From NCBI RefSeq assembly GCF_029227915.1, contig NC_079875.1, positions 26,296,001 through 26,360,000 on the forward strand: DNA of 64,000 bases. Reading direction: 5' to 3'. The position numbers and the translations under genes were made by a program. Shown here in pieces: positions 1 through 64,000 of this stretch (positions are counted from its first letter, which is position 1; every line of letters begins with the position of its first letter). The stretch is from Hydractinia symbiolongicarpus. Its lineage: Eukaryota; Cnidaria; Hydrozoa; Anthoathecata; Hydractiniidae. Below the pieces are notes generated by a model. The model was not told where the DNA came from and ran no database searches. It saw only the letters and a list, made by a program, of their open reading frames with translations.

Positions 1-450
1 CTTTCTAGGAACTAGTAAGTATTATGTTATTAGACTTTATTTAGGGTACACTTTTCCATTTTTTATGAATATTTTACGGTTACATTCTTACTAAAATAAG
101 AAACCGGCTTAATTTGACCATAACTCCGGAACTAATAGTCCTTTTGACCTGAAATTTTTTGTAAAGTGTCAGAAATATAATGGGGTACAACTTTTTAAGC
201 AAAGAAATCACCCTACAACTATGTGAAAACAAGTTAGAAACAAGAGAATATAAAAACTTACCATTTTCTCTAAAAATTTCAACAGCTTTTCCGCCATTAT
301 GGATTTTGGCCATTATGAATTTTGAATTTTTTTTTTTTATTTGGAATCCTTGATCTTTTACCTTTCTTTTGAGGGGTCATAGATTTCCTAATAATGTTTC
401 AATCAAAAGATATGAGGCTTTTTCAAGGGCTACCAAATTTACCATGAAAT
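1..450. other. Non-coding flank, no gene seen
   Basis: AT-rich sequence downstream of the minus-strand retrotransposon that ends at about 451. I see no convincing coding sequence or RNA gene. Part of it may be the retrotransposon 3' UTR, but no clear poly(A) or microsatellite tail marks an end. Confidence 0.4.
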
Positions 451-2738
451 TCACGTGGTATAGAAAGAGTTAAACAACGCTGATGAGCAATCCATAAACG
501 TTTTTCGGAATGTGTCGCTTTGCAGTTTATTTTTGTTTTCTGCATCAGATCGCAGGCTTCGACCATTTTTGTACCATTTCAGTGTGAGCATTCGTCATAC
601 AACACCTTGTGTGCCAGTTTTAGTATCGATAAATTTACACGCTCTTGCACTGGCAGCCATTTCAGTATTACTAACACATCGTTAGTGGAAGCATATCTCT
701 GAAGAACAAAGCTGGCAGTGACATTTAGAACTCTTTGTAACCTTTTCATTTGATATTGTGGAATATTATTATAGACAAGATTTCCGTAGCCTATCTTTGA
801 TAATATCAGTGCTTCAGCGAGATTCTTTCTCACGTGAAAAGGTGCCAAACGTTTCAATCGCTTTAATGTCGAAATCGTAGCGTATGATGATCTAATGATG
901 TTATTCACATGTGTAGACCACGTCATATGTTCATCGAATGTTATGCCCAGTATTTTGAGAGAGGATACCCGCTCAATCTCAGCACCATTACTATGGAATT
1001 TGAATAAGTTACTGAAGTTTAAATTGTTTATACAGCTTAACTGGCTTGTCGAGTACATAATTGATTTTGTCTTTATGGAATTAAACATCAGATTGTTTAT
1101 CTTTGACCATGTTGTTATTTGGTTAATGTCACTTTGAAGCTTTGCTGTTGCGATATCCATTTCTTTTAGTTTGAAGTGTATGTAAAGATTTGTGTCATCT
1201 GCGTACTGGATAGAATTACACGACGAATTCAACGATAGGTCAGAGACATAGATGTTGAACAAGATCGGACCAAGAATAGATCCCTGGGGAACACCGTATT
1301 TGATCAGCAAGGTGTCCGATTTTTTGTCATCAATTTGCACAAACTGCTGGCGATTTGACAAATAGTTAGAGATCAAATTGATGAATGCAGGAGACATTTG
1401 GAGTTTCTTCAACTTATTAATCAGAACGTCATATTTCACAGTATCAAATGCTTTGGAGTAATCTGCTGACACTGATAAAGTTACTTCACCTCTTTGCATA
1501 GCCTTCAAAATGTCGTCCTTTAATTTTAAGAGTATCGTGATGCACGAGTGACCTTTGCGAAAACCAGATTGAGTTGAAGCGTAAATGTTATATCTATCAA
1601 TGAAGTCACAAAGCTGTGATAAAATGACTTTCTCATATACTTTCGACAGTACAGGAAGTATTGATATTGGACGAAAATCTTCTAGTTGTGAAGCACCTGG
1701 AACTTTAGGTACCGGACAGATACGTGATTTCTTCCAGCATGTTGGAAATACGTTTGCATCGATGCAGTTATTCAAAATCTTTGTTAGGACTGGCGACAAT
1801 TGGGCTGCGACTGGTTTTATGAATTTCGCTGGTATGTTATCACCACCAGTAGAGCAATCACTTCTCAATGAATTCAAATGTTTGAGAATATCCTCTTGGG
1901 TAGCGTGACGAAGGTCAAATAAATCCATTGCCGGTACAGCCTCATCATTCATGGTGGGAGAAATGTTTAACTCATTTGTATTGCTTAACTTTATTGCAAT
2001 GGAATTGAAATAATCATTGATGGTATCGGGATTCTGCCTGATTTGTTTGAACTGTGGTTTAATAATAGTTCTTATGGTTTTCCATACTTCCTTTGAACGG
2101 TTACTTGATAAAGCCTTTTGATAGAAGGTTCTTCTAGAGTGTTTGATAGCCTTCTTCAATTTATTTCTCGTTTCAACATACTCATGTTTAGCCTCTCTGT
2201 CATCACAAGATTTTAATTCACTACGAAGTTCATCAAGTTTCAGTTTCGACGATACAATGGATGGGTCCTTCATCCAGGGAGCTGGTGGTCGTGTAAATTT
2301 ACACCTTTTCAAAGGAGCATGGCTATTAATGCAGGACAGTATGAGTTCATTCATAACATACAGTTGATCTTCCGGATCATCAAAAGTATCTATCAAGGAA
2401 AAAGGAATCTTCTCGATATCACTAATATATTCATCGATGTTCAACTGCTTCTCGTCACGTATAAATTTGTATCGTTTTTCGAATTTATCCTTTTTGATAT
2501 TCATAACGATATGCGGGGCATCATGGTCAGAAATTTCATCGCACAATAAAACGTTCTCACTAACTACCTTTTCCGGTATATTACTAATAACATGATCAAT
2601 AAGGGATGTCGATTTTCGGGTTGGTTTTGTAATATGTTGTTTTAGGTCATAAGTCATGCTAGCGAACTTTAAAGACAGGTTTTGTTTCTTTTTCCAACAT
2701 ACTGTTCGATACTCAAATTTAATTTTTTCAGCAGACAC
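451..2738 (-). mobile_element. 5'-truncated non-LTR (LINE) retrotransposon, Jockey/CR1-like
   Basis: The main open frame (2738 down to 579, 719 codons) holds the last part of an APE-type endonuclease (a region with KPTR, then SLIDHV, then SDHD) followed by a complete reverse transcriptase. Visible RT signatures are the SADYSKAFDTV block, GVPQGSILGP and the catalytic YADD. The N-terminal two thirds of the endonuclease are missing, as is usual for 5'-truncated LINE insertions. The frame stops at 579, but a different minus frame continues the protein to a stop at 451-453 with a typical LINE C-terminus (RSLRS, then FNSFYTT). A one-base frameshift near 585 therefore cuts off about 43 residues. The copy is dead by truncation and probably by frameshift. 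The exact LINE clade is uncertain. Confidence 0.85.
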
Positions 2739-2982
2739 TACCTTTAAAGACTCATATAATTACTCTGCGAAGGAGTGAATCTGATGTATGGAAAAGAATC
2801 TGTTAATTCAGAAGATAGTCCAGGGGTACGTGTACAGGTGAGTGAAATTTGTAATGGGTTCCATTATGCTGTGTCTAACACAAACAGCAAATATTTTACA
2901 AAATTTTGTTCTAAATTTTATTTTTAAAAGTTGGAATTCATTTTCTTTATATCTTTGTAACTAGGAAAACTGTACCAGCCAC
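2739..2982. other. Short non-coding interval
   Basis: Between the retrotransposon remnant and the zinc-finger-type fragment. No feature recognised. Confidence 0.3.
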
Positions 2983-3809
2983 TTGGAAATTAATCAGAAG
3001 CCCAAAAGACTGTGTTTATTTTGCAGGAAAAAAACCCTGAAATTGACACATGTCAGCACAGTCCACAAAAAGGTGAAAAAAGTAAAGGATAGTCTGACCA
3101 ACAAATCATCAAGAATAAAGGCGTCCAAAAAAAATAAAAAGGGAAGGCATAGTCAAGTACATTAAGGCAGAGGCAGGAAAAGATCATCCACGGTATCAGG
3201 GAAAGAGAAAAAGAAGAAAATATTTTGAACTTCTTCATTGGAGTTCATGTTCAGCAAAGATATCGAAAAGGTTTTTTTCACAACATAGACGATCTTGTGG
3301 AAAACAAAATGATGCTCTATCAGTTGGTTTGCCATAATATATGGCAAACCAACATCAGTATATTAGGGATGGGATATATCTATCCCTAATAAGGATAAAA
3401 TGCCTGAGACATTTGTCAATAACATTTTATGCAAAATCAGGGAAGATGAAATCGGCTATATTGTCAGAAAAAATAAGAACATTGTTAACCTCGGCTGTAT
3501 AATGTTTAAAAAATACAGCACAAGAAAGAAAAAAAAAGAGAACCGTTTACAAATCCATTCCAAGCGATATGCAAAGATTGGCCGTTTGATGGTATTTATG
3601 AAAAATGTTTTAACATCATTGATATGTTTAACAGAGATAACTTCGATTATCTATGCGATGCCGTAGATGTTATTACTGTCCAGGATGATAAAACTATAAA
3701 GGCAGGCTTAAGACATAATTTATATTATGTAATGATAAAGGCAGTGAAAAGCTTAAGGGATGACAAGAAACTTTATCAACGGAGCTGGATAACTTTTCCA
3801 AGTCCTTAA
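2983..3809 (+). pseudogene. Decayed zinc-finger-type gene fragment (repetitive family)
   Basis: Three plus-strand open stretches (2983-3165, 3400-3666, 3624-3809) line up as successive parts of one protein broken by frame changes. The first has a C2H2-like pattern (CLFCRK, then HVSTVH) followed by a lysine-rich stretch. The second contains ILCKIREDEIGYIV and a basic segment ending near GRLMVFM. The third contains FDYLCDAV and NLYYVMIKA. This order matches, from memory, a multi-copy invertebrate/fish family with an N-terminal zinc finger and a downstream recombinase-like region, which is not present here. The assignment is tentative. It is a remnant with no full-length frame. Confidence 0.35.
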
Positions 3810-3810
3810 A

Positions 3811-4221
3811 ATCCAATGAGGATATCATTGTTTCTTCTGCAAGGTAAATTCGCGACCTTTCATTCAGCAGGTTTCAGGGTCACGACAAAATTTTTTCTAC
3901 CCAAAAACAAATCTCCTCTCCAATAAACGAATATTATTAACCCTATTTGGAATAAAGGGAGGGAGGCATAAAGTGCACGAGCAAATTTCCAACATACTCG
4001 CTTAATTTTTAATAACTTTGTGACTATCATTATGTTTTGTGTGACACTTTTTTTCCAAAAAGTTGACTTTACCTTCAGGATTTATTAGGCGTTGCTCAAA
4101 ACCACCATATTTAGCAAACTTAAATGAAAAATAGTATAAATTTTGACCTAAAAACCCATGTGTAAGAAAAGTTAGGCCACTAGCAGAAGATCAAAACAAA
4201 ATGCCAAAATTTCTAGTTATA
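3811..4221. other. Non-coding interval
   Basis: AT-rich sequence without a supported gene or repeat structure. Confidence 0.3.
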
Positions 4222-4450
4222 CAACTAGAAATTAAAAAAAGTTGCGAAGCATTACGCAAGTTACAAGCTAAATTGAAATTAGCCAATAGTTGACCCTGGT
4301 GCTTTTTGTTTCTCTTTGATATAATATGGCGAGGTGCCAACATCTTAATGCGGCTGATATCTGGGAATACACCAAAAATGAATATCATAGACGTAGAAAA
4401 CCCTAGGGACAAGGTTGTAAAATAAACTCACCGCGGAACAACAACAACTC
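4222..4450. repeat. Dispersed repeat, copy 1 (second copy at 50191-50419)
   Basis: About 229 bp that is clearly homologous to 50191-50419. Both contain the same order of landmarks: AACTAGAAATTAAAAAAAG, GCGAAGCATTACGCAAGTT, CCAATAGTTGACCCT, GATATCTGGGAA, GAATATCATAGACGTAG and a GACAAGGTTG/GACGAGGTTG motif near the right end. The last motif resembles the inverted-repeat end of the small MITE at 38574-38636. It is probably part of a DNA transposon family spread through the genome. The two copies differ by scattered substitutions and small indels. Confidence 0.75.
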
Positions 4451-4591
4451 ATACACCAATTCAACCTTTTTTGATTACGTAATCGTGGCCTGGTCTCCAT
4501 AAGTGAGTGGTCAAAATGAATGAGGCACACAATTTAACTTGAGACAAGGAAGTACAAATATCAGATATTCAACAATTAGAAAGTAATTAAA

Positions 4592-4939
4592 ATGGATTAT
4601 GACTTAATAGAAAAAATTAAAGTAGAAGGACTTAAGGATTACTTGAGAGTTCGAGGGCTGTTATTAAATGGTAGGAAAAAGGAACTTGTAACACGAGTGT
4701 TTTCGGCTATAAAGAATAACATACAGCCTATAAAAACTTCAGCAGAAGTAGAGCATCAGCTTAGCATTGAATACAAGACGAAATTAAAAATTGACGGCTT
4801 AGCTATTCCTGATCCCTATAAAATCCCACATGGGTGGTTAAATGAAGATATTTTTAATTATCTTATGTTTTACACAGCAGAATTAGGAAGCAAAGATTTG
4901 AATGATTATAAAAATTCCAAACTCCTTGCTCCATGCTAA
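4592..4939 (+). CDS. SAP-domain protein, N-terminal part (probably truncated)
   Basis: The 115-codon ORF starts with a good SAP motif in its first 45 residues: a helix around LKDYLRVRGL, then NGRKKELVTRVFSA. SAP domains are short DNA-binding helix-extended-loop-helix modules. The rest (PDPYKIPHGWLNEDIF, then LNDYKNSKLL) resembles, from memory, the N-terminal region of a multi-copy cnidarian family that continues into a SWIM/YqaJ-nuclease-like part. No such continuation is visible downstream. The ORF may be a first exon or a truncated copy. The dispersed repeat just upstream hints that it travels with a transposon. Confidence 0.45.
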   Translation: MDYDLIEKIKVEGLKDYLRVRGLLLNGRKKELVTRVFSAIKNNIQPIKTSAEVEHQLSIEYKTKLKIDGLAIPDPYKIPHGWLNEDIFNYLMFYTAELGSKDLNDYKNSKLLAPC

Positions 4940-6932
4940 ACAAATTATGTTCAGTAATATACGACCATGCCAGGGCCTGTCCAATGTACTATGGAAACGC
5001 CCTATTTCATCTGGTTTCGATCAGAAAATATGTGCTCTTTGTCGGGAAAATTGACGAATGTGCCAATTTATTAACAGGCATATAAATTTTACTTCCACGT
5101 TTTGTTTATTACATTTTGTTTTGCTCTGTTTTTGCAGTTCCCACGTTTTAGTAGAAGCACCATCAACCGGCTATCATCTTGAGTAGAAAAACGAGGACAA
5201 TAACCAATCTTGTTCCGAGGAATTTTTATGCTTTAACAGCATACAAGGCGCAGGGAACAAGATTAAACCAGTCAATTTTTTCAAATTTTGCAACACGAAC
5301 AGTTACAACATACAAATAAAGTAAGTTGGTCTGGAGTTATTAAAAAACCGCAAGAAGAAAATAAAAAAATAACATTAGCAACTGTTCACACATCTATTTA
5401 ATTCTATGAACGTCTTGTTCGTTCCGTAAAAACATATCTTAAGGAAATACTAAGAAAGTAGTTTCTAACGTTTGAAGAGTTACTTATGTGAAGTCGAGAG
5501 TTTAATCAATTCAAGACCACTCTGTTATGCGAATGATGAAGACATTGGAGCTATTATCACCTCTAATCATCTTATCTTTGGGAGATCATTGAACCATGCT
5601 ACAACTACTAATCAACCGATTACTGTATTAGATGCGACTGAATGCACCTGAAGAGTCCTTCGTTTAAGAACAGTCTTAGAACATTTTTGGAAATGCTTTA
5701 CTTTAACTAATTTGAACGGGCTCAGGCATTGTACTCATCAAGGAGGACACACACACATCATGCTCGCAATGGAAAATCAGAAAGATAGAAAAATTAATTG
5801 TTGGAAAGGATGGTCGAACTCGAGGTGCGGAATTGAAAGTAAATTTGACATCAGGCCGGTGAAGTGATAGAAGAAAAGGTGAAGGCAACTGAGGCGGAAG
5901 ATAATCATTTTTAACCTATGGTCATCGACGAACAAAATTCAGGTAGATCAGGTGGTAGGTGCGATGAATCGGCCGGCTGCGATAGAGAGGCAGAACTATC
6001 GTCGTTTTAAGGACAAGTATAGTAATTGATTTTTGTCAATTACAGGGGGGAGGATGCAGAAAATAGCTATTATGTTAGACAATACGTTGTATTTTGATTG
6101 GTTTATTTTACGGCACATTGGTTAATGTAAAAACGTTGTAAACTTTGAAACAGCGTAGTTAGACCTGCGAAGAATTTAATATAAACAGGCAGAGTGGGTG
6201 GTTGGTTCCACTGTTGTATTTAACTTTTTCTCAGCAACATTTTTTTGCTAGTAAACACAAACATTATATACTTGACTGTTTTTCTTTTATCATCTAGAAG
6301 AAAGTATTATATATGCATTATTATCACAGTTTTGATTATTATATGTGAAACATCCTTTTTTCTGTATTTGAAATATCTGAAAGTATATTGAATCGCACTT
6401 ACGTTGTACTATCTGCCTTTGTAGAAAATGCTTCTCACAAATATACAGATTACATTTATTTGTGCTCTCAACTGTTTATCAATAACGCGATCTTTGATTA
6501 TCACAGCGACTAGCTTGTCTCTCGAGGATGCGTCGTACTCGTCATTCGCTTGAGTAATTTTGAAAATAAAAAAATTCCACTTGTTCTACGGGAGCTAGAG
6601 CAACCAAACCCTGAACAATTAGCTCCAACTATAGTTTATAATACTAAAAAATCCAGGCAAACTTCTGCAAAGTACCTAGCATACAAAGCTTCCCACCTGT
6701 TTTTGATTTCTTGGTCCCCTTAAAAGTAGACTGGCACTAGAAAAATTCTGAACGCGAGTCAGATACCGGAGCGGAGCTCAATCACGGCGGTACTCAGACT
6801 ATCTCTCTTTCTTATGACATGATGAGGAGGAAGAAGGGGGAGGTGTGGATAATGACGAGAGAATCATTTCTGAAGAAAAAAAGTTATGTAATGTGTGAGG
6901 CTATAGAGCTAGCAATGAAGAACCAATGTATA
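4940..6932. other. Non-coding interval, about 2 kb
   Basis: No coding region I can support. Short open frames here have no recognisable motifs. The stretch ends at the GTATA target site of the gypsy element. Confidence 0.4.
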
Positions 6933-7106
6933 TGTTGTATCCCGCAGTGCAGCTGCCATCTTTACTTATTTGTTTTGCTGAGTCAGCGCAAGTCTCCTCT
7001 TCCGATTCTGAGATCAAAGATGGCAGTATCCCTTCAATTTGTATTCATTTATGTAACGATTTGATCCATTCATATCTCGACTTTTAATCGACCCTGAAAC
7101 ATAACA
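6933..7106 (+). repeat. Left LTR of gypsy element
   Basis: Begins TGTTGTATCCCGCAGTGCAG and ends GAAACATAACA. It matches 11358-11530 almost base for base, with about five substitutions and one single-base indel. It is preceded by target duplication GTATA. Confidence 0.95.
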
Positions 7107-7108
7107 AA

Positions 7109-7128
7109 TGGCGACGAGGTAGAGGAAT
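7109..7128 (+). promoter_or_regulatory. Probable tRNA primer-binding site of gypsy element
   Basis: Two bases after the left LTR lies TGGCGACGAGGTAGAGG. A TGG start directly inside the LTR is the usual primer-binding position for Ty3/gypsy elements, complementary to a tRNA 3' CCA end. I cannot name the tRNA. Confidence 0.6.
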
Positions 7129-7199
7129 CACTGAATTCACTATATCCAGTTATATTTTATCGACAAAGCCACCGAATCACAGGAAAAATCGAAGACAAA

Positions 7200-7981
7200 A
7201 TGGCTCTTCAAATCCCTGCAGTACCGGCTTTCAATCCAAACAATGACAGCAGAAAAAATGCACTCTTGCTACACCTTGTGGGTCAAGAAACCCAGGACAT
7301 ATACGAACCTCTGGACGTAGAACAAGAAGAAGAAGGTAACTTATACTTAAATTCGATCACTGCACTAGACGAACATTTTAGTGTCAAAAAGAATATACCT
7401 TTTGAAAGATCACTTTTCCGCAGAGCCAAGCAACTCGAAACAGAATCGATAGAACAATACGTCACGCGCCTAAGACAACTGGCAATGTATTGTGAATATG
7501 AGCATGAAGTCGACAACAACATCCGTGATCAAGTAATTGCCACATGCCATTCGTCAAAACTACGAAAACGCCTCCTAACAGAACCGAACCTAACCTTGAG
7601 AGACTACAGCAATTATCCAAAGCAATGGAAGATGCCAGTCACTTCAACAAGACCATAGAAGAGAGTAACAACAATGCTTCTGGATCATCTTCCACGGCTG
7701 AATCAACAAACAACATCGATCATGGGCGTCAAAACAACAGGAGACATCGTAACAATAACAACAGGCAGAATAACAACTATCGCCAAAACAGCAACAACCG
7801 CCAAAACAACAATGGGCATAGCAGCAACAACAATCGACGAAACAGCAACACCGCATGTACACGATGTGGAGCTAGTGGTCACTGAGCTCAAGAATGCCGC
7901 CGCAGCAGAAACGCTACCTGTAATCATTGTGGGAAAATCGGACATTTCGCAACCGTCTGCTTCCAAAAAACCAAAAGTTCG
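7200..7981 (+). pseudogene. Gag-like region with two CCHC zinc knuckles
   Basis: An ATG at 7200 opens a 152-codon frame with gypsy Gag features, including RSLFRRAKQLETESIEQYVTRL. After a frame change near 7600 the protein continues as an Asn-rich low-complexity linker with many AAC codons. Two nucleocapsid knuckles follow: CTRCGASGH at about 7856 and CNHCGKIGH at about 7918. An in-frame TGA at 7883-7885 interrupts the first knuckle, and the same frame then runs straight into the protease. Gag would package element RNA in particles. Confidence 0.8.
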
Positions 7982-8590
7982 ATGAAAAAAGATACCACAC
8001 ACAATCGTCAACATGCCCGTGCCACAGAAATTGACAGCTCAGAAGATGAGGACGATGTTTACTTCTTTCAAATTGGACAAAAATCACCAACATTTCCTGT
8101 CACCATCAATGGATGCACCGTCGAAGTCATCATCGACTCAGGTTCCACCATCAACATCCTAGATGAAGCAAGCTTTAACCTCATAACACCGCGACCTGTT
8201 GTGCACGAATACAAAGTTAAAATCTACCCATACAAAGCTGAAAAACCAATCTTCCTGAAAGGAGTTATTACCGCCTCTATTGGTTCAAACAATCAAACCA
8301 ATATCGCAAAATTTTACATCGTTCCTGGTAACAAGGGTTCCTTGTTGGGTAAAGACACCGCTGAAGCTCTTGACATCCTTCGAGTTGGACCACCACAACA
8401 AGTCGCAGCCATGGAGATAAATCCAGACACAACACCTTTATCCACCAAGCAGATCCGACACCGCCATCAATCTGTCTTCGAAGGAACCGGTTTACTGAAA
8501 GATTTCAAGTTAAAACTACACATCAACCCGGATGTTATACCAGTTCAACAACTGATTCGAAGGGTACCTTTCCACACGAAAGAAAAGTAG
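7982..8590 (+). pseudogene. Pol: aspartic protease and start of RT
   Basis: In the same frame as the nucleocapsid part. The retroviral-type protease signature VEVIIDSGSTINIL is visible at about 8118-8160, with the catalytic DSG intact. The segment ends at a stop at 8588 just where the reverse transcriptase should begin. The RT continues in another frame from about 8580, so a one-base frameshift separates them. Confidence 0.8.
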
Positions 8591-9153
8591 CTTGTGAAAT
8601 TGACCGACTCCTAACTGCAGAGATCATTGAAAAAGTTGATGGCCCAACCACATGGCTCAATCCAATCGTACCTGTGGCCAAACCCTCTGGAAAAATTAGA
8701 CTTTGTCTGGATATGAGACAGGCAAACAAAGCAATCATACGTGAACGTCATGTAATACCAAAGTTAGAGGACATTTTAACCGAACTCCATGGTGCCATGT
8801 ACTTCTCAAAGATCGACGTGACCGAAGGCTACCATCAAATAGAACTCGATGAAGAAAGCCGTCACATCACCGCCTTTGCGACACATAAAGGCTTACATCA
8901 ATATAAACGATTGATATATGGAATCAACAGTGCTTTTGAAAGTTTTCAAAAACGAATTGAAGTTGCGATCAGTGGTTGCCCCTGTGCGAAAAACATCAGT
9001 GACGACATCTTGATTTGGGGTACCTCCATCGAGAACCACGACAAGAACCTTGAACGTGTGTTCCAGCGACTAGGCGAAAATGGCCTCAAAGTCAACCAAA
9101 GCAAATGCCGATTCGCTGTTGCTACCCTCACATACAACGGTCATGTCAGATAA
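8581..9153 (+). pseudogene. Pol: reverse transcriptase
   Basis: Ty3/gypsy RT blocks appear in order: NPIVPVAKPSGKIRLCLDMR, then FSKIDVTEGYHQIEL, then the catalytic motif as ISDDILIWG. The motif differs from the usual Y-x-DD in its first residue, but both aspartates are present. The frame ends at 9151 and the protein continues in another frame from about 9145. Confidence 0.85.
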
Positions 9154-10258
9154 AGGCATCTCACCTGATCCTGCTAAAATTTCAGCCATCCAGCAGATGA
9201 AAACACCGAGCAACGTCACCGAAGTAAAATCGCTTCTTGGAATGGTCAACTTTTGCAACCGCTTCATTCCAAATTACTCATCAATCACGGCTCCAATCAG
9301 AGATCTAACAAAGAACGACACAGCTTTCGTATGGAGTGATGATCAAGAAAACGCGTACCAACAGCTTCTGCTAGGACTCACAAAAGCATTAACATTAGCA
9401 TTCTACGACCCAAAAGCTAACACCAAAGTCTATGTCGATGCTAGTCCGCATGGTCTGGGTGGTATCCTCACACAACAACAGAGTGACCAATCCTACCAAC
9501 CGATAGCATATGGTTCTCGCGCATTGACCGATACAGAGTCACGATACAGCCAAACAGAGAGAGAAGCCCTTGCCGTACTCTGGGCTTGTCAACACTTTCA
9601 CTATTACATCTACCACAACGCTGTCACTATCGGCACCGATCACAAGCCGCTTGAGAAAATGCTGTCCGATACTTCAAATCCACCACCGCGTATCCAAAGA
9701 TGGTTGCTTAAACTTCAAGCATATGACACAACCATAAAGTATGAACCAGGAAAGAACAATCCAGCAGACTACCTCTCAAGACATCCACTTCCTGCTACCG
9801 CAGATACCATCAACGATGTGGAGCAGTACATGCGAATGTTGACAACCAACACAATACCGAAATCGATGTCCACTCAAGAAATCGCCAAAGCAACTCTTTA
9901 AGATCCTGACCTACAACAGCTATACACAGCCATTCAACAAAACAATTGGTCCAAGAACAACACCTTTTACTGTATCAGAAACCAACTTAGTACGTGTCAA
10001 GACATAATTATGAAAAACCATCAGATCCTGATACCTAAATCACTACGCAGAAAAGTCCTTGACATTGCGCATTCTCAACATCAAGGCATCGTCAAAACGA
10101 AGAGTCTACTACGCGAAAAAGTCTGGTGGCCAACAATCAACAAAGAAATTGAAGACCTCATCAATTCATGCCATGCATGTCAAGTGAACACTCCCAGCAG
10201 CAGAAAACATCACCTATGGAAATACCATCACCACCAACAAACAACTGGGAACATCTAG
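9080..10258 (+). pseudogene. Pol: RT connection, RNase H, integrase zinc domain
   Basis: RT thumb/connection motif VKSLLGMVNFCNRFIPNYS is followed by RNase H (YVDASPHGLGGIL, then SQTEREALAVLWA, then GTDHKPLEK). Aspartates and glutamate expected of RNase HI are visible. A TAA at 9899 interrupts the frame, which then continues to an integrase HHCC zinc domain (H-x3-H around 10070, C-x2-C around 10170). Integrase continues in a different frame after about 10200. Confidence 0.85.
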
Positions 10259-10827
10259 CAATTGACCTTAAAGGACCGCTTCCGCCGAACAACGAGTCAA
10301 TCCTTGTCATCATAGACTATAAAACTCGATATCCTGTAGCCATTACCATCCGATCAACCACAACACGACATGTTATCAATTGTCTCGGGAAAACCTTTTC
10401 TATGTTTGGATATCATGGCAAAATTTGCTCCGACAACGATCCTCAATTTACATCAGCAGAAATCGAGCAATATTTTAAAGAGCGGAACATTCACCATGAA
10501 CGTTCATCTCCCTATAATCCACAAGGGAACGGTGAAGTAGAGAGATTCAATAGGACGCTAAGTAAAGTCATAAAATGTGCAATCACTGAACAGAAAGACT
10601 GGAAGAAAGAACTTAACCACTTTCTTCTCATGTACAGAACCACACCGCACTCTATCACCGGCGTTTCACCAGCTGATATGCTCCTCAAACACAAACCAAA
10701 CAACGGTATACCATCATTTGAACCAACTTCAGCTATAGAGAACACTTCACAAGAAATGGAAAGATGTATACCGATGCCGCAAGAAATGCACAACATCGAG
10801 ACTTCGAAGAAAATGAAACGGTTTTAG
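10168..10827 (+). pseudogene. Pol: integrase catalytic core
   Basis: The DDE core is visible: first Asp in LAIDLKGPLP, second Asp in CSDNDPQFTS, Glu in NPQGNGEVERFNRT. After a frame change near 10770 a C-terminal tail runs to about 11218, with one in-frame TAG near 10926, ending in YFTRSGRAIRLPGYMNNF. Confidence 0.85.
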
Positions 10828-11357
10828 TCAAACGCAATAAATTCAAGTCAAAACTGGACAGCTTTTATGAAGAAACACCATACCATGTCGAGAGAAATCA
10901 TAGAAACACCGTCACCCTGATCGACTAGAAGAATAGAACGACAATTCGACACAAGAGTCACATCAAGCCGTATCGTTACGACTTCCATTATCAACCGAGT
11001 CGATCATCCAATATAGCCGAAGACACCGACACTATAAGTGACAACCAGCCGCAATACTTCACATTACTTGCAGATAAAGAAATCAACTTAGACGAATCTT
11101 ATGAAACTATTGCATATCAAGAAGACTCAGATCATGAACATGATCCAGCATATTTTACTAGATCGGGTAGAGCTATTAGACTTCCTGGATACATGAACAA
11201 CTTCAAAGTTGGAGATTGAAATTCATTTCTATTTTTCAAGACATATATACACGGTTATATTTACATGGTTATATTTACGATATATTTAAATTTGTTTTTC
11301 GCGACAGCCTCTTTGTCTTGCTCTTTGCTTCTGGGCAGAATCCCATTTGGGGAGGGT

Positions 11358-11530
11358 TGTTGTATCCCGCAGTGCAGCTGCCATCTTTACTTATTTGTTT
11401 TGCTGAGTCACCGCAAGTCTCCTCTTCGATGCTGAGATCAAAGATGGCAGCATCCCTTCAATTTGTATTCATTTATGTAACGATTTGATCCATTCATATC
11501 TCGTCTTCTAATCGACCCTGAAACATAACA
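11358..11530 (+). repeat. Right LTR of gypsy element
   Basis: 173 bp matching the left LTR. It is preceded by a polypurine-type stretch (TTGGGGAGGG) and followed by target duplication GTATA at 11531-11535. Confidence 0.95.
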
Positions 11531-11535
11531 GTATA

Positions 11536-12462
11536 TATATATGTATATGTTGATGAAGCTAAGGACACATGGGGATATTTCTTTCCTAGCTGACGGAGTG
11601 TACAGGCATGGTCAATGGGTGGGGAGCTTTCTAAAATAATCAGTCCCGCGTGTGTTCTGACAACAAGAATATGTACATCACTAAAACCAGACTTGTGTTT
11701 TACGTGTTTGGACTTAATTGGCCACACTAGGCTTTCAAAACAACTGTTCATTCTTTATTAAGGAAAATAATTTACAAAGAGGTGGCAAGCCACCGCACCT
11801 GTTAGGTCTTTGGAAATTGGTTGTACTCCTCTGGAGAAAATGCCTCTAAAAGCACAATTCTCTCTTTTTACAAGGAATTAATTTAAAAATATATAAAAAA
11901 AATAAAAAGGACACAACACATTTGAAAAGATGAACAGAACTTTAACCACGGGCAGGTAGGTTTCGACCCATATTTCTGAACCTAAGTACCCTGGATGTCT
12001 AGCTGGGTCACCTCGAAGAGGGCCGCGGACGGTCATCAGTAGAAACTAGACATCCCTATCTTCCTAAAGTAAACTTTGACCATGTGGGAAACTCTTTCAG
12101 CAAGACAAAAATGAAAATATATAATACAGGCGAATTTGACCGTATTTGCTCAGCAGGGAGTCTTGCGGCGGTCCCGCGTACTCTACTTTATTCAGAAATA
12201 AGAAATATCGTGTAGCAAAACTGTATGCAAATGACGGTATATTTGGAGACGCGTAAATTTTCCAATCGGAATTTGGCAAGTACCCACTTCCAATTCGTTC
12301 CATTGAAGCGATTATCATAACTGAATAGCTTTAAACTGACTCTAACACACCACATCTTGCATTGCTTTACCATATGCATAGAGTTTTCCTCTACAAAGAT
12401 AGGAAATAATTAGACAAGATTCATTATATCTTATTTCATAATTTACTCTTGATTTATGTCAC
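11536..12462. other. Non-coding interval
   Basis: No gene seen. A small inverted repeat (GGATGTCTAG at about 11992, CTAGACATCC at about 12046) may be a decayed element end. Confidence 0.35.
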
Positions 12463-12642
12463 TAAGGCAGCGTTTACATGGAGCCCGTAATGAGTTCAAA
12501 CCGGTTTGACTTTCACCCCGGTTTGAAATAGCCCTTCTGTTTACATGAACAATTTCGGTACGGCTTGGCGAAGTAATAAAATTCGTCAAATCTTTTTTCT
12601 AGTTCCAGTCTTTTCCGCGCGTATTTTTAGGATTATTTTCAA

Positions 12643-13460
12643 GATGGCGACGAGCAAGACATATGCTATGAAAAACTTCTCTATGCTTATATCATTTTTT
12701 TTAAGTTCGCTGGGTTCATTGGTTGCTGTGTTTACGAGAAATGTTGAATATCTACTATCACTTCGTAGGCAACAGCAACGACATCTGTTTAATGCTGTGG
12801 AAGATCACAATGCTGTGCTAAGAAAAATGCAGAATTTAAAACATAGGTAGGTTGCTTTTTGCTTCCCTGTCCTGTGCTTTACTAGCTTAATATCCAGAAA
12901 GAAAAATTATTGTCTTTACGACTGAAGTTTTTTTTATTTAGGGTAAACAAAAGACGAAAAAGAAGAAGATGGATCAACCCAGGACGTACTGATCTTTGGT
13001 GGCAAAATTTATACTCTGGAGCGTTGCTGGAACAGGAATGGTGTCAGAACTTAAGAATGGACTACCCTACATTTATGAATTTAGTTGATAAAATCCGTGT
13101 AGAAGTTGAACCGGCACACAATTCATTTCGAATAGACACTCTTTCTGCTGAGAAAAGAACAATGAATGTGCCTTTGGACGGTTAAAAGCAAGATGGAGAA
13201 TTTTAAATCGATGTCTCGATGTTGAATTGGATTTTGCAATGAATCTCATTTACTCTTGTTTTGTTCTTCACAATTATTGTGAAATAAATAAAGTTGATGT
13301 GCATCCTGACTTGCTCCAAGTACAAATGATGAACGAAGAACGATGTCAAAATTGTGAACATCATAACCAAGTTTATCGGCTATACACGTACAACTCACAT
13401 CGAGGAAAAGCTGTCAGAGATTCTGTGATGGAATACTTGCATGATAAAATGGAAAATTAA
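12643..13460 (+). pseudogene. Harbinger (HARBI1-like) transposase, internally deleted
   Basis: Exon 1 runs from ATG at 12643 to 12846 (donor AG/GTAGGT). Exon 2 starts at 12942 after a TTTATTTAG acceptor, and the phases agree. The exon 2 start encodes a basic patch (VNKRRKRRRW), then the family motif GRTDLWWQN and EWCQNLRMDYPTFMNLV, which are standard N-terminal Harbinger nuclease features. The sequence then jumps near 13160 from the EKRTM region to the C-terminal ECAFGRLKARWRIL and FVLHNYCE blocks. The whole catalytic DDE core between them is deleted, with a frame change at the junction. The C-terminus ends at 13458-13460. Confidence 0.88.
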
Positions 13461-14347
13461 ACTATGAACATTTGTTTTTAACTTGTATTATATTGTATTT
13501 TTTATAGATAGAAATATTTGTGAACAACCGTCTTTTTAACTTGTATTATATTGTATTTTTTATAGATATTTTAGTCACTAAATGATGTTTTATTTTTTAT
13601 TGTATCCAAACACTCACAAATATTGATGCAATGTTTTTTCTGACCAGGTGTTTTTAAAATGTGCTTTAAATGGCTTAAGCTTGAAGGCCTCTCTCTGCGG
13701 TTTGCTACATGTCGCACTTTGCAACGTCATTTTTGTTACTATTTCCAGTCTTCTTGTTTTTACGCGACCCGTTGAAAAAAGGCAAAGAAATTGCTCTTAT
13801 TGACGTAAAAACAGACATAATTAAGTTGCAAACATTTTTTTGTATTCGCCAAATTAATTACTCGCCAAAATTTAGTCACTTAAGGTATATTATAAAGCTT
13901 AAAAAGTTGGCTAACAAGTCCTTTCGTTCTCAAGATATTCACATTTAAAGATATGATGTCATATTTAAGTAATAGAAAATTTTGACATTTTTAGTCATCA
14001 GCAATTTTTGTTAAGACATGTGCATTCAAACTTTATCAATGCATAGACATTATTGTCGCTTCCGCCAAATTAAAGAAACAGTAAATCTAATTTCAAAAAA
14101 GTCCACAAGGTTGTTTGGGATTAACACATAAAAATCGAATTGTTTAAATTTTTTTTAAATATATATATAAAGCTTTTTCTACAAATATATACAAAGATAA
14201 TATAATAACTATGAAAAAGTCTAAATAATAAAAATAATGTTTTAAAATATATATATAAAGTTTTTTCAACATTTTTTTAAAAAATATATCAAGCTTTTTA
14301 TACAAATATGTACAAAAAATATTACAAAAAATATATACAATAACTAA
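13461..14347. other. Non-coding centre of the Harbinger element
   Basis: AT-rich stretch between the two convergent genes. It holds a 36-bp direct repeat (13477-13512 and 13532-13567) and several ATATATATAAAG-like repeats near 14156-14300. No gene seen. Confidence 0.5.
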
Positions 14348-15604
14348 AGTCTATTTTTCTTCAGTTCTCCTTGGTGTTTGAGGTGGAGACATAAACGGTT
14401 GTTGATATTGTGGTGCGTGATGACCTTGATTGTAATAAGGATATGGAGGATGAGGAGCTGGTTGTGCTTGGGATTGTAAAAATGCATTGGCCAAAAGTCC
14501 TAGGCCGTCCTTTATTCCATTTCCAATAGAATTTATTGATTCGGTCATTGCTTTTATTGCCTGCTCTGTCCCTTCCAGTGATTTTCGCAACAATTCAGTG
14601 TTTTGACGTTTTATCTCTAGCTCTTCCCGTGTTAAGTCAACACCATATCTCGTTGATGCGCAGATAATTTTTTTTGCATGTTTTTATATTTTCCTTTATC
14701 CTCCGGTATTACATGTGCTTCCTCTGGTGCTTCACGTCCCTCCTCCGGTATCACAGGTGCTTCCGACTCCTCATCGATGATTGTCTTCTTCAATATTCAG
14801 TGAAACTTTACCTTGCGGTATAGCTGTCACTGAAGGACAACCACCCCAAATTTCCTTCAAAATGTTGTAATGTTCAGCAACAAGTCTTCCCGAACCAGAA
14901 CGAGTACCTTTATCTACAGCATGTTTGTACCCACGTCTCAGTTCTCTAATTTTGTTTTTTATGCGGGCGTACCCTTCTTTTTTTGATTTATCCAACTGCT
15001 CAACTCGTTTTTTGTATTCCATATTTGTTTCGGTCTCTTCTTTTGCTGGAATTGATTCGGGGCCAAAATCAGAGACCGGGTACATTCTACTCATCATGGA
15101 CCTTAAATCTCCATACATTTTAATGAAATCAGCCTCAAAGTCAAGCCCCTCAAATGTTTTTGAACTCTTATACTCATTTAGGTTGAGTAAAAGAGATTCG
15201 ACCATCTCACTACTCCATGTCCATCTTCTGGTGGAAACGTCTGCTTGCTTTCTTTTTTGTCCAGCAATATTTTTTCTGTGCTGTGGTTGTGGTGGTGGTG
15301 GTGGCTCATCCGGAAAATCGTCATGAATATCTCTGATATTGATTGTTTCTAACTGATTTTCTGAATGGCTGTAAAAATTTGAAACATCACTCTCTAGATC
15401 CTCTGACATCGTCGCTGAGGAAACTGATTTTTTGCTAAAAACAAGATGAAAAATACGAATAGGTAACTTGCTCCACTTGTACAACAAATCAAAAATATGA
15501 TAACTAATCAGTAAGGCTCACCTTAAGCCTAATCTTCGTTTCTTGAAGTTGTTTGAATTTAAAAATGACGAAGAACACGAAGCACTTGCGTTGTTGTTGT
15601 CCAT
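14348..15604 (-). pseudogene. Harbinger-associated Myb/SANT-like DNA-binding protein
   Basis: Exon 1 is 15604-15522 (ATG at 15604, donor AAG/GTGAGC). Exon 2 starts at 15434 after TTTTTAG, in matching phase. The domain contains TRRWTWSSEMVESLLLNL, a middle part with FEADF and YGDLRSMMSRMYP, then KNKIRELRRGYKHAVDKG and AEHYNILKEIWGG. This tri-helical Myb/SANT-like fold is the partner protein of Harbinger nucleases and binds element ends. The frame closes at 14771, but downstream minus frames continue the protein with an acidic PEEGREAPEEA stretch, a short coiled-coil-like segment (LTREELEIKRQNTELLRKS) and a Pro/Gln/Tyr-rich tail ending at 14351. At least two frame changes separate these, one at an A8 run near 14671. 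Confidence 0.75.
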
Positions 15605-15926
15605 TTCGAAAAGAAAGACAGCCAGCATGCGGCAACAAGATTTATCAAATTCGCGCATGTGTATAATATAATTGACGCATGCGTAGATACATCGATACAG
15701 CCAAACCGGTCCGCGGTTCTGTTTACATGAGCTTTTCAAACCGGTTTTAAATCTCAAACCTATTTCTCACTCCGTAGTTAATTTCAAACCGGTTTGACTT
15801 TGAGTACGGGTGTACTCATGTAAACGCTATTAGAAACTTGACCGTCAACCGTATTGAAAATCGCAGCCGTAGTGAAATCTCAAACCAGTTTGAACTCACT
15901 ACGGGCTCCATGTAAACGCTGCCTAA

Positions 15927-16611
15927 TGCATTTTGAGGCGCGAAAGCTTACAGCGTGAAAGCTTCTTTCAGTGTTCGATTGCCAGAAATTCACCACACAT
16001 TGGTTGATAAATAGCTTTGACTAACAGAATCCAAATTAACAAAATGCATGGCATATTTGTATATTTTTCATCATTATTATGTTCGTGTATTGTCTATTTT
16101 CAAGGTTAGTAGTAGTAGTAATATATTTCGTGAGAGATCATATAGATATAAAGTACTACATATGGAAATAACCTAAAAAAAGGCTTTCGAGCCATATGTA
16201 CACTGTATGTAAACTCAACATTCATGATTACAATAATTCAGTTTTCCGCACACACACAAAAAAACTCGTTTAAATATATAACTATGTCTGGTAATAAATA
16301 TATATAAATATTCGGTGATATGATAATAATATATTAATAGACTGTCTATATATCCGTAGGCGACCACGTGGCTAATGCGAAAAAATGGGTTAAAGGATAG
16401 TGTATTGACGGTTGAGTAAATTTGTGCAAAAAAAAGAAAAGAATATCTTGTAAAAAAGTAGAGGGGGAAGGGGGTTAGCGCGGGCGGAAGGGAAAACAAA
16501 AGAGCAATAAGATTGCGGTAAAGTTAGTAAACAAAAGAAAGTAAAACTACTAGTACAAAATATAATACAGTATTTACAGGTGTTAAGAATTTAGATGAAA
16601 GTTAGGGATGT
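15927..16611 (-). other. Flank and probable 3' UTR of the CR1-type element
   Basis: Between the Harbinger element and the CR1 stop codon. Read on the minus strand, a short ACT-type microsatellite (GTAGTAGTAGTA on the plus strand at about 16107) may be the 3' tail of the CR1-type element, since such elements end in short tandem repeats rather than poly(A). That would place its 3' end near 16105. Confidence 0.4.
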
Positions 16612-18993
16612 TTAAATGTCAGCTATTATTGAGTTCAACTTTTCCGAGAATGTTGCTTTAGAGTAGTTACAGATTGTTAAACAGTATTCATTCCAATTTT
16701 TACAAGCTAATCTTGGTAGAGGAAATAGTTTACCATCAATATGGGGGAGAAACATACCTCTGCTTGCTGCCTGTCTAGTATGATGGTTATGAACAGTGCT
16801 AGATTGTTTAAAAAGTTTGTTTATGTTACTTGGTAGCATATTATTTTGGAAGTTATACATCAATTTACATGATTCCGTAATGTAAATGTGTTTAAGATTT
16901 TGTAGATTTTTAATTTTTATAATTTTATTAATGACTTTATGAACCTTAGCGATTTGGACGTTAAGTTTGTCAAGTTTGGTATATGGAGATCCCCAGGCAA
17001 GGTTACAGTATAATAAATAAGATTGCACGAAGCTGGCATATACATTAACGATGCTTGATGCTGGTATTAAATGTTTGACTTTATGCAATACGCCGATACC
17101 TTGTGATGTTTTGATTTTTACCTGTGTTACCTGTTCTTCCCAGTTTAGCTTGTCATCAATGTGTATACCTAGATACTTGACAACCTGTTTTTGTTCGATT
17201 TTAGAGCCCATGATTTTAATTAAAGGTGATTCTTCATCTTGTTTGTTCCTGAAATAGAGAAAATTTGATTTTTTAACATTGAGACTAAGAGCATTTGATA
17301 TCAGCCATTCACTGATGTTGTTGAGTTCGTGATTTATGTCCTTAACAAGAAGATCTTTGTTTTTTCGTTTTAGGAATAAGCAAGTATCATCTGCAAACTG
17401 GGTGACCTCCAAGACCTTGGATGCATTGCTAATATCATTGATGTATAATACAAAAAGTAGGGGCCCAAGTATGGAACCTTGGGGCACCCCACATTGTATG
17501 CTTAGTGGTGGAGATAAACTATTCAGAATGGAGACACTTTGCTTTCTATCTGTCAGATAGGATGCGAACCATTTATTTTGTATACCTCGGATGCCATAAT
17601 GATGAAGTTTTCTTAGAAGGATGGTGTGATCTACAGTATCAAATGCCTTTGCTAGGTCAAGAAATACACAACTGGAAGGTGTTTTGTTTTTCAAGGCTTG
17701 AGAGACTTTATTTATAACTTCAAGAATAGCATGATTTGTAGACTTGTGCTTTTGAAAGCCATATTGGGCGGTGTTAATAATATTAAAACAATCTAGGAAT
17801 GATACCAGCCTGGTATGCATTAGTCTTTCTATAATTTTGTCAAAGATTGGCAAAATGGAAATAGGCCTGTAATTTTTCGCCTCATATCTGTCACCACTTT
17901 TGAAGAGGGGAAGTACCTTTGCCAATTTTAGCTTGTCTGGAAATATACCACTTGAAAAGGACTCATTGACAATTTTACACAGAGGATTAGCTATTATTTC
18001 ATCAACATCTTTTAAAATTTTTATTGGAAAGTGATAGATGTCAATGGCTTTTTTATCATCAAGTGACATTATGGTGCTAGTCATCTCTTCATGTGTGACT
18101 GCATTACAGAAAAAACTGTCACTTACAGGATTTGTCAAAAAATGTGTAAAATGTTCCTTGGACTTTGGAAGTATTTTTACTAAATTTGGTGCAACATTCA
18201 CATAGTATTGATTGACAGCTGATGCTATGTCACATGGTTTTGTTAGAGTTTTACCATTTTGAATTATTGTTGTAGGATGGGCACTAGTTTTCTTCTTTCC
18301 CAGTATTTGATTTATTCCATCCCAGTGTTTTTTTATGTTATTTTTGTGTTGCTCAAAGAATCTTTTGAAATAATAATACTTAGCGTTCCTTATTGTGTGA
18401 TTGACTTTGTTCCTCAGGACTTTGTATTGATGTAATATTTCTATGTTTTTGTATTGAATATATTCTTTATAAAGTATTTGTTTTTCTTTAATTAAATCTA
18501 ATATGTGATTACTTACCCATGGTTTTCTCAGTTGTTTGTGATCCTTTTTCTTGGTTTTCCTGAATGGTGCATGTTTATCTAGTACTTTGTTCAAGGTGTC
18601 ATGAAAAAAGTCATACATGTCATTGACATTGTCAAAATTATTCAGTTTTTTGTTGATGTTTTCTGTCCGAAGATCATCTTTGAAAAGATCCAAATTGAAT
18701 TTTGAAAAATCTCTTTTAACCGTTTTAAGATTATTCCTATCTAATGATTTTAGATCTATAATTATGAAATTAGGGAGATGGTCTGTCACAGAATTGAGAA
18801 TGTTTCCACTAGTGCATATATCAGTGATGTCATTGTAAAATATGTTGTCAATCAAAGTGTATTTACCTTTTTCACTAAGCCTTGTTGGTTGCGTTATATG
18901 TGGAAGAAATGAGAAGTTCAACATAAAGTCTAGGAAGGTGTTTGTTTCAGAGTGATTATTGTAGTCAAGAAGGTTTATGTTGAAGTCTCCCAT
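16612..18993 (-). CDS. Endonuclease C-terminus and reverse transcriptase of CR1-type element
   Basis: 793-codon open frame. The first ATG used here (MGDFNIN) is the conserved endonuclease motif itself and not a true start; the protein really enters from the upstream frame. The catalytic endonuclease residues in GDFN and TDH are present. The RT has the palm motif FADD with both aspartates. The C-terminal region after the RT has the HHTRQA segment typical of these elements. No stop interrupts it. Confidence 0.88.
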   Translation of the reverse strand: MGDFNINLLDYNNHSETNTFLDFMLNFSFLPHITQPTRLSEKGKYTLIDNIFYNDITDICTSGNILNSVTDHLPNFIIIDLKSLDRNNLKTVKRDFSKFNLDLFKDDLRTENINKKLNNFDNVNDMYDFFHDTLNKVLDKHAPFRKTKKKDHKQLRKPWVSNHILDLIKEKQILYKEYIQYKNIEILHQYKVLRNKVNHTIRNAKYYYFKRFFEQHKNNIKKHWDGINQILGKKKTSAHPTTIIQNGKTLTKPCDIASAVNQYYVNVAPNLVKILPKSKEHFTHFLTNPVSDSFFCNAVTHEEMTSTIMSLDDKKAIDIYHFPIKILKDVDEIIANPLCKIVNESFSSGIFPDKLKLAKVLPLFKSGDRYEAKNYRPISILPIFDKIIERLMHTRLVSFLDCFNIINTAQYGFQKHKSTNHAILEVINKVSQALKNKTPSSCVFLDLAKAFDTVDHTILLRKLHHYGIRGIQNKWFASYLTDRKQSVSILNSLSPPLSIQCGVPQGSILGPLLFVLYINDISNASKVLEVTQFADDTCLFLKRKNKDLLVKDINHELNNISEWLISNALSLNVKKSNFLYFRNKQDEESPLIKIMGSKIEQKQVVKYLGIHIDDKLNWEEQVTQVKIKTSQGIGVLHKVKHLIPASSIVNVYASFVQSYLLYCNLAWGSPYTKLDKLNVQIAKVHKVINKIIKIKNLQNLKHIYITESCKLMYNFQNNMLPSNINKLFKQSSTVHNHHTRQAASRGMFLPHIDGKLFPLPRLACKNWNEYCLTICNYSKATFSEKLNSIIADI

Positions 18994-19084
18994 TATAATT
19001 TGTTTCTTATTCTCTTTTCTTGTTTTTTTAAAGATTTCTTCAAAATTGTTTTTAAATATGTCTATAAATTTTCCTGTCGGATGT

Positions 19085-20116
19085 CTATATGTAAGTACCT
19101 ACTAGGATGTTCTCATTGTGAACATTCAGTATCTCTATAAATAAAATTTGGAACTCTTCATGTTCAGTACAAAAAGAGGTAGAAAGATCTTGTCTTACCT
19201 TGTAGTTGAGATTTTCTTTTATATACAGCCCACACCCTGAGTTTCTAGTAGTACCACAACAATATTCGTATACATGATAACCAGGTAGTGATTCAGGTTG
19301 TATTGTTGATCCATTCTGTTGCCAAGTTTCAGAAAGTCCAATGATGTCAAATTTATGATCTAAAAGGTCAACTAGGTTGCACAAATTATTAATGTTTTTA
19401 GCAAAGGATCTTATGTTTGTATGCAGTATTGACAAGTTGTTTGAATTCATGTTGGCTTTCATACTAGGTTTGTGGAATTCATGAGTAGTATAGTATTTGA
19501 AGTTGTGGACAGATGGTACAGATGAGTTCCCAGAAATAGGATTATCGATTGTCAATTCTGTTAGGTTTAAAAGGTTGTCAAACTGGTTGGTGTGATTAAT
19601 ATTTAATTTACTTTGACAACGACAGTTTAACAAGGAGTTATAGGTGAAGTTGGTTAGTTCATCGTTAGTTATTTCTTTAAACGGAAGTGAACTACAATCA
19701 TCACATGACCACAATTTTAAGTTTAACTTTTTTTTATTTTTATATGTTATATTAGCACATCTTTGGTGTATATAATGTTTACCAAGGCTACAGAAAATTA
19801 ATGGACTTTTAATAACTTTGAGACAGAGACAGGTTTTATTAAGGTTAGGTGGTGGTATGCTGTTATTAGAACTCAGAGTAGAAAGTAAAGAGGTATTTGT
19901 TTGTAGTTGAAATGGAAGAAAATTGTTCAGACATGGATTACAGTACCAATTGCTCTCACATTTAGATAAAATTGTGAGAGTTTTCTTTGTGAGTTTTAAA
20001 CAGGACCTATGGAGCCATGTGTTACACAGATTACAGTATATACAGTCAGTCAGAGCAGTTTTGTGACAAATATTACAGATTAAATTTTCTACTGGTAAAT
20101 AGGTTTCAGAGTCCAT
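19085..20116 (-). CDS. PHD finger plus N-terminal endonuclease of CR1-type element
   Basis: 343-codon frame starting at ATG 20116. Residues about 12-60 form a Cys/His finger of PHD type, and a second partial finger (CLCLKVIKSPLIFCSLGKHY, then CANI, then CDDC) follows at about 95-145. From about residue 230 the APE-type endonuclease starts, with NIRS and SETW motifs that include active-site Asn and Glu positions. It is truncated by a frameshift near 19088. Ordinary codon use and long open length suggest a recent copy. Confidence 0.85.
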   Translation of the reverse strand: MDSETYLPVENLICNICHKTALTDCIYCNLCNTWLHRSCLKLTKKTLTILSKCESNWYCNPCLNNFLPFQLQTNTSLLSTLSSNNSIPPPNLNKTCLCLKVIKSPLIFCSLGKHYIHQRCANITYKNKKKLNLKLWSCDDCSSLPFKEITNDELTNFTYNSLLNCRCQSKLNINHTNQFDNLLNLTELTIDNPISGNSSVPSVHNFKYYTTHEFHKPSMKANMNSNNLSILHTNIRSFAKNINNLCNLVDLLDHKFDIIGLSETWQQNGSTIQPESLPGYHVYEYCCGTTRNSGCGLYIKENLNYKVRQDLSTSFCTEHEEFQILFIEILNVHNENILVGTYI

Positions 20117-20179
20117 TTATTTATACGTACTATAGTGTTCATTCATTGATTTGATCATTTTGTTGGTTCTGGTACGAGG

Positions 20180-20495
20180 AGGTCAATGAAACGACTTACT
20201 GGATTGGCTTATTAGTCGTCACAATACCAGTTGTGTTTTTTTGTTAGTAGGAAGATGGAGTGGTTTCTTGTGACCCAGTTAGAGCCCGCGCTCTACTAGA
20301 AAACTTCCGGCAACATCCCACAGCCTGCACAGTGTGCAATCTTCTTAATTTCCCTCACATGGCTTGGGTTAAGCCTGGGCTATGGTAACATTCACTCCCC
20401 ATGCTAAATCGCCGTCAAGAGGCACCGAACCCCGGTCTCCCGCACAGCATACGAGAGCTATAACATTTAATCTACTGCGCCACAACGCCGTAAAC
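20180..20495 (-). repeat. tRNA-derived SINE-like sequence
   Basis: Read on the minus strand from about 20490, the sequence begins like a tRNA. It has a pol III A-box-like TGGCGCAGTAGATTAA and, about 45 bases on, a B-box-like GGTTCGGTGCC (plus-strand 20421-20431). The 3' part of a cloverleaf does not pair fully, so I do not call a functional tRNA. A non-tRNA body seems to run to about 20180-20250. This fits a SINE or a tRNA pseudogene. The tail and target duplication were not found. Confidence 0.5.
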
Positions 20496-23343
20496 TTTTC
20501 TGATGTATGTATGAAATCCTCATGTTGTATTTGGATTGCAAGAACTTCAAGTGAATGGAATCAAGACTTTTCTCCATTTCCTCCACACCAACGTGCTTGA
20601 TTCTTAAATGCCAAAAACAAAAACCTGGCCACAGAAACAAAACGAACTTACTGTAAGAGCAACCCGTCTGAAAAGCCTTTCCCAGATTTGCCTACCCACA
20701 ACACTGCATCAATAACTCTAGGTAATACGTGCTATACCATTTCTATTTTTGCAAGCATTAAGTATTCTCCTCACTCACAATGTGAATCTGTGTCCTCTTA
20801 TGTTGCTTTTTACTTCATCATATATCGTGTAAGTATTTTCTTTTCAAAAACAGAAAACAATTGTGTCAATTATTTTTTACCTCTTATTTTTACAAAACAA
20901 AAATGAAGAGTTCAGCTCACTCTTCCTGGCAACTTAAAAGTTAGCAAGGGGGCTGTCTTTGGATGTAACGACCCCACTTATTACCCCAGTTCAGTAAGGT
21001 TCCCAAGTTCACTAACTTGCCCTGCAGGCTTGACAACCCTGGTGTCCTTAGTCAAAATATGTACAGTCTGGTCCTGTCATGACAACCTGCTGTGTAAGGC
21101 TGAGTGTTGGGGCCCTGAAACACATGTGGAAAGCTTACCTGTGCGCTAGTGTCACAAGTTCTGGCGCACAGGAAGGTTTTTATTGAATTCTTTTTTATGT
21201 TATGTATTTTTGAGATAACATTTTTTCTATTTGTGTTTGTTCTGTAACCAGTCTGTTAATGTTGTTAGCTTTGTCTTATGTTGTATCGTCTGTGATTGAA
21301 GGATTGTTTTTTCTCTTTAAGATTTTCTCAGAGAATAGTTATAGGTCCAAGTGGGGCAGTACTCATGCTTGTAATAAGCAAGAAAGTGTATGCAGCAAAA
21401 AATATTGATTCCACTTCTTCCAAAAAGCTAAAAACCTGACTTATTCTGCTTCCTCATCTTTACCTTTATTAAACAAGTAGAACTGCAATAATTGTGCTAC
21501 TCGTTTTATCAGGTACAGGCCAATCGCGCTGTAAGAATGTACTATTATGGTAGAAGTGTCCATCTCCCAAATTCTACTGCATTGGTAGTATTTGATTGGC
21601 CTATTTCTACCTATATAGTAGAAGCCGCAAAACTACTTAGTAGTTATTACTTTGAATCCCCGGACCAAGCCGTTCGAAGTTGTTTCATACTTTGCAGGGA
21701 ACTTGTGTATGTATACCTGTTCTGAACAATGAAATTGGCAACATTTAGAGCCTGGAGAAAATGTTTTGGGCAACAGCGAATAGCGCTAATACTTCAAGCG
21801 AACCTCCAAGCCCCCCCCCCCCTTGCTCAGTCTGCGCTGTGATACCTGCAGCGGAGGAAAAGCCGTTCCCGGATCGAATGATAGCACGGTATACTGTTGA
21901 TGGAGATAAAGCAAAATCACTGCCAGTGATTTGTTCCGTGATGATTTGGTCGAGAGAGACTGCTTTAATTTTTCTAATAAGAATTTGATACTAGCTTTTT
22001 AATTTTAGGGGAACGGTCAATTAGGAAACTTCACAATCAGATGCAAAAGGAAAGAGAAGTCATTCCCAGTAAACAAGCCCGGCCATACTGTACAAGCTGT
22101 CTGGGTAGTCCATGGGCCTGAATATGTATTACATTTTATTGCGAAAGAGTAGTTTTTTTTAAAAGAAATTGTTTTTATCGTTAGTATATTACTATTCTAT
22201 GAAAGGATCACTTCAAAATGTATCGGATTTATTTCTCAATCCCGAAGTTGTTTTGCGCCAGGTGCGCCACAAGCCAAAATTCAACACACGTTGCATACAC
22301 ACTACATTCCCGATATATTCCCGACATAATCCCGATATAATATGTATTTGATTATACGATAGGCAATAATCTCATCAACACATTTTTAATACATGATAGG
22401 TGCATTTTTCTGATTATCACATACGATGGATTTGATCACCCTGGCCCTTTTTCCCTTTTATAAACTTTTTTGAGAATCGGATTTCGATTGGATTCGCCGG
22501 CCTCGAAGTAAAACTTGCTGATGTCATCGAGATTTCCCGTATCCCAGTGTACAGCGACCATCGTGTAATTTTCGTTTCCCTGATTTAATACGATGGTCCT
22601 CGAACAAAGCTTGGGTATAAAAGGTTATCAAAATACTTAAAAAGTTCTTGTTTAGTCTGATTAGCTAAGGGGAGCCATATGTCTTCGACCTTCCATCAAA
22701 AGTCGTTGTGATGCGGTCCGAGCGATGAGAAAAGTTTCCCATGAGTAGGCTATAGTAAATCCAGGCTAGACTGACAGTCAAGCTGTCTGTTAAGCCTGTC
22801 TAGCCTAACTAGCTGACTAATAGTAGCTTTCTATCAGCTCGGCCATGTTTTCTTCTCGATGGTGGTTGATGAAAGAAAGAGAACACTGACTTTCCATGAT
22901 CCTTTTTGTTTGGCTTTTACTCCTACTTCTTCCTCTCTGATGCTGATGGTACAGTCCCTCGCTCTTGCTCGCTCAGTTCACCATGTCTCTTTTGTGTTGA
23001 AAATAGTGATGTGGGCAGGGAATTGTTTTGTGTTATGGTTGAACCACCAGTTTGACCTTCCACGCCAACATTTCTTTTTGCGTTTTATAGTATAAATTGA
23101 CTAGATTTCTTGCACATGGTGGCTGAGGAAACCTCTCTACAAGTGGGCCAAATGGGTTTTTTTTCTTTGTTCTATTCAATCGAAAAATTTTGAAATTTCA
23201 CCAAAAAACCCCTAATATTCTGCTACTAGACTAATTGCTCTATTTAAAGCAGTTAGCAGGCTAGCTAATCCCTGGCTAGTCCCTAGCTACTTGAAGGTGT
23301 AGGTAGTGCTCTCTTTACTGTACATTGAATTTTTTAGTGAAAT
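20496..23343. other. Mostly non-coding interval, about 2.8 kb
   Basis: No gene I can support. It holds a C12 run at 21811-21822, short inverted repeats around 21515-21640 that may be a small non-autonomous element (GGCCAATCGCG and GATTGGCCT), and three ATTCCCGAYAT-like repeats at about 22308-22345. The right end is upstream of the multi-exon gene at 23344 and may contain its promoter, but no motif stands out. Confidence 0.35.
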
Positions 23344-25188
23344 ATGATTAGTGCTGAAGATCAAAACAACAGCAATAACAATAATAACGATAATAATAAC
23401 AAAAAAAATTTGGTCAGAAGGGTTTTGTGGCAGTAAAAGTAAGAATATATATTCTAAATTGTTTTATTCGTTAAAAACATTTGAGTTGAATGCTACTCAT
23501 TGTTTCAATGTAGTACATGGATATGTATAATATTGATTTGGGCATAATTTGATAAAAAAGATAATAACAAGTTTCATTATGATATCGTACTTTTAGAAAT
23601 GTAGTGAATGTGGCGAAGCAATAGCGGCAGCCTTGAGACAATGCCCTTTCTGTAAAAGGGATTGCATTAAAAGGAGAAAGGTTGCAAGCAACAAAACTTG
23701 CAACCTTACAAGAAGTAAGAGGAAGATCGGAGACATTGTAAGTTGTTTATTCCTGGATAATCATTATTATTCTATCTGCCGTGATATAAATTGGAATTTA
23801 ATCATATTTTCAGAGCAATAATATGAAGGATGTCCTCGGTTACGATGTTGCAGTTGTGTATGTGCGAAAAACACCATTTAATCGCACATACATTGACATC
23901 AAGGCAACAAACGGTCGCATGACCGATTTCCTATTTAATGATGGTGTGTTTACCAGACAAGGGCAAGCATTGTCAAAGTTTTTTGAAAGTCTCCACAAAG
24001 GTATTGCATTTTTCCTTGTTCGTTTACACTGGATAATTTGAAAAAGCAGCATGCAAAATGCTATCATTCAATTTTTCAAACCATGCTATATACAGTTTTA
24101 AAAGTGGAAGGGTCGACAGTCATATTTCACACAGATAGCTTTTATTACTATTATTATAGTTGTTATTATTATTATTATTGTTATTATTATTTTCTTCAAG
24201 AGTTTTTCCAACTAAAATTGCTTTTAGAATTTACATTTATACGGATAGTTTACGACAAATGTCTTTTCCTTAAGACGGATGTCTTCTAGTGTTTCTCATT
24301 GTTTTACATAGTACAAAGCACTGTTTTTCTTGTTTTTTCTCTTCTGCATATTTTCTCTCTCGTCATTATTATTATTATTTTTTTATTATTTTCCATTATT
24401 AATATGTAGATCAAAAGAACAGTACCTCAGCAAGCAACAGGCATCCTCAAAAAAACAACAACATTTAAAATGAAGGTTAATTTTTATATATTTATAGCTA
24501 CACACAGACTTCCCAAGTATTGCAAAGAGAATTGCACCAAGAGGGATTTGCACCAAATCAAAGCTGAATTTTTTTTAAATTTATTTTAGAGTGTGAAAGT
24601 GAGCAATGTGATGGAGAGGAACATGGGGAGGATGTAGAGCAGATTGAAGGTCTGTGGTTTCAATAAGATGACGTAATTTTTTTTTTTAGTCAAAATAGTT
24701 TCCTCAAATAATTATTTTTTTCTGAAGAAAGTTCAGTCCTACTTCAAATTTCAAATTGTCTCTTTGTCATTTTTAAGGACTCGAAGAAGAGGTGTGTGAT
24801 CAAAATACAGGTATAGAATAATATTTGTCCGATCCGTATCTTTGCGAATAAGTGATCAGTTTCATGTGATGTTTCTCCTAATTCATGCTTCTGGCAACAA
24901 CAAGCCTGAAGTGTCTTAATATTTGTCATATCATTTAAGGGAAGAATTTATTTGCAGAAGAAATTGTGCGGAACTTTTTTTGCGGAATTAATTAAAAATT
25001 TCTTTCACTAAATATGTCATTTTTGGGACACTCATCTGCAAAAATAAATTCCACACAAATTTCTTCTGTAAGTAATTTCTTCCTTTATGATACATGTGGG
25101 TGTTTTTCTTGTTTCTTTTCTATCACTATATGATTTTTTCGTAGATACTGAAGATGGAAACGCTTTTGACTTTTTAAAAGAAACTTAA
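23344..25188 (+). CDS. Unrecognised multi-exon gene with zinc-ribbon-like exon and acidic tail
   Basis: Spliced gene inferred from donors, acceptors and phase. Exons: 23344-23438, 23597-23737, 23814-24000, optional 24410-24475, 24590-24649, 24778-24810, 25145-25188 (TAA). Exon 1 codes for an Asn-rich start (ISAEDQNNSNNNNN). Exon 2 has a four-Cys zinc-ribbon-like pattern (KCSECGEAI, then CPFCKRDC) and a basic patch. Exon 3 carries the most structured part (DVLGYDVAVVYVRKTPFNRT, then DFLFNDGVFTRQGQALSKFF). The last exons are short and acidic. From exon 3 on, every intron is phase 1, and each exon except the last is a multiple of three in length or leaves the same phase. Exon 1 joins exon 2 in frame only if its A8 run at 23401-23408 had one more A. 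I do not recognise the family. A mobile-element accessory gene is possible. Confidence 0.6.
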
Positions 25189-26176
25189 AGCCGTGGCATT
25201 CGTCAATTTTATTGACAGATAACATTTTGGTTTATTTTGTGTTGTGTTTTTTTATTATTAGTATTATTATTTTTTTTGTGGGGGGGGGGGGGGGGGGGAG
25301 TTATGTCATAGTTAACTGCCAAAAAAAAGAAAGTTTTTATGTTGTAAATACCGACACTATATAGTATTTTTAATATTTATATATTGAGATGTACCTCAAC
25401 TTTTAGATGTATATTTTAAACAGAAAACAGTGATGTAAAACTTTTTTATCTTGTTTATATCTAATATTAACAAAATGACCGGATAGATGGAGTGATGAAA
25501 GATATGTTCAGAAACTACCTTTCTTTCGTTGAGAATCTGATATAATTAAAATCAAGACTTAACAGTGTCTATACAACGTGCTTCCTCCCTTTACTGAAGT
25601 TTTTTTCTTCATATGCGAAACCATTACTGATAAGGGAAAGTAATTTCGAATGTCATGGCAAATGAACTCTTGATGATGTAGATACGCTTTCTTTTGCATG
25701 CGGTTTCGTGTTCGGTTTTTGAATTATGAAGTAAAAAAAAATGAGTATGCGGGTATAGCGTGATATTGAGTACAAATATTGATAAATTGTACAAATAATG
25801 ACTAAAAGAGCTAAAGTTCGAAACGTCAGAACGAGAAAAATTTAGTTATTACGAGTGTCATTTGTCAGTTATAACAACGAACATAACCATGTGATTACTG
25901 TTTAATCACAAGCTTTGTTCTCCCAATCCCAGGTTGAAATCCTCATGTGTACAAGCTGAATATGTATTAGACTTGAATGGCGTTCTCGTTTGCGTAAACT
26001 TGTCAACATTGTCTTTTGATTAAATGAACGCGATCTAAGAATCATTTGAGTTAAGTCCTAAAATCGATAGATCGTAGTATATTCTCCTTTGTTCGCGAAA
26101 TCAGATCTACCGAGGTCAATTCGTTATTAAGTGGCCTGTCGTTGATTGCATATGCAGCAAGCTGTAGGGAGCTAAT
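25189..26176. other. Non-coding interval
   Basis: Downstream of the multi-exon gene. Contains a G19 run at 25280-25298 and AT-rich sequence. No gene seen. Confidence 0.4.
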
Positions 26177-26590
26177 GTGTGAAAATCAGTGTGTTATTCC
26201 CTCTCGCTTTCTCCATCGTACATTGAACAATCAAATTGGTTTAGTTTCAGTTTGTTCGAGCGAACATGTTGTTGTAGTTTGCTCTGGTTATCTACCAATA
26301 TATAAGTGTTGATATTGGCAATTTGTGTTTCGTCCATTTACTGAATAATGAGATCATCAGTTGATTTCTACTGTCATTGTGTGAAAATCAGTGTGTTATT
26401 CCCTCTCGCTTTCCCCATCGTACATTGAACAATCAAATTGGTTTAGTTTCAGTTTGTTCCAGCGAACATGTTGTTGTAGTTTGCTCTGGTTATCTACCAA
26501 TATATAAGTGTTGATATTGGCAATTTGTGTTTCGTTCTTTTAAAAAACTAACTGAATAATGAGATCATCAGTTGATTTCTACCGTCATTG
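26177..26590. repeat. Tandem duplication, two copies of about 202 bp
   Basis: The segment beginning GTGTGAAAATCAGTGTGTTA at 26177 is repeated at 26379, with the same order of landmarks through TTGATTTCTACTGTCATTG. The copies differ by a few substitutions and one small insertion (CTTTTAAAAAACTA-like) near the end of the second copy. Confidence 0.85.
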
Positions 26591-26784
26591 GAGTTTTCGG
26601 CCCCGTCCTAGCACGGACCAATCAATAACTCCTCGTGATAGTGGGCCATACCTTGGTTTAGGTATTCTCATCAGTTAGTAAAAACAATTTTCTTTTTGCA
26701 ACTTACTGTTCTTATTGTCGTGCAACTGAAACAAATTCAAAGTATCGTTTTGATTCATGATGCGTATGTATATCTTGTGTATGT

Positions 26785-27310
26785 ATATCTTGCGTTTTCG
26801 GACCTAAGTTGAACGAATTGAAGGGTTCGCAATAAGTCACATACATGCGTAGAAAAGTTCTTTCCATGGAACGAATTTGTTTCTAAAATTAGTTTCCGGA
26901 ACTAACTTGAACGAATTAAAGGGTTCGCAATAAGTCACATACGTGCGTGTAGACAAGTTCTTTCGATGGAACGAATTTGTTTCTAAAATTATTTTTCGGA
27001 CCTAACTTGAACGAATTGAAGGGTTCGCAATAAGTCACATACGTGCGTAGAAAAGTTCTTTCGATGGAACGAATTTGTTTCTTAAATTATTTTTCGGACC
27101 TAACTTGAACGAATTGAAGGGTTCACAATAAGTCACATACATGCGTAGACAAGTTCTTTCGATGGAACGAATTTGTTTCTAAAATTAGTTTTCGGAACTA
27201 AGTTGAACGAATTAAAGGGTTCACAATAAGTCACATCCATACGTAGACATGTTTTTTCGATGGAACGAATTTGCTGTTAAAATTAGTTTTCGGACCTAAC
27301 TTGAAGGTTT
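26785..27310. repeat. Tandem repeat, about five copies of a 100-bp unit
   Basis: The unit contains TTGAACGAATTGAAGGGTTC, then CAATAAGTCACATACRTGCG, then GTTCTTTCGATGGAACGAAT. It recurs about every 100 bp from 26805 to 27305 with a few substitutions per copy. It starts and ends near similar sequence (TTTTCGGCCCCGT at 26593, GTTCGGCCCTGTG at 27313), so it may sit inside a larger repeat or element. Confidence 0.85.
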
Positions 27311-27552
27311 TTATGTTCGGCCCTGTGAGAGAAGATTATCGTATGAAAAAAATATAACTTATAGGCGGTAGTCAAGTAATGAAAACATTGTATATTCATC
27401 AAATTATATACAGTTACATACAGTACAAATTATATGCGGAAAATTTCAACAACCTGTTGTATATTCATGGCCGAGGGATAAGTATCAGATGAATTCATAA
27501 TGATCAGGTCAGGTTAGCAAGTTACAATCGAATCTATATATTTATACTTGTT

Positions 27553-30500
27553 CTAGCGCTGTAAAAAAGTGTTTTCAGAGTCTGTAATAATGTCTTCATC
27601 AGTGTTATCGTCTTCGTCACTATCACGATCTTCATCTGAAAGTTCATCGTCGTCGTCTTCGCTTTCCCTGTTGTCCATGTCATCGTCTAACTCTAAGAGC
27701 GATTCGCCATTCACAGTCGAAAATAGTTTCTTGGCCTCGTGAAGTTGGTTTTCAAACATTGCTATTGATCGACAGAGTAATGCTCTCATTCCGCATCTGT
27801 GGCGTTTTTCCTAAAATCATAGCAAATAAATCTCAATCTTGAGTTTCAATGTATTATTAAGTCTCGAAGGTATTCAAATACGCACACTGATCCCGTCGAA
27901 ATCAGATTGATCATCTTCGATATCCGCCAGCTCCACTGAAAATTGAGAATTAAAAATATGTATAGAATCTGCATGATCAGAAGTGGTCAAAATGTTCGTT
28001 TCAAAAGCGTAAAGCAATGATCATTCTCCTTCATTTTGCATAAAACTCAATAAGGGTGTGATTTACTGGAATAAAACGCAACCAGAAGAATATTGTAATG
28101 TAACGACAAACCTATAATCCCCAACTTGTTCTTGGAACAATTCCTCAATACAGTATAATAGTCTACATAGTTTTTCATTTCACGTACTAATAACCCTTTT
28201 TCTTCGACACAGTGTTGCCATTCGTGGAACTCGTCGAGTATTGACTTTTTCTCCCAAATGGTGCCTATACACAGTTGTAAACGGTTAATAAAACGATCTT
28301 TGTTCACTCTATTTATGTTACCCATGCGTGGCCACCAGATAAAGCGCCACATTACTGAAACTTTATAATATATCCATATATAATCTGGCATGGGCCCATA
28401 CATGGGTAACATAAGAAAGAAAGAGCCTGCATTTTGAACATACCACCAAAACGTAATGAAGCATTATTCAGATCCATTTCTTCCTCATTCACCAATTTAG
28501 CAAGTGCATTATATTCTTCGCATTCGTCAGTAACTTTTTTACAAATTTTATCAATTGTTCTTCTCATGCGGATCCTCTGTTTACTCGTATCTGCACAAAA
28601 AAAATTAAAGGAATAAACGAACACTGATACCAGCGACACCAGTTTTGCATACATTCTGAATATTACAAGAACAACCTTCAGAAAGGTGCGATATAATAAT
28701 GTAATAATAACTGATAAAGAGTAAAAAAAACCTGTTAACTTGCTCATTGAAAGTCTTTTTATTTTTGCCTGAAACTGATGGTTTATAATTTTTTCTTTAA
28801 TAGCATCCATAATTTTTTTTTAAGACAGCCTTTTGTATATCTTCACAATCAGGATCAAATGATGGTTCCACTTTTCTAATTTTTGTTACAATAATACCCA
28901 ACTTTGTCCGAATCACAGACTGCGTGTTTCCACATTTCAGTACATAGTGAACTGGGATGCTGTGAACACTAGACTCAACATCAGCATCAAGTTGTTTTAA
29001 ACGAAGAGAATATAGTGCTGAAGTTTCCTTTGGAGACAGAACATCATTTCTTTCTTCAGCAACTATATAACAAATATCATGGAGTGATGTATAAATACCT
29101 TTTGTTGAACAAAATACAAAAAGAAAAAGCTTTTTGTCTATAACATCATACCTGTGAAAAAATGTACCACCTCCGATGTTAAACTTGTCATGGTAGAAAT
29201 AGATGTAAGAATGCCAGCACTTTTACAACTATTTTCCCACACAGCTTTGGAGTTCTCAATGTTCAGAGCATTCTAAAAGAAAGAAAAAATTGAAGGCAAC
29301 CTAACACTTTTGAATATTAAAACCTGTTAAAAAAATAAATACAATATCATAATTAGACCTTGTTATCCAGGTTTTCTTATTTACCTTTTTATACCGTTTA
29401 ATAAGAGATTTAGCTAAGCCATCAACCTTTCTTTTGTTCCAATCAATTGCAAACTCAGTTATCACATCTTCTCTATCTACACAAGAAGTTGGTTTTACCA
29501 AAAGGTTTATTCTTCTAATAAACAATAATAATTAGAAGGATTGGAATAAATAGAAATCACAATTAGAAACTACTTTGGGGAAGCATGTACTTTGTTGTAT
29601 TTCCATTACGCGACAAATAACTATTCACTTGTTTAGCTTCTTCACCCGATGATTTAGCTGACCCTTCTTGCCATCTTCCACTCCATTGAACCTATAGATC
29701 GATCATTTCAAATACATATCACTATATTACAAAATTTTGCCTGAATATAAATTGATATTATGATTTTGCTAGCAAGCATTACAATTAAAAAAAGATGGCA
29801 AAAATGAGTTCACCTGACATGACATCTGATGTATTTTCCCATGCATTACAGACAATGCGGGTTTCATTTGATCAGCAGCGAAAGGATCATGTGATTTGAG
29901 CCATGGCCAATACTTACAAACAATTTCATACCAAAAGAATTCCACATTCTGGGATAACATGAAAATTGTCTGTAAGTAATGTGCATAGCCAAAGATTTCA
30001 CCACGGAACATATTTACTCCTTTTAGGGCAATGCCATGTCGACATACACAATATTCCAATCCAGTTTCATCTAAGGCAGCCTTTCTTCGTGATATGTCCT
30101 GAGCTGCTTTAAGTATACTAGAACCGCATGCAACTTTGTGCAACTTCTTGAATAATATAAACAGAAATAAAAAAATGAGTATGGAGACAGAAAAGGAATA
30201 CTGTACTGGCAAGTCTTCACTCACAGTGACACAAGAAAGTATGAGAACACACTAAAACCTACCTTCGATGTTTGTTTTGAATAATCTAGACTTTGTAAAT
30301 GTTCACCAACTTTTTCATTTGATGATATAAATAAATCTACCAAAAAAATATCTAAGTTTTTGAAAAAAATAATTATTTGAGGAAACAACTGATAAACATT
30401 AATTTTTTGGAAAATAGAGAATTCTGTAAAGGTACAGTTTTCTTGTTAAAGAAATCTTTGGAAAGAAAAATTTCAAGCATTTTACACTATATATATCAAT

Positions 30501-31263
30501 TTTCATTGCAAAATGTGTGTAATCAGGCTGCAGTGATAATCATTATAGCAGCTTACTGAAATGCACCCTGTCTTTTTTCATTGTTATTATTCACCGACAG
30601 ATTTAGAAATATTTCTCGAAATAAAACTTTTTTGCCTTTCTTCTTTTTCAGTTACAAAATAGTACTGTTATCCAATAGGGTCCTGAATAATGATATATGA
30701 TCTGCAAACTTACTTTCCTGACGTTTTATAACGGTACAACTTATTATTACCATCAACATGACAAGACTGTTGATGCTGATCACAAGCAGGACATGAAAAT
30801 ATTGGTACAGTCGTCAGTTTGTCAAGTTCGTGTTGCCCATATTTCCATTCTCTGAAAGTTCTGGTGAATAATGTGCAACTGATCACATCCGTCTAAATTT
30901 TTACACAATAATAATGCAATACATCTACTATCGTAGGTAGGATTGTGAGAAGATTTGTATCATTGAAATAATACAGAATTCACTTGAATATGCTATATCC
31001 CTTTTTCAGAAGCAATTCTATAATTACCCTGGAATGAAATCGAGAAACATCCTCCAATGACTTTACAAAACTACTAATTGATGAACCAGGCATTCGCTTT
31101 GAAAATCTGTCCCACATTATGAAGCAACTTTCATGAAAAATGCAGTTAATTTGCTTCAATGATCCAGGCCAATAACCAGATCCAAGTAAATTACTCAAAC
31201 AAAATGGGTCATAACGTTTTCCACAGGAACATCTCATGACGAACTTGTTGAGGTCGAATCTTC
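27553..31263 (-). CDS. KDZ-type transposase-like gene, 12 exons
   Basis: Exons on the minus strand: 31263-31028, 30892-30714, 30351-30263, 30146-29814, 29691-29574, 29514-29385, 29272-29152, 29062-28732, 28590-28447, 28264-28112, 27935-27886, 27810-27553 (about 714 codons). KDZ (Kyakuja-Dileera-Zisupton) features appear in order: GRFDLNKFVMRCSCGKRYDP, SGYWPGS, a CxxC plus CHVDGN block (CPACDQHQQSCHVDGNNKLY), RRKAALDETGLEYCVCRHG, FRGEIFGYAHYLQ, VCKYWPWL, MHGKIHQMSCQ, WSGRWQEGSAKSSGEE, and a strongly acidic C-terminal tail. Most junctions are in phase. Exceptions are a T7 run near 30343-30349, an A9 run at 28813-28821 and one unresolved junction near 29574/29514. The 5' exons upstream of 31263 were not found. 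It may be a live transposase, a domesticated gene or a recent pseudogene. Confidence 0.78.
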
Positions 31264-32490
31264 CTAAAATGAATTTTAATGAAAAGAAATCATATTTCCA
31301 AATCCAAAAGATAAAATTTGTATGGTATATACAAACACTATGTTTTTGTTGTTGTGATGTTTCTTTTTAAATGTCTACTCAATTTTTATCTCATTTTCAA
31401 ACATAATAGGCATAATCGTTTGGGCCTTTTCGATTCGCCCTGTTTCCTCTAAAGTAAGGGAAAACTGAAAAGAATGTTTTAATATTAACACCTTTTTAAA
31501 TAAGCATCAGGAAAATTGGGCTCATTCCTAGTTCTGTTCAGTCTTGGCAACAGTCTGGCTTGCTTGCATCCAAGTAATCACAGATTTTGGGAGTTCAAAA
31601 TCTTTGTAAATAAAAGGATTTACAGCTAAGTGTAAATTTGAAACACCGATATTTTTTCCCTTAACTCTTTAAATTATTACTTTTTTTATAAATTAAGAAA
31701 ATTATTTTTTGAAGACGAATATGTAGTCAAATAACAAAAGTGTTTTACATTATATGCAAATAAGTGTTAATAAGTTACTGTTGCTCAATAGTTATATTGA
31801 AAACTTATTTTATATAGAGAACATTATGGCACATATCTTTTAATTTCGGAAATTATTGCACTATTATTTAGAACTAGTTATTGGTCTATGGAAAAATCTA
31901 TGGGTTCCCTTATCCTGCATTTTGTGTGGTTAGCTACTGCGCTACTATTTTGGGCAGAGACTATTATTAGATAAGATATTATTGGCGGTGACCACATTTG
32001 ATATTTGAGTTTCCATTGCACGTCTTTTTAACTTAACTTCGGGTCCTCGCAGACGGCTATTATTAAGAAAACTACAACCCTTTGCATTTTGCATTTCTAA
32101 GCCAATCAGCCATTGATTCTCTTGTTTTGGAAAGGGTGTTTGCTTCAATGTACACTCTGAAGCGATCAAAACATTCTTTGCATTTCTCAATAGTCAGCCA
32201 TTAAACGTGTGGAAAGGCTTTGGGTGTTAAGTTACTTTTGTGGAAAATTTTTAGTTGGTATTGCGCCTTTATTCAAAGATTTGCATGTTAAAAAAATGAA
32301 AGGGGATGCATTCCACCAAAGTTTACTTCAAGTGATGAGAGAATCAAACTAAACAACATATACGGCTACAAAATATTTATTATCCACAGTATCTATTTCA
32401 CAGTATCACAGTAACTACCAGCAACCTAATCCAAGAGTTGACAGTGGATTATCTCATTCGCAACAGACTGAAGCTTACACACAGTATTTA
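31264..32490. other. Interval upstream of the KDZ-type gene
   Basis: The missing first exons of the KDZ-type gene should lie here or beyond. Weak minus-strand candidates include an open stretch at about 31560-31495 ending at a GT donor, and one at about 32205-32090 with KCKECFDRF. None could be joined in phase, so I do not call them. Confidence 0.3.
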
Positions 32491-32493
32491 AAT

Positions 32494-32690
32494 GTTTCTT
32501 TCATCGTCACTACTTCTGCTATTGTCATTACTTTCGTCATGTGTCATCTGTGAGAAAAAATAAACTGTTTATGTCAAAAGGCAACCGTTTAGAAGTAGCA
32601 GATCCACCCCATATCTTTACTAAAAAATCGTAGTGTTCAAAAACAAGTTAACCACTTCCAGAACGAGAACCAGATATTACTGATTTTGAA
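32494..32690 (-). pseudogene. Myb/SANT-like protein fragment and acidic terminal exon
   Basis: Read on the minus strand, 32690-32565 encodes SGSRSGSG, a stop, then EHYDFLVKIWGGSATSKRLP. This closely parallels the Harbinger Myb/SANT protein at 15 kb (TRSGSGRLVAEHYNILKEIWGG). It is followed by a CTCACAG acceptor at about 32559 and a short acidic exon (THDESNDNSRSSDDERNI) ending in a stop at about 32495. It is a fragment of another Harbinger-type accessory gene, broken by one in-frame stop. Confidence 0.55.
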
Positions 32691-33033
32691 ATTTCACAGA
32701 ACAGGATTCCTTTGTTTTTTCAATGTTACAATTTTTGCCTTTTCTTTGAACAACACAGTTTTGGAACTGGTCAACTGTTGTCTTCTTTTGTGGTGTCTAT
32801 GGTTATTCTTATTCTTATTCCCCGTTAAAAGTATATATTCTCAAAAAGGACAAAAAATAGTAACATTTAAAATATTAATTAAAAAAGGGAAATAAGACTG
32901 TTTGAAGCAGTGTAAATCATGGTTTAATTTTGTTTTCTTTTTTCACGACCATTACTTTCCTAATTATTTTTCCTTAAATTTCATCACTTTTAGGACCAAA
33001 CAATAGACTTAGTCATGTCACCAAAATCTTTAC

Positions 33034-33122
33034 CTTCGATTGGACTATTTTTTGTGAGCTACCGCATTTCAGCAAATAGTCAAGAGGTGTAGCAGAGACA
33101 GACGCTAACGTTTCCCACTGAA
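33034..33122 (-). pseudogene. Isolated exon resembling part of the KDZ-type gene
   Basis: A minus-strand block bounded by acceptor TTCCATATAG and donor CGAAG/GTAAAG. It encodes a 30-residue stretch containing PLDYLLKCGSSQKIVQSK. The KDZ-type gene nearby has PVHYVLKCGNTQSVIRTK in its exon at 29062-28732. The similarity and intact splice signals suggest a relic of a second related gene. No neighbouring exon was found. Confidence 0.45.
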
Positions 33123-33269
33123 GCTATATGGAAAATTCAAAATAATGTAAGAATAAAGGATTGTTTGTTTGTTTTATTTTTGTCTATAAAAATGAGTATA
33201 TTTTGTGTAAAAAGTTAATAGAACAAGTATCACAGTGGTGGACTATACCTGTGAAGGAAATGATATTCT

Positions 33270-34375
33270 CTGATTTTAGCCCTAAAATTGATAAACAAGG
33301 TATTCAAAGTGACGAGCGTCATGTATTTGCGATTTTTCGTATTGATACAAGATAATTGTACTTTAGGGTCAACAACGTCTAGGTTTTTATATTATAGCCG
33401 TAAAATTTATCAACGAGGCATTTAAAAGAGACGAGTGTCTCATATATTTGCGATTTTTTGTATTAATACAAGATAATTGTCATTTTAGGACGACAACCTC
33501 GTTTCAGGTTCTATATATCTTAGACGTGAAATTGATAAACGAGGCATTTAAAAGAGGCGAGTGTTATATATTTGCGATTTTTTGTATTAATAGAAGATAA
33601 TTATCATTTCGGGTCGACAACTGCGTCTCAGGTTCTATATATTATAGCCGTAAAATTCATAACCGAGGCATTTCAAAGTGATGAGTGTTATATATTTGCG
33701 ATTTTTCATATTGATACAAGATAATTGTCACTTAGGGACGACAATGTCGTTTCAGGTTCTTATATTTTAGCCCTAAAATTGATAAACAAAGTATTCAAAG
33801 TGACGAGCATCATGTATTTGCGATTTTTCGTATTGATACAAGATAATTGTCATTTAGGTCGACAACCTCGTCTAGGTTCTTATATTTTAGCCCTGGAATT
33901 GATAAACGAGGCATTTAAAAGAGACGAGTGTTATATATTTGCGATTTTTAGTATTGATACAAGATAATTGTCATTTAGGGACGACAACCTCGTCTCAGGT
34001 TCTATATATCTTAGTCGTGAGATTGATAAACGAGGCATTTAAAAGAGACGAGTGTTATATATTTGCGATTTTTTGTATTAATACAAGATAATTGTCATTT
34101 CGGGTCGACAACCTCGTCTCAGGTTCTATATATTATAGCCGTAAAATTCATAAGCAAGGCATTTCAAAGTGATGAGTGTTATATATTTGTCCTTTCAGGT
34201 TCTTATATTTTAGCCCTAAAATTGATAAACAATGTATTCAAAGTGACGAGCGTCATGTATTTGTGATTTTTCGTATTGATACAAGATAATTGTACTTTAG
34301 GGTTAACAACGTCTAGGTTCTTATATTATAGCCGTGGAATTGATAAACGAGGCAATTAGAAGTGACGAGTGTTGT
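33270..34375. repeat. Minisatellite, about nine copies of a ~122-bp unit
   Basis: Each unit contains ATTGATAAACGAGGCATT (or a close variant), then GACGAGTGTTATATATTTGCGA, then ATTGATACAAGATAATTGTC and CAGGTTCTATATATTATAGCC. Starts recur near 33290, 33408, 33532, 33658, 33780, 33900, 34024, 34149, 34223 and 34341. One copy near 34190 is shortened. Several units keep an open reading frame (similar IFAIFSIDTR peptides), but this follows from repetition and I do not treat it as coding. The array ends a few bases before the RPA-like gene stop codon. Confidence 0.85.
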
Positions 34376-34377
34376 GC

Positions 34378-35743
34378 TCAATTATGGATCTTCGCAGCAT
34401 TGCAGCGTAATGTCAGTAGAACACCATCAATTTCTACAGTTACAAGCCGAGACATTTTCCTTTTTAATTTTTGTGTAAGCATGACTTTTTTGCAAGCACC
34501 GCATGTATACAACTTATCTTCAAGATACCAATCAACTATAAAATTACACAATGCACATAAATACACATCGGATCCTTCTATTCCTGTAATTGACACATCG
34601 GGTATATTCACAAGAACGTCCTCATCTGGAACCTGATAATTTATCATTTGAGTGTCACTGACTTGTGGAAAACTATTATGTGTTGTTTGCAAGCGTTCTG
34701 TGTTAACTTATTAAATTTTTACAAGTCTTAATAAGTCATATGTGACATCATTATCAAGGTTGGCATACTCCCGCCAGAGGGTTATTCTCATGAAACCGGT
34801 GTCATCTGCGATAAACCCTTCTTTAATTGGCACCTCCTCAGATCCAATTGTTATATTTCTTAATTCACCTAACAACAGCACGCCACGCACATTTACCTTG
34901 GTATCAACTGGTGTTTCGTTTATCACAGTGTTAAGTGGACTGTAGTCATATGTTTCCTGCTTCGAAAATCCCAGATCCCTCACCTTTAGAATACTGTAAT
35001 CTGAAATAAATAGTGTTTTTCCTTCATCAGCACTCCTGACATTCGACAACTCACAGCCAGAACCATTACCAGCTAATTCAGCAAATAACTTTCGTTTGGA
35101 CGGCGAAAAACAAACTCCACTTTTGATATCGTCTTGCGTTTCGATGTCTAAATTAAAATACTGTTTGCTTGCACGGCTAGTTTTTATAGGGCTGACTGCC
35201 AAGCTATATCCATGTACACTTTCGTTTGCTTCTAAAAAGAGCATGACAATGAGTTTGTTTATTTTTCCTAGCTAGCTACTGCGATACCATTTTGAAACAG
35301 AAATCAAACATGCATTTATGAACATCGTGGATATAACGAGAATTTTTTTACAAAAACAGTATTTTATTACAATTTTTGCTATTGTTCGCTTTGAAGAAAA
35401 GTAAGTTTTTCTCGATTTTAGTTTTCTTGTTTTTGTAATAACCTAAGGTTTTTTAATATTTATTATTATTAAGTTTCGCAAAAAATAACTTCAAAGGTCT
35501 AAACATAATAAGAATCAACGAAATTTCTAACCCTTAAAAATTTTATGAAAGGTGTTCTGCATAATAGCATACTTCGAGGACTTCAAAGCTCAGTTAAAAG
35601 TTTTCTTGCAAAATTTATTCCAAAGTTTACTTGCAAAAATGAATCCAACCGCAATTACTGCCTGACTCTATCTAAAAATGGATTACAAAAATTGGAGAGA
35701 AACAAGACTTACTGCGTTTTCTGCTTCCGCTGCCTTCTGCCAT
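34378..35743 (-). pseudogene. RPA-like single-strand DNA-binding (OB-fold) gene, interrupted by double stop
   Basis: Exon 1 is 35743-35713 (ATG, MAEGSGSRKR, donor GCA/GTAAGT). Exon 2 starts at 35231 after CTTTTTAG, and the phases match. The first part has features of a replication protein A-type OB fold: KQYFNLDIETQDD, VCFSPSKRKLF. A second OB-like part follows (EGFIADDTGFMRITLW). The frame stops at 34711-34713 and is followed immediately by a second TAA. The same frame then stays open to 34378 and encodes a zinc-ribbon-like C-terminus (CALCNF, then YTCGACKK). RPA-like proteins bind single-stranded DNA. Homologous short RPA-like genes occur in many copies in cnidarians (recalled). Only the paired stops argue against an intact gene of about 290 codons. 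Confidence 0.6.
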
Positions 35744-36206
35744 CTTCACGACTGAAAGAACTAAGAGGACTAGCACCTGCAAGCACGAATATTTAAGAGC
35801 ACACTTGAATCTGCAGGGGCGCACGCAATACATAAGCCAATCAGGAGCAAACAAATCGGACTTGATTTGCATCTCATTAGAATTGTGGTCAGGAAAATAT
35901 ACCCTTCCCCAAAAAGAAATGTGACGGGAATGGAAATTTGACGGGTTTGAGGCAATTTAATTTGCTGGGATTTAACAACAACAACAACAAAAAAAATGGC
36001 GAGAATTCAAATTGGTGGACGGTTAAAATATAATCATGACAAAAATTTGATATTGTTGAATTTGTTAAATCAGCCAAATTTTCGCGGCCGTAAAAATTTG
36101 AAAAAGTAAATAAAAATGTGTGTGTAGAGTAAAATCTGAAGTATGGTATTTATTTAAAAGTATTGAAAAATTACTGTGCTACTTCTGTAATTTAAATAAA
36201 AAACAC
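35744..36206. other. Upstream region of the RPA-like gene
   Basis: AT-rich, with an (AAC)n-like stretch at about 35975-35990. It presumably includes the promoter of the RPA-like gene, but no element is identifiable. Confidence 0.3.
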
Positions 36207-36239
36207 CTAAAATAAAACATTTTGAGTCTGGAATGCACA

Positions 36240-36480
36240 AAAAATTTGGCGGCTAAAGGGCCTTTTTATATGAGATCGGGAAACTCGGTCCACCGAAAGA
36301 TCCCGCATGACCGAGATCTCGGATAATTGCGAAAGAACGCTGAAAATTAAAATCGTGTTTATAAAGTGCATATTCACCTCGTCCCGGCTACAACGGGAAA
36401 CTCGGTCAACCGAGATCCCGGGCAAGTGAGCCGGGATCCCGGTTAAAGGGGGTGGATGTTTGTCCATGTAAACAGAAAAA
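36240..36480. repeat. Repeat with CCGGGATC-type palindromes, probable DNA-element end
   Basis: Begins near GGGCCTTTTTATATGAGATC and contains repeated, inverted copies of GGGAAACTCGGT and of CCGAGATCCCGG / CCGGGATCCCGG. GC content is higher than in the surroundings. This composition and palindromic arrangement suit a MITE or the end of a DNA transposon. The matching opposite terminus was not identified. Confidence 0.45.
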
Positions 36481-37824
36481 CACGGTGGCAAAGTACGGAA
36501 AAAGTTTATGGAACCTTAGAGGAGCAAATAATTATCACTATTAATGCATATCAATGGACATATTTGTTTTTGTATCATAGTGTATTTCTAATAAAAGAGA
36601 ACAAAACCATGAAACATGCTGAAAACCCAGGTTTCACTAAAATTATAATTGAGAATGATCTAAGATTAACTTTTAATCCTGTTTCAAGCGTGTGGGAGAT
36701 TTTATTGAATAATACTTAAATTGATCAGAAATGATGGAACAACTGAAATTTTCAAAAAATTTGAGAAATAATTAATAGTGATAACACAATTGTTTCAAGC
36801 ATCAACAGTATTGCTATTTTCTTTTTTCTGTTGTTGGAAGCCATATTTGCTTACATATTCACCTGCAACTTTAAGAAAAATCAAATCAGTGTACTCCTCG
36901 CGGCCGCGAAGCAATTACGTCAATCTTGTGGTGAGCGAGAGCGTGAGCTCCCATAATTTATTTAAAGGGGACGAGGAGCAAAGCACAGGGTCCCTAAACC
37001 CGAGAAAAATAAGGCACAACCATACAAAAACATGCTGTTGCTTCTGGGTAGGCTTTAGTAGTTTAGTTGGGTTGGTGAGAGAACATCTTAGCTTAGTGGA
37101 CTTGTCCAAATTCGTGACTGACGTTATATTGCTTGTGGTTTTATTTTAATCTGAAGATTTGAGATTAAAATCCCTGTAGTTGTTGTAAGTAATGTACTTT
37201 CCTGTGTGTATCCATTTCATTCTGCACTAGCTACCTAGCTACACCCTGGGAGGACAGCTTGAACTCCAATCAGGGTAAAACAGATCTTGCGCTACCAATT
37301 ATGAAAAAGTGATTGTGCCTCTTTTTAACGGGGTAGTTCTTTAAATGATATGGTTGAATTGGTTGCGATCATAAGGCCAAAGGAAATCGTACCTCAGTTT
37401 ACCGTTGGCCGTTAAAAAAGTTAATTATTTCAAAAGATTTCATTATTGTCTTTACTTTCCCTCCAAAGAAGAAAAATATGAGGTAAATTACCCCAAAAAT
37501 ATAACAAAAAGCCTTCTGACAAGCTTCTCCACGCTACAGACCACCAACATTTTTCTTTTATTCACTATTTTGATAAAATACTGACCAGTTATACCCTTGT
37601 CCTGCTGTACATGTCTTTTATAGGTAACCTAGCGTTTCTCTAGGCCTGTCCCTGTTTGTTCTTGTCCACGGTGACTATCATAACCCTAGCATCTAGCTAT
37701 TTTGGTAGCCTCCCTCCAACATACTCAGATATAGTTAACATATAGTATACATAAAAATGAATTAATATTTCTAGGCTTTATATATTTACTGGATACTCGT
37801 AACTGTAGATTGTTGGTAAAAATA
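36481..37824. other. Non-coding interval
   Basis: Open frames here (for example 36778-37149) have no recognisable motifs. No RNA gene seen. Confidence 0.3.
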
Positions 37825-37996
<172 letters not shown>

Positions 37997-38573
37997 ATAT
38001 TCCCGATTCTTTATAGGATAGCTGCACAACCGTTTCATATCGGCAACCGGAATACGAAAAGTTCATGCTCGAGCTTTCAAAATGTGAAATAGGGACCTAA
38101 TGCACGAAACTTTTATTTTTTAATCAATACAAGAGACAAAAACTTTTGTAAATTGATGTAATAACACTTGTCAAATATTGATAATAATCTTGTCAAATTT
38201 GAGAATTACTGTCAAATTTGACAACAATATTATTAAAACATTCGGCCGTAAGCCGAAACAAAAATGATTTTTAATATGTTGGCCAACATATTACGCAAAA
38301 ATATAAGTTGGCCAATATATCTAAGAGAAAAAATAAGTTGTGCTATATGTAAAGCAATATATATAATTAAAAACTACTGTAAAGTGTATATCCGATTTTA
38401 AATAAATTAAACAAACTAAATTATATAAGGGAAAATACATTTGCCACAGTGCTTTCTCATGTTAAAATAAAAACGAGTTTCAAATCCCGATGTTATCAGA
38501 TATTATCGCCTGAATCCTTTTATAAAACATCCCGTATAAAACTCAGGGTGATTAGGGTGATTATGAGTAGTGG

Positions 38574-38636
38574 CAACCTCGTCCCCAGGGCATTCCGGGG
38601 TCAGAAAAGATACAAGATGGCCTTGGGACGAGGTTA
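38574..38636. mobile_element. Tiny MITE with 9-bp target duplication
   Basis: A 63-bp element with near-perfect inverted ends, CAACCTCGTCCCCAGGG and CCTTGGGACGAGGTTA. It is flanked on both sides by GAGTAGTGG (38565-38573 and 38637-38645). A 9-bp duplication fits a Mutator-type (MULE) element; hAT elements make 8 bp. The GACGAGGTTG end also occurs in the dispersed repeats near 4410 and 50380. Confidence 0.8.
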
Positions 38637-38645
38637 GAGTAGTGG

Positions 38646-40130
38646 TAATTATGTCTTCCATTGAGAGTCCTTGAAAGAGGACATTTCTTAGTGAAAATGT
38701 ACGGAGAAGAAATATCCCTTATGTTTAAGGTTGCTATAGTGAAAAACCATCAAAATTTTCATTTGGTTAAAAACTTTTCAGGGAATTATATTTTTGCGCA
38801 CGTTAATCTTTATTCCTTTTTAACCTGCTGGATGATAAATTTAAATAAAATGCCTTTTTGACCTTATTGTTTTTTAATGGCGTGATTTTTATGCAAAATC
38901 AATGACGAAGAAAGATATCGCGCAAGATAATTCCTTGTTCTGGCCCTACGGTTGAAATACAAAAAGTATGTATGGACCACTAGTACGATGGAACGGTTCT
39001 TTGAAATAAAAAAAAATATTATGACTTAAAGGTTTTAGTACAAATGTATATTGGAAATTCAAATTGACAGAAGAACAAGTAGCACTTGTTATTTGAAATT
39101 TCAATCTGGCCTACTCTCCATAGACAAAATAATTAAAGTATTAGCATAATTCAATTAGTTTGTTTCCCAATCAGAGTGTTGGTTTCAAAGCTTCACCCAA
39201 ATTTTCATTTTGCTTATGGTAAGGGAAGCCCAAAAGACAGAAAACTTATGAAGTTTCAAATATTTTTGTCCGGGTAACAATGAATAGGTTAATAAGAGAG
39301 AATTTGAGAATCCGAAATCTTGTGAAAACAAATCTGAAAGTCAGGGGCGGATACATACCACGTCAAAGACGTTAAGTGACGAAGGTACATTGTCCTGTAT
39401 AACGGACCATGTCAATCGAGAGGGCACAGTAGTGCGTAAAGTTCTTTTTATGTAAAAAACGTGTGCGGACAAGCAGGAGTTAATATAAAATAGGGGACCG
39501 ACAGCTCAGGGTGCCGCAGGGCCAGGTCTGGGCGTTGTATCTATTTCAATTTGCATGATGCGTGATTATTTTGACGAATATAGTCTGTGGTCTGTTAAGC
39601 GGTAGTGTTTGTTTTTCGATTGTTTTTCGATTGGTTGTCCCTACTCTCCGGTGAAGGATTCCAAGTATCGTATGTAGAGAACGGATGTGTGTGGGTAACT
39701 TCTGAAGTTTTGTTAATTTGATTTCCAATTTATCTGTAATCCTTGTAGCGGAAATCCCCTCGTTTAGATTTTGCAATGAAGGTTTCATACACTATTGATT
39801 GTTTTAGTAAAGAAGTGGTAAGATTTGTGTATGTCTAAAGAAATTTTAAAACACATGATAAACATTTTTTTTATTCATTATTTTTAATATACACAGTCAA
39901 ATAGAAATAGGCCTCAAGAAGAGTCAAATAAACCGAGGCTAACATCTTGTGGTATTTTATCATAAGTAAGTTTATCAAACCTAAATAGGATACTTCCGTG
40001 TGTCTGTCTGTGACTTTTGCAAAGTGGGTTTTCTTTTTCGTACTTCTCTTTAACAAAGTCTATACCACATCACCTCTAAAATTCTTGTGCAATCTATCTT
40101 TCTGCAATCTACGTTAAAACGATATCGACA
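38646..40130. other. Non-coding interval
   Basis: No supported gene. A 48-bp stretch near 39740-39787 resembles 41310-41362 (both contain CCCTCGTT-AGATTTT-CAAT-GAGGTTTCAT-like sequence), suggesting an old duplicated repeat. Confidence 0.3.
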
Positions 40131-41060
40131 TCAGAAAAAAGTATTAAGGTTAGTGAAGGCATTGTATTGCACTGTTAAGTTTTAGAAATAACCGACTGGG
40201 TAAAGGGACTACCTAAAACTAACTAAGGACTAATTTTCTAAATCTGAGTCAACCCACCTGATTCAGAACAGGCCTGCCTAATGACTTCATCTATTTAATC
40301 ACCATATGGAATGTCTCTTCCCGTTCGTCGAAACACAAATTTGTATATATTTTCTTGATCAGTCAAAACATTTTGGTGCATTGGTGGGAAAGTTTTTTAT
40401 GTTTTATAATCCTATATCTTTCTTTGCTGATAAAAACTGCGCAATCCAATACATTACTTTGTACAGTAGCTTTTCACCATACAATAAAATTGTAAAAAAG
40501 CTTTTTGTGCATCCATGATTCATTGCTGACGGCATCAAAATTTGAAAGACGTATCATTGACGTTTATAACAAGACTGGCGTCAAGGTTGTAGTGTATTAA
40601 GATTAGTGGAAACGTTATACATCACAGTTTTAATTTTAAACCTACTTGAAGAAACGAGTGGAAATAACTGACTGAGATATCCATCTCCTGTGTGTGTAGC
40701 CATTCGAAAAAATTTTCTAAAGCTCGGTCAACCTAACTATTTCGGAACAGATAGCTAACGACGTCATCAAAAACCTTTCTGATCACGATATCAGTTCAAC
40801 CGATCGTCAAAAACATAATATCGTATCTATTTTCTTGATCAACATTTAAGGCTCTGCACAATAGAGGCACCGGTTGAGCATATTTTTCAAAAGATTTTTT
40901 GTAAAATAGAAACATTGCTGATGTAAGCAATAATTCTTACATCTCTTTAAATGCTAATCAAAACCGCGCGATCCTATAAATTAATTTGATCAGAGTTCAA
41001 AACTCCACACAATACAGGTAACACCTAAAAATATGGTTTTTACATCGACGGGTCATTGCT
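40130..41060. repeat. Decayed tandem duplication, about 480-bp period
   Basis: 40140-40560 and 40600-41060 share an ordered series of similar blocks: ATTAAGGTTAGTG / ATTAAGATTAGTG, AACCGACTG / AACTGACTG, ATTTTCTAAATCTGAGTCAACC / TTTTCTAAAGCTCGGTCAACC, TATATTTTCTTGATCA / TCTATTTTCTTGATCA, and TCATTGCTGA / TCATTGCTAA. Divergence is high, so this is an old duplication. No coding content is recognised. Confidence 0.45.
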
Positions 41061-42866
41061 AAAGGTCATTAAATGTCAAAGGGCCTATCTTTTTCCTAAA
41101 TGGGATTTTTTCATGGGCCTTATCAACTAGTTTTTATAAAACTTTATGGAACCCATCATTCATTTTCGCGCACCAACATTTAATTCTATTCGTTAATCGA
41201 TCAATTCCTTAGTGAACGCTTAGCATGGATTATTACGCACACGTTCCTACTACTTTTATCCATTTATAACTCCCTGACATTACTCTTGACACGATCATAA
41301 AATATATCTTAAGTCTAGTAGCTAAAGTCCCTCGTTCAGATTTTTCAATCGAGGTTTCATTTTAGGGGGGGGGGGGGGGGAGACGTTCAAAAAAGAGGGG
41401 TCTTTATTAAAATTTTTACACTTCGTCTCTATTGCAGTTTTTTAGGATACCTTATTTTACCGATGTATCAAATATGAGAGATTGTGTTTAGTTGTATTAA
41501 CGAAATTTCTATATTATAATATCATCAATGAAATTACCTTTTAATAAAAAGAGCAAACAATAGCAGTTATGGATTTTTTATATACTTTTACTATCGCCTC
41601 GAATAAACGCAATTAAATTACGTACACGTAAAGTACTATTCAAGACAACTAAATACTTGTAAAAATTAATAGTATCTTTAAAACAAAAATCACGAAAACT
41701 CGACACTTTAAAGAAGAAATTTAAAGAAGACTAGATGCATTACTGTAACCACAATTTTAGTATTGAGGAGGGGACCTATAATGACTACCCGAGGCACCCC
41801 CATGACGGGTGCCGAGTAAAAAAGTTTTAAATTTTGCATCTCTAGATTGGCCGAAAATGCCCTTCCAGACATCAACGCTCTCATGGTTCAATGTTAAAAA
41901 AACGATGAATATTTCGATATTTTTGTAATTTAGAAAAGCTGCATTGTAGTTGCATCAAAATGTCGATAACAATTTTCCATCAGAAGCCGAAAGATAGAAA
42001 GAGATACATATTCCTTTTTTTAGTAGGAAAGTTATTATGCCCCCTATGACTACATAGTCTTTCCGATTATTTCCGGCCATGTTATTTTTACCTGAAGTTA
42101 TAAATGACCTAACAAAAGCCTGGCAATTTTCGTGCAAAACTTGAATATTTGAATTTAAGTGAACGTAAATTATACAGACATTGTGGGAGAAGCTGAAACA
42201 TGCCGTCGATATGTTGTTGTTAATTGTCCAAAATCGCCCACACGAACAAGATATGTATGGAAAGTCGGTAACAGTTGTAGAGCTAACATATATATCTCAA
42301 CATAAGAAAAAAATTCATACTGCATTGATAAAAATATAGAAACAAATAAAGGAGGAATTGGCAAGCTTCTTTTTTAAGGTATTGAAAGAGACGATTTTCC
42401 TATTTTCAGTAATAACGGTGCTTGAAAAGTGAAACGCTCTGAAAAGTATTTTCTCCACAGTGATGACGTCCTGTTATTATAATAAGCCCTGAAGTAGTCA
42501 AGTAAGGATTCGAAATAAATAAATAATATGATGTGATTGTGGAAATAAGAGTGAGTGTCTGCTCAAGACTTTTTGAGACATTGATTTCAAAGCACTTTTT
42601 TGTTTTACCCCCACCTACAATGAGAGGATACTTACTTCATATGTGTAGAGATATGCATGGCATTGATAAAAATAATGCTAATGTTGATTTTATTTTGTGA
42701 TACTATATAGTTCATTGTAATGTTTATTCTCTTTCTAATTTAAAGTAAGTAATAAGTCTTCTGTTATTAGAAAATCTTTGTAGAAATTCTCCAACGATAT
42801 ACAAATCTAATAGAAAATTGAAATAATAATAACATTCACTTCGAAATGGCAATAGACTTTATATAT
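41061..42866. other. Non-coding interval
   Basis: Contains a G16 run at 41365-41380 and a small GC hairpin (GGCACCCCCATGACGGGTGCC) at about 41793. No gene recognised. It ends at the break into rDNA. Confidence 0.35.
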
Positions 42867-43094
42867 TTATAGTCACACGATTCAAGAATCGTGACTGATT
42901 TCTTAGGGGGACTGTTGGTGTTTAACCAAAGTCAGGAAGGCAATAACAGGTCTGTGATGCCCTTAGATGTTCTGGGCCGCACGCGCGCTACACTGTCGGA
43001 TTCAGCGAGTCTTAACCTTAACCGAAAGGTTTGGGTAATCTTTTGAAAGTCCGACGTGATGGGGATTGATCATTGCAATTATTGATCATGAACA

Positions 43095-43129
<35 letters not shown>

Positions 43130-43141
43130 CTGATAACGTCT

Positions 43142-43180
<39 letters not shown>

Positions 43181-43266
43181 AATGGTTTAGTGAGATCTTC
43201 GGATTGGCGCCATCGTGGCCGCAAGGTTGTGACGGATTGCCGAAAAGTTGATCAAACTTGATCATT

Positions 43267-43324
<58 letters not shown>
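42867..43324 (+). rRNA. 18S rRNA, 3' fragment only (about 460 nt)
   Basis: Begins in the middle of the gene at AGTCACACGATTC and runs through standard 18S landmarks: GGCAATAACAGGTCTGTGAT, CTGGGCCGCACGCGCGCTAC, TTGTACACACCGCCCGTCGC, GTCGTAACAAGGTTTCCGTA and the terminal GGATCATTA. The first three quarters of 18S are absent, so this is a partial displaced copy. Upstream sequence is not ribosomal. Confidence 0.95.
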
Positions 43325-43495
43325 GCGTTTGTGATTAGACAAAACCACTGTGAACTGTACTTACGCGTGCGAGGTGTCTTAGGTTTTAAACGATGCTTTA
43401 ATCGGCCTCGCATGCGACAAACCCGAATTTGTTTAACACACTTGTATTTCCAGTACTTCTACTCCTCGTTTGCAGGAGAGAAAAAACAAAACGTG
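43325..43495 (+). other. ITS1
   Basis: The spacer between the 18S end (GGATCATTA) and the 5.8S start (ACAACTTCCAACGG). It is short, about 171 bp, which is compatible with a hydrozoan-like rDNA. Confidence 0.85.
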
Positions 43496-43640
43496 ACAAC
43501 TTCCAACGGTGGATCTCTTGGCTCGTGCCAGTTGCGATAAGTAGTGTGAATTGCAGAATTTAGTGAATCATCGAATCTTTGAACGCAAATTGCGCTCTCT
43601 GGATACCCAGGGAGCATGCCTGTCTGAGTGTCGTGTTAAA
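43496..43640 (+). rRNA. 5.8S rRNA with internal deletion (pseudogene)
   Basis: Starts ACAACTTCCAACGGTGGATC and ends near GTCTGAGTGTCGTG. After GGCTCGTGC the sequence jumps to CAGTTGCGATAAG. The nearly universal 5.8S stretch ATGAAGAACGCAGC is missing, so roughly 20-25 nt are deleted. That segment pairs with 28S and is needed for function, so this copy is not a working 5.8S gene. Confidence 0.9.
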
Positions 43641-43819
43641 ATCCATACAATTCGGTGTAAATAGAGAGTGCAGCCGACCGTTCGAGTCGACTGCCTCTTC
43701 ATGTGCTTGAAACCGACCGCGTTCGTTGCGCTCTGTCGGAAGGCTCAACTTGCTTCTATCTCGGAACTCAACGCAACATTGGCTCGGCTTCACAATGCGC
43801 TATGCGCAATCCAACTTTT
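43641..43819 (+). other. ITS2
   Basis: Spacer between 5.8S and 28S, about 180 bp, ending before GACCTCAGATCAGACAAG. Confidence 0.8.
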
Positions 43820-44114
43820 GACCTCAGATCAGACAAGACTACCCGCTGAATTTAAGCATATTAATAAGCGTAGGAAAAGAAACTAACAAAGATTCCCTCA
43901 GTAACGGCGAGTGAAGCAGGAACAGCTCAAACTTAAAATCTCCGTTGCTGGCGACGGCGAATTGTAGTCTCCAGAAGCGTTTTCAAGGCGGATACACAGT
44001 GCTCAAGTTGCTTGGAACGGCACATCGTAGAGGGTGACAATCCCGTGCGTGGCACTGTGTACTGTTCACGATGCCTTTTCTATGAGTCGGGTTGCTTGGA
44101 AATGCAGCCCAAAA

Positions 44115-44145
<31 letters not shown>

Positions 44146-44939
44146 TGGCACGAGACTTATAGGGAACAAGTACCGTGAGGGAAAGATAAAAAGCACTTTG
44201 AAAAGAAAGTTTTAATAGTACGTGAAACGGTTAGGAGGGAAGCGCATAGAATTAGCAATGCGCTGTCGAGATTCAGATGATCGGCAGCTGGTACAGGCGT
44301 TTTACGGATCCGAATGGACCGTTGGTGTTCGTCACTAGCAGTTGTTGGTCGCATTTCCCGGCAGCGTGCGTCAACAGCTGCTGGAACCGAGCGAAGAACC
44401 CCACAAGAAGGTAGCTGGCTTCGGTCAGTATAACAGCTTGTGGTGTGCGAGCTCGGGTCCGACAGAGGCGTCGCGGCACATGCTCTTTTGGGCTGGCTTC
44501 TCTCTTCCCAGTCGGTTGTCAACCATAGCGGATGCGTGCAGTGCGTTTGGACTGCGGCCGGCTGTCGGGGGGGGGGGGGGATGAATGCACACATTGTGCT
44601 AAGGTTGTTGGCGGTGATATGGTTTCATGCAATCCGTCTTGAAACACGGACCAAGGAGTCTAACATGTGTGTGAGTCTTTGAGTGATTGAAACCCGCGGG
44701 CACAATGAAAGTAAAGGCTGCTTGCAGCTGAGGTTAGATCTCTTCGTTTCGGCGAGGAGCCCATCATTGACCGACCTATTCTACTCCTAGAAAGGTTTGA
44801 GTAAGAGCACATCTGTTGGGACCCGAAAGATGGTGAACTATGCTTGAGTAGGGCGAAGCCAGAGGAAACTCTGGTGGAGGCTCGTAGCGATTCTGACGTG
44901 CAAATCGATCGTCAAACTTGAGTATAGGGGCGAAAGACT

Positions 44940-44980
<41 letters not shown>

Positions 44981-45200
44981 TAGGATAGCTGGAACTCGGA
45001 ACAGTTTTATCAGGTAAAGCGAATGATTAGAGGAAGCCCGACTTGTTTAATTGAAGCAGGGCACAGAATGAGAGTTCTTAGTGGGCCATTTTTGGTAAGC
45101 AGAACTGGCGATGCGGGATGAATCGAACGCTGAGTTAAGGCGCCTAAATCGACGCTCATCAGACCCCACAAAAGGTGTTGGTTGATCTAGACAGCAGGAC
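43820..45200 (+). rRNA. 28S rRNA, 5' fragment (about 1.38 kb)
   Basis: Starts at GACCTCAGATCAGACAAGAC and ACCCGCTGAATTTAAGCATA. It continues through GAACAAGTACCGTGAGGGAA and GATGGTGAACTATGCTTGAG to GATCTAGACAGCAGGAC, then stops matching. Normal 28S continues GGTGGCCATGG there, but this copy reads AGTGAGTT. Substitutions at normally fixed sites (AAGCGTAGGAAAAG for AAGCGGAGGAAAAG, GAAGCAGGAAC for GAAGCGGGAAC) and a G14 run at 44567-44580 inside the D2 expansion region support an rDNA pseudogene. Confidence 0.92.
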
Positions 45201-45209
45201 AGTGAGTTA

Positions 45210-45660
45210 CTAACTGTCTTCTACACGTTCAATTCGCACTGAAACTGGCTCTATACGCGTATAGATGGAAAATCCGGCGGTTTTAACACGATAACCATGT
45301 TTTTCTTTCTTGTATTTGCCCACATCAACGGTGAATAGTGAAAGAATTTGTTCTTCCTGTTGACTGAGATACACCAACGGCGTAGGGACGTTGCACATTC
45401 GTGGTACATTATATTTATTGTCACCACATTCGCACGTTGAAATCTTTGATAATTTTTTATTCTGCAATAATTAGGTAACATTTTGTCTCTTTGGAGCATT
45501 TGGCATTGTTCACAAAATGTCCAAGCATATTGGCAGCACCATTGTCGTATTTCCTTTCCTGTTTGTTCCTGTTTGTAACGGAACAAGGTTTATGGAAGGT
45601 GAATAAACACGATTTACGGAAAATTGCGTTTTGCGAATCTGTGTAAATCTTCCTCACTTT
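45210..45660 (-). pseudogene. Fragment of a Helitron/PIF1-helicase-type protein, pre-helicase region
   Basis: Overlapping minus frames encode a Cys-rich block (CCQYAWTFCEQCQMLQRDKM), then CECGDNKYNVP, then a segment ending QQEEQILSLFTVDVGKYKK and KHGYRVKTAGF. Such blocks precede the helicase in a family of invertebrate PIF1-like/Helitron-like proteins (recalled resemblance). The frame changes near 45468. The fragment starts within 10 bases of the broken end of the 28S rDNA. Confidence 0.45.
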
Positions 45661-46022
45661 TTGCTTCTGTTCTTTCCTTTATCTAAAATACAGTCAGTTA
45701 TCGCATAATGTAGTAATGCTATTTAATACAAAAAAGAATACACTTTTTCGTCGTGAAGTAGCAGATGACAGCGCCTTTTCAACCATGTATGAGAAGTCAA
45801 TGGATTCAGCGGATTCTAAAGTTATTAAAAATCGCGAAAAAAATATATAAGTAAATAATGCAAAAAATAAAATATAGTAAATTTCTTAACAAGTAGTGTA
45901 TGCAATGTACATAATACAACATCTTGTCAATCCTATTACTTCTTCTTGGTTCATCTAAGTACTTATCGAATATCTTAATATAAAATGAGAATTATAAGAC
46001 ATTGTGACATTAGTGCAATAAT
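45661..46022. other. Non-coding interval
   Basis: AT-rich, no feature seen. Confidence 0.3.
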
Positions 46023-46440
46023 TTAGTCAATAAATGTTAAATGAATTACTTCTTCATCCTTTTGGGTCAGCGTAGCACCTGTTACTGCCAAAGTAACTTT
46101 TTTCAATTTCGACTTTGAGGGTTTTTCTTGTTCAGATTTTCTATTAGATGGTTGTAACGATTCCTTCACTTTAGATATTCGGTCTTTTACCATGTTGTTC
46201 AGCTTCTTATCGCCAAGCAACGGCAAGTTTTCCTCAATTGTCTCAAGAGTTGGTTTCAAGTGTTTCGGATAACTCTGACAAGGCTACCTTAGGTCGGTTC
46301 AGCCATTCGCATGTGAATGACTAACTTTTTGCAAAAATCATCATCCGAACCTGTTTCTTCTTTGGTTGCAGGACCATAACCACGTATAAAATCCTTAGCG
46401 AATTGGTCTAAGAAATTGACAGCTGTTTTTGTAATTTTTT
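46023..46440 (-). pseudogene. Decayed coding fragment, unknown family
   Basis: Minus-strand frames at about 46430-46300 (NFLDQFAKDFIRGYGPATKE, then CKKLVIHMRMAEP) and 46259-46023 (TLETIEENLPLLGDKKLNNM, then a Lys/Ser-rich tail) read as consecutive parts of one protein joined by frame changes around 46260-46300. It is charged and helical in appearance, with no catalytic motif seen. It may belong to a mobile-element protein. Confidence 0.35.
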
Positions 46441-48077
46441 TGTTACACATTTCTAAATTAAGGAAAACATGAGGATAATGGAAAGATAAAAATAATCCTT
46501 TTAAGTAATTAAGAATTGAAGAGTAAAGTGTAACATTAAAATACTCACCGGTGTAGAATATGAAGCACTGTCAGTTTCGACGGCTAAATGTGGAATGAAA
46601 ATGCAGTTGCTGTCATCAGTATTTATACTTTTTTTCCATAACAATTAAAGTGACCTTTGACCCCAAGACTTTCTAGCGAAATCTGATTGGTTGAACGTCT
46701 ATCTCACCACTTTGAAATGCGCATTAATATTTTTTGCGTTGTCTAATTGGCTGAAATTGTATCTTTCCTTTTTATTTCATCCAATGAATGATGTTTTCAA
46801 CATTAATATGATTGGATAAAAATAATCACACCATTTTACTCTCTAGTTCCATATTTAGGAAATTTTATGTTGCAGGTGCGGCCCCTGTGTAAAGATAAAA
46901 TGGGAAGGCCCTTTTTATTTACTCGGGAAACGTAAAGTCAATGTCAAATGCCATAATAATAATAATTGGTTCAAATAAATGTTGTTATAGTACGCTACCT
47001 TACATTTTTAATTTAAAAAAAAACTTATACAAAGTAATTAGCAATTAAAAAGTTCTGTATAGGATAGGTGAGCGTGATATAAAGAACACAAAAAATGACC
47101 ATTTTAAAACAAATTACAAAATGTTAAACAAATTATTTAGAAGATAACTGTGTTAATGCTGGTGAAATTGTAATGGTACGTCACGCTCCATTTTAATATG
47201 TAAAAATAGGCAATAGTACGCAAAATAAATGACAATATGACATGTCAATTACAACTTCCTAAGTCATGCAAAAATTGGCAGGTGCACTAAAAAGAGTGGA
47301 AAAAAGAAATTATGGCTTGAAGGAGAAGTTATTTGTGTTACAATTATGACACCAATTTTCATTATGACAAAGGTAACCATTGTACTATTCCAAAGACACA
47401 GACACCTTCATAATGATCGTGTAGCATTGTGTTTAATAAATCCGTCTAACAGACATATGCCAACATAATAAAAGCTACAACCGCTATAACGATATCTCAT
47501 TTCCTTCACAGAGCACTAATGGCGACTAGTACCGTTTACCCGATTATGCAAATGCTTTGTACCACCTACATAGTTCCTACTTGTGTTACAATCATTTCTA
47601 TAAAATACGTTGCTTCATTCACGGACAAAGAATTCTTCGCGCGACGCAGGTGCAGGGATGCGACAAACGGCTGCTCGGCTTACATAATTGTTGCTGCGCG
47701 CAACGTGTTAATTAAGTAATGATTGAAATGTGGCGTTAACAATTGAACAGGTGGTATGCACAGTCTTATTTGCAGTTTATATAAAGTTGCATAACATGTT
47801 AGACTACAATATTCAGTTCACCCTTTATTCTCAGTAACTGAGGATCAGTTTATGTGAATGTGTTTTCCTTTTTTATTATGTTAAATGGTACGTCACACGA
47901 CTGCTATGGTAAAACATATGGTATGCCACGTCACTGACGCTCTTCGCAGCTATTACATGTGAGTGTAACATGTTTGTTCACCTGACAGTAGGGTTCTGTT
48001 GTACTCTTTTCTTTACTTGCGATATTTATGTCCAAGTGTTTTCCTTTTTTATTATGTTAAATGGTCCAAATTTTTAG
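46441..48077. other. Non-coding interval with a 174-bp-spaced direct repeat
   Basis: No gene supported. A 30-base direct repeat (GTGTTTTCCTTTTTTATTAT and following TGTTAAATGGT) occurs at about 47861 and 48035, flanking about 145 bp. Confidence 0.4.
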
Positions 48078-49209
48078 CTAAACCACTGGATAAAAGTGAC
48101 TTGCTTTGGGTGCGGTCAAAAACCAGATGTCACATAATCTTTTAACTCGAGAGACTGCTACGTAGCCACATCCACCGCTTAATTTGTCTATGTCAAACCA
48201 GACTATCGCTCTTTTTATTGTTTTACCTTGTGCTTTATATATTGTTGTAGCGTACGCCAGTCTCAAAGGATAATATGCACGCTGTTCAGGTGTTGAGACC
48301 ATATATATTGGACGTACTTTCCCATTCTCAAGCTTCACAAAAAGCGTTTTGCCTTCAATGTTGACAAGACAGCATAGCTGACCATTAACTACGCCGTGTC
48401 TTTTGTCTCTATTTTCTGTTATCACAAGGCGAACGTTCTTATAAAGCTTGTGAGTTACATTGTCACATAATTTCACATTACAAACAGGCAAGGACTCTGA
48501 AAAGATATAGTCACATTTTTTGTTTGTGACCGTCAGAAATGTTGCTTCGGAACAGGACGTGAAGGCTTGCAAGATTTCGCTGTCAGTTGGCAAGCAATGA
48601 TCCAGCAAAATACGGTCATGCAGGTAATGTCTCAATTGTTTGGCCGTTGGGGAAAAGTGACGAATTATGTCCAGAAATTTGAAACTTTTTATCGCTACAC
48701 CGGTGCTGTTCTGTCAAGTTAAAAGGAACACACATTTTCCTTAACGTCTGATCTTGCAAAAGATTTTTCTAAATGTAAAATATCATTTTCTAAATGTAAA
48801 TATTATTACATGATAATAGCATAAATTCCAGTTTATAGTTGCGTTATATTCCTTATTCACAGGGATGTAAAAGGACGAATGAACTGTATCGCATTTTATG
48901 CTAGCACCAAATATAGCTTGATACGAGCACGTCAGGTATCCAGTGGAACAAACAACTAAAGTTTTGCAGTCTTTTTTCACAGCATGTTCAATCATGTGTT
49001 TTAATACTTCCGATTTTCCCAAAAAAGAAAATAAGCGGAAGGAAGGAATTTTGGAAGAAAGCATAACATTGCAGTTCATGAAAATGAAGGTTACCTATGC
49101 CAGGTTTTCCTGTTATTAACAGGAATGAATACTGGATCTGTTGATCGTTACGTAATTCAGTGATACTACTTTTAAACGTTTTATAGCACATAATCTGCTG
49201 CCCAACCAA
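48078..49209 (-). pseudogene. PIF1/RecD-type (SF1B) helicase fragment
   Basis: A minus frame at 49209-48988 has the Walker A start SFLLITGKPGIG. A frame at 49079-48783 continues with KSEVLKHMIEHAVKKDCKTL and CSTGYL. The last frame (48635-48078) holds the C-terminal helicase motifs AYATTIYKAQGKTI (motif V) and GYVAVSRVK (motif VI). The Walker A lysine/serine are split from the glycines by about 90 bases that begin GTAACC like an intron but end without a normal AG acceptor. A stretch around 48640-48780 with motifs II-IV is missing or degraded. The family resembles helicases joined to Rep-type nucleases in mobile elements. Broken as written. Confidence 0.7.
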
Positions 49210-49688
49210 TACATTTTATGGTGAGTCAAAATTCTGTAATGAAGATAGTTCAGCAGATCAAAACGTTAAAAAGGAAAAGAATTATGATACATAGAAAAAT
49301 GCAAGTGATGCAGTAAGAACGTTAGTAATTGTATTGAAATAACCATTATACCTTAAAACCTGTAATTCCCATAAAGTCAAGGTGTTGAACATTCCTTGTA
49401 GGTAATAAATGAAATTATTAACATAGTAATTTAAAAAAAATTTAAAAAAGTACCATTTGCATTTATTGCATAGACAAAGAACTTCAAATATTCCGGTATA
49501 TTTCTTGAAACTTTGAGATTGTTTACCGATATGAATGGGACGTTCATTATGGTGTGTTGCCAGAAATATAACTGCTGGAAAATATTGCAGAATTTCACAC
49601 CAACCAAAGTGTTGTTACCTTAAATCAATAAAAATAAATATTATAGAAGTAGCTAAATATGTAATATTCTCTTTTACATGTCTGTTTA
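49210..49688. other. Degraded interval between two parts of the Rep/PIF1-type gene
   Basis: AT-rich, intron-like or decayed. No motif recognised. Confidence 0.35.
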
Positions 49689-50010
49689 TTAAGTGATACC
49701 TTTATATTTCTTTGGTTGAGCTTTTTCAGTATCATAAAGTCGTAGATATTGTAACAGATTTAAATCCTCGTCACAGTCACGCGACTGGTATTTTTGTACG
49801 ATTTTATTGTTTTCTGTTTTTTCATACGGTGGTATGACAAATCGTTTTGTGTGTGAACTTGTCCACGCAGCTTTTATCTCGCTCAGCGCCAGCCACATCT
49901 CTGGTTCATAAGGAGTTAAATCTCGAACAAAACGAAATGCACCTTGATGCCCTGTTAAATCTCCAGCAATGACAGCTTTAACCCTATTCGGTCCGCCCCC
50001 TGACGGTTTT
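49689..50010 (-). pseudogene. Linker region of a Rep/PIF1-type mobile-element protein
   Basis: From about 50010 the minus strand reads SGGGPNRVKAVIAGDLTG, then HQGAFRFVRDLTPYEPEMWL, then ALSEIKAAWTSSH, ending at 49689. From memory this block lies between the N-terminal Rep-like domain and the PIF1 helicase in a cnidarian multi-copy family. It lies upstream of, and on the same strand as, the helicase fragment at 48078-49209, in the expected order. It shows no stop over about 100 codons. Confidence 0.5.
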
Positions 50011-50190
50011 TTTTAATAACTCCTGATTGCTTTCTTATATGGCTATGATACTTACTGAGTTTTAACATTTTTCTATTAGACACCTGCATGCTAATTTTTT
50101 AGGTCCCATACCTTTCAGAGGCTTTGATATTAGCCATTACTCGAAACTACCCCTAAAAATCTCTATGAAATCCTTATAATGGGGAAAATA

Positions 50191-50419
50191 TAACTAGAAA
50201 TTAAAAAAAGGTTGCGAAGCATTACGCAAGTTGCAAGCAAAATCGAAACTAGCCAATAGTTGACCCTATTGCTTTTGTTTCTCTTTGATATAATACGACG
50301 AGGTGCTTACATCTTACTGCAGCTGATATCTGGGAAATACACCAAAACTGAATATCATAGACGTAGAAAACCCCTGGACGAGGTTGTAAAATAAACCCGC
50401 CTCGGAACAACAATAACTC
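50191..50419. repeat. Dispersed repeat, copy 2 (first copy at 4222-4450)
   Basis: Homologous to 4222-4450 in the same orientation, with the shared GGTTGCGAAGCATTACGCAA, GATATCTGGGAAATACACC and GACGAGGTTG landmarks. Here no SAP-type ORF follows. Confidence 0.75.
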
Positions 50420-50885
50420 GTTGTGCAAAAGTTGTGATTTTTTGGCAAAAATACAATATATATATGCGGAATATTTCTTTTAAGAAGGTACGAGAAATTT
50501 AGATCGCGCGAAACTAAACATAAACGATAACTAAGAAATTTCGTAAAACCTCTTTTTCACAGAATTATAAAATTAAATATTGACAATAATCACAATATTG
50601 TCAGTGGTGGCCGACGTAAATCCAACATTGATGAAGCTTTTAGCACTAAAAATCCATGCAAAGTTATACTTTTATAAAGTTAAAACCCTTATTTTAAAGG
50701 AGTGCAATACATCGAGTTCTACAATCCGTAGTGTGCGAAAATGTCACGAATTAAGGGGATGTGCATCGTAAGGTACTTTTTCAACCGGAAAATAATACTC
50801 AGAACACAGATAATAATAGAGACTTTCAGAGACAAGAAGGCGAACGAAGCAGCATGTGTTTTTTTCACTTAAAAATAACGGCACT
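50420..50885. other. Non-coding interval left of the tandem array
   Basis: No gene seen. The array begins sharply at 50886/50887 directly after CACTA. Confidence 0.4.
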
Positions 50886-51076
50886 ACAATCCCAGACAAA
50901 ATATAGTGGCAATTTTCACAAAATACAGTTTCTCTCACCCTCCTCCCCCATATCAGTGTTGCTTCTATGCGTCAGGGCACAAAACAAGGCCTAAATCAAC
51001 TCTGATATTGGGGGAAGGGGGGTACACTGAATTTTCACTGGAATGACATTTTGCCACTTATTTTGTCTGGGATTGT
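50886..51076. repeat. Palindrome P1 (unit junction), 191 bp
   Basis: The left arm begins ACAATCCCAGACAAAATA and the right arm ends TATTTTGTCTGGGATTGT. The arms pair over about 75-80 bp with small gaps, around a loop containing TCTATGCGTCAGGGCACAAA. In later units the arms extend outwards by a few bases (TCAGAC). It can be read either as a foldback element or as two long transposon inverted repeats meeting back to back, with true termini near the loop (CAACTCTGATATTGGGGG and CAACACTGATATGGGGG). Further copies at 53638-53828, 56389-56579, 59141-59331 and 61894-62084. Confidence 0.9.
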
Positions 51077-51453
51077 CTGAAAATTGGAAAAAAAAATTGA
51101 ACAGAGGTTTCCTTACCAGGTTCAAAACAGTTCAAAAATGAAAAAAGTCTTAACATACTCTAAATAAGACTGCTCCAACACATCTTGTATCAAACAGCTA
51201 GCCCATGTGGCCATGTGCTTGGTAGCCATCTTTTATTCAAAATTCAGTACTTTTACATGAGGAATGAAATGTAAACAAACAGTAATGGTAGAGTTTACTG
51301 TGTGATTCATACAAATTGAGTTTCTGAGCTACATAATACATATTTTTACAAGTTGGAGGCTAAGGTGTGCTCCCTTCAAATCAACATAAGCTAGCCTAAA
51401 TAAAAAAAACTGCAAATAATGATATAAACTACAAGAATTTTATATACAAACGC

Positions 51454-51711
51454 ATGCCTTATGTTTTCAGTTTTAAAAGTTTAATAGGCATGAGCGCCGA
51501 CAACAGTTTTGAAAAATTGGACTTTACACAAAATTTATCGAATCGTGACAATAGAAGAGCTTATTTGATAACATATTCACAAGCAGACATGGAAAAGGTC
51601 CCCAACACTCAGCGTTTCTCCGAGATAATTCTTGAGGCATTTCACAACGGGGCCAGCTGCTTTGCAAAACTTGTTTTGTTAGGTTCTGAGTATGATAGCA
51701 ATAGTTTCTAA
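51454..51711 (+). pseudogene. Rep-like N-terminal fragment, unit 1
   Basis: An 85-codon ORF (from an upstream ATG; MSADNS is the likelier start at 51490). Its core RRAYLITYSQADMEKVPN and FSEIILEAFHNGAS resembles the extreme N-terminus of a cnidarian multi-copy family that continues with an HUH-type Rep nuclease domain. Here the frame ends soon after, before any HUH motif, so no nuclease activity is expected. It could also be a first exon, but no downstream exon is seen. Repeated in all units, with stop codon at the same place. Confidence 0.45.
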
Positions 51712-51718
51712 TTGTTTT

Positions 51719-51933
51719 GTCACATGTCACCAACATGTCACCAACGAGTCACCAACATGTTACCAGTGAAAATGACAAAAAAGACACATGTCACCACATG
51801 TCACCAAACAGTATTATAATAGTATTAGTATATTTTATATTATTAGTGGTGACGTGTGGTGACGCGTCATTTTGGTGGGCATGTATTGGTGACATGTTGG
51901 TGACTTGTTGGTGACGCATTGGTGACGGGTGAC
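51719..51933. repeat. Inverted array of GTCACC motifs, unit 1
   Basis: The left half carries repeated GTCACC (ATGTCACCAACATGTCACC, then GAGTCACC and so on) and the right half the complement GGTGAC at similar spacing. The two halves form arms of about 85 bp around an AT-rich loop (AGTATTATAATAGTATTAG). Repeated short motifs in both orientations look like protein-binding sites (iteron-like or transposase-binding). Copies lie at 54471-54685, 57222-57436, 59975-60189 and 62728-62942. Confidence 0.85.
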
Positions 51934-52000
51934 CCTAAACCTACAAATGGAAAATCACACTATATAAAACATTTCTCCCAACAAAAAAATGAAAAGTAAT

Positions 52001-53161
52001 TTAATACTTGGTTCTGTTGCCTTTTCCTTGAACCACAAGCTTCAGTCGCTTTGGTATTGACTCGATCGTTCTGTTTATAATGTCGGTAGAAAAGTTTTCG
52101 ATAGTGCGTTTTACCCTTTGGCAAAATTGCTTGTAGCTCTCTGGTGTCAGTTGCATTCGTAGGGCATCATCACGAATCTGCTTCTTTACAAGGTGAAAAA
52201 CATTCTCTATAGGATTGAGATCCGGGGAACGTGCTGGAATCACGAACATCGTGCAATTTATGGAAGCCATTGCCTTTTTCGCAGCCTTTGAAACTTGTCG
52301 CGGATCTCCATCTTGCAAAAATGTATGGCATTGAGGATTGACAGTACGTGTAAATGTTTTTGGAAAATGCGTTTTCACAAATTCAGCAAAGGTTTTTCCA
52401 GTCAGTTTGTCTTCCATTTGTTCACAAAGAACTACGCCACGATCGTAAGATATTCCAACAAAAAACTGAGCCATTTTGCCCCCACTCCCTTCCTTCTTGC
52501 CTTTTGTGGTTTGACTATAACCTTCTTTTGCGAGTCTCCAAGTCATTGCGCCAGCTCCTCGAGCCTCTCCGTGCGGATTGCTTTTGTGACCAAAACTCAC
52601 CCCATCAAAATAAAACGCAATTTCATATTTCCAAAAATCAGTTCCCACAGGAAGCATTTCTCTTGCAAATGCAAGTCTCTTGACCTTGTCGGTTTTCGTG
52701 ACGAGACCTTTCTTTCGAGCTTGACGATAATTATATCCATGTTTGTGTAAGCAACGACGTACTGTTCTTGTTGATACATGTGCCAGGTTCGCTTCTTCTT
52801 GAATGCGCTTGGATGAAAATTGATTCCGCTCCTCGCGAAGTCTTGTTATCGTTCTAAGTACGGTACGTTCATCGCGAACTGTCAATTTCCTTGGTCTTCC
52901 AGTGTTGTTGTGTCGCTTGTCTTTACGACCGAGCTCATGTTTCATGTGTCGGTGTATGCTGCGGAAGGCAAATTGAGGAAACATTTTTTTTATTTCTGCA
53001 CCCGTCATTTCGTTTTGTTGATGAAGTACCTTAAAGTACGTCGACATTTCAGGCGTAATCTTTTTGGTGATGTTGCGTTGCTGTTGCATTTTGTTATTTA
53101 TAGCTTTATATCTGAAAGTACAAGTTTTGTTAGAAGCAAACTGAAATTTTAATGTGGTCAC
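52001..53161 (-). CDS. Tc1/mariner-type DD34E transposase, unit 1
   Basis: 386 codons, no interruption. The N-terminal third (about residues 35-150) carries paired helix-turn-helix DNA-binding domains, with a GRPRKL linker motif at 88-93 between them, as in Tc1/Tc3 transposases. The catalytic DDE domain has Asp186 (AFYFDGVSF), Asp284 (FLQDGDPRQ) and Glu319 (SPDLNPIEN). The spacing Asp284-Glu319 leaves 34 residues, the Tc1 signature DD34E. All three acidic residues are present, so it could be active. It would cut and paste an element at TA sites. The C-terminus is basic. It reads towards the GTCACC repeat of the same unit. Confidence 0.95.
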   Translation of the reverse strand: MTTLKFQFASNKTCTFRYKAINNKMQQQRNITKKITPEMSTYFKVLHQQNEMTGAEIKKMFPQFAFRSIHRHMKHELGRKDKRHNNTGRPRKLTVRDERTVLRTITRLREERNQFSSKRIQEEANLAHVSTRTVRRCLHKHGYNYRQARKKGLVTKTDKVKRLAFAREMLPVGTDFWKYEIAFYFDGVSFGHKSNPHGEARGAGAMTWRLAKEGYSQTTKGKKEGSGGKMAQFFVGISYDRGVVLCEQMEDKLTGKTFAEFVKTHFPKTFTRTVNPQCHTFLQDGDPRQVSKAAKKAMASINCTMFVIPARSPDLNPIENVFHLVKKQIRDDALRMQLTPESYKQFCQRVKRTIENFSTDIINRTIESIPKRLKLVVQGKGNRTKY

Positions 53162-53637
53162 CAGTACGGAACGCTTTGTTTACATATGTTTTTGTCCTGA
53201 ATCTGAACACGAAAATACAAACAAACGTTGAAGCGAACGTTCAAATTTACCGTTTAACATTAACATGCTAAATTAACACGTGTAAATGTAAACGCAGCTG
53301 TTTCGCACTGGTATATACAGTTTTTAGTACGTTAATATGCACATAAGACTTTAATAGAGAGATTATTTATCGGATTTGTTTGTATATAGCAAAAAAAAAA
53401 AGAAAACGGTATATTTTTATCACAAAGGCGAAGTTTATGCGTCGAATTCTTCCCTGGAGGCACGGGAAACTGTACGCAAGCCGAGTGTCACCTGCAAAAT
53501 TGAAGAGATATTTTGCCTTTCAGAACATTTGTTGTTATCATTAACACAAAATATCACTTCACAAAGTACCAAGTTAAATGCCGGACAAAATCGAAAAAGT
53601 TGAAACTGAACTCGGAAAAAGTCTAAACTTGTCTCAG

Positions 53638-53828
53638 ACAATCCCAGACAAAATATAGTGGCAATTTTCACAGAATACAGTTTCTCTCACCCTCCTCCCC
53701 CATATCAGTGTTGCTTCTATGCGTCAGGGCACAAAACAAGGCCTAAATCAACTCTGATATTGAGGGAAGGGGGGTACACTGAATTTTCACTGGAATGACA
53801 TTTTGCCACTTATTTTGTCTGGGATTGT
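53638..53828. repeat. Palindrome P2 (unit junction)
   Basis: Same structure as the palindrome at 50886. Here the outer arms are extended by TCAG, and one base in the right arm differs (TATTGAGGGAAGG). Confidence 0.9.
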
Positions 53829-54205
53829 CTAAAAATTGGAAAAAAAAATTGAACAGAGGTTTCCTTACCAGGTTCAAAACAGTTCAAAAATGAAAAAAGT
53901 CTTAACATACTCTAAATAAGACTGCTCCAACACATCTTGTATCAAACAGCTAGCCCATGTGGCCATGTTCTTGGTAGCCATCTTTTATTCAAAATTCAGT
54001 ACTTTTACATGAGGAATGAAATGTAAACAAACAGTAATGGTAGAGTTTACTGTGTGATTCATACAAATTGAGTTTCTGAGCTACATAATACATATTTTTA
54101 CAAGTTGGAGGCTAAGGTGTGCTCCCTTCAAATCAACATAAGCTAGCCTAAATAAAAAAAACTGCAAATAATGATATAAACTACAAGAATTTTATATACA
54201 AACGC

Positions 54206-54463
54206 ATGCCTTATGTTTTCAGTTTTAAAAGTTTAATAGGCATGAGCGCCGACAACAGTTTTGAAAAATTGGACTTTACACAAAATTTATCGAATCGTGA
54301 CAATAGAAGAGCTTATTTGATAACATATTCACAAGCAGACATGGAAAAGGTCCCCAACACTCAGCGTTTCTCCGAGATAATTCTTGAGGCATTTCACAAC
54401 GGGGCCAGCTGCTTTGCAAAACTTGTTTTGTTAGGTTCTGAGTATGATAGCAATAGTTTCTAA
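54206..54463 (+). pseudogene. Rep-like N-terminal fragment, unit 2
   Basis: Identical in protein sequence to the unit 1 copy. Confidence 0.45.
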
Positions 54464-54470
54464 TTGTTTT

Positions 54471-54685
54471 GTCACATGTCACCAACATGTCACCAACGAG
54501 TCACCAACATGTTACCAGTGAAAATGACAAAAAAGACACATGTCACCACATGTCACCAAACAGTATTATAATAGTATTAGTATATTTTATATTATTAGTG
54601 GTGACGTGTGGTGACGCGTCATTTTGGTGGGCATGTATTGGTGACATGTTGGTGACTTGTTGGTGACGCATTGGTGACGGGTGAC
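54471..54685. repeat. Inverted array of GTCACC motifs, unit 2
   Basis: Same arrangement as in unit 1. Confidence 0.85.
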
Positions 54686-54752
54686 CCTAAACCTACAAAT
54701 GGAAAATCACACTATATAAAACATTTCTCCCAACAAAAAAATGAAAAGTAAT

Positions 54753-55913
54753 TTAATACTTGGTTCTGTTGCCTTTTCCTTGAACCACAAGCTTCAGTCG
54801 CTTTGGTATTGACTCGATCGTTCTGTTTATAATGTCGGTAGAAAAGTTTTCGATAGTGCGTTTTACCCTTTGGCAAAATTGCTTGTAGCTCTCTGGTGTC
54901 AGTTGCATTCGTAGGGCATCATCACGAATCTGCTTCTTTACAAGGTGAAAAACATTCTCTATAGGATTGAGATCCGGGGAACGTGCTGGAATCACGAACA
55001 TCGTGCAATTTATGGAAGCCATTGCCTTTTTCGCAGCCTTTGAAACTTGTCGCGGATCTCCATCTTGCAAAAATGTATGGCATTGAGGATTGACAGTACG
55101 TGTAAATGTTTTTGGAAAATGCGTTTTCACAAATTCAGCAAAGGTTTTTCCAGTCAGTTTGTCTTCCATTTGTTCACAAAGAACTACGCCACGATCGTAA
55201 GATATTCCAACAAAAAACTGAGCCATTTTGCCCCCACTCCCTTCCTTCTTGCCTTTTGTGGTTTGACTATAACCTTCTTTTGCGAGTCTCCAAGTCATTG
55301 CGCCAGCTCCTCGAGCCTCTCCGTGCGGATTGCTTTTGTGACCAAAACTCACCCCATCAAAATAAAACGCAATTTCATATTTCCAAAAATCAGTTCCCAC
55401 AGGAAGCATTTCTCTTGCAAATGCAAGTCTCTTGACCTTGTCGGTTTTCGTGACGAGACCTTTCTTTCGAGCTTGACGATAATTATATCCATGTTTGTGT
55501 AAGCAACGACGTACTGTTCTTGTTGATACATGTGCCAGGTTCGCTTCTTCTTGAATGCGCTTGGATGAAAATTGATTCCGCTCCTCGCGAAGTCTTGTTA
55601 TCGTTCTAAGTACGGTACGTTCATCGCGAACTGTCAATTTCCTTGGTCTTCCAGTGTTGTTGTGTCGCTTGTCTTTACGACCGAGCTCATGTTTCATGTG
55701 TCGGTGTATGCTGCGGAAGGCAAATTGAGGAAACATTTTTTTTATTTCTGCACCCGTCATTTCGTTTTGTTGATGAAGTACCTTAAAGTACGTCGACATT
55801 TCAGGCGTAATCTTTTTGGTGATGTTGCGTTGCTGTTGCATTTTGTTATTTATAGCTTTATATCTGAAAGTACAAGTTTTGTTAGAAGCAAACTGAAATT
55901 TTAATGTGGTCAC
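54753..55913 (-). CDS. Tc1/mariner-type DD34E transposase, unit 2
   Basis: 386 codons, identical in protein sequence to unit 1, with all catalytic acidic residues. Confidence 0.95.
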   Translation of the reverse strand: MTTLKFQFASNKTCTFRYKAINNKMQQQRNITKKITPEMSTYFKVLHQQNEMTGAEIKKMFPQFAFRSIHRHMKHELGRKDKRHNNTGRPRKLTVRDERTVLRTITRLREERNQFSSKRIQEEANLAHVSTRTVRRCLHKHGYNYRQARKKGLVTKTDKVKRLAFAREMLPVGTDFWKYEIAFYFDGVSFGHKSNPHGEARGAGAMTWRLAKEGYSQTTKGKKEGSGGKMAQFFVGISYDRGVVLCEQMEDKLTGKTFAEFVKTHFPKTFTRTVNPQCHTFLQDGDPRQVSKAAKKAMASINCTMFVIPARSPDLNPIENVFHLVKKQIRDDALRMQLTPESYKQFCQRVKRTIENFSTDIINRTIESIPKRLKLVVQGKGNRTKY

Positions 55914-56388
55914 CAGTACGGAACGCTTTGTTTACATATGTTTTTGTCCTGAATCTGAACACGAAAATACAAACAAACGTTGAAGCGAACGTTCAAATTT
56001 ACCGTTTAACATTAACATGCTAAATAACACGTGTAAATGTAAACGCAGCTGTTTCGCACTGGTATATACAGTTTTTAGTACGTTAATATGCACATAAGAC
56101 TTTAATAGAGAGATTATTTATCGGATTTGTTTGTATATAGCAAAAAAAAAAAGAAAACGGTATATTTTTATCACAAAGGCGAAGTTTATGCGTCGAATTC
56201 TTCCCTGGAGGCACGGGAAACTGTACGCAAGCCGAGTGTCACCTGCAAAATTGAAGAGATATTTTGCCTTTCAGAACATTTGTTGTTATCATTAACACAA
56301 AATATCACTTCACAAAGTACCAAGTTAAATGCCGGACAAAATCGAAAAAGTTGAAACTGAACTCGGAAAAAGTCTAAACTTGTCTCAG

Positions 56389-56579
56389 ACAATCCCAGAC
56401 AAAATATAGTGGCAATTTTCACAGAATACAGTTTCTCTCACCCTCCTCCCCCATATCAGTGTTGCTTCTATGCGTCAGGGCACAAAACAAGGCCTAAATC
56501 AACTCTGATATTGGGGGAAGGGGGGTACACTGAATTTTCACTGGAATGACATTTTGCCACTTATTTTGTCTGGGATTGT
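56389..56579. repeat. Palindrome P3 (unit junction)
   Basis: Same structure as the other junction palindromes. Confidence 0.9.
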
Positions 56580-56992
56580 CTAAAAATTGGAAAAAAAAAT
56601 TGAACAGAGGTTTCCTTACCAGGTTCAAAACAGTTCAAAAATGAAAAAAGTCTTAACATACTCTAAATAAGACTGCTCCAACACATCTTGTATCAAACAG
56701 CTAGCCCATGTGGCCATGTTCTTGGTAGCCATCTTTTATTAAAAATTCAGTACTTTTACATGAGGAATGAAATGTAAACAAACAGTAATGGTAGAGTTTA
56801 CTGTGTGATTCATACAAATTGAGTTTCTGAGCTACATAATACATATTTTTACAAGTTGGAGGCTAAGGTGTGCTCCCTTCAAATCAACATAAGCTAGCCT
56901 AAATAAAAAAAACTGCAAATAATGATATAAACTACAAGAATTTTATATACAAACGCACGCCTTATGTTTTCAGTTTTAAAAGTTTAATAGGC

Positions 56993-57214
56993 ATGAGCGC
57001 CGACAACAGTTTTGAAAAATTGGACTTTACACAAAATTTATCGAATCGTGACAATAGAAGAGCTTATTTGATAACATATTCACAAGCAGACATGGAAAAG
57101 GTCCCCAACACTCAGCGTTTCTCCGAGATAATTCTTGAGGCATTTCACAACGGGGCCAGCTGCTTTGCAAAACTTGTTTTGTTAGGTTCTGAGTATGATA
57201 GCCATAGTTTCTAA
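56993..57214 (+). pseudogene. Rep-like N-terminal fragment, unit 3
   Basis: Starts at MSADNS because the upstream ATG seen in units 1-2 is ACG here (CGCACGCC). One substitution near the end, Asn to His (YDSHSF). Confidence 0.45.
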
Positions 57215-57221
57215 TTGTTTT

Positions 57222-57436
57222 GTCACATGTCACCAACATGTCACCAACGAGTCACCAACATGTTACCAGTGAAAATGACAAAAAAGACACATGTCACCAC
57301 ATGTCACCAAACAGTATTATAATAGTATTAGTATATTTTATATTATTAGTGGTGACGTGTGGTGACGCGTCATTTTGGTGGGCATGTATTGGTGACATGT
57401 TGGTGACTTGTTGGTGACGCATTGGTGACGGGTGAC
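57222..57436. repeat. Inverted array of GTCACC motifs, unit 3
   Basis: Same arrangement as in unit 1. Confidence 0.85.
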
Positions 57437-57503
57437 CCTAAACCTACAAATGGAAAATCACACTATATAAAACATTTCTCCCAACAAAAAAATGAAAAGT
57501 AAT

Positions 57504-58664
57504 TTAATACTTGGTTCTGTTGCCTTTTCCTTGAACCACAAGCTTCAGTCGCTTTGGTATTGACTCGATCGTTCTGGTTATAATGTCGGTAGAAAAGTTT
57601 TCGATAGTGCGTTTTACCCTTTGGCAAAATTGCTTGTAGCTCTCTGGTGTCAGTTGCATTCGTAGGGCATCATCACGAATCTGCTTCTTTACAAGGTGAA
57701 AAACATTCTCTATAGGATTGAGATCCGGGGAACGTGCTGGAATCACGAACATCGTGCAATTTATGGAAGCCATTGCCTTTTTCGCAGCCTTTGAAACTTG
57801 TCGCGGATCTCCATCTTGCAAAAATGTATGGCATTGAGGATTGACAGTACGTGTAAATGTTTTTGGAAAATGCGTTTTCACAAATTCAGCAAAGGTTTTT
57901 CCAGTCAGTTTGTCTTCCATTTGTTCACAAAGAACTACGCCACGATCGTAAGATATTCCAACAAAAAACTGAGCCATTTTGCCCCCACTCCCTTCCTTCT
58001 TGCCTTTTGTGGTTTGACTATAACCTTCTTTTGCGAGTCTCCAAGTCATTGCGCCAGCTCCTCGAGCCTCTCCGTGCGGATTGCTTTTGTGACCAAAACT
58101 CACCCCATCAAAATAAAACGCAATTTCATATTTCCAAAAATCAGTTCCCACAGGAAGCATTTCTCTTGCAAATGCAAGTCTCTTGACCTTGTCGGTTTTC
58201 GTGACGAGACCTTTCTTTCGAGCTTGACGATAATTATATCCATGTTTGTGTAAGCAACGACGTACTGTTCTTGTTGATACATGTGCCAGGTTCGCTTCTT
58301 CTTGAATGCGCTTGGATGAAAATTGATTCCGCTCCTCGCGAAGTCTTGTTATCGTTCTAAGTACGGTACGTTCATCGCGAACTGTCAATTTCCTTGGTCT
58401 TCCAGTGTTGTTGTGTCGCTTGTCTTTACGACCGAGCTCATGTTTCATGTGTCGGTGTATGCTGCGGAAGGCAAATTGAGGAAACATTTTTTTTATTTCT
58501 GCACCCGTCATTTCGTTTTGTTGATGAAGTACCTTAAAGTACGTCGACATTTCAGGCGTAATCTTTTTGGTGATGTTGCGTTGCTGTTGCATTTTGTTAT
58601 TTATAGCTTTATATCTGAAAGTACAAGTTTTGTTAGAAGCAAACTGAAATTTTAATGTGGTCAC
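57504..58664 (-). CDS. Tc1/mariner-type DD34E transposase, unit 3
   Basis: 386 codons. It differs from unit 1 by Asn363Thr, outside the catalytic motifs. Otherwise intact. Confidence 0.95.
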   Translation of the reverse strand: MTTLKFQFASNKTCTFRYKAINNKMQQQRNITKKITPEMSTYFKVLHQQNEMTGAEIKKMFPQFAFRSIHRHMKHELGRKDKRHNNTGRPRKLTVRDERTVLRTITRLREERNQFSSKRIQEEANLAHVSTRTVRRCLHKHGYNYRQARKKGLVTKTDKVKRLAFAREMLPVGTDFWKYEIAFYFDGVSFGHKSNPHGEARGAGAMTWRLAKEGYSQTTKGKKEGSGGKMAQFFVGISYDRGVVLCEQMEDKLTGKTFAEFVKTHFPKTFTRTVNPQCHTFLQDGDPRQVSKAAKKAMASINCTMFVIPARSPDLNPIENVFHLVKKQIRDDALRMQLTPESYKQFCQRVKRTIENFSTDIITRTIESIPKRLKLVVQGKGNRTKY

Positions 58665-59140
58665 CAGTACGGAACGCTTTGTTTACATATGTTTTTGTCC
58701 TGAATCTGAACACGAAAATACAAACAAACGTTGAAGCGAACGTTCAAATTTACCGTTTAACATTAACATGCTAAATCAACACGTGTAAATGTAAACGCAG
58801 CTGTTTCGCACTGGTATATACAGTTTTTAGTACGTTAATATGCACATAAGACTTTAATAGAGAGATTATTTATCGGATTAGTTTGTATATAGCAAAAAAA
58901 AAAAGAAAACGGTATATTTTTATCACAAAGGCGAAGTTTATGCGTCGAATACTTCCCTGGAGGCACGGGAAACTGTACGCAAGCCGAGTGTCACCTGCAA
59001 AATTGAAGAGATATTTTGCCTTTCAGAACATTTGTTGTTATCATTAACACAAAATATCACTTCACAAAGTACCAAGTTAAATGCCGGACAAAATCGAAAA
59101 AGTTGAAACTGAACTCGGAAAAAGTCTAAACTTGTCTCAG

Positions 59141-59331
59141 ACAATCCCAGACAAAATATAGTGGCAATTTTCACAGAATACAGTTTCTCTCACCCTCCTC
59201 CCCCATATCAGTGTTGCTTCTATGCGTCAGGGCACAAAACAAGGCCTAAATCAACTCTGATATTGGGGGAAGGGGGGTACACTGAATTTTCACTGGAATG
59301 ACATTTTGCCACTTATTTTGTCTGGGATTGT
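59141..59331. repeat. Palindrome P4 (unit junction)
   Basis: Same structure as the other junction palindromes. Confidence 0.9.
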
Positions 59332-59745
59332 CTGAAAATTGGAAAAAAAAAATTGAACAGAGGTTTCCTTACCAGGTTCAAAACAGTTCAAAAATGAAAA
59401 AAGTCTTAACATACTCTAAATAAGACTGCTCCAACACATCTTGTATCAAACAGCTAGCCCATGTGGCCATGTGCTTGGTAGCCATCTTTTATTCAAAATT
59501 CAGTACTTTTACATGAGGAATGAAATGTAAACAAACAGTAATGGTAGAGTTTACTGTGTGATTCATACAAATTGAGTTTCTGAGCTACATAATACATATT
59601 TTTACAAGTTGGAGGCTAAGGTGTGCTCCCTTCAAATCAACATAAGCTAGCCTAAATAAAAAAAACTGCAAATAATGATATAAACTACAAGAATTTTATA
59701 TACAAACGCACGCCTTATGTTTTCAGTTTTAAAAGTTTAATAGGC

Positions 59746-59967
59746 ATGAGCGCCGACAACAGTTTTGAAAAATTGGACTTTACACAAAATTTATCGAATC
59801 GTGACAATAGAAGAGCTTATTTGATAACATATTCACAAGCAGACATGGAAAAGGTCCCCAACACTCAGCGTTTCTCCGAGATAATTCTTGAGGCATTTCA
59901 CAACGGGGCCAGCTGCTTTGCAAAACTTGTTTTGTTAGGTTCTGAGTATGATAGCAATAGTTTCTAA
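59746..59967 (+). pseudogene. Rep-like N-terminal fragment, unit 4
   Basis: Same as unit 1 from MSADNS onward. The upstream ATG is ACG. Confidence 0.45.
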
Positions 59968-59974
59968 TTGTTTT

Positions 59975-60189
59975 GTCACATGTCACCAACATGTCACCAA
60001 CGAGTCACCAACATGTTACCAGTGAAAATGACAAAAAAGACACATGTCACCACATGTCACCAAACAGTATTATAATAGTATTAGTATATTTTATATTATT
60101 AGTGGTGACGTGTGGTGACGCGTCATTTTGGTGGGCATGTATTGGTGACATGTTGGTGACTTGTTGGTGACGCATTGGTGACGGGTGAC
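59975..60189. repeat. Inverted array of GTCACC motifs, unit 4
   Basis: Same arrangement as in unit 1. Confidence 0.85.
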
Positions 60190-60256
60190 CCTAAACCTAC
60201 AAATGGAAAATCACACTATATAAAACATTTCTCCCAACAAAAAAATGAAAAGTAAT

Positions 60257-61417
60257 TTAATACTTGGTTCTGTTGCCTTTTCCTTGAACCACAAGCTTCA
60301 GTCGCTTTGGTATTGACTCGATCGTTCTGTTTATAATGTCGGTAGAAAAGTTTTCGATAGTGCGTTTTACCCTTTGGCAAAATTGCTTGTAGCTCTCTGG
60401 TGTCAGTTGCATTCGTAGGGCATCATCACGAATCTGCTTCTTTACAAGGTGAAAAACATTCTCTATAGGATTGAGATCCGGGGAACGTGCTGGAATCACG
60501 AACATCGTGCAATTTATGGAAGCCATTGCCTTTTTCGCAGCCTTTGAAACTTGTCGCGGATCTCCATCTTGCAAAAATGTATGGCATTGAGGATTGACAG
60601 TACGTGTAAATGTTTTTGGAAAATGCGTTTTCACAAATTCAGCAAAGGTTTTTCCAGTCAGTTTGTCTTCCATTTGTTCACAAAGAACTACGCCACGATC
60701 GTAAGATATTCCAACAAAAAACTGAGCCATTTTGCCCCCACTCCCTTCCTTCTTGCCTTTTGTGGTTTGACTATAACCTTCTTTTGCGAGTCTCCAAGTC
60801 ATTGCGCCAGCTCCTCGAGCCTCTCCGTGCGGATTGCTTTTGTGACCAAAACTCACCCCATCAAAGTAAAACGCAATTTCATATTTCCAAAAATCAGTTC
60901 CCACAGGAAGCATTTTTCTTGCAAATGCAAGTCTCTTGACCTTGTCGGTTTTCGTGACGAGACCTTTCTTTCGAGCTTGACGATAATTATATCCATGTTT
61001 GTGTAAGCAACGACGTACTGTTCTTGTTGATACATGTGCCAGGTTCGCTTCTTCTTGAATGCGCTTGGATGAAAATTGATTCCGCTCCTCGCGAAGTCTT
61101 GTTATCGTTCTAAGTACGGTACGTTCATCGCGAACTGACAATTTCCTTGGTCTTCCAGTGTTGTTGTGTCGCTTGTCTTTACGACCGAGCTCATGTTTCA
61201 TGTGTCGGTGTATGCTGCGGAAGGCAAATTGAGGAAACATTTTTTTTATTTCTGCACCCGTCATTTCGTTTTGTTGATGAAGTACCTTAAAGTACGTCGA
61301 CATTTCAGGCGTAATCTTTTTGGTGATGTTGCGTTGCTGTTGCATTTTGTTATTTATAGCTTTATATCTGAAAGTACAAGTTTTGTTAGAAGCAAACTGA
61401 AATTTTAATGTGGTCAC
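60257..61417 (-). CDS. Tc1/mariner-type DD34E transposase, unit 4
   Basis: 386 codons with Thr94Ser (just after GRPRKL) and Glu168Lys relative to unit 1. Catalytic Asp186, Asp284 and Glu319 are unchanged. Confidence 0.95.
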   Translation of the reverse strand: MTTLKFQFASNKTCTFRYKAINNKMQQQRNITKKITPEMSTYFKVLHQQNEMTGAEIKKMFPQFAFRSIHRHMKHELGRKDKRHNNTGRPRKLSVRDERTVLRTITRLREERNQFSSKRIQEEANLAHVSTRTVRRCLHKHGYNYRQARKKGLVTKTDKVKRLAFARKMLPVGTDFWKYEIAFYFDGVSFGHKSNPHGEARGAGAMTWRLAKEGYSQTTKGKKEGSGGKMAQFFVGISYDRGVVLCEQMEDKLTGKTFAEFVKTHFPKTFTRTVNPQCHTFLQDGDPRQVSKAAKKAMASINCTMFVIPARSPDLNPIENVFHLVKKQIRDDALRMQLTPESYKQFCQRVKRTIENFSTDIINRTIESIPKRLKLVVQGKGNRTKY

Positions 61418-61893
61418 CAGTACGGAACGCTTTGTTTACATATGTTTTTGTCCTGAATCTGAACACGAAAATACAAACAAACGTTGAAGCGAACGTCCAA
61501 ATTTACCGTTTAACATTAACATGCTAAATCAACACGTGTAAATGTAAACGCAGCTGTTTCGCACTGGTATATACAGTTTTTAGTACGTTAATATGCACAT
61601 AAGACTTTAATAGAGAGATTATTTATCGGATTTATTTGTATATAGCAAAAAAAAAAAGAAAACGGTATATTTTTATCACAAAGGCGAAGTTTATGCGTCG
61701 AATTCTTCCCTGGAGGCACGGGAAACTGTACGCAAGCCGAGTGTCACCTGCAAAATTGAAGAGATATTTTGCCTTTCAGAACATTTGTTGTTATCATTAA
61801 CACAAAATATCACTTCACAAAGTACCAAGTTAAATGCCGGACAAAATCGAAAAAGTTGAAACTGAACTCGGAAAAAGTCTAAACTTGTCTCAG

Positions 61894-62084
61894 ACAATCC
61901 CAGACAAAATATAGTGGCAATTTTCACAGAATACAGTTTCTCTCACCCTCCTCCCCCATATCAGTGTTGCTTCTATGCGTCAGGGCACAAAACAAGGCCT
62001 AAATCAACTCTGATATTGGGGGAAGGGGGGTACACTGAATTTTCACTGGAATGACATTTTGCCACTTATTTTGTCTGGGATTGT
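61894..62084. repeat. Palindrome P5 (unit junction)
   Basis: Same structure as the other junction palindromes. Confidence 0.9.
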
Positions 62085-62498
62085 CTGAAAATTGGAAAAA
62101 AAAAATTGAACAGAGGTTTCCTTACCAGGTTCAAAACAGTTCAAAAATGAAAAAAGTCTTAACATACTCTAAATAAGACTGCTCCAACACATCTTGTATC
62201 AAACAGCTAGCCCATGTGGCCATGTGCTTGGTAGCCATCTTTTATTCAAAATTCAGTACTTTTACATGAGGAATGAAATGTAAACAAACAGTAATGGTAG
62301 AGTTTACTGTGTGATTCATACAAATTGAGTTTCTGAGCTACATAATACATATTTTTACAAGTTGGAGGCTAAGGTGTGCTCCCTTCAAATCAACATAAGC
62401 TAGCCTAAATAAAAAAAACTGCAAATAATGATATAAACTACAAGAATTTTATATACAAACGCACGCCTTATGTTTTCAGTTTTAAAAGTTTAATAGGC

Positions 62499-62720
62499 AT
62501 GAGCGCCGACAACAGTTTTGAAAAATTGGACTTTACACAAAATTTATCGAATCGTGACAATAGAAGAGCTTATTTGATAACATATTCACAAGCAGACATG
62601 GAAAAGGTCCCCAACACTCAGCGTTTCTCCGAGATAATTCTTGAGGCATTTCACAACGGGGCCAGCTGCTTTGCAAAACTTGTTTTGTTAGGTTCTGAGT
62701 ATGATAGCAATAGTTTCTAA
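62499..62720 (+). pseudogene. Rep-like N-terminal fragment, unit 5
   Basis: Same as unit 4. Confidence 0.45.
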
Positions 62721-62727
62721 TTGTTTT

Positions 62728-62942
62728 GTCACATGTCACCAACATGTCACCAACGAGTCACCAACATGTTACCAGTGAAAATGACAAAAAAGACACATGT
62801 CACCACATGTCACCAAACAGTATTATAATAGTATTAGTATATTTTATATTATTAGTGGTGACGTGTGGTGACGCGTCATTTTGGTGGGCATGTATTGGTG
62901 ACATGTTGGTGACTTGTTGGTGACGCATTGGTGACGGGTGAC
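62728..62942. repeat. Inverted array of GTCACC motifs, unit 5
   Basis: Same arrangement as in unit 1. Confidence 0.85.
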
Positions 62943-63009
62943 CCTAAACCTACAAATGGAAAATCACACTATATAAAACATTTCTCCCAACAAAAAAATG
63001 AAAAGTAAT

Positions 63010-64000
63010 TTAATACTTGGTTCTGTTGCCTTTTCCTTGAACCACAAGCTTCAGTCGCTTTGGTATTGACTCGATCGTTCTGTTTATAATGTCGGTAGAA
63101 AAGTTTTCGATAGTGCGTTTTACCCTTTGGCAAAATTGCTTGTAGCTCTCTGGTGTCAGTTGCATTCGTAGGGCATCATCACGAATCTGCTTCTTTACAA
63201 GGTGAAAAACATTCTCTATAGGATTGAGATCCGGGGAACGTGCTGGAATCACGAACATCGTGCAATTTATGGAAGCCATTGCCTTTTTCGCAGCCTTTGA
63301 AACTTGTCGCGGATCTCCATCTTGCAAAAATGTATGGCATTGAGGATTGACAGTACGTGTAAATGTTTTTGGAAAATGCGTTTTCACAAATTCAGCAAAG
63401 GTTTTTCCAGTCAGTTTGTCTTCCATTTGTTCACAAAGAACTACGCCACGATCGTAAGATATTCCAACAAAAAACTGAGCCATTTTGCCCCCACTCCCTT
63501 CCTTCTTGCCTTTTGTGGTTTGACTATAACCTTCTTTTGCGAGTCTCCAAGTCATTGCGCCAGCTCCTCGAGCCTCTCCGTGCGGATTGCTTTTGTGACC
63601 AAAACTCACCCCATCAAAATAAAACGCAATTTCATATTTCCAAAAATCAGTTCCCACAGGAAGCATTTCTCTTGCAAATGCAAGTCTCTTGACCTTGTCG
63701 GTTTTCGTGACGAGACCTTTCTTTCGAGCTTGACGATAATTATATCCATGTTTGTGTAAGCAACGACGTACTGTTCTTGTTGATACATGTGCCAGGTTCG
63801 CTTCTTCTTGAATGCGCTTGGATGAAAATTGATTCCGCTCCTCGCGAAGTCTTGTTATCGTTCTAAGTACGGTACGTTCATCGCGAACTGTCAATTTCCT
63901 TGGTCTTCCAGTGTTGTTGTGTCGCTTGTCTTTACGACCGAGCTCATGTTTCATGTGTCGGTGTATGCTGCGGAAGGCAAATTGAGGAAACATTTTTTTT
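63010..64000 (-). CDS. Tc1/mariner-type DD34E transposase, unit 5 (cut by window end)
   Basis: 327 codons are visible from an internal Met61 to the stop. The first 60 residues lie beyond the window. The visible part is identical to unit 1 and includes all catalytic residues. The apparent start at 63993 is an artefact of the window edge. Confidence 0.93.
   Translation of the reverse strand, partial: KKMFPQFAFRSIHRHMKHELGRKDKRHNNTGRPRKLTVRDERTVLRTITRLREERNQFSSKRIQEEANLAHVSTRTVRRCLHKHGYNYRQARKKGLVTKTDKVKRLAFAREMLPVGTDFWKYEIAFYFDGVSFGHKSNPHGEARGAGAMTWRLAKEGYSQTTKGKKEGSGGKMAQFFVGISYDRGVVLCEQMEDKLTGKTFAEFVKTHFPKTFTRTVNPQCHTFLQDGDPRQVSKAAKKAMASINCTMFVIPARSPDLNPIENVFHLVKKQIRDDALRMQLTPESYKQFCQRVKRTIENFSTDIINRTIESIPKRLKLVVQGKGNRTKY

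Follow-up and report, generated by a model that had tools for sequence, protein, structure and literature searches.

The transposase-bearing repeats at the end of the 64-kb window (the whole stretch of DNA analysed here) are not abutting Tc1 elements. They form a single insertion of the structure TA/LTDR-(INT-LTDR)n/TA, in which neighbouring units share their long terminal direct repeats (LTDRs). We read this array as an (LTDR-INT)n-LTDR multimer of a composite-like Tc1/mariner transposon, enlarged by recombination between its direct-repeat ends, and give this reading a probability of roughly 80%. The same ~190-bp block stands at both ends of the element and makes it prone to head-to-tail multiplication in place.

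Units begin at positions 50886, 53638, 56389, 59141 and 61894, with a period of 2751–2753 bp. The preliminary description had counted at least 4.8 nearly identical head-to-tail copies with almost no divergence. The window indeed holds 4.8 units, all 10 unit pairs within it differ by substitutions at only 0.09–0.44%, and with the genome contig (C1) the number of units rises to 13. The genome assembly (480.9 Mb, 76 contigs) carries both array ends: the array continues beyond the window to C1:26379526, spans ~32.6 kb, has several shortened last units and is followed by other sequence. A second array, on C12, has 8 units of the same length as those of C1, and a third, on C15, has 12 longer units. 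Near-identical tandem repeats are difficult to assemble, which could speak for an assembly artefact. However, the assembly includes both flanks, each with a TA edge, distinct variants separate the units, and the C12 and C15 arrays carry other fixed differences. These observations argue against an artefact, which we regard as extremely improbable. The preliminary description was right that a transposase unit of Tc1/mariner type has recently been amplified head to tail; the array is neither a satellite made of whole abutting elements nor, apparently, retained for a coding role.

Each complete unit opens with the ~190-bp palindromic block, and an extra copy closes the C1 array at the right. Both element ends consist of this block in direct orientation. 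LTDRs are quasi-palindromes of 170–206 bp with terminal inverted repeats (TIRs) of their own that start with CAATC, so the element ends are simultaneously inverted and direct repeats; the build differs in this from a simple TIR-gene-TIR arrangement. The arms surpassed 300/300 shuffles in each of the 8 LTDRs tested. In the window, the left outer array edge is a TA at 50885..50886, and the right outer edge, near C1:26379526, is likewise TA. The outermost left element end is the LTDR of unit 1 (CAATCCCAG...CTGGGATTG, 50887..51075, plus strand). It is followed on the same strand by the LTDRs of unit 2 (53639..53827, with inner edges GA and TC and without TA), unit 3 (56390..56578), unit 4 (59142..59330) and unit 5 (61895..62083).

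The complete element runs TA, LTDR, Rep gene, palindrome, transposase gene, LTDR, TA, with the two genes convergent on the palindrome. In the window units, the internal part of Rep is deleted, and a stub ORF is left on the plus strand at 51490..51711, 54242..54463, 56993..57214, 59746..59967 and 62499..62720 (units 1 to 5). The match in unit 1 covers 51490–51657, and the stub ends in units 1, 3, 4 and 5 were set by analogy with unit 2. A 215-bp palindrome lies between the 3′ ends of the Rep stub and the transposase, at 51719..51933, 54471..54685, 57222..57436, 59975..60189 and 62728..62942, respectively. The predicted transposase occupies the minus strand at 52001..53089 (362 aa from the first in-frame ATG), 54753..55841, 57504..58592 and 60257..61345, and at 63010..64000 in unit 5, where it is truncated by the window end.

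The preliminary description had proposed a genome-wide search for solo units and their exact borders. This search revealed single-copy, dimer and solo-LTDR forms elsewhere, with TA as the outer border. Seven loci (C1, C12, C5, C6, C14, C4a and C7) show the pattern TA/CAATC...GATTG/TA, with TA at either outer end, and the C15 array has TA at its one surviving end. Inner LTDR edges are mostly TC/GA (GATTG/TC and GA/CAATC). On C1 and C12 the left side is an LTDR and the right side the extra LTDR, as implied by the LTDR-U-LTDR idea set beforehand. Single copies of the form LTDR-INT-LTDR with TIR-bearing LTDRs are found at C5, C6, C14 and C7 (LTDR pairs of the first three are 99.5, 100 and 95.6% alike), dimers at C4a and C4b, and multimers with shared LTDRs inside one pair of TA edges at C1, C12 and C4a. 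The sequence TACAATCCCRGWCAAAATA occurs at 74 sites and the reversed control at 0. TA-flanked end pairs of LTDR size (175–203 bp) number 4, a count outside which the C5/C6-type elements fall. Five further LTDR matches were read; TA is present on both sides in three, on one side in one and on neither in one. There are exceptions: C4b lacks TA at its outer edges and C12b at its left edge, one inner edge of C4b is TG, and the LTDR of C12c is disrupted. The single unit read of a Rep-copy array at C1:25.57–25.60 Mb contained no LTDR.

Tandem Tc1-like arrays are already known from the Bari1 h39 and X clusters of D. melanogaster (PMC8834629). The present array resembles them in being Tc1-like, tandem and head to tail, with near-identical units, and might similarly have arisen when aberrant transposition or circle formation set whole elements end to end. 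In the accessible part of that source (PMC8834629), however, each cluster copy lacks its first two nucleotides and the copies lie end to end, and a shared LTDR or a Rep gene, as seen in the present element and its relatives, goes unmentioned. Here, most junctions are one complete shared LTDR and not abutting ends with lost end nucleotides; additionally, the array is bounded by the outer edge of an LTDR and not by a palindrome centre. The junction structure already contradicts a Bari1-type origin, which we find hardly credible.

Being direct repeats, the two element ends can recombine with each other to give either a multimer or a solo LTDR. In the favoured multimer scenario, the transposase would insert an LTDR-bounded element at a TA, a step suggested by the family of the enzyme, the element ends and the TA at their edges. 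Recombination between LTDRs, probably unequal sister-chromatid exchange, would then convert one insertion into a multimer with shared LTDRs or into a solo LTDR, and later multi-unit exchanges would enlarge and homogenise the array. The TC/GA inner edges may hinder cutting at the inner ends. Unequal exchange had been one of the routes offered in the preliminary description, and two observations support it. A block of three units is duplicated in the C1 array (units 4, 5 and 6 recur as 7, 8 and 9), and the units carry recombinant variants that violate the four-gamete rule. Only 1 column differs in each of the pairs U4/U7 and U6/U9. U5 and U8 have a private variant in common and differ in 15 columns, of which 11 are one insertion in U8; U8 also has a variant in common with U2 and U3, which counts against the favoured scenario. 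The duplicated block supports direct-repeat recombination as the source of growth. C1 units ~10–13 are joined through a new junction without LTDRs, which likewise counts against the scenario: LTDRs are dispensable for later growth.

Judged from its sequence, the transposase belongs to the Tc1/mariner superfamily: it matches the Pfam models HTH_Tnp_Tc3_2 (48.1 bits, cut-off 31.5) and DDE_3 (36.6, cut-off 28.6) as well as Sleeping Beauty (6e-13). The catalytic residues, reported earlier as intact, are present in the first copy, on which they were read, as D186, D284 and E319; a spacing of 34 residues between D284 and E319 makes it a DD34E enzyme. Structure prediction without an alignment gave a mean pLDDT of 36, and no relatives were found in the viral or GTDB contigs scanned. 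The visible frames are open, as had been noticed, in the 4 complete copies and the cut fifth. This is unsurprising, because the frames in the window differ by only 4 substitutions (3 replacement, 1 silent), and 4 random changes would leave the frame free of stops with a probability of 0.85.

Two observations could indicate a transposon-derived satellite retained for a host-useful transposase. The catalytic motifs are kept in the transposase frames of 13/13 C1 units, and between C1 and C12 the coding part is slightly less divergent than the rest of INT (15/1089 versus 31/1148 differing sites, p 0.04). An earlier version of this comparison (15/1089 versus 51/1220) was inflated by misalignment at the Rep deletions, and the figure of 31/1148 omits that stretch. 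On the other hand, the C1 and C12 transposases differ by 3 silent and 12 replacement changes (omega about 1.1), the ratio inside the window is 3 replacement to 1 silent, and the C15 array is no shorter although the transposase frame of its units is broken. Selection on the repeated transposase is thus unsupported, and we consider a satellite kept for host use very unlikely.

Relatives of the array carry a second, Rep-like gene that converges on the transposase and encodes HUH motifs and an SF3-type helicase. A transposase lies at most 8 kb from Rep in 34 of the 46 scored Rep loci, on the opposite strand in 34/34. H76, H78, Y119 and K122 (HUH, YxxK) are invariant in 3/3 open Rep ORFs. All 7 sequences that span the region retain HxH, and 5 of them retain the YxxK tyrosine, the two exceptions being from broken genes. 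The C15 protein exceeds the Pfam cut-offs of PPV_E1_C and Parvo_NS1 and the C6 protein that of PPV_E1_C, the C12c protein is below both, and the only REP_ORF2-G2P match is below its cut-off; profile comparison gave an E1 helicase match at 7e-5. From these motifs and the helicase, the product is predicted to be a CRESS/parvovirus-type Rep. The second long ORF of C6, C15 and C12c matches Rep/SF3 models and not a His-Me homing endonuclease. Pfam nuclease models gave no match for 4 further C6 ORFs and 4 window-unit ORFs (81–150 aa), and the viral contigs scanned contained no Rep relatives. Of the 12 C15 array units, 10 have an intact Rep frame of 501 aa. The extra 1189 bp of these units is not an insertion but the Rep gene body, which C1 and C12 lost by different deletions.

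Because the relatives encode this Rep-like protein, we keep rolling-circle amplification as a rival. Here, the HUH protein would nick a hairpin origin (the LTDR or the central palindrome), and an LTDR-INT circle would give rise to a head-to-tail concatemer, which the transposase would insert or which would enter a resident LTDR by recombination. The HUH and YxxK residues with the SF3-type helicase, the whole Rep of most C15 units, the strong palindromes at the element ends and between the genes, and the head-to-tail order within a single pair of TA edges are all consistent with such replication. However, the C1 and C12 arrays lack the Rep body, so Rep would have had to work in trans or at a time preceding the deletions. 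Moreover, exchange alone explains the U4–U6/U7–U9 duplication and the mixing of variants, no nick site was identified, and the C12c protein falls short of both helicase cut-offs. We therefore regard Rep-made multimers as rather doubtful. A hybrid element is a tentative possibility: a Tc1/mariner transposon equipped with palindromic LTDRs and a virus-type initiator of replication of its own (HUH plus SF3 helicase), which would combine cut-and-paste with Rep-made head-to-tail concatemers. Helitrons encode one long HUH-helicase protein and are not known to make target duplications. The HUH protein described here has a helicase of SF3 type instead of a Helitron one, and it occurs together with a DDE transposase, TIRs and TA edges. 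According to the part of the literature consulted (PMC6668415), the relatives share with Helitrons and other HUH transposons the presence of Rep motifs of HUH type in a eukaryotic mobile element.

The nearest described system is KolobokP, which has the same plan in another superfamily and a homing endonuclease instead of Rep. In the accessible portion of its description (Kojima and Bao 2022, PMC9587614), KolobokP is built as LTDR-INT-LTDR, forms (LTDR-INT)n-LTDR multimers, usually with flanking target-site duplications, and solo LTDRs, and is considered unlike any other DNA transposon in its paired direct-repeat ends; its multimers are ascribed, speculatively, to the homing endonuclease. The present element has in common with it the LTDR-INT-LTDR build, TIR-bearing LTDRs, solo LTDRs and LTDR-sharing multimers, and relatives of the array likewise carry an accessory endonuclease gene beside the transposase. 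On the same partial account (PMC9587614), the two differ in transposase (Kolobok versus Tc1-type DD34E, with no Kolobok model among the Pfam matches of the latter), target (duplications of 3–5 bp without strong specificity versus TA), LTDRs (about 450 or 660 bp with inverted ends of 11–18 bp versus 170–206 bp and largely palindromic) and accessory gene (His-Me homing endonuclease versus, in the present relatives, Rep-like HUH plus SF3 helicase). In the open-access literature searched, Repbase not being covered, we found no Tc1/mariner version of the LTDR plan with Rep, which agrees with the earlier suggestion of an undescribed element.

Finding this LTDR plan in a second superfamily, next to a different accessory enzyme and in arrays from which that enzyme is gone, points to more than one origin of the plan. 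Arrays without the accessory enzyme make its role separable from that of plain recombination, and the element offers a path by which one DNA transposon can turn into satellite-like arrays and into MITE-like copies made of a solo end. If the hybrid-element reading were true, KolobokP would have reached its solution convergently, using another endonuclease, and the pairing of composite-like ends with an accessory enzyme that nicks or cuts would represent a general strategy. Mboumar, from Messor satellite DNA, resembles the present array in that mariner copies with full-length transposase frames accompany tandem repeats and a MITE, but, as far as the consulted part of the source tells (PMC2581405), it sits in a 79-bp satellite and is not itself the repeat unit, whereas here the transposon is the repeat unit.

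The two palindromes of each unit are not ordinary MITEs, as the 195-bp block is the element end and the GTCACC palindrome occurs almost only beside transposase copies. Nor are the palindromes head-to-tail TIR junctions: their outer arms are the best conserved, and the array edge is an outer arm. A few short matches to the GTCACC palindrome lie at C2:29.25 Mb.

On the contig of the window (C1), the array runs from position 50886 to the window end as 4.8 head-to-tail units of 2751-2753 bp each. Among its five window units, substitutions amounted to 0.09-0.44% in 10/10 pairs, in agreement with the preliminary description of nearly identical copies. The window spans C1:26296001-26360000 in a genome of 480.9 Mb, and reading of the continuation placed the array end at C1:26379526, giving 13 units in total: eight are full-length, the ninth is truncated at its end, and the last four are shortened and joined without the block that we call the long terminal direct repeat (LTDR).

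This block, a quasi-palindrome of about 190 bp (CAATCCCAGACAAAATA...TATTTTGTCTGGGATTG), forms the start of every complete unit. Both the C1 array and a relative on contig C12 start with it and carry one extra copy after the last unit. The outer edges read cacTA/CAATCCC (left) and GGGGATTG/TAgtt (right) on C1, and atcTA/CAATCCC and GGGATTG/TAgaa on C12, while inner copies are flanked by GA and TC, without TA. Because of these edges and the closing copy, the C1 array is a single insertion delimited by TIRs and TA, in which adjacent units have the block in common as an LTDR. The end motif with TA was found at 74 sites, as opposed to 0 for the reversed control; for 20 of these sites, a transposase position (57 were compared) is no more than 8 kb away. 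Five further LTDR matches have no listed transposase nearby; TA stands on both sides of three, on one side of one and on neither side of one. By eye, a solo LTDR (stretch L029, C8:13071700-13072160) has TA on each side and a copy of a 20-bp direct repeat, GTATTGTATATGTGCTTTGC, on either flank. Also by eye, a C-rich tract and a GTTGA-like core are common to the LTDRs of the window and of stretches L022, L026 and L027, which belong to different subfamilies.

The same build occurs as single copies in transposase relatives at 46-48% protein identity. The LTDR pairs of such copies are 99.5% (C5, 206 bp), 100% (C6) and 95.6% (C14) alike; dimers, each with three LTDRs, occur at C4a and C4b. Outer TA with inner TC/GA was also observed at C5, C6, C14, C4a and C7. 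The exceptions are C4b (no TA at either outer edge, one inner edge TG), C12b (left edge without TA, right LTDR truncated) and C12c (LTDR interrupted by other sequence). Across subfamilies, LTDRs gave no BLAST alignment at E 1e-5 in 3/3 pairs tried. The two LTDRs of one element nevertheless agree at 95.6-100%, so recombination must maintain their similarity, or they must be renewed. C7:4282105-4287249, with two Rep copies 3.8 kb apart next to a transposase match, is probably another dimer.

A second gene, convergent with the transposase, is retained as a long frame in C6, C12c and 10 of the 12 C15 units; of the other two, one still has 441 aa open and one lacks a start. We call it Rep-like because three open ORFs of different subfamilies share invariant HUH (H76, H78), YxxK (Y119, K122) and GPxNCGKS/T nucleotide-binding motifs, and because Pfam cut-offs were passed by the C15 protein (PPV_E1_C and Parvo_NS1) and the C6 protein (PPV_E1_C). 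The C12c protein passed neither, and the HUH-side model REP_ORF2-G2P scored below its cut-off. The motif names HUH, YxxK and SF3 are in part those used in PMC6668415.

Hand grouping gave at least 46 Rep loci (97 matches; 90 of 212 candidates scored) and at least 52 transposase loci (115 matches; 107 of 288 candidates scored). With these lower bounds, a transposase lies within 8 kb of 34/46 Rep loci, on the opposite strand in 34/34, and a Rep match is present at 35/52 transposase loci; counting large arrays split, 35/35 pairs are convergent. For the other twelve of the 46 Rep loci, none of the scored transposase matches lies that close.

The window units retain Rep as no more than a stub. Compared with C15, about 1189 bp are missing from the C1 gene, with CCAGC at both breakpoints, and about 1217 bp from the C12 gene; the breakpoints differ, so the two losses are independent. 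In C14, only the two ends of Rep are visible by eye. The C15 units are the opposite case, with Rep kept and the transposase frame-broken, and none of the C1, C12 and C15 arrays has both genes whole. The two genes are separated at their 3′ ends by a palindrome built of 11-bp GTCACC repeats (51719-51933 and equivalents), a candidate terminator or Rep origin; C12b and C14 have palindromes of different repeat words at the equivalent place.

A related Rep gene is found in a further tandem array, C1:25565785-25604743, with at least six scored copies and a 6.98-kb unit. The unit read there (L035, 25566900-25574200) has an ORF resembling a tyrosine recombinase by eye; the CAATC LTDR was not found in it.

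Each complete unit of the window carries an open Tc1-type transposase frame on the minus strand (362 aa from the first in-frame ATG) with catalytic D, D and E, the last two 34 residues apart; the early reading of open frames and intact catalytic residues thus stands. That coding capacity is kept by selection, as a coding satellite would imply, did not find support. Between the C1 and C12 transposases there are 3 silent and 12 replacement changes for five of the six C12 units (omega about 1.1) and 13 replacements for the sixth. Coding sequence as a whole has fewer changes (15/1089) than the rest of the internal part (31/1148; p 0.04), which pulls weakly the other way. We read the open frames as youth of the array.

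Units 4, 5 and 6 recur as units 7, 8 and 9 with private variants in common, differing at 1 (U4/U7), 15 (U5/U8; 11 of them one insertion) and 1 (U6/U9) columns; this is a duplication of a three-unit block. Among window units, all four combinations occur at sites 194 and 333 versus 571, as expected from exchange or conversion between units. Window units diverge by 0.1-0.4% from each other, but by 2.0% from C12 and 1.9% from C15; C12 and C15 diverge by only 0.34%, yet the deletion in Rep and the broken transposase frame are fixed differences between them. Amplification or homogenisation therefore took place separately at the locus of each array. It would be easy because the ends are direct repeats: if the two LTDRs of a single insertion exchange unequally, a dimer and a solo LTDR result. 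Of the two origins first proposed, unequal exchange gains from the block and the site combinations; rolling-circle replication driven by Rep, which would also give head-to-tail units, is kept as its main rival.

The available text of PMC9587614 sets KolobokP apart from all other DNA transposons; its plan matches that of the H. symbiolongicarpus element, but it belongs to the Kolobok superfamily and has a His-Me endonuclease. The accessible parts of two further sources describe tandem arrays of the Tc1-like element Bari1, with copies set end to end (PMC8834629), and expansion of hobo to 16 tandem copies (PMC12628747). Titles and shown abstracts among the matches listed from the open-access literature described no Tc1/mariner element that carries a Rep gene or has long terminal direct repeats.

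Elsewhere in the window, pieces at 48078-50012 (-), ending about 0.9 kb from the array, resemble a Pif1-type helicase by eye (Pfam 0.03, below cut-off). A KDZ (Kyakuja-Dileera-Zisupton) transposase at 28047-31366 (-; PF18758, 1.9e-13), which also has a CxC3 cysteine cluster (PF18804, 3e-15), is split over several ORFs, as if by introns. An isolated rDNA fragment at 42800-45300 (+), eukaryotic in type, comprises the SSU end, 5.8S and the LSU start, and looks like a pseudogene because its 5.8S lacks 18 model positions. Reverse-transcriptase elements lie at 579-2759 (-), 7098-10827 (+; resembling, by eye, a gypsy-type element with broken frames) and 16612-20116 (-); one of the three carries a PHD finger and an endonuclease domain.
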